This document shows positions 1 to 64,000 of a stretch of 64,000 nt of DNA, piece after piece. The position numbers were made by a program, and so were the translations under genes. The notes beneath the pieces are model-generated. The model was given only the letters and a program-made list of their open reading frames with translations. It did no database searches and had not been told where the DNA came from. Origin of the DNA: Hyaloraphidium curvatum (taxonomy: Eukaryota > Monoblepharomycota > Hyaloraphidiomycetes > Hyaloraphidiales > Hyaloraphidiaceae); contig JAIVFI010000012.1 in the NCBI GenBank assembly GCA_025558095.1, positions 682,001 to 746,000 on the forward strand, written 5' to 3'. Numbering within the stretch: the stretch's first letter is position 1; the number at the start of each line of letters is the position of its first letter.

Positions 1-137
1 ACATGTTCCGCGCCGACATCGCGGGGCAGTTCGATGCGGTGATGCACTACGATGCGACGAGGGCGGTGGAGCCGCTGGAAACCACGGGGGAGTGGAGAGA
101 GGGGGAGGTGGAGGAGACGTACCCGTCGGGGCTGTGA
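1..137 (+). CDS. 3' end of an unidentified gene (partial)
   Basis: The frame beginning at position 3 is open through the left edge and ends with TGA at 135-137. Only about 44 residues are visible; they are acidic at the end (several Glu around EWREGEVEE) and finish YPSGL. High third-position GC matches the genuine genes nearby, and the next gene starts 300 bp downstream on the same strand, so this is most likely the last exon of a gene that begins outside the window. No domain can be recognised from so short a piece. Confidence 0.45.
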
Positions 138-434
138 GGTGGCAGTAGGGTGAAGTAGTTCTATTTGATCTGGCTTCTTGGTCTACTTCTTTGGCGAGGA
201 ATAGGAGAGCGTTCGGCGGGTCCTCATGCGAAGCGTGCATCAGAAACCAGCCTTCATCATGCGGCCAACTATCGATCCACTTGGTAGAACGAATTCCACC
301 AATTGCACGTGATGCTGGTGCATAATCCCTGACTTTCGAATGTCGGGGGTCGGAGGGACCCTGGGACCGAATCGGAGGCGGAGCCAAGGGTCCTGCCGAC
401 GTCCGACCCTGGTTGCGCCCCCGAACGAAGAGAG
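138..434. other. Intergenic: 3' flank of the first gene and promoter side of the SYLF gene
   Basis: Lower GC than the neighbouring coding sequence, with no convincing open frame. It should hold the terminator of the upstream gene and the promoter of the gene at 435. No clear TATA motif is seen. Confidence 0.5.
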
Positions 435-1735
435 ATGTCCGCCGCCGCCGCCGCTCCCGCTCCCGAGACTGAGGCCGCCGCCGCCCCCGCGGTGGCGCCC
501 GTCGCACCCGTCGGCGCTGAAGAGACCTCCGCCGCCGCCGGTGCTGCCGGTGCGACGCAGACGGCTGCCGCTCCCGTCGGCGATGCTGCCGCTGCCCCCG
601 TCGGAGACGCCGCTGCGGCCCCCGTCGGAGCTCCGGCAGTCGGTCCGGATGGCGCGCCTCTCGCACCGGTCGAGATCCCGCCGGTCCTCGGGCCCGACGG
701 TACGCCTTGTTGCGCGACTAGCCGACCGGATCTCTCATGATGGCTCCATTGCAGGCAAGCCCCTTCCCGAGCAGGAACAGAGCGAGCTCATGAAGGAGGT
801 GACTGCCAACATCACACACATGTGAGTCAGGAGCGAGAAGGCACCCTGATGGGAAGGGCTGACGGCTCTGCAGGAACCCGCTGCCCCAAGACATGGACAA
901 GGAGGCCGAGAAGGCCGCCGAGACGATCAACAACATGATCAACCCCGGCAAGGGCATCGACATCATCGTCCCCAAGTCCATCATCGACAAGGCCAAGGCC
1001 ATCGCGGTCCTCCACATCGTCAAGGTTGCCTGGGGCTTCTCCGGACGCGCGGGCTCGGGCGTGATTGTCGCCAAGCTGCCCGACGGGACGTGGTCCGCGC
1101 CCTGCGCCATCGGCATGGTTCGTTTACCGACTTGTGGGCCATCATTCGGAGCTGATCCGTTTTGAACAGGCCGGTGCCGGGTGGGGCGCCCAGGTCGGAG
1201 TCGCTGTGACCGACTTCATGTTCATCGCGACGACGGACGCCGGCGTCAAGGCCTTCTCGCGCGGGTTCAACGTGCAGTTCGGCGTCAACGTCGCCGTTGC
1301 TCTCGGCCCCATTGGGCGCGAGGGTGAGGTGGACATCATGCTGTCGGACTTTGCCCCCGTGTACACCTACTCGAGTGAGTGCCGTCCGAGGGGAGGAGAA
1401 GGAACGGATCACTGATCGTACCCGTCGCTTGCAGAGACCAAGGGCCTCTTCGCCGGCGTTTCGCTCGAGGGCAGCGTCCTGCTCCAGCGCTCGAGGGCCA
1501 ACGAGGCCAAGTACGGCAAGGACGTCACCGGCGAGATGATTCTGACCGGGAAGGTTCCCCATCCCAAGGGGAGCGAGGTAGGCCGGCAGAGATGGCGATT
1601 TCTTCCCATCCAACGCAACGACGCCCTCCCCAGAGCCTGTACAAGGCCCTCGAGGAGATGGACAAGAGGGCTGCGGAGCGGGCAAAGGCGGCCGCGGAGA
1701 AGATGAAGCCGACCTCGGAGGCTCCCGACTTCTAG
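435..1735 (+). CDS. SYLF-domain protein (Ysc84/SH3YL1-like), six exons
   Basis: Splicing introns 700-754, 822-873, 1118-1169, 1375-1434 and 1578-1633 (all GT..AG) gives a continuous 341-residue frame. Residues 1 to about 88 are Ala/Pro-rich with repeats of the type APVGDAAA and look disordered. From about residue 120 the SYLF signature appears: IVPKSIIDKAKAIAVL, then FSGRAGSGVIVAKLPDGTW, SAPCAIG, a VTDFM segment and the late block TKGLFAGVSLEGS. In fungi and animals such proteins bind phosphoinositides and actin and work at endocytic sites; this copy has no SH3 domain, so it resembles the bacterial and plant single-domain form plus a disordered head. The identification is firm because each splice joins conserved motif halves. 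Exact cellular role is inferred from the family. Confidence 0.9.
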
Positions 1736-1814
1736 ATTTGCTGGCTGTGCGGGAGACACCAACCACACCGTCTTTCCAGTCGCGAATCGCGCCGTCTCCG
1801 CGGCAGAGCACGCG

Positions 1815-2114
1815 ATGTCGTCCGCCAAAGCGCTAATGGACTTCTCCAACAAGGTCGTGGTCGTCACAGGCGGCGCGTCCGGGTTCGGTTTCGACCTCTG
1901 CACGCTCCTCGCCGCCCGTCGGCCGCGGAAGCTCATCATCGTGGACGTGAGCGCCAAGGGGCCCGAGGCCGCGAAGAGCCTGGCGAGCACGGGGGCAAGC
2001 GTCGAATTCAGGAAGGCGGATCTGGCGGATCCGAGGCAGATTAAGGCGCCGAGAGTGAACGTCCCGCAGTCAAGTCATTCCTGTCGTCCATTCACGTGCA
2101 GCGTTTCGATTTAG
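1815..2114 (+). pseudogene. Truncated short-chain dehydrogenase/reductase remnant
   Basis: The 99-residue frame starts MSSAKALMDF and contains the SDR nucleotide-binding beta-alpha-beta: KVVVVTGGASGFG (TGxxxGxG motif) followed by the second strand LIIVDVS and an ADLAD segment, which is the usual Asp-Leu/Val adenine-ring site. After about residue 80 the frame runs into non-homologous sequence and stops at 2114. The catalytic Ser, Tyr and Lys of the family (normally near residues 140-160) are absent, and the next gene starts soon after, so there is no room for them. This is a 5' fragment of an oxidoreductase gene, probably non-functional. It sits 80 bp after the SYLF gene in the same orientation, suggesting that a deletion or recombination brought the next gene close. 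Confidence 0.65.
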
Positions 2115-2347
2115 TTCTGCGACGTCCCGAACATCTATTCCCGATGATTTTCGACTTTCTTCGGCTACTTCAGCACGGTTGAATCACGGTTGAATCACGA
2201 ACGGTCTCCTGTACCAGCCAGCGTGGCTGGACGTGCCCTGACTTTTATCCTTGAGAGCCCTCTCCTCCAGCACAGGCCCCAATCGCCCCCCTGCCACCTC
2301 CGGCCGCCGACCACCTCCGCCGCCGGGGATCCCGCTCTGCCGGCACT

Positions 2348-3764
2348 ATGCCGCTCACCGCGTCGAAGGTGCGCGGGCAACTGGCCGCGGCGCCGCGCGC
2401 GACTCACCGCGCCCCGCTGCCGCGACCCCCGCCCCGACAGGCTGCCCTCGCCGCGCTGGTGCTCTGCGCTGCAATCTCCCTCTTTAGTGCCACCATCGCC
2501 GATGCGCAGGGCGTGTCGCCGAACTCCAACAACCAGATCTGGGCAAAGGGCGCGACATGGTCGGTTCTCCCCGCCGCCCGCATCGCAGCCACTAACGCCT
2601 CCCCGCCCCCGCCGCAGCGTGGCCGGGCAGAGCGTCGGTCCCTGCTGCTGGTGCGCACTGGCCGCTGGGCCGCCGTCGTCGGTTCGGGCCCGATGACTCA
2701 CACGATCCCGCTACCCCACAGCGCGAGGCGCCCCAGGGTCGTCGTCTCCACAAAATTCACTACAAAGACCGCCGTCAAGACCGTGAAGCGCACCAGGACC
2801 GTCACCAGGACCGTCACGTCCACCGTGCTGAACCGCCGCCGTATGGAGCGCGACGTCGTGCCCGAGGTGGCTGAGCGGTCCCTGCCCGAGCCCGCGGTCG
2901 AGGAGGACAAGGTCGACGAGGCCGAGGTCAAGGACTCCCTGTTCGAGGTCGCTGAGCGTGCCGTCACCGAGGAGCCCGAAGCCGCCGACGTCGAGGTCGA
3001 GGAGTACCTCTCCGAGGCGCCCGGCCACGAGCTCTTTGCCCGCAACCTGTGCCCCGCCTGCCCCACCGGCATCAACCCCCGCCTCGGCACCAACAACAAT
3101 GGCGGCAGCGTCAATCTGTGCTGCCCGCGCTCGACCCGGTTCACCACCCGCACAAAAACGACCACTCGAATCAAGACGACGACGGTCAAGACCGCCACGA
3201 GGACGGTCACCACGACCACCACGCAGAAGGCCGCCGTCACGATCCCCGTTCTCGTACTCAGCGAGACCGTCCGCCGTGGGTCCACCCGCCCCCGTCCCGC
3301 CGCCCCCGCCTGACCCGCCCCCTCGCACACAGGCCTGGCCGCACGGAAAGGCGCACCGGTCATCTCCGTCAACGTCTATCTCCGCGGACCGAACGGCAGC
3401 ACCAACATCCTCGGCCAGTGCATCACCGGCATCGGCGGCACCTGCAACATCTACCTCCCGTTCCTCCTCAACCCCGGCGACGTCTACGAGATATTTGTCG
3501 AGCGCGTGGAGTCCGGCGCGACCTTCTTCACCGCCAAGGCCGACGGGCAGCCGCCGATCGGGGCGTCGGGGAACATCGAGGTCACCATCACGGTGGGTTG
3601 GGGTTCCCCGGCACGCGCGGCGTACGGGCTGACGCGCCGCCGTACGGCAGGAAACGAACACCGTGACCATCCGCCGCCGCGAGATCATCGGGCGGCGCGA
3701 CGCGGACGGCAGGTTCCGCCGGGCGCTCAAGGCGCTGGCGACGCCCGCGCCCCAGGCGTTCTGA
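2348..3764 (+). CDS. Secreted Thr-rich protein with paired-Cys motif, five exons
   Basis: Exons 2348-2559, 2618-2674, 2722-3275, 3333-3592 and 3651-3764 give 398 residues in one frame (exon 2 could equally end at 2677, adding one residue). An N-terminal hydrophobic stretch, ALAALVLCAAISLFSA, ending near ADAQG looks like a signal peptide preceded by a basic region. Then follow a Cys cluster (GPCCWC), a basic Thr/Lys/Arg run (TKTAVKTVKRTRTVTRTV), an acidic spacer, the motif LCPACPTGI...CCP, a second Thr-rich run and a beta-rich segment (VISVNVYLRGPNG to GNIEVTIT) that looks like an Ig-like or Cna-B/SdrD-B-like fold. The order Thr run, LCPxCPxG, CCP, Thr run, beta domain recurs in the gene at the right edge of the window, so both belong to one surface-protein family. 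Function unknown; the Thr runs suggest O-glycosylation. Confidence 0.75.
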
Positions 3765-4190
3765 GCCCGCGCCCCGGACAACCTCCTTGGCGGCTCGGGC
3801 TTATGGAGTCTGTATCGTGTTTGGGGGAAGGGGGATGGTTCTGCGGCGCAAGGTCGATCGGCGCGTCGAGGGCCTTGCTGGATCTGGCACTGTACGTCAC
3901 GGACTCGCCTCTGCTTCTATGTACGACTCGCTGTCTGCTGATTCTGAACACTGCTTGGGTCCTATGTATCTCTGATATCCTCGCTCGCTCGTGTGGGCCG
4001 TGTCGCCAATTTTTCGAGCTCCGCGGTCCAAGGGTGGGGCTTCCCGTCGTCCGGTGGACACCTTGCAGTTTCGCTGCTTCTCGCAAGGACGGGAATCGAG
4101 CCCGAAGCCTTGCGATCGAGCGTCGGCCGGCGCTGATGTGACACTGATGCCGCGATGAAGAGGTTTTGCGCCGGCCGCTCGACATCTCTC
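3765..4190. other. Intergenic, no gene recognised
   Basis: 3' flank of the secreted-protein gene. Codon-like composition is lost, stops occur in most frames, and short overlapping frames have no family features. Confidence 0.5.
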
Positions 4191-4772
4191 TGGGCCAGGA
4201 CGGCACGGACGGAAGAAGCCACGTCACTGGGCTGCGGGCGGGGCGGCGGCGACCGCTCGGGCACCAGCGCCACTGAAGCGAACGGGACGGCGGCGTTTGA
4301 GGATGCTGCCGCACACAGTGCAGACGATCTCAGTTGCGCCGGATGGCCTGGGACTGGGCGCCCGGCTTCTAGATTGAAAGCGGACGCGGGCGGGAACGGG
4401 GCGAGGGGACTTGGCTGCACCCACATCGGCACGGACCTGCTCCGCTGCGCCCGGTGCGGTCTCGCGGGGTACTGCTCGCGCTTCTGCCAGGTCCACGACT
4501 GGGGGAGGCACAAGCTGCGATGCGGACCCGGAGGGGCGAAGATCCGCGGGCTATCGGCCACGGCGCAGCCTCCCAAACCGTGCGCGGAAGGGTGCGCATA
4601 CCTTACCCCGAGCGACGCCGTCCCTGACGATGATTTCCGAGCGTGGAAGCAGGGGATGGCGGAGAGGCGGTCGGCTGCTGGGCACGGTTCTTCGTCGGTG
4701 GTCCAAATGGTGCACGGGGCCCGTCGCCTTCAACGCCGAAACGCTGATCAACATTTTCGACAAGACTCTTAG
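4155..4772 (+). pseudogene. MYND zinc-finger fragment fused to repeat-derived sequence
   Basis: The open frame of 205 residues carries from about residue 95 a MYND-type finger: LLRCARCGLAGYC, SRFC, QVHDWGRHKLRC, which gives Cx2C, Cx3C and Hx3C ligands in the right spacing. The first CxxC ligand pair that normally precedes LLRC is missing; only a lone GC-T-H is present. The upstream half of the frame (4190-4360) is not MYND sequence but a unit of the degenerate repeat found elsewhere in this window (the box ending GATGCTGCC at 4288-4310 and the box GCGCCGGATGGCC at 4337-4349). I therefore read it as a MYND gene whose 5' part was replaced. The alternative, an intact gene with unseen introns, is possible but less likely. 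Confidence 0.5.
4190..4360. repeat. Single diverged unit of the GC-rich ~160-bp repeat
   Basis: Shows two of the three conserved boxes of the array at 10.5-12.2 kb in the same order and spacing: box B (GGCGTTTGAGGATGCTGCC) at 4292-4310 and box C (GCGCCGGATGGCCTGGGA) at 4336-4353. Divergence is large, so this is an old copy. Confidence 0.55.
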
Positions 4773-4779
4773 CTTGACG

Positions 4780-5373
4780 GGGAAGTAATACGTAGGGCGT
4801 ATGTCTGGAAACTGCGATTCCTCAACTTCTATGGCGATCGGCCCTCAGGATGTCCCGGGCGTCCCTGCTCCGCCACGCACATCCTCGAAACCCGAATGAC
4901 TCCACAGAACCACACACCCAAACCGCCGGAAACGGCGTCAAAACCCCGTTCAATCGCTTCCTCGGACGTGTCGCGGCATGGCCGAGCCCGCACGGTGGCG
5001 GAGGCGGCCGCGCTTGTCAGCGCAGGAAAGCGCTGGCGACGTAGAGCAAGATCGCTCCGTAGCTCAGTGGCTTCGAGTATCGGTTGCGGGCCTTCGCACG
5101 ACACCAAGACTGCGGGTAGACGGCGCAGAGTTGGAGGAGTTCGGTAGAGATTCGGGCTCATCCGTTACAGGTAGGTATAGCACTCCCTCGTGCTCCGCCT
5201 CCGCCGAATACTAGAAAAGGTGGCGAAGGCCCAACGCCCATGCTCCGCCGCGGAAACGTCCGCGGCGTCGCCCTTCCGAGGTGGAGTCCCCTGCGCTTCC
5301 AAGTGTGGCGCAGTCCGCATAGCCTCGGTCCCACAATCCCAATCGTCCGCCGCCATACGCCCCCGCTCCCCCG
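4780..5373. other. Intergenic, no gene recognised
   Basis: Several short frames on both strands, none with family features. A stretch at 5059-5075 resembles a tRNA A box but cannot be folded into a tRNA. Probably contains the lost 5' exon or promoter of the broken secreted-protein gene that follows. Confidence 0.4.
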
Positions 5374-5700
5374 GTGGGCGAGGGCGTCCCATCCCCAACT
5401 GCGCTCGCCCTTCTGCTGCCTCTCCTGCTCCGGCCCGCCGCCGCCTCTTCCAGCGTGCAAATCCTACGGAGGGAGGTCATCGACCCCGCCACTGGCTTTC
5501 TCATCTGCCGACAAGAGCGCACCGCCTCCTACGGCGAACTGGAAGTCTCGCAGTGCGTCGGCTGGTGCACCAGCGGGAACAGCTCCTACTACGGCTGGCG
5601 GCTCGCGGGACGCGCGTCGCCGTGGGGTTACGAGTGCGGCAAATACAACGACATTGGAGGCCCGTCGACGTCGTGCGTTCGCTCCCCCTCGCTCGGGTGC
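5374..5700 (+). pseudogene. Broken secreted Cys-containing protein (fragment)
   Basis: The plus frame from 5374 reads a signal-peptide-like core (ALALLLPLLLRPAAASS) followed by about 75 residues rich in Cys, Trp, Tyr, Gly and Asn (LICRQE, SQCVGWCTSG, YECGKYND, GPSTSC). Third-codon positions are mostly G or C here, while the antisense frame over the same bases is not GC-biased at its third positions, so the plus strand is the coding one. There is no in-frame ATG (the frame opens with GTG), and after about 5700 the frame passes into the antisense of another gene. It has therefore lost both ends. No family name can be given; the Cys pattern resembles small secreted proteins. Confidence 0.45.
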
Positions 5701-6426
5701 GGGGGCGTACTCGATCGTCGAGAACGAACCGGGCATGCAAAGGTCGAGCCCGTGCAGGATGAAAGCCGTGAGCGTCATCAGCGGCGAGTAGCCCGACGCC
5801 AGGTTCCGCAGCGCGTTGGACAGCGCCCCAACGCCCGTCGTGACCACAGCATCGACTCCCAAAGGGCCTGCGACTCCCAGCGCGGGGGACCATGCAGACA
5901 GGTTGTCGACAAAAACGCGCAGATGCAGCCGCTTCTTGTCCGGGTCGTAGCGCGCCGATGCGAGGTGCAAATCCAGCTCGATCGGCCCCAGCAGCCCGCG
6001 GAGGGCGCGCAGCGCCCTGGCCGCCCAGCCAACCCTCTCATCCACCGACGCCGAAGCTTCCGGCCTCGCTTTCATTGCCTCAGCGTACTCAGCCCCCTCC
6101 TTCGTCTGCCTTCGGAGCATGGCGAGTATCTTGCGCGTCTTGCGGACGTACTCCGGCACCGCCTCGCTGTCATCTGCCAGCTCGGAAGTGCCCAGCACGG
6201 TCTCCGCAGCGTCGTTGAGCGCGACGGCCAGCGCGCGGCCGGCTTCTGTGGCGGTCGCCCCGGGACGCCCTGGCTCCTTCGGCTCCACCGGCGTTGCCAA
6301 GTCCAGCCGCGACTCGAGTTCGGACGCAAGCGAGGAGGCATCGGGAGAGTTGCTCGTAGTCGCCATGTCCTTCGAATGAGTTTTGTTGAGGAGCTTCGTT
6401 GCGTCTGCAGGAGAGAAGCTCGACAC
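5700..6426 (-). CDS. Hypothetical protein, C-terminus lost at a junction
   Basis: From an ATG at 6426 (or a second at 6366) the minus frame encodes about 240 residues of plausible globular protein: an acidic/Ala-rich head, helical segments (AVPEYVRKTRKILAMLRRQ), a beta-like segment LDLHLASARYDPDKKRLHLRV, and a hydrophobic stretch near LMTLTAFILHGLDLCM. Around 5700 the frame enters the antisense of the broken secreted gene and runs on to a stop at 5464, adding about 75 residues of probably meaningless sequence. The original C-terminus is thus missing. I recognise no domain. The protein may be made as a chimera or may be a pseudogene. Confidence 0.5.
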
Positions 6427-6479
6427 GTCAGCGCTTGGCCGCGCCTACGCAACACTCGCATCGGTTCCGAACCTGATGA

Positions 6480-7290
6480 CTCCCGCCGCCGCCGCTTCCG
6501 CACCCGCACCGGCAGCATGCCGATGTTATTGTCGGCGGCGGCCGCGGCCATTGCGGAGGGACCTGCCTGGCCCGCAAAAGCGCGCCCGGACCGCCCAGTG
6601 ACTGTCTCGCCGAGCTCGAGCCGCAAGCCGACGGCGGTGCGAGAGTCAGAGCACCGGGCCGTTCCGGTGCTTCCCTGGTCCTCGATGGCGCCGTCGGCGT
6701 GCTCCCACTGCTTTTGCTGGACGCGGCGGGCAGCTCACTCGGACGCGGGGCTTCTCTCTCTCGTGCGGGCATCCGGCAGCCGGCGCAGAGCCCTGCGACG
6801 GAGCGTTGGCGGATGCTGATGCTTCGTTGGGGGCCGCCCGCCGGCAGCTGGCCATGTTATTCCGAGGATCTCTTGGGACGCGGCGGCGGTGACGTGGACC
6901 GACACCGGCGCCGCGCATCGTGGGCCGACTGGGAGAATCATCAATGCTGCCGTGACGGGCTCAGTCTGCGCAGCGTCGGATGGGACAAGCCGGCCTGGAT
7001 CGCCGGCCGCTTGGTACCGGCTCGGACGAGCGAGGCGGCTGCGGTAGGGGACCGGACCACCGGCGCCGCATGCCACGGGCTCGTCCGCGGCATTCCAGAG
7101 GATGCCGCTAGAGCCCTTTAAAGCGTGCGGCGCGGGGACGAAAAGCGGGGCCGTCTGCAGTTTCGGCGGCTTCCCAGTACTCAACCCGGGCAGGGCGATC
7201 CGAGCTTGCGGCGCCGTCGTTCTGCGGATGGGCAACATGCTGCTCAAAGACCGGCACGCTGGCCATGTGGATGATCGATGATTGATACGA
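6480..7290. repeat. Degenerate GC-rich repeat cluster (two to four units)
   Basis: No gene is supported here. The sequence matches the array at 10.5-12.2 kb: the stretch around 6598-6780 parallels 10553-10705 (both start with TGACTGTCTCGCC and both include TCGGACGCGGGGCTTCTC), and box A (ACCGGCGCCGCGCA or close) occurs at about 6903 and 7058, each followed by a box B-like element ending in TGCTGCC or GATGCCGC. The copies are heavily diverged. The cluster lies between the truncated minus-strand gene and the NADP-binding oxidoreductase. Confidence 0.65.
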
Positions 7291-7369
7291 CCACTTCCGC
7301 CTCCAGATTGCGACACCGTCAAGTCAGATGCACGGCGGTCGTCCCACGCTCTTTCCGCCGCTGGTTCCC

Positions 7370-7960
7370 TCACGCACCCCCGAGGTTGATCGAGATCCCC
7401 CTCCCCAGCTTCCGCCCGAACGCCAGCGCGACCCACAGATCGAAGATCCCGTCCACGAGCGGCGCCTTGTCGATCCCGCCCACGCGCACGGGCCTGAACC
7501 CGCACTCGGCGATCAGCTGCTCCGCCGCCGCCTCGGCCGCCGGCTCGGCGGCGTAGAACAGGTCGCACTTGACCGACCCGTCAGGAGCGGGGGCGGCGAT
7601 GGTCTCGGCGGCGACGGTGTTGAACGCGCGCACGACGAGCGCGCCGGGGGCCGCCTCGGCGATGGCCTTGGCGATGTTTGCAACGGTCTTCTTGGTGTCG
7701 TTGGCAGGCAGGACGACCGTCTTCCCGGCGAGCAGCGCCGCGAGCTCCTTTGCGGAATCGACCGCCGCGCCGCCCGGGATGGCCAGCGCGACGGCCTCGC
7801 TGTCCGCCACGGCGTCGACGACCGCGCGCACGGGGACCCCGTCCTGCTCGTTCTCGCCCTCGGCGTGCCGCGAGCCGAGGATGACGGAGTGCCCGGCTGC
7901 GAGCCAGTGTCCGGCGAGCGCGCGCGCGATGTGGCCGGTGCCGACGATGGCGATCTTCAT
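7370..7960 (-). CDS. NADP-binding oxidoreductase, F420-dependent NADP reductase-like
   Basis: An intron-less 196-residue protein starting at the ATG at 7960; the frame is open further upstream, but MKIAIVGTGHIARAL is the expected N-terminus of the family. GTGHIA (residues 7-12) is the dinucleotide-binding loop, SVILGSRHAEG gives the second strand with a Ser-Arg typical of NADP preference, and VVRAFNTVAAETI matches the family motif (v-K-A-F-N-T). The family (pfam 'NADP oxidoreductase coenzyme F420-dependent', COG2085) is mainly prokaryotic and many members do not use F420. The substrate is unknown. The compact size, lack of introns and prokaryote-like family raise the possibility of horizontal origin, but base composition matches neighbouring genes. 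A TATATAT run lies about 90 bp upstream. Confidence 0.8.
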   Translation of the reverse strand: MKIAIVGTGHIARALAGHWLAAGHSVILGSRHAEGENEQDGVPVRAVVDAVADSEAVALAIPGGAAVDSAKELAALLAGKTVVLPANDTKKTVANIAKAIAEAAPGALVVRAFNTVAAETIAAPAPDGSVKCDLFYAAEPAAEAAAEQLIAECGFRPVRVGGIDKAPLVDGIFDLWVALAFGRKLGRGISINLGGA

Positions 7961-8048
7961 TCCGGCGGCGGGAGGGCGGGCGGGGCGGGCGGGTGCGGTG
8001 TGGAGTGCGGCGAAGGCGGGGAGTGTTGGATGGTCGGAGGGAGGGCGA

Positions 8049-8055
8049 TATATAT
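8049..8055 (-). promoter_or_regulatory. TATA-like element upstream of the NADP oxidoreductase gene
   Basis: TATATAT in an otherwise GC-rich flank, 89 bp before the chosen start codon at 7960. Position and composition fit a core promoter element; this is an inference. Confidence 0.4.
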
Positions 8056-8738
8056 CGGAGAGGCGGATTATGAGAGAGTGCGGTGGGTGCGGTGGCTGGT
8101 TCACGGTCTGGACCCGGCCCAGCTCCGAGCGACAGCTCACCCATCACAACCCCGGCAACCTCCTCGCGGGTACGTCCCGCCCACGCAGCTGGCTCTGTTT
8201 CATTGGCCTCGAACCTTGCGGTGGTGGGAAGGAGTGTGTCGGCTTCGGGACGGGGGCGGCGGTCGGGGCCGGACTCGAGAGGCGCCTACGGCGGCGTCTG
8301 ATGGTGCCGCCGTGCATGGTCGTTGTGGACGCATTGGGCTTGGGCTACGGACGTGCGATTTCCAGGGGCAGACTGGCTGTGCGGACCGATAGCCGTCTGC
8401 ACCGCTCACCGTGCCACGGCGGCAAAGCGCCAAACAGACGCCTGGAGAGGGTAAGACTTTCCGAAAATAGGCGTAGTGGTTGCTAGGAGATGCTGTAGGA
8501 CGATATATGCCCCCGCCGGATAGACTGGCCAGCTTTGGGGCGCCGCAGCAATCGGATGTCGGACTTGCACACGGATCGGACGGACGAAACCGGGGTGGCG
8601 GCATTCTAATGTGCTGCCGAAGCCGCGCTGTACGGACTTCTCTATCTCCTGGTGGGCCCGTAAGGGCCACGCCCAGGCGAGGCCGACGAGAAGGGACTTG
8701 CGCGCTCTTCAGCACAAGCACGTCCGGCTAGACGCAGG
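8056..8738. other. Intergenic with one repeat unit
   Basis: No credible gene. At about 8535-8640 a diverged unit of the GC-rich repeat is present (GGGGCGCCGCAGCAATCGGA, then GGCGGCATTCTAATGTGCTG). The last 100 bp should contain the promoter of the 7-TM gene starting at 8739. Confidence 0.45.
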
Positions 8739-10200
8739 ATGGAGACGGCCGACAAGCGCGTTTTCGAGGCTTTCGAGCAGCGTTTTACTAATGCGGAATG
8801 GCTCTGCTTGTTCCCCGAGGGGCTCAAGGACCCGGGGCCCCTCGACGCGCCGTTGCCTCCCGACCCTGCCGCGGATCTCCGCATGGTTTCTCCCGTCACG
8901 CGTGCGACGCTGGTCCGCGAGCTGCGCCCGGAGTCGCTGCCCGCGGCGGCCGCGGTGGCGGTGCAGACCGCGCTGGTGCCGCACTCTGCACTTCTGGTGC
9001 CGTGGATTCTGGCCGGGTCCGCGGGCATCGCGGTCGTCACAATCGCCGCGTTGTTCGGCAACGCCGTTCTGGGCGTGTTTGGGACGCCGCAAATGGCCGC
9101 GGGCATCGCCGCCGTCCTGTTCTACGCCGTGCTCAGCGGCGTGGCCGGCTCGACCACCGTGCTCCCCACACTCCTTACGCGCCACGCCGCGCCCTCGCAG
9201 AGGCCGCGCGACGCCGACGCCAGCTCGCACCCGTACGCGCCCATCGCGCGCTGGCTGCAGCTCAGGCGCTTCGCGGATGGCACGGAACCCACGCGCCTCC
9301 TCGCGCACGACCCGCGGGACAAGTTGTGCCCCTGTCCGGACCCCGCGTGCGCAGGAGGGCTGCCGGCCGCCGCCGGGTACTGGCGCACAGCCGAGTTCGT
9401 CGTCAGGGTGCTCGCGGTCTACGCCCTCTACTTCTCTCTGTTCTACACCGCCTTCGTCACGCTCGGCGGCGTGATCTGGCACTCGTGGTGGGGCATAGCC
9501 GCCTCCACGTTCGCCCTCATCAGCACCTCTGGCTTCGCCGCCTTCGCCATCGCCCTCCGCTTCGGCGGGAACCCCCCAGCGCGGCGCCTCCTCTTCCGCC
9601 TGCGGCACCGCGCCCTCGTCCTGTGCCTCCGCTCCATGCTGGACCACTACCGCCTCGCCCCGCACGACGCCGGCGAGAAACCTCCCTGCGACAAATCCTA
9701 CCTCGCCCTGCACGCCGCCCTCTCCGTCTCGTGGGACGATCGCACGGTGCCCATGACCTCGGCCGGCTTCATGGCGGTGTACTTTGCCGGTGCCGCGGTC
9801 GGAGGGATCATCAACGCCACCGCGGGGTCGTGCGTCCCCGTGTGGTGCTTCCTCCTCCTCGCGCAGATGCTGGTTGCCGTCACGGTCGACATGGTCAATG
9901 CCGCGGCGACCAACGAGGAGATCTCGGCGGCCGCGGAGCTGTACCTCCGCGCGGGGGCGGAGCTCCAGCTGCTGCTCCCGTTCCACGCCGACCCCGAGCG
10001 CACCGAAATGGCGTCCCGCGCGGCGGGGCTGGGGATGTTTGCCAACGCGGGGGGGAGGAAGCCCAGGTTGGCGCGTGGCAGTCGATTTCGGGGTCGTGCG
10101 GACGGTCCTGGTGACGGCCTTCACGGTGTTCATCGGGTTGTGGACGCTGCTCAGGTCGGCAGGGGTGGACGTGGTGATGGATATGGCGTGCAGGGGGTGA
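8739..10200 (+). CDS. 7-TM CPC-motif family protein F1 (one frameshift)
   Basis: First of six related multi-pass membrane proteins here. From ATG 8739: the N-terminal motif TNAEWLCLFPEG, a helix PVTRATLVRELRP, TM1 and TM2 (about residues 85-140), a loop with LLAHDPRDKLCPCPDPACAG, TM3 and TM4 (about 225-280), a loop with ALVLCLRSMLDHYR, TM5 and TM6 around GSCVPVWCF, a helix NEEISAAAELYLRAGAEL and a last TM. The final part (VAVDFGVVRTVLVTAFTVFI onward, ending MACRG) lies in another frame and stops at 10200. The shift falls between a run of seven G at 10049-10055 and 10075; no intron of usable size fits. This is either a recent mutation or a homopolymer sequencing error. The function is unknown. 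Confidence 0.7.
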
Positions 10201-10539
10201 TGCGTGTCTTTCCGAGCAAATTGAGCGCGGGGGTTCGTCTCCGCCAGCTCACCAATCAACCCCCGCTCATTGCCCTCGTTCCGTGCCCACGGGGACGCCC
10301 TGCGCTGCCCACGAACGGCAGCGCACTCTTAGCATCGCTCTTTACAGTGATGCGGGGAAACGCGGTCGGGTTCGGACGGGCGGAACCGGGCTGGGGAGGC
10401 ACCTTCGACTCCGAGGGCACGGGCCGGGATGCGGCGGCCGGGGAAGCTTCCGACCTCGACACCGGTGGCACCCCGATGTCCATTGTCGAAAATTACAGCC
10501 CGGCCGCAGAACTACCGGACCCGTCGAGCAGCGCCGCAC

Positions 10540-12190
10540 GCGGACCGGACCGATGACTGTCTCGCCCTCTCGAACAAGGCATCGGTGGCACAGAGGCAGA
10601 GCGCCGGAAGTTCCGGTGCCCTCTCCTCTGTAGACTGTCGTCGGCATGCTCCGAGCTGTTTCGCAGGACGCCGGAGGGGACCTCGGACGCGGGGCTTCTC
10701 GCGCGGGCAGGGGACCGATTGGGCAGCAGCCGGCCCGGAACTCCGCAGCGCAGCGTTGGCATGGGCCGACGCCAACCCTTTAGGCACTCAGATCGGACCG
10801 GCAGCTGGGAGACCCGGTCGGACTCGGGACTGTTCGAAACGGACGGCGTGAGGACACGTCATCGGGCTTCCAGGCAGCGGAGCGGATGGGGCGCCGGCGC
10901 CGCGCAAGCTTTCCGGTCGGCGGCATTCGGAGACGCTGCCAATCTTCTAGGTTGTGCGGCGCCAAATGGTCTGGGAAATGGGGTTTCGCCTGGTCGCGAA
11001 AAGCCGGCGGACGGATGCACGGATGCGTGGGACCGGACCGCCGGCGCCGCGCATTGCGTTCGGGTCGGCGGGGTTTCTTGATGCTGCCATGGCCAGAGTA
11101 TGCAACGCGCGGTGCTACAGGGCCCGAGAAGCTTTCGAAACGCAGCCAGGGACGTCGGAAGTGGTGGTGGACGATTGATCGACGGGACCGGACGACGGCG
11201 CCGCGCATTGCGGCACTTCGGCAGCTTCTGATGACGCTTCCCCACGGAGCTCCCTTGCGCGGCGTCGGATGACCTGGGAAAGGGATACATTGCTCGCCGG
11301 AACCAGACGCACGGTTGCGTGGGACGCGACAGGATCGCCGGCGTCGCACTTCTTCCGCTGACAGGCGTCGTTCCCTGATGATGCCTCTGTAGAACTTTGG
11401 TCGCATAGCGCGGCGCCGGATGGCCGGGGAATCGTTCATGACCAGAGATCAAAGATTGCGCTCAATCTGGACTGGGCATGAGAACGGGATCGGATCGGAC
11501 CGCGGGCGCCGCGCATCCACCGCGGACGGGCCGCGTCTGTAGATGCTGCCAGCACATCTGTGAGGATGTCGCGGCCCCGGCCGGGCCTGAATCGGACCGG
11601 GGCGAGCGGCGCTTTGCGAGTCCTGGACGAAGGACGAGCGTGCGAGGTGAGGATGGATCGCAGGCGCCGTGCCCTGCTGAAAAGCTGGCAGCTTTTGGAT
11701 GATCCTGCCAGGGAGTCCAGTTGCCGCTCGGGTGGACTGCATCTACCTGGCGTCGGCGGCATTTTGGGATGCCGCGGAGGGCCGGGATGGGGTCGTGCGG
11801 CTTCCCAGACGGACCAGGGCGATTGGGACGCGGACGGGACCGGACCGCGGGCGCCGCAACTCCACCGCTCATGGGCAGCATGTGCGCGTGATGCTGTCCT
11901 CCCATCCGTCGGTGCGGCGCCTTACGGCCTGGGATCTGTCGCGAAGGCTCTCTCGACCTCCGACGGACCGGACGTGCGGACGCGCAGATCCAAGGGGCCG
12001 GACCGCAGGAGCCTTCTCTCTCTGGCGACAGGCGACATTTGTACGATGCCGCCAGATTTACTGGCAACGGGCGGCGCCGGATGGCCGGAGATCGGTTGGG
12101 CTGGACCCTGGGACGGGCGACCCGGGGACACCGGGGCTTCGGGGACGAATGGACTGTGCGGGATAGAGTCCAAAATGCAGTTCGGCTGCG
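10540..12190. repeat. Array of degenerate ~150-180 bp GC-rich repeats
   Basis: About eight to nine units in tandem, each with three boxes in constant order. Box A (like GGACCGGACCGCCGGCGCCG) occurs near 10890, 11032, 11186, 11320, 11490, 11652, 11835 and 11995. Box B (like TCGGCGGCATT..TGATGCTGCC) occurs near 10916, 11064, 11214, 11530 and 11751. Box C (like GCGGCGCCGGATGGCCGGGGA) occurs near 10953, 11256, 11405, 11915 and 12067. Spacing between box A copies is about 130-180 bp. The first 250 bp instead match 6598-6830. Long open frames cross it on both strands but they show no family similarity and follow the repeat. It lies directly upstream of the chromatin-type gene. Confidence 0.7.
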
Positions 12191-12278
12191 TTGAACAGAG
12201 GTCAAGCGTCCCCATGTCCACGGGAAGCCGTGTTCATGGCGCCACGTCGGCAGATCCTGCGCAGCGCCGCCTGCCGCG

Positions 12279-15200
12279 ATGGCGAAGGGATTTCGAGCCC
12301 CCGAACAACGAAACCGCCAGGTGGCACCGTTCCCCAAGCTGCTCTCCCCCAGCAAGAGGCGGCGCCGGTCCGGGCTCGACCAGCTGCTCGCGTACGCGCG
12401 CGAGGGCGGCGTCGAGCCCGGCCGGGACGGCGAGCGGCGGCGCACGCGCGCGGTGGGCGCCGTCGACGCGGCGGAGGTGCCGCCAAACGTGGGGCGCGCG
12501 CGGCAGCCTCTCAGCCCCACGCCCGTGTCGCCGCCGCCCAACGGAGTTCTGAGAGATGGGGCGGGGAGGCGGGGAGGAGTGGATGGGGCGCCGGGGGGCG
12601 TTTCCTTGAATGCCGCGCCCGTCGTCAGGAGGAGGCGCCGCGCGGCCTCGGACGCGTCGACCGACTCGGAGAGCGACGCCGCCGAGCCGCAGTACGAGAC
12701 CGAGGAGGAGGACGAGGGCGTCGACTTCGAGGACGCCCTGTCGACGACGCCCGGCAGGGGCACGCCCGCCCCCGCCACGCCCACTTTCTCGGCGCCGCAG
12801 ATCTCGACCACGCCGACGGTGCGCGAGCCGCCTTCAGTGGCGGCGAACTCGCCGCGGCCCGCCGGGCCGCCGACGCCGCACTTGCCGATAACTGCTCCCG
12901 GGATGGCCGGGAGCCCAGCCGGCATCCCTGCCGGGGGACCCATCGGACAACCGGCGCCCCCCGGCCCCGCCAACCCTTCCCCCGCCCTGCCCCCCGGCCT
13001 CACCACGACCCCCATCTACCGCGGCCGCGGCCGTGGTCGCGGACGAGGGCGAGGCAGAGGCAGAGGCCGCGGCAGGGGCGCCTCCCTCTCGGTCCCTCGC
13101 CCCCCCTTGGGCCCCATGACCACCCCCCACCCCCCGCTGGCATCCCGCGGCAGGGGCGGCAAGCTCCCACTCTCCCTCCCCCCGCTCTCGATCCCGCACC
13201 CCCTTCCGAACCTGCACCGTCCAACACCTCTGGGGACCGGCACGGGCACGGCCACCGCTACCTTCCCCTCCCTCTCCGCCACCCCCACAACACCACCCAG
13301 CGACACCCCCCGCCTCCCCGGCCCCGTCGTACCCCCTCCCCCCACCCACGCTCCGCAGGTGCAGCAGCAGAGGGGCGTGATGCTCCCCGGCCCTGTGGCC
13401 TTCCCCCTGGGACCGAGGAGGAAGAAGGTGGTGCAGCCTGTGCGGAGGGAGTACGCCACCCGCTCGCGTCACGATCCCGCGGGCGGGCCGGAACAACCCC
13501 CCGCACCCGCGCCCGGAGGGGCAGGCGCCCCGCAGCGCTCGGCGAGCGTGTCGCTGCCGCTCCCCTCGCACGGCATCACCCTCTCCGAGCTCCCGCCCGA
13601 CCTGGACGCGCAGCTGGAACGCCGCCGCACCCTTTCGTCGGTGGACTACGGCCGCGGCCGGGCGTGGGGCGGCGCGGGAAAGACGCCCCCCGACGGGCTG
13701 TTCCCCAGCCCCGAGTTCCCGCCCGCGGGCGCGGCGCCCGAAAGGGGGGCCAGGCACGCGGCGGTGGCGGGCAAACCCGCCCCGGGGGGCGGCGCGAAGC
13801 CGCCGCCCGCGCACGCGAGGGAAGTGCCGGGGCCGCCGCCGCGCCCGGTGCCGCCGCGCCTGCCGCCGCGCCTGGTGCCGGCGGGACGGACCTGCGGGGT
13901 GCTGCTGTTCCGGGTCGAGCGGAGGAGGGACAGGCCGAAACCCGCGCCCGGACCCGTCGCGGTCGTCGAGCACGTTCCGGGGCCCGCGACGCCGGTCTCG
14001 GTGCCGGGTGCGAGGGCGGAGCTGGACACGCCGGCGACGGCTACGGGGACGCCCGGGACGGGGGACACGCAGGCGGCGACGGCCGAGAGCCAGGGCGGGA
14101 GGACGGAAGCCAGCGCGTCGGGGACGCCGGAAGGGACGCCCGAGAGGGTCGGGACCCCCGAGGTGGGTGGCCGCGGTGCGGGGCGGGGGAGGGACAGGCT
14201 GATGCGCCGCGCGCAGGTGGTGATGCCCGAGGTCGGCGCGTCGCCGCGCGAGGCGGAGGGGAGGCACGCCGCGGAGGACGGGGCGCCCGTGCCGAAGGAT
14301 GGGGAGGCGGAGACGGAGGACGCGAAGATGGACGAAAAGCCGCCGACCGCCGCCGCAGCCGAGGAACGGGAGGGGCAGCTTGTGGCGGAGGGGCAGCCCG
14401 GGCCGGCGGAGGAGCAGCCCGCGGCGGAGGAGCAGCCCGCGGCTGAGGAGCAGCCCGCGGTGGAGGAGCTGCCCGCGGCGGAGGAGCTGCCCGCGGCGGA
14501 GGAGCTGCCCGCGGTGGAGGAAAAGACCGCGGCGCCGGAAGAGCCCGAATCCGCTGGGGAAGCGAAAGCCACCGCTGAGCCGGCGGACGAGGAGATGCCG
14601 GCCGCGGATCCCGCACCGGAGGAGCCTATGCCCGCGCCTTCTTCCCTGGAGGCACCGCAGGACGTTGCCGCTGCGCAGGAGGTTGAAGGCGGTGCGCACG
14701 ATGACGCGATGCAGGTCGACGAGGCGCCCGCGGAGGATGGCAAGCTGGACGCGGAACCGAAGCCGGACGGGGCGTCGGCGCCTGCCGAGGCCGCACAGGT
14801 GGCCAAGCAGGAGCAAATGCCCGAGACGGGACGGGAGGCGACGCCCCGGGAACCGACCCCGCCGGCGCAGGCTGATCCAGCGCAGGAGGTGCCCGTCGAG
14901 CAGGAGGCGCCGGCCGAGCAGGCGCTTCCGGTCGCGCAGGACGGACCGCCGCCCGCGGTCGAAGCGGCGCCCGCTGCCACGTCGCTGCCCGTGCCGGCAC
15001 CCACGCCCGTGCCGGCGGTACCGGGAGGGCCGCTGACGCTCGCTCCGATCGTGACCAAGAAACGTGAGTTGCCCCTCCCGCCTCCGCGTTGCGACACCCG
15101 CTCATTTCGGCCCCAGCAACCAAGATCATCCGCCCCATCATCAAGCGCGTCATCCCCACGCGCTCCGCGACCGCGGCGCAGGAGGCGCTGAACCCGCCGC

Positions 15201-18200
15201 CCCCGCCGCCTCCTCAGCCCGCCCCCCTCCCGGCCGCAACCCCCGTGCAGCGCCCCAAACCCGCGCCGCGCCCCCCGAAACCCGCTGCCGTCACCACTCC
15301 GCCGGCCGCTCCGCCCCCCCGCCCCGCCCCGCGGCCCCCGCCCCCGCCGCCGGTGCTGGACCCCTTCCCTGTGCGCATCCAGGTGCGCCCCGCCAACGGG
15401 CCCCCGCGCAAGCCGCGCTGGACGACGTGCCACCGCTCGACCGCCGAGGACCACGTGTTCGTGGACCGCGACGCCGGGCTGCTGGTTCCAGGGACGGGGT
15501 ACGTCGTCCGCGTGGGGTACGCGCTGCCCGATACCCCGGACTCGGAGGTGCTCTGGACCGACGTCGAGCAGAGCACGCTTCCCTGCGCCACCCCCTCGCG
15601 CGCGCTCGCGCTGGAGCTGGAGCCGCTGCTGTCCGTACCCGGTCGCGCCGAAGGGTACCTTGGCTTGGAGCCCAAGCCGGGGAGGGAGGACGTGCTGCGG
15701 ATGCTGTGGGACCCGCCGGTGGGGAGCCCCGAGGAGTACTGCCCCCACCTCGAGTACGCGCTCGAGGCGAGGTGGGAGTGGGAGGGGGAGGAGTTGGAGA
15801 TCGGGGGGAAGGTGGAGGTGGGGGAGCTGGTGGACCTGGGGGACGTCGAGGAGAAAACGGGGGAGGAGGAGGCCGTGGGCGAGGAGGTCGGCGGGCAGGG
15901 TGGGTCCGAAGATGAGGCGTCGGGCGATGCGACTGCTGACGGCGCGCACGGCGACCCAGACTACCGCGAGGTCTACCGGTCGCACGACGCCGGCGCTGGC
16001 ATCTCGGTGCGTAACCTGCTCCTGGAGCTGCTCGGCCCCGACCGCGTGCTCCGCATCGCCGAGGCCTACCGCCCCGACGCCAGCATCACCAGCCACACGC
16101 GGCTGCGTTCCATCCGTGGGCTGCGCGTCGGGTTCCGCCTAAAGTGCACCAACCCGGCCTCGTCGGGCGCCGACGTGCTCGCCGAGGAGGAGGTCGAGTG
16201 GTCGCTGGATCCCAACGGCGTGGGTGCGGTCAGCTGGGCCGCCGTCGCCGCGCGCAGGCTGCAGTACCCCGGCCACGCGGCGGTGATCGACGCCAGCAGC
16301 GCGCCCGTGGAGCAGCAGCTCGGCGCGTCGCCGCCCAGGGCATCGTCGCGGTGGCATCGCGGCAAGTTCCTGGTCAGGGGGTTGGAGCCCGAGGCCAAGG
16401 AGGCCAAGGTCCACCCCGGGGCCAGGGAGCTGCGGGACGGGGACGAGCCGGGGAGGCCACCGTCGCCGCCGCCGCTACCGGATGCGGACATGGACCTGAG
16501 GCACGTGATCGCGCCGGCGTGGTTCTTTGACGAAGACGCGCCGGAGGAGGACGAGGAGGAGAGCGCCGCTGGGGCGGAAGGAGAGGCGGCGCGGGAGGAC
16601 GCGGAGATGGCCGAGGCGGGGGGGCCTGAACAGCAGCTGCCCGGCGACGGATCTGCTGTGAGGGGCGACGGCGAGCCCGGCGACGTGCTTCCGCCGCTGA
16701 CGGCCGAGGAGGAGCGCAGCATGCAGATGGTGCTCGACGACCTGCTAGCCGCCGCAAGCAATGGCGAGTTCTCGCTCGAGGCGGCGGAGGGGCTCGAAGC
16801 CGGCCTGGCAGGCCTGGCCGGTCTGCCGCTGCTCACGGCGTCGGCGGTACAGCACGAGCCCGAGGAGATGGACGAGGCGGAGGAGATGCACGAGGTCGAG
16901 GAGCCGCGAACGCCCGAGATCGCAGCACCGGTGCCTATTTCCGCGCTGGAGATGGCGGCTGGCGCCCAGACGCCCGTTTCACCGCCGCCGCGGGTGCTGC
17001 AGGGCACGCCGGAGCGCGTGCAGTCGGACTACGAGCTCGTCAAGGCGCTGCAGGACCTCGAGAGCCTCCTCAGCGCACACGAGATCATCATTCCCAGCAC
17101 CTCGCATCCTGCGGCTCCACGCCCTGCGGAGCAGGCACAGCTTGGACCCCGGCCGCCGCAGGTTCGGGGCTCGCCTTCGCGTTCGCCGAGGAGGCCGCGG
17201 CCCGTGGACTCGACCAAGGGCAAGGGCCGCCTACAGCCGCCTCCTCCCGCGCCGGTAGTTGCGCCGCCCCCCCTTGCGCCTGTGCTTGCGCCGCCCGAGC
17301 CCCCGAAGGCGCCCGAACCCGTTCCCGAACCGTCGCCTGCTGAGGCGCCGGAGCCTCCCGCTGAGGTCGAGGAAGAAGAGGAGGAAATTGATTCGGGCAC
17401 GATCGAGGAGGCTGCCGCCGTGGCTGCGTCGTCGCCGGCGAACCAGCGGGCCGTCGTGCAGCCGACCTTGGAGGACGCGGCGGAGGAACAGGAGCTTCCG
17501 GCGCCCAACGGCCACAGCAACGGCGATGGTCACGAGGACGACACCGAGTCGGAGCCCGAGGAAGTGGCCGCCGCGCCCTCGGAGCCTGAGGAACGGGTGT
17601 CGCGCGGGAAGCGGCAGCGGTCCGAGGCAGAAGAGCCGCCAAACGCGTCGCCGAAGCGGCCGAGGCGGGAGGTCGAGCACTCGCAGCCGCCTCCGCCGCC
17701 GGAAGCAACCGTGAGCGCCGAGTCGGCCCCGCCGCCGGAGCCCGAGGCGGACGTCGACATGGAAGGAGACGGCGAGCAAGAGTCAGAGTCGTCTTCGGAG
17801 GCGCCCGAGATCAAGCAGCCCAAGCCCATCCTCACCGCCAAAGCCGCGCTCAAGGACCTCCCGCCGGCGACGCCCTCGTCGGCCGAAGCATCGGCCTCGG
17901 CATCTGCCCCCTCGGGAAGCGCCGGCTCCCAGTCTACCTCCGCCGCAGGCCTCACAAGCCACCTTCTAGAGCCGCCCGAAAAGCCAAAGCGCGGCCGCCC
18001 GCCCAACTCCTACTACGTCGCCCTGCAAAAGTACCAGCAGCAGCAGGCCCTTTTGCGCGCCGCCGCCGAGCGAGACTCTTCGGATCAGGCCGAGAATCCT
18101 TCCTCGGAGCCTCCGGCCGCCGCCTCCACCCCACCTTCCCTCGCCCCGCCTGCCAAGCCGCCCGCCACGGTCGCCACCAGCAGGCCGGTGGAGCGGTCGG

Positions 18201-19063
18201 ACTCGCCGGTTCCCTCGCAATCGGACATGTCGGCCTCGGCGCCTCCCGCCAAGAAGCGCCGCGGCAGGCCGCCCAGGCCGCCCAGGCCGCCCAACCCCGA
18301 GATGCCCGAGGCCAGCCCAGGCCGCGGACCCCGCTCGGCGACGTCCTCTCCCGCGCCTTCGGACCGCCGCGGGCGGGGGCCATCGGCCAACGTGGATCGC
18401 CCCGCGTCGGCGCCAGTGGACGCGGGCGGCGTCGCTCCCCGCGGTCGCCCAGGCCGCCAGCCCAAGGAGTCTTCGACGGCGTGGATCTTTCAGCTTCCCT
18501 TCGGCCGGCAGATTGCGGTGTACAATTCGATGCCTTCGTACGAGGGGTGGTGGCTGGCCCGGGCCATGTACTACCAGCCCGTCATCGTGACGGACGGGGG
18601 CTCGGACCCCGGATCGCGGCGGAGCTCCCTCGGCGACGACCACGACGACGCGAGCGAGGACGACACGGGCAGCGAGGGCGGCATGCGGCGCGCGCACCGC
18701 GTGCTCCCGGTCGCCAAACGCATGCTGCGGCTGAGGATCCACTACGAGGGCTACCTGGACAAGTACGACGAGTGGATCGTGCTCGACGAGGCGGGCAGGG
18801 AGCGGATCCGCCAGTTCAAGAAGGCCAAGCCGTCGGCGGCCGAGCTCGGGGAGCTCAAGATCGGGGGCAAGGGCGTCGAGGACGACGAGATCTGGGCGGA
18901 CGCCGAGCGCGCTCAGCGCAAGTATGGTGGGTCGACCTCCCCGGCGCTGCGGCATCCATTATGTCTAATCCTTGCCCTCCATTCAGCGCTCAACAAGGAC
19001 GAAAAGCTGAAGATTTTGGAGGGGGAGCCGGTGATGATTGCGCCCGGCGGCGTGAAGAGCTGA
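12279..19063 (+). CDS. Large AT-hook and Tudor/chromo-barrel-like protein (chromatin-type)
   Basis: Exons 12279-15063, 15117-18926 and 18987-19063 join in frame to 2,223 residues. In order: a basic head (KLLSPSKRRRRSG), long Pro/Ala-rich disordered stretches, an RG-dipeptide run at about 247-267, an 18-bp-repeat-encoded EEQPAA/EELPAA tract at about 708-748, two beta-rich segments around residues 1010-1330 that look fibronectin-III-like (PVRIQVRPANGPP; EEYCPHLEYALEARWEW), acidic stretches, nuclear-type basic patches (GKRQRS, PKRPRRE), AT-hooks near residues 1885 (KRGRPPNS), 1973 (KKRRGRPPRP) and 2036 (RGRPGRQP), and a C-terminal barrel at about 2050-2150 (WWLARAMYY; LRIHYEGYLDKYDEWIVLD) like Tudor-knot/MBT/chromo-barrel domains. 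This combination suggests a nuclear DNA- and histone-binding scaffold. Exact partners cannot be named. Confidence 0.8.
14403..14525 (+). repeat. 18-bp coding minisatellite (EEQPAA/EELPAA)
   Basis: About seven copies of an 18-bp unit of the form GAGGAGCAGCCCGCGGCG, with the third codon switching from CAG to CTG halfway. Encodes an acidic, likely helical repeat inside the chromatin-type protein. The copy number is likely to vary between strains. Confidence 0.8.
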
Positions 19064-19253
19064 GAATGGGGCGTGAATACCCGAGATCGCACGATGTAAA
19101 ACATCATGAAGCAATGTTAGGTCGGTTGGGAGCTGTCTGCTTTACTTTCGCCACACCACCGCACGGTTGAGTCAATTTGAGGGGAGAGGCGGACTTGACG
19201 GCCGGCTCGACTTTTGTCCGCGAGCCGCAACCACCCCGCCACCGCCGCCCACA

Positions 19254-20925
19254 ATGTCGACCGACTACAGCTTCGTGAAGCTCTCGCCGAAGGCGGAGGA
19301 GCTCCGCAGGAAGCTCATCGACTTCGTCAACGAGGAGTGCATCCCCGCCGAGCACCTGCTCGAGGCGCAGCTCGGAGATGCCAAGAAGGGCACCGCCGGG
19401 CGCTTCGCGAAGTGGCCGCCGATTCTGGACGAGCTCGCGGCCAAGGCGCGCTCCCTCGGCCTGTGGAACCTGTTCCTCGGCCACGAGTACGGGCTGCCGA
19501 GCCCCGGCCTGACGAACCTCGAGTGTGGGACTCCTCTGTTGCGGAGTGCTTACGGCGTGCCTGAACCGGTCTCTCCCAGACGCCGTGCTCTGCGAGATCC
19601 TCGGGCGGAGCCAGAATGTTGCCCCCGTCGTGACCAACTGCAACGCGCCCGACACGGGTGGGTTCTGGGCGCGGGATCACGGGAGACCGGCTAACGCGTC
19701 CCCGCCGGGAACAGGCAACATGGAGCTCCTTGCCAAGTACGGAACCGAGGCCCAGAAGGAGAAATGGCTCAAGCCGCTGATGAACGGCGAGATCCGGTCG
19801 GCTTTCGTTATGACGGAGCCCGACCAGGCGTCGTCCGACGCCACGAACGTGTCGACTCGGATCGACAAGGACGGCAAGGGCAACTACGTGATCAACGGCC
19901 GGAAGTGGTGGATTACCGTGGGTCTCTCGTTCGTTGCCCCGTTGTTGTTCTTGACAGACCTGTCCCGGCTCCAGAACGGGCACAACCCCCGTACCAAGCT
20001 CTACATCCTCATCGGCAAGACCGACCCCGACAACGCGTCGCGCCACCGGCAGCAGTCCATCGTGCTCATCCCCCGCGACACCCCCGGCATCACGGTCGTC
20101 CAGGATCTGACGGTGTTGGGCGAGGACGACGCGCCCATCGGGCACTGCGAGCTCAAGCTTGAGAACGTGACCATGTGGGTGCCGTTGTTGCGGAACTTCC
20201 CTCTTCCCGTGTTCTGATTGTTGGTTGCTCTCCGCCCAGCCCCATGTCGAACGTGATCTTGGGCGAGGGACGCGGCTTCGAGGTCATGCAGGGTCGGATG
20301 GGTCCTGGCCGTATTCACGTTGGTTTCGCGTCGCTCTGCCGCCTATGCCTTCGCTGATTCCTTTGGCCCATCACAGCACTGCATGCGCGCCATTGGGCAG
20401 GCTGAGCGCGCTCTGGACAAGCTCATCCTGGAGGCGACCGACGAGAAGAAGCGGCCCTTCGGCAAGACCAAGGCCTCCCACCAGACCGTGCTCTTCGCCA
20501 TCGGCGAATGCCGTATGGAGATCGAGCAGGCGAGGCTGCTCGTGCTGAACGCCGCGGCCAAGATCGACGCGGTGGGGACCAAGGCCGCGCTGAAGGAGAT
20601 CGGAATGGCCAAGGTGGGCAAATTCTTGATACCTGAACGAGGGCATCAAGCTGATCTTGGTCACCAACAGGTCATTGTTCCCAACGTCCTCGGCAGGGTG
20701 CTCGACCGCGCCATGCAGGTTTCGGGCGCCGCCGGCCTCTCGGACGCGCACGAGCTCGCCAGCATGTTCTCCAACTACCGCACCCTGCGCTACGTCGACG
20801 GGCCCGACGCCGTCCACTGGGAGCAGGTCTCCAAGACGGAGCTCCGCCGCGCGGACGAGCTGAGGAAGCTGTACGACGGGTACCACAAGCGCAGCAAGGA
20901 GCTCATGGCAAGGGCCCGGCTTTGA
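19254..20925 (+). CDS. Acyl-CoA dehydrogenase family protein, seven exons
   Basis: Exons 19254-19524, 19580-19657, 19715-19917, 19975-20174, 20240-20318, 20377-20613 and 20671-20925 splice to 440 residues. Conserved blocks run in the expected order: an N-terminal helical domain ([29 protein letters not shown]), [17 protein letters not shown] (substrate/FAD-binding MTEP motif), INGRKWWIT, the beta domain ([25 protein letters not shown]), [30 protein letters not shown], and the C-terminal helices with [28 protein letters not shown]. This is the subfamily of acyl-CoA dehydrogenases (ACAD10/11-like and bacterial homologues) with the RIH-HCMR block. It should oxidise an acyl-CoA at the alpha-beta carbons with FAD; chain preference is unknown. 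No obvious peroxisomal tripeptide ends the protein (ARL), although ARL is close to PTS1. Confidence 0.9.
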
Positions 20926-21146
20926 GGGGAGGCTGGAACAACGGTCGCGGGGGAAGCGGAAGCGAGCCTCTGTCTCATTTTTGGCGCCACAATAGACGGG
21001 CGACGTCGATCAATTGCTCAGATTCAGGCATAATCTATTTGACCGCAGCCTTAGACGAAGATTTTCATTTTTGTTTCAGATCCTGTTGGCTCCAGTTCCC
21101 CTCCTTCTGTTCCTCCCTCCCTTTTCCACCGTGACCAGTCCATGTC
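20926..21146. other. Convergent intergenic region
   Basis: The 3' flanks of the acyl-CoA dehydrogenase (+) and the F-box-like gene (-). AT-richer, with T-rich stretches near 21060-21090. Probably both transcription end sites. Confidence 0.5.
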
Positions 21147-22244
21147 CTAGAATTCCTCGGCGAAGTCAAACTCGCCGATTTCGCCGGGGTCGCCCGCGGT
21201 CGCCCGCACTTCGACCGAGACGTTGGGCACCTCGTGCCAGAAAGCGAGCTCGTCCTCGATGGAGTCGTCCTTGGCCGTCCGCAGGGCGATGCGGGGGAAG
21301 CCGCTGGCGGCCAGCAGCCGGACAATCTCCCTGCGGTCGGACTTGGTGGCGTCCAAAGCCGCCTGCCGCACGGTGAGCGAGGCGATGCCGTTCGGAATGC
21401 CTTCGGCGAAATCCGACGTCGCAAGGGCGTCCAAGATGAGCTCTTTGACGGGCATTTTTACTTCGAGAAGGCGGCGGAGGGGCCGACTCAATGTGCCGCG
21501 GACCTCGAGGCGGTGTGGGGCGAACGAGCCGATGTCGAGGAGCGGAACGAGCTGGCAGCCCGGCAAGGAGACGGCAGCCAGCTTTGCGGTTGCCGCCGGG
21601 TGCTCGGCAAGGGCGGTGAAGTCGCCGTCGCCGGCAAGGGTCCATGTTGTGAGCTGATCCGAGCTTCCGATGGCGTCGAGCGTCGACGACGGGATCCCCT
21701 CGCCTTCCCAGTCGAGAAGCTGGAGCGATGCCGGCAGACCGTCCAAAACACAGTCGCCATAATGTCCGTAACGGCGCCAGTGGACCTCCAGGCGCTTGAG
21801 CTTCTTCATCCCGCGGATCGCGGGCCAGACGTCCTGGGCGCTTTCGGGGTCGACCCAGAGCTTCAGCTCCTCGAGATCTGTGCAGACCGACAGCGCCCTC
21901 ATCCGCAGCTGCGAGTACTGGGCGCCGCCGTTCATCTTGCGGAGCTCCAGGGATCTGACGGCCCCGAACTGCTCCGCCGGCCCGGCGAAGCAGGCCGACC
22001 AGGTCTTGAGGGCCGCGCGGGCCGACAGCGAGTTGGGCGCCAGGCCCACCGAGATTTCCCGGAACAGCACCGATGCGCCGAGCTCGAAGGTGTCCTTCGA
22101 TGCCAGGCAGAGGTGCAGCAGCGTGCGTCGGTGGCCCCAGGCCCGCAGCAGCCGCATGACTTCGAGCACCAGCTCCGGCGGAACGGCGGGCCGACGGGGC
22201 ACCGCCGCCCCGGCGCCCGAAAGCGACACGATTCCTGAGCTCAT
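21147..22244 (-). CDS. F-box-like / leucine-rich protein
   Basis: Single exon of 365 residues from ATG 22244; the frame is open upstream but Met at 22244 directly precedes the conserved N-terminal segment. Residues 18-60 (VPPELVLEVMRLLRAW, TLLHLCLASKDTFELGASVLF) have the P-E-L..L..C.(A/S)SK pattern of an F-box-type motif. The rest is made of short leucine-rich stretches (LEELKLWVDPESA, LKRLEVHWR, LQLLDWEGEG) like irregular LRRs, ending with an acidic tail. Such proteins usually select targets for SCF ubiquitin ligases, but no Skp1-binding assay can be inferred. It is a distant relative of the gene at 53741. Confidence 0.65.
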   Translation of the reverse strand: MSSGIVSLSGAGAAVPRRPAVPPELVLEVMRLLRAWGHRRTLLHLCLASKDTFELGASVLFREISVGLAPNSLSARAALKTWSACFAGPAEQFGAVRSLELRKMNGGAQYSQLRMRALSVCTDLEELKLWVDPESAQDVWPAIRGMKKLKRLEVHWRRYGHYGDCVLDGLPASLQLLDWEGEGIPSSTLDAIGSSDQLTTWTLAGDGDFTALAEHPAATAKLAAVSLPGCQLVPLLDIGSFAPHRLEVRGTLSRPLRRLLEVKMPVKELILDALATSDFAEGIPNGIASLTVRQAALDATKSDRREIVRLLAASGFPRIALRTAKDDSIEDELAFWHEVPNVSVEVRATAGDPGEIGEFDFAEEF

Positions 22245-22880
22245 CGCGGGTGTTGAAAGGCGTGGAAGAGGGTTGAAGGGCGTGATCCGGGTCACTTCAT
22301 TGCGACATCTCAACCGCTTCCCCACCGCTTGCGCTGCGCCGCCAACTCGCATGCGCCACAAGGAGAAAAACCCCGCACGCGCCCCCCGCCGCAGCCCGCC
22401 CCAAAAACCGCAGCCGGCATCTGATCGGCCGCGTTCTCCGCAGCTCTGGAGGAAATGGCCCCATTTGGTGCCCCATCCGCTGCTGGAGAGGGGCAATCGG
22501 CGGATGGCACCTAAAGCCTGCCGAGCTCCCCGGACACTTGGCGCTCTTGCAAATTAGAGATATGCATCGACGGCGCAACGAAGGTGATTGGACTGGACAT
22601 AATGCAGTTTCTTCCGTCTCTATCGGTCATATGGATTGTTCCTTCCCGTCTGGCGTTCACGCACTGCTGGGCAGCCACTTGATGGATGCGACGGGGAAGC
22701 CCAGGCCATCGGAGCGGTCGAAAATGTCACTTCATTCAATTTAAAGGCCGTCCGGACAGGATGGGGGTAGTTGAGGGGGTTCAAGACTTCCGCAGCACCG
22801 GCCTCCCCGTTGTCGCGTCGACCGCGCGTCCGCACCTCCCTCCGCAGGCCCTTTCCCCGACATGGGAATCCCGCGTCACG
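22245..22880. other. Divergent intergenic region, no gene recognised
   Basis: Lies between the start codons of the minus-strand F-box-like gene and the plus-strand broken gene at 22881. Contains no frame with family features; it should hold both promoters. Confidence 0.5.
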
Positions 22881-23479
22881 ATGGAGAAGATGCTCGACCG
22901 CGTCATGAAGGAGGTGGCGAACCTGCCCAAAGGATTCCGGCACAAGGTCCGTCCCCCCCGCGACCCGTTTCCCGTTTCCAGGACCGACGCGCTCCCCCTT
23001 TCCATTCGCCTCCCGCGCGCGTCTGCCACCCATCGCGCCACGCAGATAAAGGGCGCCGAAGCCAGGATGGTCGCCGAAGCCCTCACCGCGTGAGCGGACG
23101 GCGTCGGCGACGACTGCAACGTGACGCCCAACAACCTCCCCATCTTTTCCATGCTCTCGCCCCACCAGCGGCTCCAGCTCGTCGCCGAGGTGGCCATCGG
23201 GATCATGTGCAAGAAGGAGCCCTTCCCGCCCAACTCGCTGGAGCACGTCTCGGCGCTGTACGCCATCTACGAGAAGGTCTACACGGAAATCGAGGTGGAG
23301 ATCGATTCGGACGACCTGGTGCTGGCCGGGCAGGAGGACGACGACGGGGAGGCGCCTGCCGCCCCCGCAAAGCCGTCGCGTTCGCTGGAGGACTGGAGCG
23401 CGATGGCGGACAAGCTTGTGGCCGACTCCCGGTTCAGCCTGCGCATGGGCAAGGAGAAGCGCAAGGCCGCACGGCCAGG
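22881..23479 (+). pseudogene. Hypothetical gene interrupted by a stop and by a retroelement
   Basis: Exon 22881-22946 (MEKMLDRVMKEVANLPKGF) splices at GT 22947 to 23046, continuing IKGAEARMVAEALTA. An in-frame TGA at 23091-23093 follows, after which the same frame continues with clearly protein-like sequence (GVGDDCNVTPNNLPIFSMLS, HQRLQLVAEVAIGIMCKKE, PPNSLEHVSALYAIYEKVY, then an acidic DSDD/QEDDD tract). At about 23480 the frame meets the truncated 3' end of the minus-strand retroelement, so the rest of the gene is missing. The C-terminal half would be expected beyond the element but nothing matching appears at 28 kb. I do not recognise the family. The nonsense codon plus truncation indicates a pseudogene. 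Confidence 0.6.
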
Positions 23480-25044
23480 TACGAGCCCGCGAGCCGCGTG
23501 ATGCCCTCCATAATGCCAATCGGCCGGAGCCCCCCCTCCGGCTTGAGCAGAGGGACGAGGATTTGATCCGTGAGGAGCGGCCGGAGCATGGGGGTGTCGA
23601 GTCGGCCAGTGCACACGCCGTGCACCATGGCCGCCAGCGGGCGGAGCTTCCGCCGCGTCGCGTCGTTCTCGCAGTTGTGCACGATGAAAAGTTTGGCCAT
23701 GCTGAAACCCGACATGCCGGCCCCCACGCCGTCCTTCTTCCGGCGCAACCGGGCCCAGATGTCCTCCAGGAAAGCCGCGTCCGTGTAGGCAGGGCAGGGC
23801 GCGGGCGCGTTGGGGGGCAGAGACAGCCGACACAGCGGCTCTCCCTCCCGCGGCCCCGGGTACAGCTCCTCCAGTTCCGCCTGAAGCGTGGGCGTGAAGC
23901 CAGCCGGAACGGCCTCCCCCGAGAGGGCCGCGGACGCAGCACCAGGAGCGCCCTTCAAGGCGGCAAGCACGATGGACTTGAAGAGCTGGTAGTTGAGCGG
24001 CCGCAGCCCGTCCCGCCGCGCGCCCCGGTTGACCTGACGGGCGGCGAAGTAGTTCTGCTCGTACATGTAGTCCCCCGACATGACGTAGCCGCCAAATGCA
24101 AGGTAGGCGGTGAGAGTGCGGTGCAGGTCGGTTTCCGGCGCCGCCGGGTCCTCGTAGGCCCGTTGGAAAGACTCGCTGGCCCGGAAGGCGAGCGTGCTCC
24201 AGGTGGTGGTCCGGTAGCGGTGCTTCAGCGGCTCCGGCGGCGGCGCCCCCGCGCCCCCGCCCGGCGGCGGATCAGGCCCGGGACCCCCGGGTGGACCACC
24301 GTCGCCCGGGTCGCCCGGATCACCGCCGTTGCCGTGCCCGCCAGCCGCGGCGTTGCCGCCCGGCGCGCCGTCGCCGCCTGGGGGATCACCGCCGTCCGGG
24401 GCGGCACGCGCCGCCGCCGCCGCCGCCGCCAGCGCCGCCCGTTGCGCCTGGCCGTCCTGCGGGGCGTCGGCCGCAACCCGGGCGGCCGCAAGGGCCGCCA
24501 TCAGCGCGGGCGCGGGTGGCGAAGCACGGGGAGATGCCGACGATGCCGCTGGTGACGCCGGTCCCTCCGCGCGTCCCGTGGCAGCCGCCCGCTCGGCACG
24601 CACGCGGTCGAGGAACTCGACGAGATCGGGTGGAAGCGAAGCTAAAGAGACGCCGAGTGGCGGGTTAGCTGCGTCCGGGTTGCACGAGGTGTGCTGTCCA
24701 GAAACACCGGCACCAGAGGCGTTTGCGGCGTAGGGACGCCGGCAACCCCCGCACCGCGCTAGCCCCATGGCGCGCAACGCATCGGCAGACAGGCGCTGCA
24801 TCGCCAACCAGTGCTCCGGGCTCCGTGTGACCCGAAGATGACCGTCCCGTTTGTTTTTGTTTGGAGTTGGCTGGAAGCGGCAACCATCAACCGGGCACGC
24901 ATGGAGGCCGGGTTCAGCAGGCGCCTCCGCCATCGGCACATCGCCGTCGATGCAAGATTGGTGATGATGAGATAGAGCTCCGATGTTGGCGAAAGCTGCC
25001 GCGCAGCGGTGGCAGCTGTAAGGCAGGAGCGGCGTGCGGCTCAT
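23480..25044 (-). CDS. Retroelement ORF2: Zn-finger plus reverse transcriptase start (truncated)
   Basis: Starts MSRTPLLPYSCHRC; the first 110 residues hold three Cys/His clusters (YSCHRCAAAFANIGALSHHH..C; HACPVDGC..H..H; LARCGGCRRPY), like the N-terminal nucleic-acid-binding fingers of some non-LTR retrotransposons. An Ala/Gly/Pro-rich linker follows to about residue 270. The last 250 residues are helical and reach the reverse transcriptase entry motif LVPLLKPEGGLRPIGIMEGI, after which the catalytic blocks (the YADD-type box) are absent. About 15 residues beyond 23480 are antisense to the host gene and end at a stop at 23434. The protein cannot be an active polymerase. Confidence 0.7.
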
Positions 25045-25892
25045 GGCGAATACGGTGGCGGCGGCGATGCCGGTGTCCCGCCGCCAGGATCAGCTACCGC
25101 GGACGGTGCCTTGTCCGACGAGATCTCCCAATCGTCGAGCGCATGTGTCCGCATCCAAACCTCCTGTGACTCGGTCAGGTCGCCCCCCGCCCTGTGCCAG
25201 GCCGCAAGCGCCGACCACGCGTCACCGATAGCATCACGGCCGCCGTCATCGAGGAGCTCGGAACCTGGCCATTCGAGGTGCGCCGGCGAACCGGGCTCCG
25301 TGTGAGCATACCAAGGAGGCAAGGTGCGCGTCGGAGTGGATACTTCCGAGGAGCTCTGCCCCCCCCCGGCCGTTGGTGCCGGCGGCGTGCCGGGGGTTGT
25401 GCGGGGCGGCGCAGGCGGCAGCTGCAAGCTCGGCACGGCGGTTGCAGCTGGGGTTTCCCACGGAGGATGGCCTGGGTGCGCCGAGAGCATGGAAGCGGCC
25501 GAAGCCGGGGCATCAGCGATCAAGATCTGCGATGACGAGGAGGGAGATACTTCCGAGCATGCCGCCCCTTTCCCCCCCGCTGGTGCCGGCAAGCGGGAGG
25601 AGCCGCGGGGCGGCGTGGGCAGAGTGTGACCCTCGGCCAAGCTAGGCACGGCATTTGGCCGAGGGGCCCCGGGGGACGCGGGGTCAATGTCGGAAGTCTC
25701 CCCTGCTGCCGCGAACGGCCTCGGAACTCGGTGAGACGTTGTAGATAGTGGTAGTTGGCGTACCGGTGAAGACTGCAAAACAGCAAAAGATGGAGGGGCT
25801 GACCGCGCCCGGGAGGTATCCGGACGAGCTCGGCGCCGAGAAGAGCAGCCCACTACTCGGCGTTGCCACTTGCTTGGTGGTGTTTTAGGCAT
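25041..25892 (-). CDS. Retroelement middle ORF, Pro/Ser-rich, function unknown
   Basis: 283 residues from an ATG that overlaps the ORF1 stop codon, ending in a TGA that overlaps the ORF2 start. Composition is Pro, Ser and Ala rich with almost no predicted secondary structure, except the last third (AWSALAAWHRAGGDLTESQE), which looks helical. The protein ends with a PPPY-containing tail. The two overlaps suggest translation by termination-reinitiation rather than a separate mRNA. No similar retroelement ORF is known to me. Confidence 0.55.
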   Translation of the reverse strand: MPKTPPSKWQRRVVGCSSRRRARPDTSRARSAPPSFAVLQSSPVRQLPLSTTSHRVPRPFAAAGETSDIDPASPGAPRPNAVPSLAEGHTLPTPPRGSSRLPAPAGGKGAACSEVSPSSSSQILIADAPASAASMLSAHPGHPPWETPAATAVPSLQLPPAPPRTTPGTPPAPTAGGGQSSSEVSTPTRTLPPWYAHTEPGSPAHLEWPGSELLDDGGRDAIGDAWSALAAWHRAGGDLTESQEVWMRTHALDDWEISSDKAPSAVADPGGGTPASPPPPYSP

Positions 25893-28023
25893 TCAAGGAC
25901 GGTGAGCCAGGAGCCGGCAGCAGGGATCCGGTTGACGTGGAGGCGGCCTTGGCCTGGGGGGAGCCGAGCTTGCGAACGGCCGCCTTGGCCTTCCGTTCCG
26001 CTTTGGCGGATTTGACGTCGATTTGCTGATACGGCTTGGCAACCTTGTCCGGGTTTGTCCCTGCCACATCCTCCACGGGACGGCCCTTGCCTGCGTGCTT
26101 GGGGCCTGGGGCCATCGTAGGATCACCAACCGCGGATGCCCCAGCGGCCTCATCGGCCGTGTGCATGTCTTCGCTTGGTGCCTCCGAGTTCGAACCATCG
26201 CCCTCAGCAGAGGCTTCGGAGGCGGCGTCGTTTCCACCCGAGGCCTCAGAGCCGGTGGCATCCTCCTCCATCGCAGATTCCGTGCCCTCCATTGCGGGAG
26301 CAGCAAGCTCCAGATCCTCCAGCGCGGTATTGGCTGCAACCTGCTGTGCAGCACTGCTGATGGCGTTCTCAGCGGCCAGCTGGTCGGCACCACCCATGTC
26401 CTCGTCCCCATCCTTGTCAGCCGGCTCCAAAATGGGAAGACCATGGAAATCCATCTTTTCGGCGGCGTCAGACTCCCCCCAATCGACCGAAGCACCGGCA
26501 CCACCACCACCGAGTGCCGAAAACCTGTTGTGGGACGCCTTGGCCACTGGCTGGGCAAGAGCTGGGGGCGCAGAGCCTGCGCGCTTGCCGGACGGCCCAG
26601 CTGTAAGCCACTCGTTGGCCGCAGGGGCGGTGGGGGAAGCCAGATGCGGAGGAACGACCTCTTCCCTCAGGGGGGGCAGCCGCGGGGTCGTGGCGGGCTC
26701 CACCGTTGGGGGAGAGAGCCGTACGTTGGCCGGGTTGTGAATGCAGTCCGCCTCGTGCGCACGGCGTGCTTGCGGGCTGGCAAAGGCGCCGGGATTCATG
26801 CGGTTGAGACCGTCTGGGCAGTAAGCACAGTTGGTGCACGTGGCATCGTCACCGACGTGGCCGCCCGTGCGCTTGCAGTGGCCGCACTGTCCGTTGCTAC
26901 TGTCATAGCGGACAGCTGGGCGAAGGAGCTTGTGCTGGAGGAGTGTCCCCCACGAGTCAAGGAAGCAGTACGAGGGTGGGCCAATGCGTGCTGCGCGGTC
27001 AAAGAAGGCATCAACCCCGCACTGCGAGACGTCGAAAGTGACCCGCCAGAAGGCGTTGCTGTCGGTGCCCGAGATGGGAGCCGCTTCAATGACTTGGCAA
27101 GGGGCCCCATAGTGGTTCTGGAAAGTCGCGTAGAGGCGGGCCCACCAGTCCGGGCACTCGTGCACCGAACCAGGGACGATCATGGGCCCGATCTTGAGCT
27201 CGGCGTGCGTGTCCTTGAAGACAGGGTGGATGCGCAGCCGACGCGTCGGGCCGTTTGGGAACTTGACCTCCAGCACCCCCTGCTCCACCAAGGCGTTGAT
27301 AGCGTCTGCCCCGTCGACAGCACCAACAACACAGAAGAGGTCCAGTCGCGAGTAACGCGGGTTGTAGCCTCGCGTCTCGGTCGTGAAGACGGTGGTGGGG
27401 AAGGTCGCCTTCGCCACGGCTTCGGCGACGACGCGCCGTCGGTCCTTTGGCACACCGTTGAGGTCGATGAGGCAGTGGGGGACAGGCCCAATGAAGGCCG
27501 GCGTGTAGCCCCGACCGTTGGCGTGCGGTTGCACCCGATCGATGAGCTTGGCGTAGTTGGTGGGCGCCGAGAAAGGCATGGCAGAAGCCAGATGCTCCGC
27601 CATCGCGCCGTCCGTGACACGAACAATCGGGCGGTCGGGCGAGGTGCGCGACGTTGCTGCGGCGAAAGAGCGAGACCCCAGGCGCGTGGCGGGGGCGGTT
27701 GCTTTCGGGAGACGATTCTGCGGAGCCGGCTCCTCCCGGGCGCCGCCGTTGGCGGACGCGGGGCGGATTTCAGTGGTCGATTCAGCAGCGTCCTCCTTAG
27801 AACCTGTCAGCTGAGCCGTAGCACCAGCGGGGGCCGGCGCGGGCTCCTCTGCCGCGCCAGGGAGGCGAGGAGAGGCAGCGACGCCGGGAGCGTGGGAAGA
27901 GTGGACGGGATTCGCAAGCGCCTCCGAGGAGGCCGCGGCGAGCGCAGGGGAGACCTTGCCATCAGGCAGGACCACGGGAGCGGCCGCATCATTGGGCCCC
28001 TGCCCTGTGTCAGGGGGGTCCAT
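25885..28023 (-). CDS. Retroelement ORF1, Gag-like with Cys-rich knuckle
   Basis: 712 residues. Residues 1 to about 130 are disordered. A central folded region (FIGPVPHCLIDLNGVPKD to VFKDTHAELKIGPMIVPG) looks RRM-like or like the RNA-binding core of other retroelement ORF1 proteins. It is followed by a second domain (CPDWWARLYATFQNHYG) and a Cys-rich knuckle CGHCKRTGGHVGDDATCTNC at about residue 385, with the same order of Cys pairs as nucleic-acid-binding fingers. The C-terminal 250 residues are acidic then basic (KSAKAERKAKAAVRKLG). The arrangement fits an RNA-binding nucleocapsid-like protein. It is the only intact ORF of the element together with the middle ORF. Confidence 0.65.
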   Translation of the reverse strand: MDPPDTGQGPNDAAAPVVLPDGKVSPALAAASSEALANPVHSSHAPGVAASPRLPGAAEEPAPAPAGATAQLTGSKEDAAESTTEIRPASANGGAREEPAPQNRLPKATAPATRLGSRSFAAATSRTSPDRPIVRVTDGAMAEHLASAMPFSAPTNYAKLIDRVQPHANGRGYTPAFIGPVPHCLIDLNGVPKDRRRVVAEAVAKATFPTTVFTTETRGYNPRYSRLDLFCVVGAVDGADAINALVEQGVLEVKFPNGPTRRLRIHPVFKDTHAELKIGPMIVPGSVHECPDWWARLYATFQNHYGAPCQVIEAAPISGTDSNAFWRVTFDVSQCGVDAFFDRAARIGPPSYCFLDSWGTLLQHKLLRPAVRYDSSNGQCGHCKRTGGHVGDDATCTNCAYCPDGLNRMNPGAFASPQARRAHEADCIHNPANVRLSPPTVEPATTPRLPPLREEVVPPHLASPTAPAANEWLTAGPSGKRAGSAPPALAQPVAKASHNRFSALGGGGAGASVDWGESDAAEKMDFHGLPILEPADKDGDEDMGGADQLAAENAISSAAQQVAANTALEDLELAAPAMEGTESAMEEDATGSEASGGNDAASEASAEGDGSNSEAPSEDMHTADEAAGASAVGDPTMAPGPKHAGKGRPVEDVAGTNPDKVAKPYQQIDVKSAKAERKAKAAVRKLGSPQAKAASTSTGSLLPAPGSPSLNA

Positions 28024-28332
28024 TTAGCCTCAGGGACGTACGCGGTAAGCACGATGGGTTGCCTGGCACTTTGGTCCCCCGCGGCCACTCTCAGGTTCTC
28101 TACGTGCTTCCACAACTTAGGATCGGTCGCTGTGGCGCAGCTCTCTGCTGGTCGCAGCATTCACGGACTTCATCGACGGGTCAATCGCCGGCGACGAGTG
28201 GTGCCGTAGCGGAACCGCCAGCTCCGACCGAGTTAATGTGACCCGCATTCTCACAGAACACTGCGGCGCTCATGCTGGAAAGATGGAAGGCGACGGAGAG
28301 ACGGCTGAGGCCGCGGATCAGCGTCTCCCCGT
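28024..28332. other. Spacer between the retroelement and gene F2
   Basis: May include the retroelement 5' UTR and the 3' flank of the minus-strand 7-TM gene. No gene and no match to the lost part of the host gene at 22.9 kb. Confidence 0.45.
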
Positions 28333-29847
28333 TCAAGCCCGCGGCGGACACACGAGCTCGCCCGTCAGCACGACCCCCAGCCCCCGGAGCACGCTCCACA
28401 GCCCCACCGCCAGCGTCACCGCGGTCACCAGCAGCGTCCTCAGAGCGCCAAAGGTCACCACGAACCCCAGGAACCTGGCCCTGTACCTGTCGGCCCCGGT
28501 GTACCCGGTCAGCACCTGCACGTCGGCGTCCAGCGCTGCGGCCAGGGCCGGGTCCGCGCGGGAGGGGCACGCGAGGAGCTCCCGCCGGAGATCGGCCAGC
28601 TCCTGCGCCGCGTCGAAGTACAGCGAGCGGATGTCGTCGATCTGGGCGTTGGCGGCTGCCACGTGCACGAGGTCGAAGAGGAAGGTGGCGAGGAGCTGGT
28701 AGAGCAGGTAGGCCGGGTACAAGGCGGGGAGGCACGCGCCGGCGGCCATGTTTGCGCAGCCGGCGACGACGGCAGCGGCGACGGGGATGAGCAGAGGCGA
28801 AGACGCATTGTAGCTCCTGATACGGTTCCGCCAGCCGGAGGCAAAGATGCGGTGCAGGTCCATGTAGGCTGCGCGCTGCGGGTTCTCGGAACCTGTCCAG
28901 GAGCCGGAAAAGGCGGCGCTGCGGTACCACTCGACCAGTGGCGTCAGCGCCAGCCTCATCGCGCGGCGGTTGATTCTGCGGGACAGCTGGAGGAGCGGAA
29001 GGTTCGTCGAGAACCGACCAAAGGCGATCGGGATTCCAAAGGCAACGGTGCCTGCGAGAAAGAACGCGCACATGAATGCAGACCAGGGAGTGGCCCAGAT
29101 TGCGAGCATCATGGGAGGGAAAATTGAGGCGCCGGCCAGGAAGAAGGTGGTCATCAGGAGGTAGATGCCGAACTTGAAGGCCGATTCTGCCACCCGGGCC
29201 ACACCTGCGCGGAGCGGGATGGTTCCCGCGCACGATGCGTTGCTGCACGGGCACAGAAGGTCCTTCGGATCGTGCTCAAGCAGGGATCCCGCAGTTGCCG
29301 GGCGGCGAGCCGCGAGCTGTATCCACCGGGCGAGCCCGGCCGCACCGTGGGAAGAAAACTCTGGTGAAGACTGCGGCATCCCCGACGGTGAAGCGGATCC
29401 AACGGTCTTGAAGGTGCTCCGGTACACCGAGAAGATCGAAACCAGGAACGTGCAGGCGGTGCCCATCACAAGGAAGGCTGCCATCCCGACAGCGAGCTGC
29501 GGAACACTGTAGTACCCGCCGCCGAAGACGCAGACCACGGCCGTTAACCCAATGAAGCCCAGGAACGACCACGTGGCCCGGACGAATGTCCTTCGCGACC
29601 ACGGGTGCACAAAGACCTGCAGCCGCACGGAAGCGGCCAGGGCTCCCGTTTGGGGGCGCAGCGCGGCCAAAAGCGCCTCCAAAGTGAGCGGCCGCTCGGA
29701 GCGCACGGCGGCGGCGGGATCCCCTGGCGGCGAGGCCGCGGGGAGGTCGGGGAACCACTCCGGCGCCGCGGGGAGGACGGCGAGCCACTCGTCCTCGTCG
29801 AGGCGAAACTCCGCGGGAGGAACGTCGATCTTTGCGTCGCCCGACAT
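28333..29847 (-). CDS. 7-TM CPC-motif family protein F2 (intact)
   Basis: Intron-less, 504 residues from ATG 29847. The N-terminal motif is LDEDEWLAVLPAAPEW, then PLTLEALLAALRPQ. TM1 and TM2 cover about residues 87-140, followed by a 65-residue loop with WIQLAARRP and LLEHDPKDLLCPCSNASCAG. TM3 and TM4 cover about 210-265, then a loop with SRRINRRAMRLALTPLVEWY. TM5 and TM6 flank GACLPALYPAYL, then HVAAANAQIDDIRSLYFDAA and a loop. The last TM carries RYRARFLGFVVTFGALRTLL and GLWSVLRGLGVVL, ending ELVCPPRA. Seven hydrophobic segments are counted by eye. The family has no name known to me; a chemoreceptor or transporter role is possible but unproven. The start lies 124 bp from the divergent copy F3, implying a shared promoter. 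Confidence 0.8.
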   Translation of the reverse strand: MSGDAKIDVPPAEFRLDEDEWLAVLPAAPEWFPDLPAASPPGDPAAAVRSERPLTLEALLAALRPQTGALAASVRLQVFVHPWSRRTFVRATWSFLGFIGLTAVVCVFGGGYYSVPQLAVGMAAFLVMGTACTFLVSIFSVYRSTFKTVGSASPSGMPQSSPEFSSHGAAGLARWIQLAARRPATAGSLLEHDPKDLLCPCSNASCAGTIPLRAGVARVAESAFKFGIYLLMTTFFLAGASIFPPMMLAIWATPWSAFMCAFFLAGTVAFGIPIAFGRFSTNLPLLQLSRRINRRAMRLALTPLVEWYRSAAFSGSWTGSENPQRAAYMDLHRIFASGWRNRIRSYNASSPLLIPVAAAVVAGCANMAAGACLPALYPAYLLYQLLATFLFDLVHVAAANAQIDDIRSLYFDAAQELADLRRELLACPSRADPALAAALDADVQVLTGYTGADRYRARFLGFVVTFGALRTLLVTAVTLAVGLWSVLRGLGVVLTGELVCPPRA

Positions 29848-29971
29848 GTTGGATAATGACGAAGCGCGGATACTGTAGCACGCGAAGGACAGCCCGTCAG
29901 ACAGCAGTCTGCGATAGGAATCTTCGATCCTTTGCCACTTGGCCGTCCCAACTCGAGCCCGGGCTGCACGC

Positions 29972-31616
29972 GATGGAGACCGAACTCCCGGTGCCTTTGC
30001 TGCTGAGTGCGGACGAGTCCGCGCTCTCTTCCCCGCCGTCCGGCGGCCCCCGCCGAGCGCGACCTCGGCGGCGCCGCCCCGGATCTCCGCAGCCAGCAAT
30101 GCGACGCCGCGCACGGGCTCCGCGACCGGCCGCTGACCGAGGCCGAAGTACTGCGCGCGCTCGAGCCGCACCCGGGGCTGCGCACGGTCCTGCGGCTCCA
30201 GCTCTCTCCCTTCGTCAACTCCTACCCGGTGCTGCGGCGGATCCCGGCCTTTGTTACGACCATGACCCTCATGGCGACTATCTGGTTGCCGAATGACGGC
30301 CGGTTCGGAACTAAGCAGCTCGCGACCTGTGTGTTCGTGCCGCCGCCGGGGCTCCGAATCGCCCGCTGACGCGTTGCCAGATTGCGTCGCCCTCCCCCTG
30401 GTCTGGCTGGGCAACGTATTCGTCTTTTTCATTTTCTTTTCGTGTTCAAAGTCCCGGCACGAGAATGCCCCTCGGCGGCTCGCGTCGCCGGCCTGGAAGC
30501 ACACGCGTTGGCGCCCCTAGTGCTCTGGCTGCAGCTTTCTTTCCCAACCTCGTGCTCGGGACAACCGGATGCTGAGCATGGGGGCGCGAAGATCAGGCCG
30601 GGCGGCCTCCTCGTCGCGCACGAGCCCGACGACCGGCTCTGCCCCTGCCCCCGCGCGGAGTGCGCCGGTTGGATCCCGGGGCGGGTGCTGCTCGCGCGAC
30701 TGGCGGTGCAGGTTCCGCGCAGCCTCGTCTACTTGTTCATCACGTACTTTTCGGCGCGGTGGACCCAGCTCGTCACCTTTGGGGCGTCTACGTGGGGAAT
30801 GCCGTGGACGTGTGCCGTGGCATCGCTTGCCCGTACGCAATCGAGCTCCGCTCTACGACACGAGCAGGCCCCTGTTGAACCTGAACGCCCGCCTCACGCA
30901 TAGGGCCCTCAGGCTGCACCTGACGGTCTTCATGCGGCGCTACCGGGATGCCCTCGACAAGGACGCCGGTGCTTCAATGCCGGCCCTTCCCGAGGCGGAG
31001 CCCTACCAGGCGCTGCACCCCTGGATCGCCGCGACCTTCAACCAGCGCATCGTTCAGCTGGGCCTCTCGCAAGCCTGGTACTCTTCGATGATCGTCTGCT
31101 TCGTCGTCTACATTGCCCTCTTCATCGTAGGTGCCACCGGGATATCCACGGTACCCGCATCGCCCACCGGCCGCGCCCCGCCAGGCCACCGGATCCTGCA
31201 TCCCCCTCGCATTCTTCACCACCCTCATCCTCAACATCATCCTCCTCGTCGTCGAGCTGGGCCTCGTCGCCACCGGCAACACGCAGGTCTCCACCGCCGC
31301 AGACCTCTACCTCCAGGCCCGCCGCGAGGCCCGCGAACTTACGGCCGCGGCCACCATCCGCGCCGCCTGCGACCCCGATCCTGACCGTTCGGCCCACGCG
31401 GCGAAGCTCTCGGCGGCGCTGGTCCGCCACGCGGACGTGCTGGGCTCGTTCGCGGGCATCGGGGAGCGGAGGGTAAGGTTTCTCGGGTTCCCGGTGTCGT
31501 TCGGGACCGTGAGGACGCTGTGCATCACCGGGTTCACGGTCGGGTTCGGCCTGTGGAGCATCCTGCGCGGCGCGGGGGTGTTTCTGACGGTGGAGTCGGC
31601 CTGCCCGAACGTGTGA
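29972..31616 (+). pseudogene. 7-TM CPC-motif family copy F3, probably decayed
   Basis: Begins at ATG 29972 (METELPVPLLLSADESALSS), but the continuation (RPLTEAEVLRALEPHPGLR, then a TM with FVTTMTLMATIW) lies in another frame; a two-base CT duplication near 30027 could explain the shift. The middle part shows LVAHEPDDRLCPCPRAECAG in yet another register, and the segment after TM3 (SARWTQLVTFGASTWGMPW) leads into a frame break near 30840. From about 30880 the frame is good again: THRALRLHLTVFMRRYRDAL, a 58-nt intron 31127-31184 before GSCIPLAFF, then STAADLYLQARREARELT, RRVRFLGFPVSFGTVRTL and a stop at 31616. Some breaks could be further introns, but at least one is not. I call it a pseudogene or a badly damaged gene. 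Confidence 0.6.
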
Positions 31617-31806
31617 TTGGCCGGAGCGGCAAGCAGCGGGTGACCGGGATGTTCATCCATCAGGGCGGGATCATTACGTTGCTTGAGCATGCCGAAGACT
31701 TCTGATGTCAGATGTCCATGTACAGATTGCATTGCCTCCCCGGGTCCAGGCTGTGCACGATGGAACATTCCTCGTTGCGTTAGCCGGCCGCCCTCCCATT
31801 CGCGCG

Positions 31807-33433
31807 ATGGTGGCCTCCCAGCTCTCCCTCGCCGGCCAGCCCGTCGCATTCACCGCCGAAGAATGGACGGTGATGTTCCCCGCGGCCGAGGCGGGCGACG
31901 GCTCCGTATTCGAGGGCCAAGTGCCGGCGGAGGAGGATCCCGCCGCGGACCACCGCCGCGCCGACCCGCTGACCCGGACGGCGCTGCTTGCCGAGCTGCG
32001 CTCACGGAGCGCGCTGGCGCACGCGTTTGTGGCGGTGCAGTTCGCGGTCGCGCCGTGGGCCTCGCGGACCGTGCTCCGGTTCTTCCTGCACGCCGTCGGC
32101 AACATCCTCATGCTCGTCTGGGTGCTCAACAACGACGGCGGGATGTTCGTCGGCGCCAGGAGGACCTCCGGGGTCATCGCATTCGTGTTTGCTAGCCTCG
32201 GCGTCGGCCTCCTGTTCCCCTTCTTCTCAGTGATCAAGAGCAAGTACGCCGAGCTGGCGGCGGGCGCCGAGGACGCGAGCAGGCTCACCTACGCGCAGGC
32301 CGCGCGATGGTCCCAGCTGGTCCGCAGGATCGGCCAGGCCGGCGTCGCAAAGCCCGAAGACGCCGAGGCGGGCAAGGAGTCGCAGGAACCAATGTCTCTG
32401 CTGCTCGCGCACAATCCCAAGGACCCGCTCTGCCCGTGCGCCGATCCCGATTGCGCGGGGGACCTGCTGCGGACGGCCGGCATAGCCCGTGCGGGCGACC
32501 TGGTTTTCCGGATTTGCATCTACCTCGTCGCCCAGGGGCTCATAATTAACTGGACGGGGTTCGTGACTCTTGGGGACAGCCTCTGGTCCTCGCCGTCCGG
32601 CGTACTAGCGGCGATCCTTGTCAGTGAGTGCATGTCCTCAGTTCGGCCGCTTGCAAGCTCCAATCGAGCCCCCAAATCCAGTCGCCGCAAACCTCAGCTT
32701 GTTCGTCACCACGGCCGTCAGCCTCGTGCCGGCCATGCCCCCCGTGCACCAGCTCGCGCTCCGGATCCACCACCGCGCCATGTCGCTGGCACTCGCTTCC
32801 CTGTTGGCGAGGTACCAGCGCGCGCTCTTCGGTCCCCAAGACGGATCCAAGCTCGCACAGATGCCGCACGAAACGGAGCCCTACACAAAGATCCACACTT
32901 TCCTTGTCGCCAACTGGTCTCGCGGCGACCCATTCATCCTGACGGGGGGCAAGTTCTTCTCCATCACCACCGCCGTCTACATCATCTCGGGGTTCATCTT
33001 TGCCCTGGGGGGCTCCTGTATCCCGGCCTTTGTGCCCTGCTTCCTCCTCGTGCTTCTCGCCATCTTCACCCTGGACCTGGTCAACTATGCCTACGCCAAC
33101 GGACGGATCAACTCCATCACGGATCTGTACCGAGATGCGCAGCGCCACGTGCAGGAGATGATGCACCGCGCAGACCGTGCCATCCCCGCCGGCGACGCCG
33201 AACGCAGGCAGCTCCTCTTCGGCCTGCAGATCCACGACCGCATCCTGTAATCATACGTGGGCTCGCACAGGCACAAGGCCAAGCTGCTGGGTTTCCCGAT
33301 CGACTGGACCGTCATCAGGACGCTCTACCTGACCGCGATACCCGTGGTGTTTGCGCTGTACTCGGTGCTTGGTGGGGCGGGGGTCAGGTTGACCATGGAG
33401 ACCCTGTGCCCGGCGCCGAAGCCGGCGGCGTGA
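31807..33433 (+). CDS. 7-TM CPC-motif family copy F4 with in-frame stop
   Basis: Starts at ATG 31807 (MVASQLSLAG; an earlier ATG at 31705 is possible). The motifs are FTAEEWTVMFPAAE, PLTRTALLAELRS, TM1 and TM2, LLAHNPKDPLCPCADPDCAG, TM3 and TM4, intron 32624-32681 (58 nt, phase 1), IHHRAMSLALASLLARYQRA, TM5 and TM6 with GSCIPAF, and NYAYANGRINSITDLYRDAQ. A TAA at 33248-33250 interrupts just before the last conserved segment, and the same frame continues HKAKLLGFPIDWTVIRTLY to a TGA at 33431. The stop would remove the last TM. Because the sequence after the stop is fully conserved, the mutation is recent, or the codon is read through, or it is a sequencing error. Confidence 0.7.
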
Positions 33434-33618
33434 TTGGCGGCGCGGCCAGGATGATCGGACTTTCGGGCGACAGGTTGTACCCTACCACCGTCCGAATCAC
33501 AGGTAGAATAGACGAGGGCTTCGGCGGAGTGTTGGTCGGAACCGCTGTCCCGCTCCTCGCCCAACCCTCGCCCGTCAAAACCGCTCGCGACTGCCCCCTC
33601 CCCTACGGGCCTGAAGGG

Positions 33619-34602
33619 ATGGCGGAACCTCCGAAGCCCGTTTCCTTTTCCGAGGCGGAGTGGTTGGCCATCTTCCCCGCGTTCCCCACCGTCCCTCCGT
33701 CGCTCTCGGCCGCACCCTCGCCGGCCGACCGCGCCGCCTCGCTGCGCGCCGCCAAACCTCTCACGCCCGGCGCGATGCTCCGCACCTTGAGACGCGCGGA
33801 TCCGCTCCTGGCCGCGTCCCTCACGCAGTTGCCCTGGGCGTCTTGGTCTACTTGATCCCAATCATCGGCCGCTTCTCCACCAACGCCTCCCTGCTTCGCC
33901 TTTCGCAACGGGTCCAGCATCGCGCCATGCGCCTCGCCCTTTCGTCGTTCCTGCAGCGGCTGCGGCGCGCGGCCCTCAAGGGGGACGTCGACATCGACGC
34001 TGCACCGCTGTATATCGAGCTGCAGGATCTGTACGCCTTGGTGTGGCAGCGCCGGATCTCTGCGACTAACGTCGGCACGCCCCAGCTGATCTTTGGCGGG
34101 GTGGCGGTCCTCTGCGCCATCGCAAACGTCGTAGGTCGATCTTGCGCGACCTCTGAGCTGCCCTTTAACCCGGACCCGCCGCAGGCCGTCGGTTCCTGCA
34201 TCCCCTGGTTCTTCATCTGCTACGTCTCCTACTTCATCCTCCTCACCTTCATCGACCTGATCAACTTTTCCGTCTCCAACGGCGCCATCGCCTCGGTCCG
34301 CGACCTCATCCTCGACGCCCGCGCCGAGGTCCGCGCCTGTCTCGCTGAACCGTCCCTCGCGATCGAGGGGAAGCTGACCGAGGGGCAGCGCGCGGCCGTG
34401 GCGCTGCTGAGGGCGCACGACGGGGTCCTGGCGGGCATGGAGGACGCGGACAGGTACAAGGCCAGGTTCCTGGGGTTCCCGATCGATTTCGGGGTCACGA
34501 GTGCTGGTGACGATCATCACCATCGTCATCGGCCTGTGGAGCATCGTCAGGGGGCAAGGTGCCTTCGTAACGCTGGAGATGGCATGCCCGTTGGTCAGAT
34601 GA
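33619..34602 (+). pseudogene. 7-TM CPC-motif family copy F5, central deletion and frameshift
   Basis: The first part (ATG 33619; FSEAEWLAIFPAFP, PLTPGAMLRTLRRADPLLAA, LTQLPWAS) is followed at about 33840 by sequence that corresponds to the end of TM4 in the other copies (VLVYLIPIIGRFSTN). TM1-TM3 and the CPC loop, roughly 200 residues, are missing and the frame changes. The remainder is conserved: QHRAMRLALSSFLQRLRRA, intron 34131-34183 before GSCIPWFFICY, FSVSNGAIASVRDLILDARA, DRYKARFLGFPIDFGV, then a second frame change near 34497 before VLVTIITIVIGLWSIVRG and the stop at 34600-34602. This is a clear pseudogene made by an internal deletion in a tandem array. Confidence 0.75.
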
Positions 34603-34710
34603 GTTACGTTACGGGGAACGCGAGAGAGTGACTGATTATAGACCAATTGCTTACACAATCGCTTCCGATCCTCATCAATTCCCTACCTCCATCGTTTGGC
34701 GCCTGTTGAT

Positions 34711-35757
34711 CTATGAACGGCGCTTCGTCGTCACAACCTTCTTGCGAGTTGTAGTTTTCTTCCGCGCCGACGTTGTCTTCTTCCTCGCTGTCGTCTTCTT
34801 GTTTCCGCTCTGCACCCGGAGGGGAGAGGTTCCTGTGGGGCTTCTCCGTTGGTGACATCCACGGCGGATACAACCCTTGAGCGCACGCACCCATCCTGCC
34901 GCAGCTCTCAACGTAGCTGCGCGCGGCCGGTCCGAGAATGATGGAGAGCGCCTGGCCCGTGGGGCCGAACGGGCTCTGCCGGCACATCCTTCCATTGAGC
35001 AGCGGAGTGCGGCATCCCGCCGGCACGGGCCGGGTGGCGTTGTTCTGGGACGGGACGTGATCAGCGTCGGCGAGCGGGGGGAGGGAATGCGCGCGGCCGT
35101 GCGCGGCCCGTGACATACGAGGAGCATGCTGGCGGCGACGACGGAGAGCCCGTTCCTGGGAGGCAGGTCGCACGTCTGCGTCGTGTTGGAGAACCAGAGC
35201 TCGTAGTTGAACCCGTTCTGCTTCAGAGCATCCGGCACCGGCCCCGAGTCGATCCCTGTGGGCAGACCAATCCGATCAGGTCCTGTCGAGCAGCCGTGGC
35301 AGTTCCTGTGCGACCCACAGCCGTAGAAGCCGTCGCTGGTGATTGACATTGTGTTTCCAGGCCGGCACCACGTGCGGGTCGGATAGCCGCCCTGCATGAG
35401 CGTCGTGCACTGGGCCGTTGCTTGGGAGGCGGCATAAAAGGATGGGCACGGCCCGGGGCGCACGCCCACGGTCAGCGAGATGCGACCGGGCAGTGGGGAG
35501 GTGCTCGCTTGGGGCGGGGGATTAGCGGTGGTTGTCCAACGGCACGGCCAACGGCCGCGCCACATACCAATGGGAGGCCCGCATTCCGGGCTGCCGGAAA
35601 TGCCGCTCCAGAACGGCTGGTCCAGGTAGATCACGGTGTATATCACGCCGGCGTCGGCGGGGGACGACGATGCGACGAGGACGGCCAGGACGGCCGCTGC
35701 CAGCGCCGCGGCCGTAGTCCGGAGAAGGGGCTTCGGGGGATTGGGAGCGCGGGTCAT
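34711..35757 (-). CDS. Secreted Cys-rich protein, C-terminal exon structure uncertain
   Basis: From ATG 35757 a signal peptide (LAAAVLAVLVASSSPADA) is followed by a Cys- and Gly-rich ectodomain with about twelve Cys (SPECGPP, RWPCRW, GPCPSF, CTTLMQGG, TWCRPGN, YGCGSHRNCHGC, QTCDLP). Exon 1 probably ends at 35119, where a good donor GTATGT follows a phase-0 codon; a matching acceptor at 35045 opens a second exon with more Cys (AGCRTPLLNGRMC, ESCGRMGACAQG). Beyond 34875 two frames compete: one gives a Lys/Thr tail (KKTTARKKTTSARKK) ending at 34711, the other an acidic tail. I could not find an intron that joins them cleanly. The function is unknown; it is likely a wall or extracellular protein. 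Confidence 0.55.
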   Translation of the reverse strand: MTRAPNPPKPLLRTTAAALAAAVLAVLVASSSPADAGVIYTVIYLDQPFWSGISGSPECGPPIGMWRGRWPCRWTTTANPPPQASTSPLPGRISLTVGVRPGPCPSFYAASQATAQCTTLMQGGYPTRTWCRPGNTMSITSDGFYGCGSHRNCHGCSTGPDRIGLPTGIDSGPVPDALKQNGFNYELWFSNTTQTCDLPPRNGLSVVAASMLLVCHGPRTAARIPSPRSPTLITSRPRTTPPGPCRRDAALRCSMEGCAGRARSAPRARRSPSFSDRPRAATLRAAAGWVRALKGCIRRGCHQRRSPTGTSPLRVQSGNKKTTARKKTTSARKKTTTRKKVVTTKRRS

Positions 35758-36100
35758 TCCGTGTCGTTGGCCAGGCAACTGCTTCGGAGCAGTGAGGGCG
35801 GAATGAGCAGGTTCCTCTCCCCGCTTCCAGTGGGCTGGTGGCCGACGAATGTTCCATCTCAATGACGTATGCGTGCATGGGCGACACTACACCGCTATTG
35901 CGCGCGCCTAACATGCGCTAAAGGCCGGACAGCGGATCTTTCGGAGCTCTTAAGGATGGGGAATCAGGCCGGCACGGAGTGGCAGAAGGAGGCGGGGAAG
36001 GCCGCGCTCAACATGGCGGTGAAGGGCGCGTTGAAGCAGGACATACAATGTGGATCAGTTCCCAGCACGGTTCCAATAATGAAATCGTTCCGATAATGTG
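35758..36100. other. Intergenic, no gene recognised
   Basis: 5' flank of the secreted Cys-rich gene and 3' flank of the next minus-strand gene. Short frames only. Confidence 0.5.
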
Positions 36101-37264
36101 TCACCACCCCATCCCCGCCGCCGGTCCCCTCCCCTTCCACTCGACGCGGGGCGCCGCGGACCAGGCCTCCCGCTCCGCCCTCCCACCGGGGGTTTCCCAC
36201 GCCTCGGCCGAGAGCGGGCCAACGTCCATCACGATCCTCGGGAGCGAACCGCGGGAGAACATAGAGGGCACGAGCACTAGGTCCGAAGAGGCGAGGGACG
36301 GGAGCGGGTCTGTGGCAACCAAGGTGGCCAGTCCCGAAGGGAAGAGCCCGCCGAGCGCGGCGAGCAAAAGCACGTTCGTCGACACCCCGAAGAGGGTGAT
36401 CTTTCGCGTCCCCGCGAACGGTTCCAGGAGCTCCCAGATCCCCGGGCCCGCGGCGTCGGCGCGGAGCACCGCCAGCCTTTCCATCCCCGGCGCCAGACCC
36501 GCCAGCGCAGCCAGCGATTTCCAGTGCACGCATGCGGAGCGGAGCTTCCGCGCCAGGGAGGGCAACTTGGCCAGCTTGGCCCGGGCGGGGTCCAGGAAGA
36601 GCGCGTGCAGGTCGCGCAGGTTCGGGGCGCGGGAGAGGGAGCGCAGCAAAGGGGGGAGGCGGGCGTCGGTGCCCGGCGGGAAGAAGAGGCGGACGGCGAG
36701 GAGAGAGGGGGGGAAGGTAGCGCCGTTGAAGGACGGGACGCCGTCCGGGTGAAGGTCGAGGTCCAGGAAGGCCAGGCGGGCGGCGCTTGGGAGCAGCTTG
36801 ACCAGAGGGGCGCAGGAAGGGGAGTCGGCGCGCAGAGACAATCGACGAATACTCGGCAGGCAATTCTTCAGCAGGGATATGAGGGCCGCGCGGTGCGCCG
36901 GGGAGCGCTGCGCCGGGAGCACGAGCTCGCGGGTGTGGCGCGCGGCCCGCGGCGTCAGGCCAAGGAGAACCTCCGCAGAAAATCTCATGGGCACGACGTC
37001 CAGCGAGCGCAACAGCGCCGGCTCGGCGAGTGCGTGGCACGCTTTGGAGGCCAGCGCGGTCCGCAGCAAGGTCAGGTGGCAGCGCCGCGCCGAGAGGGCG
37101 CACATGACCGCGAAGAGTAGCTCTGGAGGGAGCACCCAACCCGACGGCTCCCCCGCGGGGTCGCACGCCCCGGGCGCGGTCGAGCTGCCCAGCATAGACC
37201 CGTCCGTGAGATCTAGCGTCGGTTTGTTAGGGGCAGTCCCTTGCCCGCAACCGCCGCCTGACAT
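36101..37264 (-). CDS. F-box-like / leucine-rich protein (second type)
   Basis: Single exon of 387 residues from ATG 37264; the frame is open upstream but the first 90 codons there lack gene-like composition. An unstructured Gly/Pro head precedes VLPPELLFAVMCALSARRCHLTLLRTALASKACHALAEPALL, where the pattern LPPELL..V...L......L...L(A/S)SK.CH resembles an F-box-like motif. The body has repeated leucine-rich strands (ARLAFLDLDLHPDG, PSLLAVRLFFPPG, NLRDLHALFLDP, MERLAVLRADAA, TRKITLFGVS), like other genes in this window. The role is presumed substrate recognition in ubiquitin ligases, but no partner is evident. Confidence 0.6.
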   Translation of the reverse strand: MSGGGCGQGTAPNKPTLDLTDGSMLGSSTAPGACDPAGEPSGWVLPPELLFAVMCALSARRCHLTLLRTALASKACHALAEPALLRSLDVVPMRFSAEVLLGLTPRAARHTRELVLPAQRSPAHRAALISLLKNCLPSIRRLSLRADSPSCAPLVKLLPSAARLAFLDLDLHPDGVPSFNGATFPPSLLAVRLFFPPGTDARLPPLLRSLSRAPNLRDLHALFLDPARAKLAKLPSLARKLRSACVHWKSLAALAGLAPGMERLAVLRADAAGPGIWELLEPFAGTRKITLFGVSTNVLLLAALGGLFPSGLATLVATDPLPSLASSDLVLVPSMFSRGSLPRIVMDVGPLSAEAWETPGGRAEREAWSAAPRVEWKGRGPAAGMGW

Positions 37265-37567
37265 TGCGACGCGCGATTCCGTGATCTGACGGTCCGCAGC
37301 GGTGCAAACACGAAGATTCAGTAGGCCATCGCCACTTGCGGTACTCCGTAGCGTCGCCGTCTGCCACTGGACGCTGCTATTCGTGGATCTCTGGCCCGCG
37401 ATTGTCTCCCATTGCGGCATTCCGGGTCTCGTCTTCTCGGCCAAGCGATCCCGAATCGCGTCTGGAAGCCCATTATTCAACACCGATTGGATTCGTCTTG
37501 AGCTGTTTTCCGCACCCGTCAAAACCCATTCTCGCACTCGGATCCCTTCCCCGCCTCACTACCGACA
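37265..37567. promoter_or_regulatory. Divergent promoter region
   Basis: The 303 bp between the start codons of the minus-strand F-box-like gene and the plus-strand hydrolase. Lower GC than the genes, with no clear TATA element. Inferred from gene orientation only. Confidence 0.45.
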
Positions 37568-38410
37568 ATGGCGCCACCTGACACCTCCCTCCGCGTCACC
37601 CTCCTCGGCACCGGCTCGCCCACCGCCTCCCTCGCGCGCTCCCATCCCGCTGCCCTCGTGGAATGGGGCCCGCGCGGATCCGGACACTGCGCGCTGGTGG
37701 ACTGCGGGGACGGCACGGTGCAGCAGCTGCTCAAGGCCGGGGTGAAGCTCAGCACTGTGACGATAATCGGGTTAACTCACATGCACTGGGACCACATTTT
37801 GGGGTACCCTGCATTCGTGTGGGGTAGCTGGCTCGCCGGCAGGCCCAAGCTGAGGACCTACGGCCCGACCGGCACCGAGGAGATGCACCAGCGTTTAGTC
37901 AGGTCGTACTACGCCGACCAGGCAGAATGGGGCATCGATCTCGGGTTCAGAAAGGAAGGGTGGGAGGACATCAAGGTGCTCGACGTGGAAGACGGGTGGA
38001 CGGCGGACCTGGACGGGGGCTGCACGGTCCGCGCGGGGAGGGTCGAGCACCCCCCCATGGCGTCGCTGGGGTACCGCTTCGAGCACGGCGGCAAGTCGAT
38101 CGTCATTTCTGGCGACGTCGCCCGCTGCGACGAGCTCGTGAGGCTTTCACGCGACGCCGACGTGCTCGTCGTCGACGCCTGCGCGGCGCCGCCGCCGGAC
38201 ACCGCGCCACCCCAGCGGCAGAAGCTGATCGAGAAGCTGCACGGGTTCCATGCCAGCCCGCAGGATTGCGTGGACATGGCGCGCGCGGCGGGGGTCAAGC
38301 ACGTGGTGCTGACGCACCACCTGCCCGAGGTGGGGGTGCCGAGCTTCGATGCGGAGGGGTACGAGGGGAAGGTGACCGTGGGCGAGGATTTGATGGTCGT
38401 CGAGGCGTGA
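37568..38410 (+). CDS. Metallo-beta-lactamase-fold hydrolase
   Basis: Intron-less, 280 residues. LGTGSP (residues 13-18) and LVDCGDGT (44-50) are the first strands of the fold; THMHWDH (70-76) is the HxHxDH zinc site; VISGDV supplies the later Asp, and LTHH near residue 255 the last His. The AFVWGSW segment after the HxHxDH motif and overall length are like the RNase Z / arylsulfatase (AtsA-type) branch of the superfamily. All metal ligands look present, so it should be an active hydrolase, but whether it acts on a sulfate ester, phosphodiester or RNA cannot be read from sequence. At 280 residues it is short for a full tRNase Z. Confidence 0.85.
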   Translation: MAPPDTSLRVTLLGTGSPTASLARSHPAALVEWGPRGSGHCALVDCGDGTVQQLLKAGVKLSTVTIIGLTHMHWDHILGYPAFVWGSWLAGRPKLRTYGPTGTEEMHQRLVRSYYADQAEWGIDLGFRKEGWEDIKVLDVEDGWTADLDGGCTVRAGRVEHPPMASLGYRFEHGGKSIVISGDVARCDELVRLSRDADVLVVDACAAPPPDTAPPQRQKLIEKLHGFHASPQDCVDMARAAGVKHVVLTHHLPEVGVPSFDAEGYEGKVTVGEDLMVVEA

Positions 38411-38736
38411 TGGAAAATAGGGTTTCCCCCGGTTACGGCTGGAAGACGTACGTGCCGGGAAGCACGCAGCTGTACGAGCTTTAGACGGCGCCGTGGACGA
38501 GGCCATCTGGAGGGGCAAGGAGCGTGAAGGGCATCGGGTCAGGGCTGATTGGGCTGGTTTCACTTCTGGCAATGTTCGTCCGTGACGACTGCAAATGCCC
38601 ACGATGTGGCACCGCGCCTACACGGCCCTGCCTGTCGTGTTGGGCTCCTGTGCGTGAGAAACCAACGACCGCTACCGCCGCCCGACCGTGGTTTGCCTTC
38701 ACGCAACGCCTGACAAAAGATGTCGGGCTGCAACCC
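38411..38736. other. Convergent intergenic region
   Basis: 3' flanks of the hydrolase gene (+) and the channel gene (-). No gene seen. Confidence 0.5.
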
Positions 38737-40406
38737 TCACGCCCCCTTGCCCCCCTTTTCCTCGTCCGCGACGAACTGCAGGTCCACCTGGTCCGACGTC
38801 GCCGCCCGTTCCACCCTCTTCCCGATAATCCAGCACCCTTCAATCCACTCCAGGATGGTCAGGACACTGAAGCCCAGCAGGAGGCCCATCATGCCTCCAA
38901 CGGAACCGAAGTACGTGAGCCTGGCGCGGGAGGAGGTCAGATCGGACGCCGCGTTCCGTGGTCGGGTACCAACGGTGTGTATGCGTGCGTCTCATCAATG
39001 CGCGTGACCATCTGGTCGTTCAGGACCACGCTAAGGATGAAAGTCCCGTCGACTGCCGCAGTGCCATTGATCTGCGCGCCGTTCACCGTCGCGTTGAGCA
39101 TCGCCGCCGTGATGGGTTTGGTCGACGCAGTCTGGGGGAACTCGTACTCCTCGCACGAGGGGAGGGGGCACGCGGCCTTCGCCGCCTCGGGGCCGCAGGC
39201 CTGAAGGAGGGTGCAGTTACTGCCGCTGTATGGGGGCCGGCAAGGGTAGGGGTATTGGGTGAAGTTGCAAGTGCCGTTGAGGTTCTTGCTCGCGCATGAG
39301 CCGGGGAGTTGCTGCGTGCGCCGGGGTCAGCGGAAACGGGTTGCGGTGGGCCAAGGGGAACCTTACAGAGGGAAGATCAGCGCCGTTAGTGGTGTTGATT
39401 GTGGGGTAGCTGCAGGAGCAAGCCTGCTCTATGCAGGATTGCTGGAAGGTCGCAAAGCACCTGGACTGGCCACCGGGTCTGCTGTCGCAGTTGTTGATGA
39501 TCGTGGAACGGGAGATGGAGAATCTCACTCGGGTCGTGACTTGAATGGGAGGCAGTCAGATGCTGCTTGTGCCAACGAAGTGCCCAGAAAACCCACGTTC
39601 GAGGGTGAGGAGGTTGGCAAGCAGCGGCGAGTACTGCTCCTCGGGCTTGCGTATCGCGTAGGTTATCGAGTCGAAGGTCGCTAGGCCCGGGAGGCGGCCC
39701 ACGACAATCATAGAGTAGCCCGGCTGCGTCGCGGCGATGCTTCCGTTCGCAGGCGTCGTGAAGCAGAGCGTGGGGCTCGAGGCAAATGGGTAGTCGATGA
39801 AGCTAAGCTGGCCGTCGGAGCGGCAGCGTTCGCTGCCCGTGACGTAGTCCGAGTTGGCCAGCTGCCGCGGGGTCCGGTTGCCGTAGAAGCATAGGATGCC
39901 CGAGCTGTTGAATAGGTTGACCAGCTGTTCCTCGGGCGATATCCCCGAGACCACGTTGACGAAGGAGCGGACTGAGTCGGGGTCGAGGGTGGAGAGGCAC
40001 ACCGACACGGCGGGGAAGGGGGTGGGCGACACGAACTCCTGGGTGATGAGCGTGCTAGTCGGGTCCGAGACGAGGTACTGAGTCTGCAGCACGAAGTAGG
40101 TGATGAAGAGGGCCACCGCGGCGAGCCAGAGGAGGAGCCAGCACAGGCGGTTGGCGAGAGACCGCTTCCTGTCGAATATTCGCCCTAATTGTCGGCCGTG
40201 AGCGAATGACGCGCAGATTTCGGCATCTTGCGGTGCCCACAGACGCCGTGTGCCGTCGACACGGATGTCACGGCGTAGGTTTCCTCGACCAGGTCGACCT
40301 TCTCCGTCGCCGCCGGCTGCAGAACAGGGCGCTGCGAGACGCCGTTCGTAGCGCCCGCCGCCGCCGCGCCGACCGTCTCCATCTCGGCCGGCGCGCCGTT
40401 GGACAT
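38737..40406 (-). CDS. DEG/ENaC/ASC-family ion channel-like protein, five exons
   Basis: Exons 40406-40241, 40184-39597, 39539-39367, 39311-38974 and 38920-38737 join exactly in frame to 482 residues. The family hallmarks are all present in order: a short cytosolic N-terminus with the His-Gly gating motif (H53, G54), TM1 at about residues 70-89 (CWLLLWLAAVALFITYF), the post-TM1 signature FPAVSVC (112-118), a Cys-rich extracellular domain with N-glycosylation sites (NRT, NGS, NGT), and TM2 with GGMMGLLLGFSVLTILEWIE, which includes the G-x-S selectivity-filter motif (438-440) and the conserved Glu at about 446. The C-terminus is short and charged. Members form trimeric Na+-selective channels gated by ligands, acid or force. 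Such genes are mostly described from animals, so presence in a fungus-like genome is unusual. Confidence 0.85.
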
Positions 40407-40749
40407 GGCGGCGGGAGCGGGGCGCGACGTGTTTGGGTTCAGGGTCGCCGGGGATTGCGGTGGGAGGCGGCGGCGCCGCTCCAACCACCCCATTTCCGGG
40501 AAGCGCTTACCAGTGCCTCAGGGCACGGATCACGCGAGGGACGGCAAAATGGGACAATCATGATCATTCTTTGTAGTGTATGTTGCCGCGTGGCTGATCA
40601 GCGTCCCGTGGAGAACACAGGCAGGACATCGCGAGCCAAAAGCGCCTCGCTAGGTCACCTGCGCCTTTGACCGATGACCTGGAGGTGTGGGACGGTCCGA
40701 TTGTGGACTAGATTGGGCGGATCGCACGCGAGAAGGTCAGACGAGTGAA
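40407..40749. other. Upstream region of the channel gene
   Basis: 5' flank of the DEG/ENaC-like gene and 3' flank of the F-box-like fragment. No gene seen; AT-richer around 40555-40590. Confidence 0.45.
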
Positions 40750-41301
40750 TCAGTCTATTCGCACGACCACCCTTGGCATCCTTTTCCAAGTGTCCGCCGC
40801 TGCGGCATCTCCCCCTCTCGACAAGGAGACGTGCACTCGAACGTAAACCTCCAGCGGCTCCAACGCATCCCGCACCTGCTGCATCCACCACACGTCTGCC
40901 GGATTACTTCTCGAAAACGACAGATCGATTCGCCGAAGTGCGGCCAGTCGATTGCACATTTCCAGGAGGTCAACCACGTACGAAGGGTCCGGGAGGACGA
41001 GAATGAGGTTGACAACGGAATCTTGCTTCCTGAGTTCTGAAAATTTGTTTCGGTAACGGTCACGTTCCGCATCTTCGTTCAGGGTTCGCCAGTGAAGCTC
41101 CAGAGAAATCACAACTGGCCGAAGGTTCTGCAGCTTCAGGACACCAATGCCATCCCCGTCAGACGCCCCAAGCGCAATTGTACGGAGCTTCGACGTCGCA
41201 GTCGGGAAGGGCGCGAGACTCGAAGGCTTGATGGGGCGCCAGGTCGGCCATTCTTGCAGCTTCGTCGACTTGTCCAGGAGTGACAGCAGACATTGTCCCA
41301 A
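40750..41301 (-). pseudogene. C-terminal fragment of an F-box-like gene
   Basis: About 180 residues related to the last 180 of the gene at 53741-54898. Shared features in order are PFPTATSKLRTIAL versus PFPAATSKLRRVTV, then LLEMCNRLAALRRIDLSF versus LVESCLRLPDIQEMNI, and the ending WKRMPRVVVRID versus WKAMPRVTIDT. The N-terminal F-box-like region is absent and upstream sequence has no match. The frame has no ATG in a sensible place. It is a truncated paralogue located 12 kb from the intact copy. Confidence 0.65.
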
Positions 41302-41614
41302 AGACCTTCAATGCCCGGATTATAGAGGTCGACTCCCGGTCCCTTGAGGAGGGTGAACGATCCCAGACCGGCAGGCGATCGTTGCCCAACGGGCCGGTGT
41401 GTGTGGGAGAACCCGACGACGGCGATCGGGGCAACAATGGGGGCGCAGACGACGACAGTGGCTCGGACTACGGCAACTTCGACTCCGCTGACGACGGTCA
41501 CGGCGGTTTCGTGGGGCCCTACCGCCGCAACCACCGTACCCGGGACGAGGGCTGAGCATACGTTGACCTCGGAGGCAATCAGCAAAATCTTTCCATCGCA
41601 GCAGCTGCAGCGCA
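41302..41614. other. Spacer of unclear content
   Basis: Minus-strand frames here encode a Val/Ala-rich stretch and the plus strand an Asp/Gly-rich one; neither shows a recognisable family. Probably 3' flank of the CoA-transferase gene and remnant sequence. Confidence 0.4.
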
Positions 41615-43387
41615 CTACATCCTGCTCCTGCTCTTCAACCCCGCCCGCATCCGCCCCTCCCGCCCATTCTCGCGATCCCCGTCCCCCTCCTCCCCCTCCC
41701 GCGTCCACCGCGCCTCATCGTGGCCGTTCTTCCTCGTCGACCACCTCCAGGCTCCACACACCACCTGCCCGCCCTCCGCGACGAACCCGAACGGCGGCCT
41801 GAGGAACCCCAGCTTCCCCCTCGCGCACCGCCCGTGCGTGCCCCACCACCCCGGGTTCGCCGCACAGAGCTCATCCACCTGCGGCGCGAGGTGCGAGAGG
41901 AGCACGGGGGCGAGCGAAGCGACGTCCATCCCCGGATCCGAGAGCTGCGCCGGGATCCCGACGCCGGTGCTTCCCTCCTGCATGCCGAAAGAGAGCACGT
42001 AGAACGCCGTCTGGCACAGCGACGTCTCGAGCATCACGTGCTCTCCCCCATCGTTCGTTGCCAGCGCGGCGAGGAGCCCCATCGCGAGCACTTCGCCCGT
42101 CATGAGGTCCAGCACCGTTGTCGGGAGCATCCGCGGCGTCTCCGCACCCGACGGCATCGCCAAACCAGTGAAGCACTGCGCGATCTGCTCCCACCCGCCG
42201 AGGTGGGACAGAGGGCCCGAGGGGCCGAAGCAGTTCTCGGAGAGGTAGTACAGGGGCCTACTCCGCGGGCGGCGACCGGATACAATCATCTCGTTGATGC
42301 GGAAGGCGAGGGCGGGGAAGCCCAGGCCGAGCCTGTCGAGCGCGCCGAGGCGGTACCCCTGGATGATGACGTCCGTCTCGGGGAGGATCTCCTCGAAGAA
42401 CACGCGGCGGTCCGCGTCCTTCTTCAGGTCCAAGAAAGCGGACCGTTTGCCCAGGGAGGTGTCAAGGACGAAGGCGTCGATGTCCGGCACGGTGGGGGAG
42501 GAGAGCTTGAGGACCTCGGCGCCGAGGGAGGCGAGGAGTTTGGAGGCGTGCGGGCCGGCGAGGATGCGGGAGAGGTCGAGGATTTTGAGGCCGGCGAGGG
42601 GTCGGAATGGCGTTGCTGGCGACAAAGGGTTCGCGGAACGAGATCCTTCCGAGCCGGGCACCGCTCCCGCGGGCCCCCCGGACGGCTTAACCGGCAGCGT
42701 GGATCTGACCAGCAATGGCATGGTGCCCAGCAGCCGCCCCTGCTCGGACTGCAGACACTCTTGCCTGGTCCTGACCATCGCCGCGCATGCCTCGTTCGCC
42801 CACAGCCGCTTCTCCGCCTCCTCGGCGGTCCAACCCGTCGCCGCGATCTTTGCCCTCAGAAACACCCGAGCAATTGCCTTGTCCTTCAGGTCCAGCTCGC
42901 GGAACGTCCTTTCGTCTGCCCGCGAGAACCCAAGCACCTCGAGCGTCCTCCTCGCCCCCATCGATTTGTGCAGGAAAACGTGCCTACCGTCCGCGAACGC
43001 GTGCAGGCCCGTCAAAACAGAGCCGTACCCCCCGGCCTTGACGGCTTTGGCGAGGATGCCGGAGTCGAACTCCTCGCCGTCGAGCGTGATGAAGTGGTGG
43101 GAGAAGAGCGAGAGCACCGCGTGGGCGGGTGAGGAGGACGTCCGCGGCATGGATCCCGCGCGCCGTTCGGCGACGAGCGCAGCCAGCGCGGCGGTGGCGA
43201 GGGAGATCGCCGCGGCGGGCTCCGCGAGGCGGAACGGCGACGCGGCGGCGAACGCGGCGAGGAAGTCGCGCGCGGCGGCATCGAGCGGCGCGTCGGCCGC
43301 CGCGAGGGCGCGCTGGGCGGCAGCACCGGAGATGCCGAGTCGGAGCAGCAGCGCGCGGGCCGCCATTCCGGTCTGTTCGGGGTTCAT
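41615..43387 (-). CDS. CoA-transferase family III (CaiB/BaiF) protein
   Basis: Intron-less, 590 residues from ATG 43387. The N-terminal 240 residues are a degenerate first half (HHFITLDGEEFDSG, ERTFRELDLKDKAIARVF). Then comes the family III core: PLAGLKILDLSRILAGPHASKLLASLGAEVLKL, FLDLKKDADRR, LPETDVIIQGYRLGALDRLG and NCFGPSGPLSHLGGWEQIAQ, followed by TTVLDLMTGEVLAMGLLAAL, which contains the catalytic-site Asp region of the family. Members move CoA between carboxylic acids and acyl-CoAs. The two-half layout is like the fungal and bacterial long forms. The last 60 residues (from WRWSTRKNGHDEARW) become basic and charged and may be a spurious extension. It shares a divergent promoter region with the kinase at 43781. 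Confidence 0.85.
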   Translation of the reverse strand: MNPEQTGMAARALLLRLGISGAAAQRALAAADAPLDAAARDFLAAFAAASPFRLAEPAAAISLATAALAALVAERRAGSMPRTSSSPAHAVLSLFSHHFITLDGEEFDSGILAKAVKAGGYGSVLTGLHAFADGRHVFLHKSMGARRTLEVLGFSRADERTFRELDLKDKAIARVFLRAKIAATGWTAEEAEKRLWANEACAAMVRTRQECLQSEQGRLLGTMPLLVRSTLPVKPSGGPAGAVPGSEGSRSANPLSPATPFRPLAGLKILDLSRILAGPHASKLLASLGAEVLKLSSPTVPDIDAFVLDTSLGKRSAFLDLKKDADRRVFFEEILPETDVIIQGYRLGALDRLGLGFPALAFRINEMIVSGRRPRSRPLYYLSENCFGPSGPLSHLGGWEQIAQCFTGLAMPSGAETPRMLPTTVLDLMTGEVLAMGLLAALATNDGGEHVMLETSLCQTAFYVLSFGMQEGSTGVGIPAQLSDPGMDVASLAPVLLSHLAPQVDELCAANPGWWGTHGRCARGKLGFLRPPFGFVAEGGQVVCGAWRWSTRKNGHDEARWTREGEEGDGDRENGREGRMRAGLKSRSRM

Positions 43388-43780
43388 GTTTGCACGCGGG
43401 AGACAGTCGATCGCGGGCACCGTCACGCGTTCCAGCTTGCCTGTGCCGCAGTCTCCAGGCTCCGTCCGCGCAAAGACGTTCCGACGCGTGGAAAGAAGGC
43501 CATGGAATCCGGGAAAGACCCGAACAGCAGCATACGGCGGCCTCGCCTCTCTCCCGCTCGAGCTGCTCGCCGCCGTCGTGCGCCCGTGAGCAACGGCAGC
43601 GTGGCCCCGCTGAAGCGGCGTGGGACCGGCACCTTCGGGAACAACACAGTGCCTCGAAGATGGCCGGACAAACGGACGTAGACTGCAAGAGACAATCAAC
43701 GACGCTATGGAGCGCAGCCCATGCAATTGTGGCGCACGCAGCCCCCTTCGCCTGCCTTTGCGTCAGGCACATCGATCGAC
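43388..43780. other. Divergent region between CoA-transferase and kinase genes
   Basis: 393 bp between two start codons facing away from each other; should hold both promoters. Frames crossing it have no family features. Confidence 0.45.
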
Positions 43781-45195
43781 ATGTCCGGGACGGGGACAAG
43801 CAACGAGCAAAACGAGCCCCCGATGGAGGGCGAATCCTCCCTTTTGGCGGGATTGGCGCTCGCAGTTTGCGGCGGCGTTTTCGCCGGCCTGGGCGCTGCG
43901 CTGCCAGCAGGTGTGCTCGCGCTGGGCGCAGGGGCGTTGCTTCAGCGTTCCAAGCGCGGGGCATTGGGGGAGAGCGCGCGGGAAGACGCGCCGAAGCGCG
44001 CTCGGCACGATGAGCCTAAATCACAGGTGAACGCGGCGGCGCCGCACGCTCCCGCGACGGTGATAGACTTGGACACTGCACCGGCACCGGCACCAAAGGC
44101 GTCGTCTACAATGCTGGTCATCGATCTCACCGACGATGCACCTGTGGCAGTGTCTCCAGCTGCGGGACCCATGGCAGGAAAGCCTGTCGTCTTGCGCGCA
44201 GACACCGACTACTTGCTGGAGGAGAAGGACGTGGACATCGACCACAAGGCAATAATCGGGGAAGGCGGCTTCGGGCAAGTTTTTCGGGGAAAGCTGCACG
44301 GAATCACGGATGTCGCGGTGAAGAAGTGCCGGACATGGAGGGCCCATGGTGAGGCGAGGGACTACTTCCGGGACGAACTGCTCGCGTGGGCAAGGATGCC
44401 GCCTCGCCCGAATGGTTCGTCCGGCCGACCGACCCGTACCCTTCCCACTAAACCATTCCTTATCAGTGGTCCCCTTGCTTGGGTATCACCTCAACCCCGA
44501 CTTCCTGGTTACGCGTTACTACCCTCATTGCAACCTAAAGAAGTACCTCGCGGGCAAAGGATGGCCTGTACGTGAATCTCTCAAGCTCCTCCACGACGCC
44601 GCAAAGGGCATGGTGTTTATCCACGCCTCTCACATCGTCCACTCCGACCTCAAAGCCGAGAACGTGCTTGTCGACGTCGACAGCGGCGATCATGCCACAG
44701 CGTTGGTGACGGACTTCGGCCTGGCCAAGCGACGCGTCAAATTCGAGAGCGGCGAGAGCCGCTACGAAGGCGCCCGCGGATTCTCTCTTCACTTTGCGGC
44801 GCCAGAGCTGCTCACACCACGGGGCGCCACGAAACCTTCCTCCGACGTGTGGTCGTTCGGCATGATGTGCTACCAGGTCCTCATGTGTGGCGCCTTGCCG
44901 TACGCCAATAGGGGGACAGACCACGTGGTAAGGCATCGCTCGATCCCGCCCAGTTCTTTTCGTCGCATCTCAACCACCGCCCCAGATCCGTTATGCCATC
45001 TCCAGAGGGGAGCATCCGACCCTAGAAAGTGCATTCAGGATTCCGCCAGCGCTGCGGGAGCTCATGGTGTGCTGCTGGGACTTCACTCCCGAGAGGCGGC
45101 CGACAATGGCGGAAGTTGAGCGGCGACTTTGCCAGATTTGGGAGGACTATGAGGAGGATCGGGATGCCACATTGAGCAGAACTGTATCTAATTGA
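43781..45195 (+). CDS. Membrane-anchored protein kinase with SUMO-interaction-like motifs
   Basis: Exons 43781-44414, 44467-44927 and 44986-45195 join to 434 residues. Residues 21-53 are a Gly/Ala/Leu-rich hydrophobic stretch able to form one TM or a hairpin. Two VIDL motifs (VIDLD 94-98 and VIDLT 113-117, the latter followed by DD) look like SUMO-interacting motifs. The kinase domain starts at about 155: GEGGFG (160-165), VAVKK with Lys181, IVHSDLKAEN (Ser replaces Arg of HRD; Asp272 is kept), DFG 294-296, APE 323-325, DVWSFGMMCYQVL and CCWDFTPERRPTMAEV. It belongs with tyrosine-kinase-like/RGC-type fungal kinases by the last motif. Catalytic residues are present, so it should be active. The substrate is unknown. 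Confidence 0.85.
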
Positions 45196-45353
45196 CTCCC
45201 GTTGCGTCATGATAGCTCCACGTGCATGCCCCGACGGGCATGGCCTAACAGCGTGCGGAGTTTCTTCGTCAGCTGGCGATTCTCAACTTCCCGCCTCGAT
45301 TTCGACGAACATAAACACCTCCTAGACGCGTCAAAACGGCGTCACTACTGGAG

Positions 45354-46322
45354 ATGGACCCTGCATCAGCAGAAAGCGGCTCGAACGCCCTGCCGCCGCC
45401 GCAGGCGTGCCTCGCGTCGCTCCCGCCCGAGCTGCTCCCCGCCGTCGCTGCACCCGCTGGGGCGCCGGGATCTCGCCCGCTGCGCCGCAACCTGCCGCGC
45501 ACTGCACGCCGCCGCGATGCCTCTACTGCTACGCGCCCTGCGGCCCGTGCGACGAGACTTCCCGCTCTTCGAACGCGTGCTCAAGAACCGGCTCCTCGCG
45601 GACATGGTGCGCGAGCTCGATTTGGACGGCGGGCTGGGACAAAAGGACATGGCGTGGTGCCTGCGCGTCTTTCGGAGGATCAGGCAGCTGCGCGTCGAGT
45701 TGGCTTGGAACTGCATCCCCGCGCCGGATGCCCTGCGGGGCATCGAGGGCCTTGAACACCTGGAGCTGGGGTTCCGCGACCACGGCGGCGACGTCTTTCT
45801 GGCTGCGGCGATTTTTCCTCCATCGCTGCGGAGTCTTGCTATAAAGGTGGCACCTTGGGTCACGCAGGCGCCGCCGGAAGGATTGCTGCGGCGGATCGAG
45901 GAGGGGTCCCCGCGGCTGGATTCGCTCTCGTTCGCACTCGTCACGAGCGACAGCAGGCCGCAATCTTTGTTCCTGAAGCGGCTGGAGAGGATCATCAGGG
46001 CCTCGTGGGGAAGCTCGAGGCACTCACAAGCGGTGCGGCCGCGTTGCCGAGAGAGCTGGTCGAGCACGCGCTGTTCGCTCCGAGGACGCTGGAACTGCAC
46101 TTTTCCCACGGGGAAATTGTCCCCGATTGGCTCCTCGCGAGGCCGGCCCACTGCACCGGATCCGCGACTATCCAACGGCAGGGCGGCGCACCCCCACACG
46201 TACTGCCGATTCTGGGCGGGTTGCCCCATGCCGCCGGGCCGCCTCGTATCAGGCTCCTCAGACGGCAAACTCCTGACGTACCGCCTGCTACTACACCGAG
46301 TCCGCCACCAAGTGCAACATGA
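45354..46322 (+). pseudogene. F-box-like gene copy A', frameshifted paralogue of 51127
   Basis: Starts with ATG 45354 and SLPPELLPAV, nearly identical to the intact gene at 51127. At about 45447 one inserted G shifts the frame; the next part (LGRRDLARCAATCRALHAAA, RPVRRDFPLFERVLKN, GGLGQKDMAWCLRVFRRI) is conserved in the new frame. Near 45990 a deletion of about ten bases shifts it again, and similarity resumes (HQGLVGKLEAL, HALFAPRTLELHF). Similarity fades near the end. Two independent frame breaks make this a pseudogene. It forms a convergent pair with the gene at 46407-47573, as its paralogue does with 52361-53632. Confidence 0.75.
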
Positions 46323-46406
46323 GGGACCCCGCGGACCCACAACGACGAGGTATCATTCAGAGGCGTTCATCGTTCGCGCCTGTACAGAACACCGCCGGCA
46401 ATCGAT

Positions 46407-47573
46407 TCACTCCCCATAGAACACCGACTCGGTTTCCTCGACATACTCCCAGTACCCAGTTCGCCGCAGCTCCTGCGCCAGATGGCCGTCCATGCCGACG
46501 TGACCCGCCCTCTCCCTCCAGTAATCCACCCCCTTCCGCAGCTTGTCCCGCTCTTCCTCGCCGAAGATCAGCGGACCCGGATTGGCCAGGCAGAGGATCT
46601 CGATGCTGAACCGCAGGTGCTGGTTCCTCTGCAACCAGTCGAGCAGCTTCAGGTGTCCCGAGCGTCCCAGCTCCAGCGCCGAGACCTCGAGGCGATCGCT
46701 GCGCACCTCGGCCAGCGAAGGCGGCGGGTTGAACGAGACCAGCACGTGCGATCCGAGCGATGCGACCTCGAGGGCGGAAACGGAGGGGAGCCTGGTGCCG
46801 GCGCGTGCGTCCGCGACGAACGACTCGACCTGGGCGGGCCCGCAGTACGTCTTCGACAGGATGACCCTTCGGGGGCGGAAGTCGGGCTCGCTGTAAAGAA
46901 CCTCTGCTGTTGGTGCATTGTAGTGCTAGCCCGTAACCCTGGAGAGGGCGTCCCGGTTGTTGCGGCACCAGTTCGTTGCGACGACCGAGGTGAGCTTCAG
47001 ATCGACCTGCTCCACGGCCGATGCTCCGGCGACGAGGTCGCGGAACGCGGTGCTGAGCCTCTCGGGATTCATCGCGGTGTACCTGAGCTTCCGAAGTTTG
47101 GGAAAGGCGAAGGTCGATTGCACCAGGGGCCCGTCGGGTTCGCGGAGTCCGAGATGCGTGACCTCGAGCTCTTCGAGGGAGCCCGGTAGACCTTGGAGAA
47201 CCGCGCGGATGACTGCATCTTCTTTGAACTGAAATGATGCCGAAACCAGGTTGGTGGCTTCCGACAGGAGCTCCCGCAAAGGCGCGTGTAAGTAATGAAC
47301 GGCGCCCAAGGGCGCGCAGGCGGTGTAAAGGCTTCGCGCGTGGACGAGAAAACCGTGTTAATTCCAGAACGACACCCTCTCGTTCAGGGGAGCCATCTGA
47401 CCCCGCCACCGGTGCGCGAAGTGCGTGAAAAGGAGGCGCGCGAGCATGGCCAAGGAACCGCGCGAGGCGCAGGCGCGCTCGAGCTGCGAGCGGCGCGGGA
47501 GGAAGTCGGCCACGCGGTAGAGGACTTCGGGAGGAAGCAGAGATCGTTCTTCTTGGTACGCCGGGGTCTCCAT
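46407..47573 (-). CDS. F-box-like gene copy B', paralogue of 52361
   Basis: From ATG 47573: LLPPEVLYRVADFLPRRSQLERACASRG, an F-box-like head that matches FPPEILYRIAEFLPHRRQSEFARASRG of the intact gene at 52361-53632. Removing two short GT..AG intervals, 47373-47332 (42 nt) and 46937-46902 (36 nt), gives a continuous 362-residue protein with matching blocks (FKEDAVIRAVLQGLPGSLEELEV; EPDFRPRRVIL; SLGSHVLVSFNPPPSL). The intact paralogue has no introns, and these would be shorter than others in the window, so the alternative is a decayed gene in which both gaps are small indels and stops. The acidic tail of the paralogue is absent. Confidence 0.55.
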
Positions 47574-48020
47574 GGCCGGTGAGGATGAGCGGAGGAGCAG
47601 TCGATGCCCGGGGGCTTTCACACGCGCCAGCTGTCACCCCGGGCACAACATTGTCCCCCCGAGGTTCCAAATGGCCATCCTCGAGGCTGCTATAGGGCTC
47701 TACGCTCCAGTGCAGCCCGGCACGGATCCTTTGCACCTGCTCGGAAGCCGGCAGAAGGTTCCTCCGGTCTCGGAATCGCTCGCAGATTGTCCCCGGCGCG
47801 ACCTGTTCGACCAGCTGCCCGGGCTTGCGGAGTACAGGCGCGCAAGTGTTGTGAAAGCACTTAGAGAGCCTGGAGAGTTCCCGCGGGGGACCAGGGGCTA
47901 GGCGACCACGTACGTTCCCACAACGACTTCTATCGATATCAATGCGCACGCGTGCGACCTAGGCGATCCAATCCCATATCCATCCCAAATACGACCTACA
48001 GCTGGAGCCAAGGAGCGTGA
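47574..48020. other. Intergenic, no gene recognised
   Basis: 5' flank of copy B' and 3' flank of the secreted Cys-rich gene. Nothing recognisable in any frame. Confidence 0.5.
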
Positions 48021-48790
48021 TCAGGCTTCCCTGCAGCACCCGCCGATGTTTCCCACCCCCCCCGGCCCAGCGAGCCCGCAATTTCCCGAGCCGGATCCCA
48101 CGACCCCGGTCGAGGTGTCGCACGCCGGCGGATCCCCTGACGTGAACACAGCCATCTCGGTCGTCTTGCCGTCGACGACGCAGACCTTCATGACGTTGCA
48201 CCACGAGTCCATCTGCGCGCGTGGCAGGCAGCACCCCATGTTGCAGCTCCCGGTCGACGACTCGGTGCCCTCCGCAAGGGGCAGGCCGGTGGCCCAGTCG
48301 CAGGCGATCCAGCTGTCTACGCCGGCGTTGCACTGCCTGGAGCCGGGGTATTCCGTAGCTTCGCAGAGTGGGTTCGGGCCGGTGTCGTAGCGCTTGTATA
48401 GGGCGCGGGTGTCAAGAGCCCCAACGCAGGCGACAGTGTTGAGGGGAGCACCAGGGTAGGCGAAGTCGCCTAAGGGGGGAAGGGGCAGACATGTCAGGCC
48501 TTCGTCCGCCGCCGGTCAGGCGGGTCCCTCCCACAGAAGTGCTCCGGGTTGCAGTCCGCGCAGCTGCGCCGGAACACGATGGACACGGGGGCGTTGGCGT
48601 CGCTTCCCTTGAGCGGCCTGCAACGTGGGCGTGAGAGAAGCGGATCCGACGCGGTGGGGGATGCGGTACGGTTGGGGGACGGGAATCGAGGGTCAGCTCG
48701 CGCGCAGGAGAGTGACCCCGCAACTTGCCTCGCGACGGCAGCTCCAACGAGCGCCAATGTGGCAGCGGCGAAGAGCAGGAGGCCGTGCAT
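48021..48790 (-). CDS. Secreted Cys-rich protein, two exons
   Basis: Exons 48790-48535 and 48469-48021 (intron of 65 nt with GTGGGA donor and TTAG acceptor) give 234 residues. A signal peptide (LLLFAAATLALVGAAVA) precedes an ectodomain with about 18 Cys: SLSCARA, RRSCADCNPEHFC, TVACVG, PLCEATEYPG, RQCNAGV, IACDWATG, SCNMGCCLP, SWCNVMKVC, PACDTS, NCGLAG and the ending GGCCREA. The split codon at the intron restores a Cys, which supports the model. The even Cys content suggests disulfide-bonded secreted protein. I do not recognise the fold; the size and Cys density are like effector-type or wall-associated proteins. Confidence 0.7.
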
Positions 48791-49469
48791 TGCGACAACT
48801 TGTTTTCTGGTGGATTGCGGACGTCCCTCAACGCACGGCCACCGTTTTTCCTGAGCTCGAAGGGAAACAACCCCAGCCTCCGCGATCGGGCTGCGGAACG
48901 GCCATCGCGTTGCTCGTTTCGCACCCAGCTTTAGGCAAGCATTTCGGAAAGCAGAACCAGGTCGGTTTCCAGCTCCGCGGTGAATGCGTGAGCGGCAAAC
49001 TTTTCGCCAGTTGGTGGCCGTGCCAATTTCGAGGATCCGGTCAGGGGGAGAGCACTCGGAAAAACGGTCCGCAAAGCCCGTCGGGTCGGCCAGAGGCTTT
49101 TGTGCCGCAGTTGAAGCCTTTATCTACCCTGACGTTGGCCTACCGGCCCCCCTGCCATGCCCTAGCCCGACCGTAGCCCTGCCGTATACCCCCCAGCCCA
49201 TACCTCCTCGCCCCAGCCGACCCCGGCCGTCGTTTGCATAAGCCCGGCCCTCTCCACGACTTCTGTAGCGTCCAGCGGCGGCAGCGAGGCCGGCCGATCG
49301 TCGTTCCTCGTGCGGGGTGGATCGGCACGACGCCTCCGCAATATTGCGAGTTGGCAGAGGGGCAGATGGGTGGTCGGACCCGACCCGCTGCCACCCCTCA
49401 TCGTTCCCCGCCCGCCGCGTGCGGTGCATTCACCGCACAGAAAGGTGTTCCATTCCACACGACCGCGGC
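48791..49469. other. Intergenic, no gene recognised
   Basis: 5' flank of the secreted gene and 3' flank of F6 (both minus). Contains a C-rich tract around 49148-49225. No frame with family features. Confidence 0.5.
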
Positions 49470-51086
49470 TCACGAGCCGGCGCGGCAAGCAAAGTCCATG
49501 GTCGCCGTGATCCCGAGCCCCCTGACGATGCTCCACAGCCCGACCACGAGCGTGACCAGCGTGACCACCACCACGGTCCTCACGACATCGTAATCGACCG
49601 CAAACCCGAGGAACCTCCCCCGGAACCTCGCCACATCGGCGTACGAGGCGAGCACGGCGTCGTGCCGGCGGATGTCGGCGGCGAGCCCGGTGCCGCGGAC
49701 CACGGGCAGCTCGCGGATCTCGCGCTGCGCTTCGAGGTACAGGTCGCGGATGGAGGTCACCTGGGCGTTGGAGGCGGCGAGGGAGATGAGGTCGATGAGG
49801 GCGTGGCTGAGCAGCACGTTGGCGAGGTATGCAAGGTAGAAGGCGGGAACACACAACCCCGCGATCTGGAAACGCGGCGTGAGAACTCGAGAATAGAGCC
49901 ACTCGTTCCGTTGGGGTCTCACGATGTTGATGAGAGCCAAAACAACCGCCCCGAATGACGAGAACAGGGTCAACCTCGAGAAGCTGAAACTGGATATCCT
50001 CGTCCTCCAAACCGCCGTGAAGACGGCATGGAGCTCCGCGTACGGCTCGTCCGACACCGGCTCGCCGAGACGCGAAGCACCGGAGCGGAGGCGGAGGAGC
50101 AGATCCGCCAGGGCGAGCTTCATGGTCTTGTGTGCGACGCGCTCCGACAGCCTGAAGGTGCCGACATTCCCGGGGAAGCGGCAGATCGGGTTCACGTTGT
50201 GGCCAGCCAGACAGAGAACGGCGAATGCTCCGAGCGCAGCGGACCACGGAGTCGTCCAGAATTCACTCGCGAGGGTTACGACGGGGGTCCAGATCATCAT
50301 GAGCCCCATGCCGGTCATGAGAACCACCCTGAAGGAAGCCTCGAGGATCCGCAGCCAGGCAATGGCGCGGCCCAGGCCACCGGCGCATCCGGGAAGGCTG
50401 CAAGGACAGAGAGGATCGTTCGGATCGTGCGCGAGGAGCAGGAAACGCTCCGATTTCCCGGACCGCACAACGAGCTCCGTCCACCGTGCGAGGCCGGCGA
50501 GAGGGAACGCGTCGAGCAGCCCGGAACCGGATCGGGGCCGCGCGCCGAGCGCCCGGCGGTAGATGTCGAACGAAGGGTTGACGAGGAGGATCTGCGCCGC
50601 AAAGGCGAGCCACGTCGCATAGCCGATGGCGAGCTCCTTCGTGGCGAACAGGTCGCCGCGGAAGGCCCAAGTTGCCGAAACGGCGGCAGCCAGCCCTATG
50701 AAGACAACTGCGCTGCGCTCCAGGCTCCGGGCGGCAAACGGGGTCAACCACAGCTGCAGTGCCGTGATCGAGCGCAGGGCCGGCTGGGCGGCCAATCCCG
50801 CCAGCAGCTCCTTCTTGCCGAGCGGTCGGGCAATTCGGAGCCGCTCCGCACGATCTGGCGGCGGCGGGATTCCGGAGAAGGAGGGGACGAGCGCCGGGAA
50901 CGACGGCACCACGGCGAGGTACTCGGGCGGCGTCACGATGAAGCTCCCTTTGCCGTCCGCGTCCGCCGGGGCCTCTGCCGCGTTTAGTATGTCCACGACG
51001 ACGGCTCTGTCGCCGGTGCCGTGCTCGGGGGCCTCCAGGTGACACTGTGCACTATGCGAGGAAACGTCGGCGGAATCGCGGTCCAT
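49470..51086 (-). CDS. 7-TM CPC-motif family protein F6 (intact)
   Basis: From ATG 51086 (an upstream ATG at 51122 is possible). Motifs are VTPPEYLAVVPSFPAL, PLGKKELLAGLAAQ, TM1 and TM2, WTELVVRSGKSERF with LLAHDPNDPLCPCSLPGCAG, TM3 and TM4, RVAHKTMKLALADLLLRLRS, TM5 and TM6 with GLCVPAFYLAYL, LAASNAQVTSIRDLYLEAQ, and FRGRFLGFAVDYDVVRTVVV with GLWSIVRGLG. A 57-nt GT..AG intron at 49922-49866 is in frame; removing it takes out 19 residues without TM character just before the LCVP motif, where copies F3 and F5 also have an intron. The spliced protein is about 519 residues. With F2 this is the best reference copy of the family. The start codon is only 40 bp from the divergent gene at 51127. Confidence 0.8.
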   Translation of the reverse strand: MDRDSADVSSHSAQCHLEAPEHGTGDRAVVVDILNAAEAPADADGKGSFIVTPPEYLAVVPSFPALVPSFSGIPPPPDRAERLRIARPLGKKELLAGLAAQPALRSITALQLWLTPFAARSLERSAVVFIGLAAAVSATWAFRGDLFATKELAIGYATWLAFAAQILLVNPSFDIYRRALGARPRSGSGLLDAFPLAGLARWTELVVRSGKSERFLLLAHDPNDPLCPCSLPGCAGGLGRAIAWLRILEASFRVVLMTGMGLMMIWTPVVTLASEFWTTPWSAALGAFAVLCLAGHNVNPICRFPGNVGTFRLSERVAHKTMKLALADLLLRLRSGASRLGEPVSDEPYAELHAVFTAVWRTRISSFSFSRLTLFSSFGAVVLALINIVRPQRNEWLYSRVLTPRFQIAGLCVPAFYLAYLANVLLSHALIDLISLAASNAQVTSIRDLYLEAQREIRELPVVRGTGLAADIRRHDAVLASYADVARFRGRFLGFAVDYDVVRTVVVVTLVTLVVGLWSIVRGLGITATMDFACRAGS

Positions 51087-51126
51087 CTCGCCGCGCCAAG
51101 GATCCCGACGCCTCGAAGACACGGCA

Positions 51127-52344
51127 ATGGAATTCGAAACTGACGCCGCGGCCCCGACAGGTGCTTCCCCCGCGAGCCTCGCGTCGCTTCCGCCCGAGCT
51201 GCTCCCCGCCGTCCTGCGCCCGCTGGGCCGCCGCGACCTCGCCCGCTGCGCCGCAACCTGCCGTGCGCTCTACTCTGCCGCGATGGCGCTCCTGCTGCGG
51301 TCGCTGCGGCCCGTGCGGCGCGATTTCCCACTCTTCGAACGCGTGCTCGAAAAGACGCACCTCGCGGAAATGGTGCGCGAGCTCAGCCTGGACGGCGGGC
51401 TGGGACAAAAGGACATGTCGTGGTGCCTGCGCGCCTTTCGGAAGGTCAGGCGGCTGCGCGTCGAGCTGGCGAGGGACCGGGCGCCCGCGCCGGACGTGCT
51501 CCAAGGCCTGGAGGACCTGGAGGACCTCGAGCTGCGCTTCAGCGACCACGTGGGCAACGCGTTCCTCGCCGCTGTGGACTTTCCGCCGTTTCTGCGGAAG
51601 CTGGCGATAAGGATGGTGCGCTGGATCAACCACGAGCCGCCGGCGGAGGTGCTCGCGCGGATCGAGGAGATGTGCCCGAGGTTGGAAGCGCTCTCGCTGG
51701 CTCTCTTCCCGGACGGCGGCAGCAGTTTCCTGGAACGGATGGCGCGGGAGCATCCGGGCCTCGTGGGCAAGCTTGGCGTGCTCGAGGTCCCGCCGTCCGC
51801 CATCCCCCGGGCGCTGGCGTCGCACACGCTGTTCGCCCCGGCGGAGCTGGTGCTCCATTTCCCCCGGGCCGCCCGCGGGCAGGCCCCGTCGTCCGTCGCG
51901 CCCGCCTGGCTCTGGGACGCGGTCACCCGCCTGCGCTTTCGGCGGCTTGCCCTGCACGGCTTCCCGACCGCCTCCCTGCTGCGCGGTGTGCCGCGCACGG
52001 ACCTGCTGGTGCTAGCCGGGGACTTTGTTCCCTGCATCCCCGCATCCGATCTGCCCCGCGTCGTTGCAGGGATCGAATCCGCGGTGGGAAAGGTCGCCGT
52101 GGGTCCCTCGGTCCTGGACTCCGACCACGGTGGCGAGCGGGCCGCGTGGCGGCGTCTCGCCGCGCTGCCTCCAAGGACCGCGCCCCGGGCGATCAAGCTC
52201 GTCAAGCGCGATCGCCGGCCACCGCAGGCCGCTCCGCCGGCGCCATCACGGACCCGCATCTCCCGTGAGGATTCGGGCAATGCCACCGCGGGTCCGGGTC
52301 TCGGAAGGGCACCGAGGAAGATCTGGAAAGGGCGCGATGAATGA
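51127..52344 (+). CDS. F-box-like / leucine-rich protein A (intact)
   Basis: Intron-less, 405 residues. LASLPPELLPAVLRPLGRRDLARCAATCRALYSAAMALLL at about residues 18-57 has the classical F-box spacing (LP.ELL..V...L...DL.RCA.TCR.L). After a link RPVRRDFPLFERVLE come leucine-rich segments (MVRELSLDGGLGQKDM, VRRLRVELARD, LEDLELRFSDH, LRKLAIRMVRW, LEALSLALFPDG, ELVLHFPRAA). The C-terminus is basic. It fits an SCF substrate receptor. The decayed copy at 45354 is its closest relative in the window. Stop codons of this gene and of B are 16 bp apart, tail to tail. Confidence 0.75.
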   Translation: MEFETDAAAPTGASPASLASLPPELLPAVLRPLGRRDLARCAATCRALYSAAMALLLRSLRPVRRDFPLFERVLEKTHLAEMVRELSLDGGLGQKDMSWCLRAFRKVRRLRVELARDRAPAPDVLQGLEDLEDLELRFSDHVGNAFLAAVDFPPFLRKLAIRMVRWINHEPPAEVLARIEEMCPRLEALSLALFPDGGSSFLERMAREHPGLVGKLGVLEVPPSAIPRALASHTLFAPAELVLHFPRAARGQAPSSVAPAWLWDAVTRLRFRRLALHGFPTASLLRGVPRTDLLVLAGDFVPCIPASDLPRVVAGIESAVGKVAVGPSVLDSDHGGERAAWRRLAALPPRTAPRAIKLVKRDRRPPQAAPPAPSRTRISREDSGNATAGPGLGRAPRKIWKGRDE

Positions 52345-52360
52345 GGGGATCGGATTCAAT

Positions 52361-53632
52361 CTACAGGTCCGCGAAGTCGTCGTCGGAATCCTCGTAGTAC
52401 AAGAGGTCCTCCTCGCCGTCCTCGTCGTCGAAGAGGTCCGCGTCCGGCTCAACCCCGAACCGCACGCCATCTCCATCCAGATCGTCGCCGCCGAATCCTA
52501 CATCCGACTCGCCGTCTTCCGACTCTGCCCCCTCCTCGGGCTCGTCGGGCATCAGATCGGCCGCCCCCGGCGCGAGCACCTCGGCCAGCTCGGGCGTCAC
52601 CCGCACGACCCCGAGCTCCCCCATCCACGCTGCCACCTCCGCACGCAGGACCTCGACGTCATAGGGGCAAAGCCCCCGGGGCTTGCACAGCTCGCCGATC
52701 GTGATGCGGATGCCGGCGTCGTTCGGAACCAGCAGGTCGACCAGGTCGTCGCCGTGAGGGACGCGGAACAGCGTCGGGAGCAAGCGGTCGACAGTGAGAT
52801 CCTGCAGCGATGGCGGCATGCTGATGGTCACCAGCATATGGGAAGCGAGCTCCGAAAAGCGGAGCGAGGTGACGGAGGGCAGCTTGCTGATCGCTTCGAA
52901 GCTCTTCTTGCCAATCCGGGCCCCGTCCGTCTTGATGATCCTCCTCGGACGGAAATCGGGCGTGCCGCAGAGGAACGCAAAGGTGGCGTCGTCGAGCAAA
53001 TGCCACGTCGTCACCCGGCAACGGACCATCTTCGCCCCCGCGAAGAAGAGGCCGTGATGGTTGCTGCCGTCCAGGGACACCTCCAGATCCTCGAGCTCGT
53101 CGCTGTGCGCGATGATGTCAGCCAGCACCCGGGACATCGCTCCGAGCTTCTCGCCGCGGTACGCCAACGTCCGCAGGGCGGGGAACTCGAAGGGCTGGGA
53201 ATCGTTCCGCCACGAACCGCGGTCCAGCACCTCGAGTTGAGTGACCGAGCGGGGCACGGCACGAAGGACTGCACGCAGGGCGGCTTCGTCCTCGAAATCG
53301 AGGGAAGCCGACCGGAGATCCTGCAGCTCGGCGAGCAAACGCTTGACGACGTCGACGCCTTCGGCGGTCCGCGCGCCGCAGTCCGTCCGTACGCTCTTCA
53401 CGCACGCAAGCCACCCGCGGCGTCGCCAGTCCTCCATGCGGTCGAGCAGAGAGACGGCGAAGGAGCGCATGTGCACGAAGCGCGAGAAGGCGAGCGGGGT
53501 GAGGAGCGCCAGCGCGCCGCGGGACGCGCGGGCAAACTCGGACTGGCGGCGGTGCGGGAGGAACTCGGCGATGCGGTAGAGGATTTCGGGAGGGAAGACG
53601 GGCTCCGCGACGGTCGCTTTGGTTGGCTCCAT
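52361..53632 (-). CDS. F-box-like protein B with acidic tail (intact)
   Basis: Intron-less, 423 residues from ATG 53632. The head PVFPPEILYRIAEFLPHRRQSEFARASRGALALLTPL is F-box-like. The body alternates helices and strands with LRR-like character (LEVLDRGSW, LEDLEVSLDGSN, VTSLRFSELASHMLVTI, LQDLTVDRLL). The last 70 residues are strongly acidic (EEGAESEDGESD; DADLFDDEDGEED) and end with DDDFADL, a tail missing from the paralogue B'. It lies tail to tail with gene A and head to head (108 bp) with gene C. Confidence 0.7.
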   Translation of the reverse strand: MEPTKATVAEPVFPPEILYRIAEFLPHRRQSEFARASRGALALLTPLAFSRFVHMRSFAVSLLDRMEDWRRRGWLACVKSVRTDCGARTAEGVDVVKRLLAELQDLRSASLDFEDEAALRAVLRAVPRSVTQLEVLDRGSWRNDSQPFEFPALRTLAYRGEKLGAMSRVLADIIAHSDELEDLEVSLDGSNHHGLFFAGAKMVRCRVTTWHLLDDATFAFLCGTPDFRPRRIIKTDGARIGKKSFEAISKLPSVTSLRFSELASHMLVTISMPPSLQDLTVDRLLPTLFRVPHGDDLVDLLVPNDAGIRITIGELCKPRGLCPYDVEVLRAEVAAWMGELGVVRVTPELAEVLAPGAADLMPDEPEEGAESEDGESDVGFGGDDLDGDGVRFGVEPDADLFDDEDGEEDLLYYEDSDDDFADL

Positions 53633-53740
53633 CGGTGTTTTCGTGTTCGGATGGAGGTGACGAGTCGGTCGCTCGCCAGGTCTGAGTGGCTTCTCCAGAC
53701 GACAGCCGACTCTACCCACACTCGTGCCTTGAACGCACCG

Positions 53741-54898
53741 ATGCAAGCCCTTCCTCTAGCCGCCGAGCCCTTCACCGACGACAATATCGTCGCCGCCGAT
53801 GCCTCGCCGGTGGCGAGGGTCGCCGGCATCCCCGAGCTGCTCCGCCTCATCGCCAGCTGGTGCCCCTCCGGGTCGCGCACGCTGCTCAACCTGTGCCTCA
53901 TGTCGCGGGACTCGTACTCATCGGTGCTTCCGGTGCTCATGGAGACGGTCACCCCGGACTTTCGGACGGAGGAGCAGTTCGAGGCCTTCCTGGGCGACTC
54001 GCAAGGAACGAACCGCCACGGCCTCGTCCGCGGACTGGACGCCTTGTGCGTGAGGGAGCCGTACAAGCTCAGCGCAATGATACCCCTATGTCGCAATCTC
54101 AGGACCCTGACGCTGGATTCGGGTGCTCTTTCCGACGAGCTGGTGGCGCTCATTTCTGAAGTCGCCGGAGAGCTCGACGAGCTGGTGCTCGTGGTGTGGG
54201 CCTGGCCTGGGGAGACCTTTGATCTTCTGCGAGGCATGCGCAGGGTCAGTCGGCTCGAGTTCCGGTGCGCATCCCGCGGTATCCGCGTTCCCGAAAATGC
54301 CGCGCTCCCTGAGGTGTTGGAATCATTCGACATCGTTGATCTATCCGAAAACTGGATTCGGTTCTCTTGGGAAGGGTTCGGAATCCTTCTGCGGTTGATC
54401 GATGGTTGTTCCAGCTTGAAAGACTGGGGGCTGTGGTTCGAGGTTACGGCAGAGGACCTTGAACCCTTTCCAGCAGCCACATCGAAGCTTCGGAGGGTCA
54501 CCGTTTCCGCACTTTACGCGATGGATCTGCTGAAGCTTCCGGGGCTCGACCCGTTAGTCATTCACGTCTCAGGGTATCTCCCGGACGAGCATAAGGAAGA
54601 GGTTTTCCGGGCGATCGGGGAGCTCAAGTCTCTCGTCAACGTCATCGTAGCGACGGATGAAGTAGCAGACCTCGTCTCGCTCGTCGAAAGCTGCCTGCGT
54701 CTCCCCGACATCCAGGAGATGAACATCATATATCACGGAACGGAACTGCTCCGGAAATCCAAGGTACAGCCACGGCTGCGCGAGTTGCTGGGTCGTCCGC
54801 ATTCTCGGGTTACGATCCGCGTCTTTGGGCTGCTACAAGACGATTTTGCCGAGTTGGACGCATGGAAGGCAATGCCGCGGGTTACCATTGACACTTAG
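53741..54898 (+). CDS. F-box-like / leucine-rich protein C
   Basis: Intron-less, 385 residues from ATG 53741. IPELLRLIASWCPSGSRTLLNLCLMSRDSYSSVLPVLME at about residues 30-68 is a divergent F-box-like head. The remainder has leucine-rich segments (LRTLTLDSGALSDELV, DELVLVVWAWPG, VSRLEFRCAS, LLRLIDGCSSLKDWGLWF, LKSLVNVIVATD) and ends WKAMPRVTIDT. Its C-terminal half matches the fragment at 40750-41301, and its overall layout matches the gene at 21147-22244. It ends 35 bp before the convergent metallopeptidase gene. Confidence 0.7.
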   Translation: MQALPLAAEPFTDDNIVAADASPVARVAGIPELLRLIASWCPSGSRTLLNLCLMSRDSYSSVLPVLMETVTPDFRTEEQFEAFLGDSQGTNRHGLVRGLDALCVREPYKLSAMIPLCRNLRTLTLDSGALSDELVALISEVAGELDELVLVVWAWPGETFDLLRGMRRVSRLEFRCASRGIRVPENAALPEVLESFDIVDLSENWIRFSWEGFGILLRLIDGCSSLKDWGLWFEVTAEDLEPFPAATSKLRRVTVSALYAMDLLKLPGLDPLVIHVSGYLPDEHKEEVFRAIGELKSLVNVIVATDEVADLVSLVESCLRLPDIQEMNIIYHGTELLRKSKVQPRLRELLGRPHSRVTIRVFGLLQDDFAELDAWKAMPRVTIDT

Positions 54899-54933
54899 AA
54901 CACGTTGAGCGGCATTGCGAATACTGAGATGGT

Positions 54934-56502
54934 TCACTCCACGATCGGACCGTCCCACGCCTCGAGGTCCGCCAGCTGCGCCTTGGCCTCGTCCCGCGTC
55001 GGCACCCCCCACGCGTCAAAGTACCCCGACAGGTTCCTCCCCACGGCCTTGGAAATGGCGACCAGCCACGCGTCCCGCTTGGCGTCGTCGTCCTGCGGCC
55101 TCTCCTCCTCGGGCATCGCCGCGAACCCAGCAAACGCGTCGTAGAAGGGCTGCCACCCGAACTCGGCGACGAGCCGGGCGTACATGGCCAATGCGAGGAA
55201 CGGGTCGTCCTTCCACTTGGCAAAGTCGGGCGCGGCGAGGTATCTCTTCACTTCGGGGAGGGTTTCCTTGATGCGCGGGTTGTCCCACGCGGCCACGCCG
55301 TTGATCCGCTCCACAGCGTGCAGCACAAACACGTTGTTGGTCACCTCGTCCGTGCCCTCGAAGGTCCACGCGTCGCGCTGGCGGTTGTGCCCGATCTCGT
55401 GGTACGCGCCCCACACGGCGTTGCCGTCCGCGCGGATGGCCTTTTCGTCGAGCACGGCGAACAGCGACTCGTCGTCGGCGTCGTATGTGCCCATCAGGGG
55501 GTACCCGCTGTGCAGGTAGCCGAGCGAGATCTGCCGGTCCGCCACGAGGCGCTCGGGGAAGTTGAACGGCTCCCCGCCGAGCTCCTCGTACGTGACCAGC
55601 GCGTCCTCCCACAGCTGCATCAGCGACTCGGGGTCCTCCAGCGCCCTGAGCTTGGCCGAGGGGACGGTGAAGATGATGCGGGAACAGGCGAGCTCGCCCC
55701 AGGGAGCGGGGCGGTGACGGATCGAGTCGCGCCATTCGGCAAGAGAAGTCTCGCCGAGGATGAAGGTGGGAGCGGGCACCACGGCGCCGCTGATCTCGAC
55801 CTCGAACGAGCCCTCGCCGTCCTCGGGCACCACCACGTAGACGAGCCCGCCGAACGGCGAGGCAATGGTGGTGAGCTCGCCCTCGAGGGGATAGTCGAAC
55901 GACAGGTCCGGCCACCGCGTCCATGCCTGCTCCTCGGCGCCCTCCTCGTAATCCTGGTGGCACCCGCGCGCGACTTCCTTCTCGGAGTAGAGCTCGTCCG
56001 CGTGGGCGCCGATCCTGATCCTCAGGCCGCGTTCGATGGCCTCGGGTGCAGCGCGGATCTCGACGATGCCGCCCGGCCTGGCGTAGCGCTGGGTGCCGAT
56101 CCAGCGCCCGTAGGTCGCGTCTACCGACACCGTGGCGGGCTCATCGGTCGCATCGTCGGGAACCGAGCCGGGGAAGTCGGCGACGGCGGGGCACACGGCC
56201 TGCTCCTCGGGCGGCGCGAGCCTCCACGCTTCGGAGAGCACGAACAGCAGCAGCCTGTCGAGCCTGCGCTCCGGCCCGATCGGGTTCTCCCGCGAGGGCG
56301 TCAGCTCGCTTTCCCTGCTCGCAAACGCGTCCTTGGCCGCCGCGCACAGCGCGTCGATCTCGGGCAGCGGCGACTCCTTGGCGGTGCGCAGGGCGGCGGC
56401 GGCGGCCGATGCGGCGCGCGCGAGCTGCTTCTCCGCGGCGGGCAGCTCTTCCTCGCCGGAGATCCACCGCGCCACGAGGGCGAGCGCTTCGGATGCCTTC
56501 AT
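54934..56502 (-). CDS. M60-like (TCAF-type) metallopeptidase
   Basis: Intron-less, 522 residues from ATG 56502. An N-terminal helical region (1-115) is followed by the beta-rich region PATVSVDATYGRW...RYARPGGIVEIRAAP, which is the N-terminal part of the M60-like domain, GLRIRIGAHADELY, and SPFGGLVYVVVPEDGEG. The gluzincin motif HEIGHNRQRDAWTFEGTDEVTNN begins at residue 368: His368, Glu369 and His372, with a downstream Glu (about 386) in the usual TNN context. In other organisms M60-like peptidases cleave glycoproteins such as mucins; related vertebrate TCAF proteins act on TRP channels without proven protease activity. No signal peptide is seen, so the location is uncertain. Confidence 0.85.
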   Translation of the reverse strand: MKASEALALVARWISGEEELPAAEKQLARAASAAAAALRTAKESPLPEIDALCAAAKDAFASRESELTPSRENPIGPERRLDRLLLFVLSEAWRLAPPEEQAVCPAVADFPGSVPDDATDEPATVSVDATYGRWIGTQRYARPGGIVEIRAAPEAIERGLRIRIGAHADELYSEKEVARGCHQDYEEGAEEQAWTRWPDLSFDYPLEGELTTIASPFGGLVYVVVPEDGEGSFEVEISGAVVPAPTFILGETSLAEWRDSIRHRPAPWGELACSRIIFTVPSAKLRALEDPESLMQLWEDALVTYEELGGEPFNFPERLVADRQISLGYLHSGYPLMGTYDADDESLFAVLDEKAIRADGNAVWGAYHEIGHNRQRDAWTFEGTDEVTNNVFVLHAVERINGVAAWDNPRIKETLPEVKRYLAAPDFAKWKDDPFLALAMYARLVAEFGWQPFYDAFAGFAAMPEEERPQDDDAKRDAWLVAISKAVGRNLSGYFDAWGVPTRDEAKAQLADLEAWDGPIVE

Positions 56503-57077
56503 GGTCGGGAACCGCGGAGAGGTTGTCGGGCGGGATGGCAGGACCCGGAAAGGGCCCGCATTCGACTGGTGGGGTGCAACGCGAGGACGTCCCGGGAAGG
56601 AACTGGATTGGGACACCTGTTCGGTCACGAAGCGGAAGAAGAACTACTGGGACCATATCGTGGAGTGGGCGTCGGAAGGACCCTGGCGAGGAGAGCGACC
56701 GACCTGTGAGCGTGAGCCAGCACAACTCGGACGACTCCCGTCCGAATCTGAGCGGGAATCGCATCCCTACGATGAGGTCGGGAGCGACGAGAGTGACTGG
56801 TGATGTAGACTTCGATCATTGGCTCCTGGAATCGCCCAGGCATGGCCCATGGAGTGGAGGAACGTTTCTCCGCACCTCCTCGATTCTCCGCAAGTTCTTC
56901 GTAGTTGCCCGCAGTCTCGCCTCTCACGATCTGAAGAGCACCGTAGCCATCTCTGTGCCTCATTCTCGGCCAGTGCGTTTGCGCAAGGCGCCTCACTCAG
57001 GTTGTTCCGTGTGGCCGGGCGTCAGGGGCCACGCGTCCGCAGCAGCGCGTCCCCCCACATCCGCCCGATTGCCCGCC
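56503..57077. other. Divergent intergenic region
   Basis: 575 bp between the start codons of the metallopeptidase (-) and the glucosyltransferase (+). No gene; it should hold both promoters. Lower GC around 56770-56820. Confidence 0.5.
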
Positions 57078-60000
57078 ATGGCGGACCCGCCGCCCGAGCC
57101 GGGCTCGCCGGGGTCGCCGCCGCTGCGCATCGAGGTCCAGGAAATCGTCGCGCCGACGCTGACCGTCACGGGCGATTCGTCCCCGACGGTCGAGGTTGTT
57201 GTGCCGCCGCCGCAATCCGGTACCCCCGCGCCGCCGCCCCCTCGCGGGCTCCCTTCTGAGACGGGCGCCGCGGACGGTGCCGCGGGCAAGGCGGCGGAGG
57301 CGGGATTCGCCGGTGCCGGGGCGGACGCGGGCCACGCCCACTTTGCTCCCGCCGGCGACTCGCCGCGGCGGCCCTCCGCGGAACTCGCCGCAAACGGGCT
57401 GCCCGCCGCCGGGATCATGAAGCGCCCCTCCGCGGACCTGAAGGCCGGCGCGCCCCACGCCCCGCTCCCCGCCCCGCGCCCCGGCCCGCGCGCCGTGAAG
57501 GTGGCGACGGACGAGGACCCGCGCCAGCTGTGGGCACTCAAGGAGTACGCCTCGATCCCGCTCTCGATCGTCATCATGATCGTCGGGTCGCGCGGCGACG
57601 TGCAGCCGTTCGTGGCCCTGGGCAAGATGCTGAAGGAGACGTACGGGCACCGCGTCCGCCTCGCGACTCACGAGACCTTCCGGAAGTTTGTGACTGTCGA
57701 CGGCGGGCTCGAGTTCTTCCCCCTGGCCGGCGACCCGGCGGAGCTCATGGCCTGTGAGTGGCTCGCGGCGACGATTTTCCGGCCACCCTGCTCACAGGGG
57801 CCCCTTCGCCAGACATGGTCAAGAACCCCGGCCTGATCCCCGGCATGTCCTCCATCCGCGCCGGCGACATCGGCAAGAAGCGTGCCACCGTCGCCGCCAT
57901 CCTCGAGACCTGCTGGGACGCGTGCCACAAGCCCGACCCCGGGCCGCCCGCCGCCGCCGCCGCGGGGAGCAAGTCGGCCGTTGACCAGGCCCACGGCGCC
58001 GGGACCGACCAGGCGCCGGCGGGCCCCGCGCAGCCGTTCGTCGCGCAGCTGATTATCTCGAACCCCGTGACCTTCGCCCACATCCACTGCGCGCAGAAGC
58101 TGCGCGTGCCCCTCCACATCATGTTCACCATGTGGGTTGGACTCCAGCTCCTTACCCATTGACGACGACTGACTCTGGTGGGCAGGCCCTGGACCCCGAC
58201 CCGCGCCTTCCCCCACCCGCTCATCAAGATCAACTCCTCCGGCGAGCCCGGCGTCATGAACTACCTCTCCTACTCGGTCGTCGAGAACCTCACGTGGGCC
58301 CTGCCGCTGCGGCACACGGCTTTTTGCCCTCTAAACGTCGGCCTCCGCCCCACACCGCAGCTGGTCCGGCATGGGCGACGTCATCAACAACTTCCGCAAA
58401 AACACCCTCAACCTCCCCGTCCTCACCCAGATCACCGGCCCCTACCTCCTCACCTCGCACCCCATCCCCTTCACCTACACCTGGTCCCCCGACCTGGTCC
58501 GCAAGCCCGACGACTGGTGCGCCGGGACCTACCCCGAGACGCGCAAGGCCGCCACCGGGGGTTCCTCGTCGCGGACCGACACGGGCGCGTCGCGAAACAC
58601 CCGCGCCGCGACGGCGACCATCCTCCGCGGGGCCGCGGAGGACAGGGAGCTGATCGACGTGTGCGGGTTCCTGTACCTCGACTCGCTCACGGCCAACTAC
58701 GCCCCGCCCGCGGAGCTCGCCTCCTTTCTGGAGCGCAAGACGGACAAGAAGATCGTCTACATCGGCTTCGGCTCCATCGTCATCCCCGACCCCGACGCCT
58801 TCACGAAGCTCATCCTCGAGGCCGTCAAGCTCGCGGGGGTGCGGGCGCTGGTCAGCCAGGGGTGGGGCGGGCTGGGGATGGGCGACCAGGCGGTCGAGGT
58901 GGTGGACGGGGAGAAGCAGGTCATGGTGATCGGCAACACGCCGCACGATTGGCTGTTCCTGCAGGTGGGCCGGCGGTCCGCGGCCGGGGAGCTTCCGGGA
59001 CTGACGCGCATCGACGCTGCAGATCGACGCGGTGGTGCATCATGGAGGCGCGGGCACGACGGCGGCAGGGCTCAAGGCGGGGCGCCCGACGATGGTGGTT
59101 CCCTTTTTCGGCGACCAGCCCTTCTGGTTGGCTCCCCTTTCGTGCCTCTACCATTCTTCTGCTTACCATCTCGCGCGCAGGGGCGCCATGGTCAACCGGA
59201 TGGGCGTCGGTGCGGCGCCGATCCCGTTCAAGAAGCTCACTGCGCAGAACCTGGCCGAGTCGCTGCGGCACCTGATCAAGCCCGAGGTCCGAGCCAAGGC
59301 CGAGGAGATCGGCGAGAAGATGCGCGAGGAGACGGGGTGCGTCCTCCCAGCCCGCAGTCGTGCCTGAAGCTCACCCCCGGGTTCCCAAAGGGTCCTCAAC
59401 GCCTGCCGCTCCATCCACCGGCACCTTCCCCTCGCCCAGATGACCTGCGACATCTTCCCGGACCGCCTCGCGACGCACTACCTCGCCCCCCGGGCGTTCG
59501 ACAAGAGCCTGCCGCTCATCTCGGTGTGCAAGCCCGTGCGGGACCTGCTGATCCAGACCGGCGAGGTGCCCAAGAGCAAGTGGAAGTCGAGGGAGGGCGG
59601 GTTCGTCAAGTGGAACCTGGACGACGTTTCGCGGAACCGTGGGTCGCGGCCGGCTTCTGGCCTTGAAGGGGAGTCTAACTTTGCGCTCAGTGATCGAGGG
59701 CACCCTCCGCGCCGCCAAGGACCTCGCCGTCGAGACCGTCAAGGGCGCCGGATCCCTGTTCTACGAACCGGCCGTCGGTTTCAAGGCCGCGGCCTCGGCC
59801 ACCACCCCCGGCGCCAAGACCAAGGAGGTCTTCCGCGGGCTGGGCCGCGGGCTCGGCCACTTCGTCTACTACCCCATCAAGGGCGGCGGCAAGGTCATCG
59901 GCGACCTCGCCGACGGCCTCCGCAACACGCCCAACACCCTCGAAGGGCGGCCGATGGAGTCCCGCAGGCAGGTGCACCACGCGGCCGACGGGATCGGGTG

Positions 60001-60784
60001 GGGCACGGTGGCGCTCGGGCAGGGGGTCGCCGAGGGGCTCTATGACTTTTTCGCAAAGCCCGTGACCATCTCCATGGACAAGGGGCCGGCGATCGGGGTG
60101 CCGCTCGGGATCCTCACGGGGTCCCTGTCGGTGGTGTTCAAGCCCATGGCGGGGGCGATGGACTTTGTCTACATGAGCGGCAGAGGTATCAAGGAGACCA
60201 CGCGGGATCTGTTTGACCGGAAGGGCGCCAAACGGAGGAAGGAGGCCGACAAGGCGTACAAGAAGGTCGGGGTCATCGGCGGGGTGCTGCCCTCTGCCGA
60301 GCACCACCTGGAGGAGGACACCCCGCGCATGCGGACGCCATCGCCTCGGCCACCGAGCAGGGCCTCTGCGGGAGCTGCGGCCGGGGCTGCGGCCGCGAAC
60401 GGGAACCTGGCGGTCCCCGTGGCGGGTTCCGCGAACCTGGTCTCCACGACGGGGGAGCGGTACGCCAGCTTCTACAGCTTCGCGTCGAACGCGGTGCCGC
60501 ACTCGGACGAGCTCACCGAAGCCGAGAAGGAGTACGCCCTCGCACGCTTCAGGGAGATGCGCGAGGCCCAGCGGGGCGAGACCGAGCTGTTCAAGAAGCA
60601 GCGGGACCAGGCTCGGCAGGAGCGCGAGGAGGAGGTGCTCCAGGAGAAGGCGCTGGAGGAGCGCATCCAGGCCGGCAGGGAGGCCACGGCGATCCTGGGG
60701 AACAGGACGATCCAGGTGGACCGCGTGCTGATCGGGGCGGACAACGACGTCCTCTCGCTGGGGTCCCTCGTGGACCAACTCTAG
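57078..60784 (+). CDS. Sterol 3-beta-glucosyltransferase-like (Atg26/UGT80 type), nine exons
   Basis: Exons 57078-57753, 57813-58131, 58186-58293, 58361-58516, 58646-58964, 59023-59126, 59181-59336, 59391-59625 and 59699-60784 give 1,052 residues with every splice in frame. Residues 1-155 are Pro/Ala-rich. The GT1 fold starts at [19 protein letters not shown] (GSRGDVQP at 170-177), continues with [32 protein letters not shown]-like [14 protein letters not shown], and the donor-sugar signature APHDWLF-like [10 protein letters not shown] with [20 protein letters not shown] and FFGDQPFW (527-561). This family transfers glucose from UDP-glucose to membrane sterols. The PH and GRAM domains of yeast Atg26 are absent. 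Exon 9 alone encodes a 361-residue tail (692-1052) with amphipathic GLGHFVYYP and [20 protein letters not shown], resembling the membrane-binding end of VPS13/ATG2-like proteins, then a coiled-coil segment. Confidence 0.88.
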
Positions 60785-60936
60785 GGACGGCGCGGTTGGA
60801 TCTCGTTCTGATTTCTGGGCATGTATGGAACGTTTTGATTAACTGTCTCTTTCGGAAGAGTTCGGATCGCGGGCAGCGGGGGGGCGTGCGCTACGGCAAC
60901 GTGTGCGAATCCGCCTAATCTCCAGACGCACCGCCC

Positions 60937-61597
60937 ATGGCCTCCCTGGACGAGCTGAAGGCGTTCGAGGGCACCTGGGTGCTCAACCGAGCCGCCTCGG
61001 ACAATGCCGTGCTGGACGAGGTGCTCGCGATGCAGGGTGCGGGGCGGCACGGCGCGTCTCCCGATGGACGGAGCTGACCTCGGCGACCGTCCAGGCATGC
61101 CGTGGCTCATGAGGAAAGCCGCATCACGTTCGTTGACTATCAGCGGCCTCTAAGGATGTGGAATTGACGCGTCTCGTCCGCCAGTCGCGACGCCGTCGGT
61201 CACGGTCAAGGTGGTCTCAAAGAAGCTCGCGGAAGTGGACTGGGACGGCAAGGGGCTCGACGGCGACGAACACGACCCCGAGGAAGAGACCATCGTCTTC
61301 GAGGTGGCCATGCACGCCGGGATCCCGGCGATGCCGACGCGGACGCAGCACAACCCGCTCCACGGGCGGAAGGTTTCCCATGAGATCAGAATTCCCGGGT
61401 TTCCTCCGAAGGTCATCGTCTTCGTTTCGAACCGCACCGAAGGAGGGATCGTTGTACGGAGCGAGAACGAGGCGGAAGGTTGGACCAACGAGGCGCGGTG
61501 GAGTCTCGAGGACGGGGGGAAGACGATCTGCAGGGACATGGTCTTCACCAAGGGCGGCAAGACCAAGAAGTACGTTCTGAGGAACACGAAGCAGTAG
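60937..61597 (+). CDS. Small calycin-like (lipocalin/FABP-type) protein, three exons
   Basis: Exons 60937-61036, 61095-61127 and 61185-61597 join to 181 residues. The start LKAFEGTWVLNRAASDN has the G-x-W of lipocalin-like barrels, followed by LDEVLAMQGMPWLMRKAAS, then a series of alternating beta strands (SVTVKVVSKKLAEVDW, EETIVFEVAM, KVSHEIRIPG, KVIVFVSNRTEGGIVVRS, TICRDMVFTKGG, KKYVLRN). This is the layout of small fungal proteins of unknown function that look like fatty-acid-binding or lipocalin barrels. It may bind a small hydrophobic ligand in the cytosol; no signal peptide. It follows the glucosyltransferase by 150 bp on the same strand. Confidence 0.7.
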
Positions 61598-61691
61598 GGG
61601 GCTCCTCTGGGCGGTGGCAGATAACTGGGAGGGCGACGCAGATGTACTCACTCTAGACAAAGCTCTCTATCTCTTTTGTCTTCTCTTCCAC

Positions 61692-64000
61692 CTAAGGGGT
61701 GTTCACGTCGACGCATGGGCCGCCGTTGACCATGATCGTCCACATGGTTATTGAGGCCTTGACGATGGTGCAGACCGGAAGGCAGAAGCAGCTTCCGTCC
61801 GGATGCCAGTTGGCGTACGCGTACCCACCGGATGCGCAAGAAGCACCACATGCGTCAATCGGGCCGAAAGGCATCTGGACGGGCCAATCGCCGGGCCCGG
61901 GTGGAAAAACGGGGTTGACGTCATCGCAGAAGCGGTTCGCGCAGGTGGTCCTGGTGGCGGTCTGATGATCCGAGGCAGGGTCAGGCCCGCTGAATGGCGA
62001 CAGACGCCGCCCGCTCACCTCGCAGTTGGTTCCCGTGAAACTCGACGGACACACGCACGAGTAGCTTCCGCCGCCGAGATCGACGCAGGTACCGCCGTTC
62101 TGGCACGGATCGGAAGCGCAAGCCGAGACGGGCACAGTTGCGGCTGCGGTCGAGCTCGTAGCCGTTTCCGAGGTCGTCGCCGTCTCCGACGTGCTCGTTG
62201 CCGTCTCGGAGGCGCTGGTGGCCGTTTCGGACGTGCTTGTCGCGGTCTCCGAAGTGCTCGTCGCGGCCATCTGGGAGCGATCCGGCCCGTCAGCCCACCT
62301 GCTCGCTGCTTGCACGATCCCTCCAGCAGACGCACCTCGCAATCGAACCCCACGAATCCGTGCGGGCACACGCAGATGTAGCCGTCTGGAAGGTTGACGC
62401 ACGTGCCCCCGTTCTGACAGGGATGCGCGGCGCACGCGGGGGCGTTGGTTGTGAGCGAGGACGACGTGCCTTGTGGCCGTCTCCGTAGTGCTCGGCGTCC
62501 AGACGGTGGTGCTCGTGGGCAGCTCAGCGGTGCTGGTGGTCGACAAGAAGATCGTGGTGCTGGATGACGTCAGGCTCCAGGTGATCACGCAGATGCAGCC
62601 GCCGCCCGGCTGCGGGACGCAGATGCCTATGCAAGCGCTGGTCGTTGTCGCAAGGGACGCCGTGCGGGTGAGGCTATGAGACTCCGTGGTCGTTGGGGTG
62701 TAGCTCAAAGTCGACGAAGTCAGGGATTCCGAGCTGGTGGAAGAGGTGGGAGTCTGGCTCAATGTCGAGGAGGTGGCCGTCTCCGACAGGGTGGAAGAAG
62801 TACAGGTCTCGCTCGAGGACGACGAGGTCAGCGTGTCGCTGGATGTCGAGGACGTGAGGCTTTCCGAAAAGGTGGAGGACGTCACGGTTGCCGATGCAGT
62901 CTTGCTGGTATCGGCCGTCAAGCTTTGGGTGATTGAGGTCGTGGCCGTCAGACTCTGCGACTCTGAAGTCGTGGCAGTCATGGAACCGCTCTTGCTGGTG
63001 GTTGCCGTGAGACTGCGAGTGTCCGATGTCGTCGCCGTCAGGCTCTGGGAAGCAGTGACCGTACGGCTCGACGTGGAAGGCGTGACGGATTCTGAGTGCG
63101 TGGAAGACGTGAGGGTCCCCGACAGAGTCGACTCCGTGGTGCGCGTCGGATGTCGAACTTGCGTCCGCGTCGTCCGCGATGTCGTGCCGTCCGAGGTCGG
63201 AGTTGCCGCTGTCGCTGATTTCGACGCTGAAGATGTTGGCCTACCGGCTGAGGTGCTGCTCGTCGCCAGCGGAATCGGGAACGGCCGCACCTGGTTGAAT
63301 GGCGGCGGTGCGCCCTGGAAGTCGATTGGCAGGCTGCCCACGGGATCCGAGGAGCTTGGTTGCCCGCCGGAGCCTGGCACGACAAGACAGACAGATCCAG
63401 GAGGCATTGAGGCTGAAGGTGGGCAGGCAAAGACGAATAGACCATTGGCACCAGTAACGCAGTTGCAGACGACCTCCATGCCTGCGGCCCGGGTCGTCGC
63501 CATGGGGCACTGCAGTTGCAGCGGCACGCCAACCTGGGGGATGTCCCCCGGTTGGTACGTCCCCGTCCCCGTGACGTCAATGAACAGCTGGCCACCGGCA
63601 ACGGCCGTCAGCGTCACGATCGAGGTCGTCGTCCGCCGCACGGTTTTGGTGGCCACGACGGCCGTCCTGGTCTGAGTGCTCGTGACAGTTGACCTTTCAG
63701 GACAGCAGAAGCGGGCCGCGCGGCCCCTGACGCGGGCGACTGGAACGCCGGAGGGACAGGAGGGGCAGAGATGGCGGGCGTAGAGGCGGCGCTCGGCCTC
63801 CTCTTGCTCCAGAGCGCCGAGTGATCCGTTGGTCCACGCGGGGAGCTGCGCCGGCCGCAGCCGCGCCACGCCCGGGATTCGGCCGGTACCAACGCGATTT
63901 CGTGCGAAAATGGTGGTTGTCCGCGTCGCCGTGGTCCACCTAGTCCGCGTCACGGTGCGGCGGGCCGTTGACGTGTGCCACGACGTGACAACTCGGCGCC
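61692..64000 (-). CDS. Ser/Thr-rich cell-surface protein with two EGF-like domains (5' partial)
   Basis: The frame is open through the right edge. Visible order: a Thr/Arg run (WTTATRTTTIF), LCPSCPSGV..FCCP, a second Thr run, an SdrD-B-like beta domain (GTGTYQPGDIPQVGVPLQL, GANGLFVFACPP), then about 250 residues of Ser/Thr repeats (SLTATTS, TLTSS, SETATS), which should be heavily O-glycosylated and rod-like. An EGF-like domain (ACAAHPCQNGGTCVNLPDG, VCPHGFVGFDCE) is in a shifted frame: one extra G at about 62468-62472 explains it. Intron 62335-62271 leads to more SETATS repeats and a second EGF domain (CASDPCQNGGTCVDL). A 57-nt intron 62018-61962 precedes a final Cys-rich domain. The LCPxCPxG region is shared with the gene at 2348. 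Likely role: surface adhesin; inferred. Confidence 0.7.
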   Translation of the reverse strand, partial: RRVVTSWHTSTARRTVTRTRWTTATRTTTIFARNRVGTGRIPGVARLRPAQLPAWTNGSLGALEQEEAERRLYARHLCPSCPSGVPVARVRGRAARFCCPERSTVTSTQTRTAVVATKTVRRTTTSIVTLTAVAGGQLFIDVTGTGTYQPGDIPQVGVPLQLQCPMATTRAAGMEVVCNCVTGANGLFVFACPPSASMPPGSVCLVVPGSGGQPSSSDPVGSLPIDFQGAPPPFNQVRPFPIPLATSSTSAGRPTSSASKSATAATPTSDGTTSRTTRTQVRHPTRTTESTLSGTLTSSTHSESVTPSTSSRTVTASQSLTATTSDTRSLTATTSKSGSMTATTSESQSLTATTSITQSLTADTSKTASATVTSSTFSESLTSSTSSDTLTSSSSSETCTSSTLSETATSSTLSQTPTSSTSSESLTSSTLSYTPTTTESHSLTRTASLATTTSACIGICVPQPGGGCICVITWSLTSSSTTIFLSTTSTAELPTSTTVWTPSTTETATRHVVLAHNQRPRVRRASLSERGHVRQPSRRLHLRVPARIRGVRLRGASAGGIVQAASRWADGPDRSQMAATSTSETATSTSETATSASETATSTSETATTSETATSSTAAATVPVSACASDPCQNGGTCVDLGGGSYSCVCPSSFTGTNCEVSGRRLSPFSGPDPASDHQTATRTTCANRFCDDVNPVFPPGPGDWPVQMPFGPIDACGASCASGGYAYANWHPDGSCFCLPVCTIVKASITMWTIMVNGGPCVDVNTP

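What the first reader, a model, noticed from the sequence alone, without database searches (positions are those of the whole stretch)
28333..34602. Uncharacterised 7-TM family with a conserved His/Asp-CPC loop, in tandem expansion
Six copies (8739-10200, 28333-29847, 29972-31616, 31807-33433, 33619-34602, 49470-51086) share a fixed architecture: an N-terminal acidic-aromatic motif (E-E/D-W-L..F-P), PLT..LL..LR, two TMs, a loop with L(L/V)xHxPxDxLCPC followed by xxxxCAG, two TMs, a basic helix (R-A-x-x-L-A-L), a TM pair around (S/A)C(I/V/L)P, a helix N-x-x-I-x-S-x-x-x-L-Y, and a final TM preceded by R-(x)-R-F-L-G-F. I know no named family with this order. The CPC motif with nearby His and Asp could bind metal. 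Seven TMs and rapid turnover recall chemoreceptor families, including gustatory-receptor-like proteins reported outside animals, but the similarity is only in layout. This is the strongest candidate for an undescribed system here.
Basis: partly seen in the sequence, partly recalled or inferred. Interest (0 to 1): 0.85.

Follow-up and report, generated by a model that had tools for sequence, protein, structure and literature searches.

The report
Giant fungal family of insect-receptor-like proteins
A fungus carries at least 174, and probably about 260, scattered copies of a previously undescribed seven-helix membrane protein whose topology and predicted fold resemble insect taste and smell receptor channels, which suggests that a fungus evolved a chemosensory repertoire on the scale of an insect's.

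Summary
The observation largely holds, but the bigger story lies outside the window. The window has exactly six copies. The His...Asp-CPC...CAG loop is in five; F5 has lost it. F2 and F6 are intact; the other four are interrupted. They are not a tandem array: they are 29-40% identical to each other, and four have nearest kin on other contigs (58-66%). The fungal genome (32 Mb) holds at least 174 members; capture-recapture suggests about 260. In 60 members chosen without the motif, H192, C199, C206, C372, N400 and R470 are invariant. dN/dS is 0.24-0.47. No Pfam family or solved structure matches by sequence. Charges give seven TMs, N-terminus inside, long inner loops. AlphaFold2 models show cytosolic helix extensions and a split TM7. 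The better model's top 15 structural matches are all insect odorant/gustatory receptors (Z 8.4-12.5, 294-346 residues); the weaker model agrees less clearly. Covariation supports the cytosolic anchor. Best explanation: a new, hugely expanded branch of the insect-chemoreceptor-like 7TM channel superfamily, with a zinc-type HCCC module in cytosolic loop 1 and an external disulfide. Channel and sensory function are inferred, not shown. The surveys I could read report one such gene in each of two chytrids.

The parts
28333..29847 (-). F2: intact single-exon member, 504 aa; reference copy
   Evidence: open reading frame; profile score 578 bits; AF2 model
29230..29274 (-). F2 metal-site-like module H192-D196-C199-P-C201-C206 in cytosolic loop 1
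   Evidence: H192, C199, C206 60/60, C201 59/60, D196 58/60 in the 60 members not chosen by the motif
49470..51086 (-). F6: intact single-exon member, 538 aa
   Evidence: open reading frame; profile 513 bits; second AF2 model
8739..10197 (+). F1: member with one frame change at or just after a run of seven G at 10049-10055 (real indel or sequencing error)
   Evidence: nearest kin L128 58%
30007..31616 (+). F3: interrupted member; introns at recurrent sites (profile ~258 and ~367), in-frame stop at 30367-30369, start motif in another frame
   Evidence: nearest kin L082 66%
31807..33433 (+). F4: member with an intron after TM4 (about 32620-32700) and an in-frame TAA at 33248
33619..34602 (+). 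F5: decayed member; TM1-TM4 and the CPC module missing, frame change before TM7b
   Evidence: profile 8-76, then 258-465, then 469-498

Best explanation
These proteins are most likely a new, massively expanded branch of the 7TMIC superfamily (insect odorant/gustatory receptors, GRLs, PHTF, plant DUF3537). Each has a cytosolic N-terminus, helices S0-S6, and S7 split into a cytosolic S7a and a membrane S7b joined by a short beta hairpin (the conserved R-F-L-G-F stretch). The long cytosolic ends of the helices, with S7a, form the anchor through which four subunits would assemble. S7b (R470, T475, T478, G-L-W, R/K488) would line a central ion pore, and a divergent pocket among S1-S6 would bind a small molecule and open the pore. 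Two features are specific to this family: a HCCC site (H192, C199, C201, C206, with D196 close by) in cytosolic loop 1, which would bind zinc and hold the loop against the anchor; and C372 in the S5-S6 external loop with C500 in the external C-terminus, which would form a disulfide. About 260 mutually divergent copies would give a broad repertoire of chemical sensors. Shown: family, size, conserved residues, selection, topology by charge. Predicted: fold and anchor. Inferred: tetramer, channel, ligand binding, sensing, zinc, disulfide.
For: Topology: mean K+R per region is 7.2 (N-terminus), 6.9 (IL1), 9.1 (IL2), 7.9 (IL3) against 0.58, 0.37, 0.07 and 0.26 in EL1, EL2, EL3 and the C-terminus over 121 members: N-in, C-out, long inner loops, the published 7TMIC criteria (PMC7746228, PMC9998090). 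Fold: the F2 model (pTM 0.67) has S0, long S3-S6, S7a 433-455, beta hairpin, S7b 466-489; the F6 model repeats the split S7 and hairpin. VIA-align of the F2 model: the top 15 entries are all insect OR/GR, Z 12.5 with 346 of 375 residues for AaegOR10; the next unrelated row is Z 8.0 over 152 residues. Covariation over 125 members, nearly all unseen by the models: H332-Y410 (S5-S6), D419-Y449 (S6-S7a), Y328-D442 (S5-S7a) lie where the anchor predicts; 8 of the top 50 pairs fall on antiparallel helix-hairpin diagonals against 1.1 expected, p 1.2e-5. Only five conserved Cys, three predicted inside and two outside. dN/dS 0.24-0.47 in eight pairs.
Against: Foldseek alone gives no significant match (best E 0.8; BmGr9 ranks 2 and 3). 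The models are of middling confidence (pLDDT 65 and 63) because only window sequences could be used. With the poorer F6 model the OR/GR entries are the only matches over 230 residues but have Z 7.2-9.2 and are outranked by short helical bundles. The tool warns that Z under about 13 can mean only a common arrangement for helical proteins. No sequence-level match to 7tm_7 or any other Pfam family. The canonical TM7 motif is in 0 of 60. The hairpin diagonals were drawn with the model in view, and the S5-S6 signal rests on one pair.
Confidence: 0.72

Rival explanations
1. Same fold, but not chemoreceptors: an intracellular-membrane family of 7TMIC-like proteins with a housekeeping or regulatory role (as may hold for PHTF, DUF3537 or trypanosome GRLs) that happened to expand.
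For: PHTFs, the best studied non-insect branch, sit mainly in the endoplasmic reticulum and have no clear function (PMC9998090). The invariant cytosolic HCCC module suggests a shared intracellular partner. There are no ligand or expression data here.
Against: Hundreds of copies with a median pairwise identity of 29% on a conserved skeleton look like a diversifying receptor repertoire, not a housekeeping protein.
Confidence: 0.3
2. A different, novel 7-TM fold (receptor or transporter) with chance resemblance to OR/GR.
For: No significant Foldseek match; middling models; F6 model ambiguous.
Against: All top 15 VIA matches of F2 are one family over 294-346 residues. N-in topology, split TM7 and anchor couplings agree.
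Confidence: 0.17
3. A GPCR-type receptor family.
For: Seven TMs and large numbers; the profile brushes P2Y receptor chains at E 0.12-0.65.
Against: N-terminus inside and C-terminus outside by charge, the reverse of a GPCR; long loops after TM2, TM4 and TM6; no GPCR Pfam match.
Confidence: 0.03
4. A mobile or parasitic element family rather than host genes.
For: Dispersed over at least 42 contigs with decayed copies; a retroelement-like ORF lies next to F2 (25885-28023).
Against: Copies are single genes with recurrent introns and dN/dS 0.24-0.47. No pair over 77% identical among 121 members, unlike a recently active element.
Confidence: 0.03

Closest known systems
Insect odorant and gustatory receptors (AaegOR10 8v00, Gr43a 8jm9, MhOR5 7lic, BmGr9 8vc1)
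   Same: Seven TMs, N inside, S0 helix, cytosolic anchor from long helices, S7 split into S7a/S7b; top 15 structural matches of the F2 model; large divergent repertoire
   Different: No detectable sequence similarity; no TYhhhhhQF motif; a loop of about 60 residues with a HCCC site between S2 and S3, where BmGr9 has 5 residues by the published helix ends; a conserved pair of external Cys
Chytrid GRLs SpunGRL1 and SpalGRL1 (Benton et al. 2020, PMC7746228)
   Same: Fungal, GRL-like topology, TM7 motif largely lost
   Different: One gene per genome there, at least 174 loci here; no direct sequence comparison was possible with the tools at hand
PHTF1/2 (PMC9998090)
   Same: 7TMIC fold with a long first intracellular loop
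   Different: The PHTF loop exceeds 300 residues and the genes are few and conserved; no Pfam match of these proteins to any PHTF model
Plant DUF3537
   Same: 7TM with N inside, GRL relatives (PMC7746228)
   Different: No Pfam hit to DUF3537 in 54 members

Membership tests
7TMIC superfamily (OR/GR/GRL/PHTF/DUF3537) | Seven transmembrane helices | tested here: met
   Seven hydrophobic regions over 62 aligned members; helices in both models
7TMIC superfamily (OR/GR/GRL/PHTF/DUF3537) | Intracellular N-terminus | tested here: met
   Positive-inside count over 121 members; a computed, not experimental, result
7TMIC superfamily (OR/GR/GRL/PHTF/DUF3537) | Intracellular loops longer than extracellular loops | tested here: met
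   IL1, IL2, IL3 of 65-71 columns; EL1, EL2, EL3 of 7, 15 and 9
7TMIC superfamily (OR/GR/GRL/PHTF/DUF3537) | Long TM4-TM6 projecting into the cytosol as an anchor | tested here: met
   Helices 283-314, 323-368, 376-426 in the model; coupled pairs 332-410, 419-449, 328-442
7TMIC superfamily (OR/GR/GRL/PHTF/DUF3537) | TM7 split into TM7a and TM7b | tested here: met
   433-455 and 466-489 in F2; 433-454 and 465 onward in F6; predicted models only
7TMIC superfamily (OR/GR/GRL/PHTF/DUF3537) | Best structural match is OR/GR/Orco with Z above 10 | tested here: inconclusive
   F2: Z 12.5, OR/GR fill the top 15. F6: best OR/GR Z 9.2 at rank 17. Foldseek not significant
7TMIC superfamily (OR/GR/GRL/PHTF/DUF3537) | Tetrameric ligand-gated ion channel | not testable with these tools
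   Needs a complex structure or electrophysiology
Animal gustatory receptors (Pfam 7tm_7) | Sequence match to the Pfam family | tested here: not met
   No 7tm_7 match at E <= 0.1 in 54 members
Animal gustatory receptors (Pfam 7tm_7) | TM7 motif (T/S)Yhhhhh(Q/K/E)(F/L/M) | tested here: not met
   0 of 60 members; also mostly lost in chytrid GRLs (PMC7746228)
G-protein-coupled receptors | Extracellular N-terminus | tested here: not met
   Charge distribution indicates N inside
Zinc-binding HCCC site | Four co-conserved ligands (His and three Cys) | tested here: met
   H192, C199, C206 60/60 and C201 59/60 in the unbiased set
Zinc-binding HCCC site | Metal is bound | not testable with these tools
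   Needs metal analysis of purified protein

The most novel reading that the evidence does not exclude
A fungus independently expanded an insect-chemoreceptor-type channel into a repertoire of about 260 receptors, possibly the largest outside animals, each carrying a cytosolic zinc module that couples the ligand pocket to the anchor or to a shared cytosolic partner, and it uses them to sense chemicals, possibly without a flagellum.
Probability: 0.4. Interest if true: 0.92.

Novelty: new variant of a known kind. Interest (0 to 1): 0.82.

Why it matters
Large repertoires of insect-type chemoreceptor channels are known from animals; in fungi, the two surveys I could read report one gene in each of two Spizellomyces species. 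A fungal genome with about 260 divergent members would be an independent evolution of a large chemosensory repertoire on the same fold. It would supply a deep alignment for testing what the non-animal members do, a system without neurons for asking how such channels work, and a new cytosolic module to study. It would also give a first identity to a very large uncharacterised gene family of a fungus.

Tried and rejected
Pfam scan of 54 members: only single-member chance hits. Profile against PDB sequences: only P2Y and VMA21 at E >= 0.12, covering one helix pair. Foldseek against PDB: nothing at E <= 0.001. Bacterial/archaeal genome contigs with F2: no relative; viral contigs were not searched because the family alignment has no stretch conserved enough. 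7tm_7 model against the whole genome: no match, but nothing rang in the control genomes, so this does not show absence. Structure prediction was limited by its stated rule to window sequences, so I did not submit the genomic members and used covariation instead. Considered and dropped: tandem array; fusion to a signalling domain for a copy with a long open frame (L142 holds an ordinary member with the CPC motif); GPCR (topology); transposon family. IFT46 and radial spoke 3 gave no match in the genome; absence is not shown, so whether the fungus has a flagellum is open. COX1 gave none either, so the mitochondrial genome is probably not in the assembly. The species was not identified; four chitin synthase loci support a fungus.
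Full report
WHAT IS THERE. The window (G000:C12:682001-746000) comes from a 31.9-Mb, 55-contig genome; the window itself is about 67% GC. Four chitin synthase loci with E-values down to 5e-182 support a fungus. F2 and F6 are intact single-exon genes of 504 and 538 aa. F1 changes frame at or just after a run of seven G at 10049-10055. F3 has an in-frame stop at 30367-30369. F4 has an in-frame TAA at 33248. F5 has lost TM1-TM4 with the CPC module.

SIZE OF THE FAMILY. The DNA pattern for L-C-P-C-x4-C-A-G has 94 exact genomic matches against 0 for the reversed pattern. F2 as query scores 85 of 738 candidates, all at E <= 1e-21, and F6 scores 80 of 730. The union of all searches is 174 distinct loci on 42 contigs. 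Two capture-recapture estimates give about 256 and 258-273. These are rough: the patterns are not fully independent, and the searches give lower bounds.

NOT A TANDEM ARRAY. The six window copies are 29-40% identical to one another. F2's nearest kin is L017 on C30 (65%), F3's is L082 on C1 (66%), F6's is L095 on C9 (66%) and F1's is L128 on C28 (58%). The common ancestor of the six spans all 127 tips of the tree. Over the genome the median pairwise identity is 29% and no pair among 121 exceeds 77%. Only 28 of 174 loci have a known neighbour within 5 kb. F2-F5 is a local gathering of old, unrelated members.

REAL GENES UNDER SELECTION. Of 60 loci taken by motif, 13 are single-exon and full-length, and 33 more are full-length after removing short GT-AG introns (median 57 bases) that recur at profile positions ~120, ~260 and ~370. 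The remaining quarter are interrupted or incomplete. dN/dS in eight single-exon pairs is 0.24-0.47: functional, fairly fast-evolving genes.

CONSERVED RESIDUES. In the 60 members chosen by F2 similarity and not by the motif, H192, C199, C206, C372, N400 and R470 (F2 numbering) are in 60 of 60, C201 and C500 in 59, D196 in 58. These five are the only widely conserved cysteines. Three of them, with H192, sit in the loop between TM2 and TM3. C372 lies in the TM5-TM6 loop and C500 after TM7.

TOPOLOGY. Mean K+R per region is 7.2, 6.9, 9.1 and 7.9 in the N-terminus and in the loops after TM2, TM4 and TM6, against 0.58, 0.37, 0.07 and 0.26 in the other loops and the C-terminus. This puts the N-terminus and the three long loops in the cytosol and the C-terminus outside. 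The HCCC set is then cytosolic, fit for zinc, and C372-C500 is external, fit for a disulfide. Both of these readings are inference.

FOLD. AlphaFold2 could be given only window sequences. The F2 model has pLDDT 65 and pTM 0.67: S0 68-85, S1 87-108, S2 116-151, S3 210-250, S4 254-314 in two pieces, S5 323-368, S6 376-426, S7a 433-455, a beta hairpin at about 457-464, S7b 466-489. BmGr9 has the same order, with S0, long helices and S7a/S7b (PMC11100771). VIA-align: the top 15 entries are all insect odorant or gustatory receptors, Z 8.4-12.5 over 294-346 residues; the next row is MukF, Z 8.0 over 152 residues. Foldseek alone is not significant. The F6 model (pTM 0.56) repeats the split S7 and the hairpin; its only matches over 230 residues are OR/GR, but at Z 7.2-9.2 and below shorter helical bundles. 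A published screen for this superfamily used Z > 10 (PMC9998090). The fold is therefore likely, not proven.

INDEPENDENT CHECK. Covariation among 125 members, nearly all unseen by AlphaFold2, gives as strong long-range pairs H332-Y410 (S5-S6), D419-Y449 (S6-S7a) and Y328-D442 (S5-S7a). H332 and Y410 lie about 40 residues either side of the external S5-S6 turn, so both helices must run well below the membrane. Eight of the top 50 pairs fall on the antiparallel diagonals of the helix hairpins, 1.1 expected, p 1.2e-5. A mutual-information score puts several of the same pairs above all shuffles. Caveat: the diagonals were chosen with the model in view, and only one S5-S6 pair is strong.

WHAT IT IS. 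By sequence it matches no Pfam family and no solved structure. By the topology and structure criteria of Benton et al. 2020 and Benton and Himmel 2023 it meets all features that could be computed, apart from the Z test, which is inconclusive. It lacks the TM7 motif of animal receptors (0 of 60), which is also largely lost in the chytrid GRLs. I therefore call it a probable new branch of the 7TMIC superfamily, and not a member of the animal GR family. Function as a ligand-gated channel is inferred from the fold; a sensory role is inferred from number and divergence.

LIMITS. Expression is unknown. No other fungal genome could be searched. Himmel et al. 2023 could not be read, so earlier mention of fungal members cannot be excluded.

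Noticed in passing
25885-28023 (-): 712-aa frame with a Cys/His cluster and a low-complexity tail, resembling a retroelement gag/ORF1 protein, directly beside F2; no significant Pfam match.
   Followed up: partly
54937-56643 (-): M60/enhancin-like metallopeptidase with its N-terminal domain (Pfam E 1e-56).
   Followed up: no
41618-43762 (-): CoA-transferase family III domain (E 4e-42).
   Followed up: no
51043-52341 (+): F-box-like domain protein, next to F6.
   Followed up: no
56019-57833 (+): Glycosyltransferase family 28 N-terminal domain (E 2e-11).
   Followed up: no
12001-18000: Stretch of 72-75% GC with strong AT skew (0.12-0.25) and long open frames without Pfam match; an 18-base tandem repeat at 14369-14534.
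   Followed up: no
G000, nine places (e.g. C24:483579, C31:208962, C37:323575): A dispersed repeat TTCCTTGG(C/T)TTCTGGGGGAGT... in nine near-identical copies, unrelated to the family, that chanced to match a DNA pattern.
   Followed up: no
L077 and L078 (G000:C26:549327 and C26:550861): Two family members about 1.5 kb apart in opposite orientation with an identical 78-base TM7 stretch, an inverted pair that may mark recent duplication or gene conversion.
   Followed up: no
whole genome G000: IFT46 and radial spoke 3 models gave no match; the fungus may lack a flagellum, but absence is not shown.
   Followed up: partly
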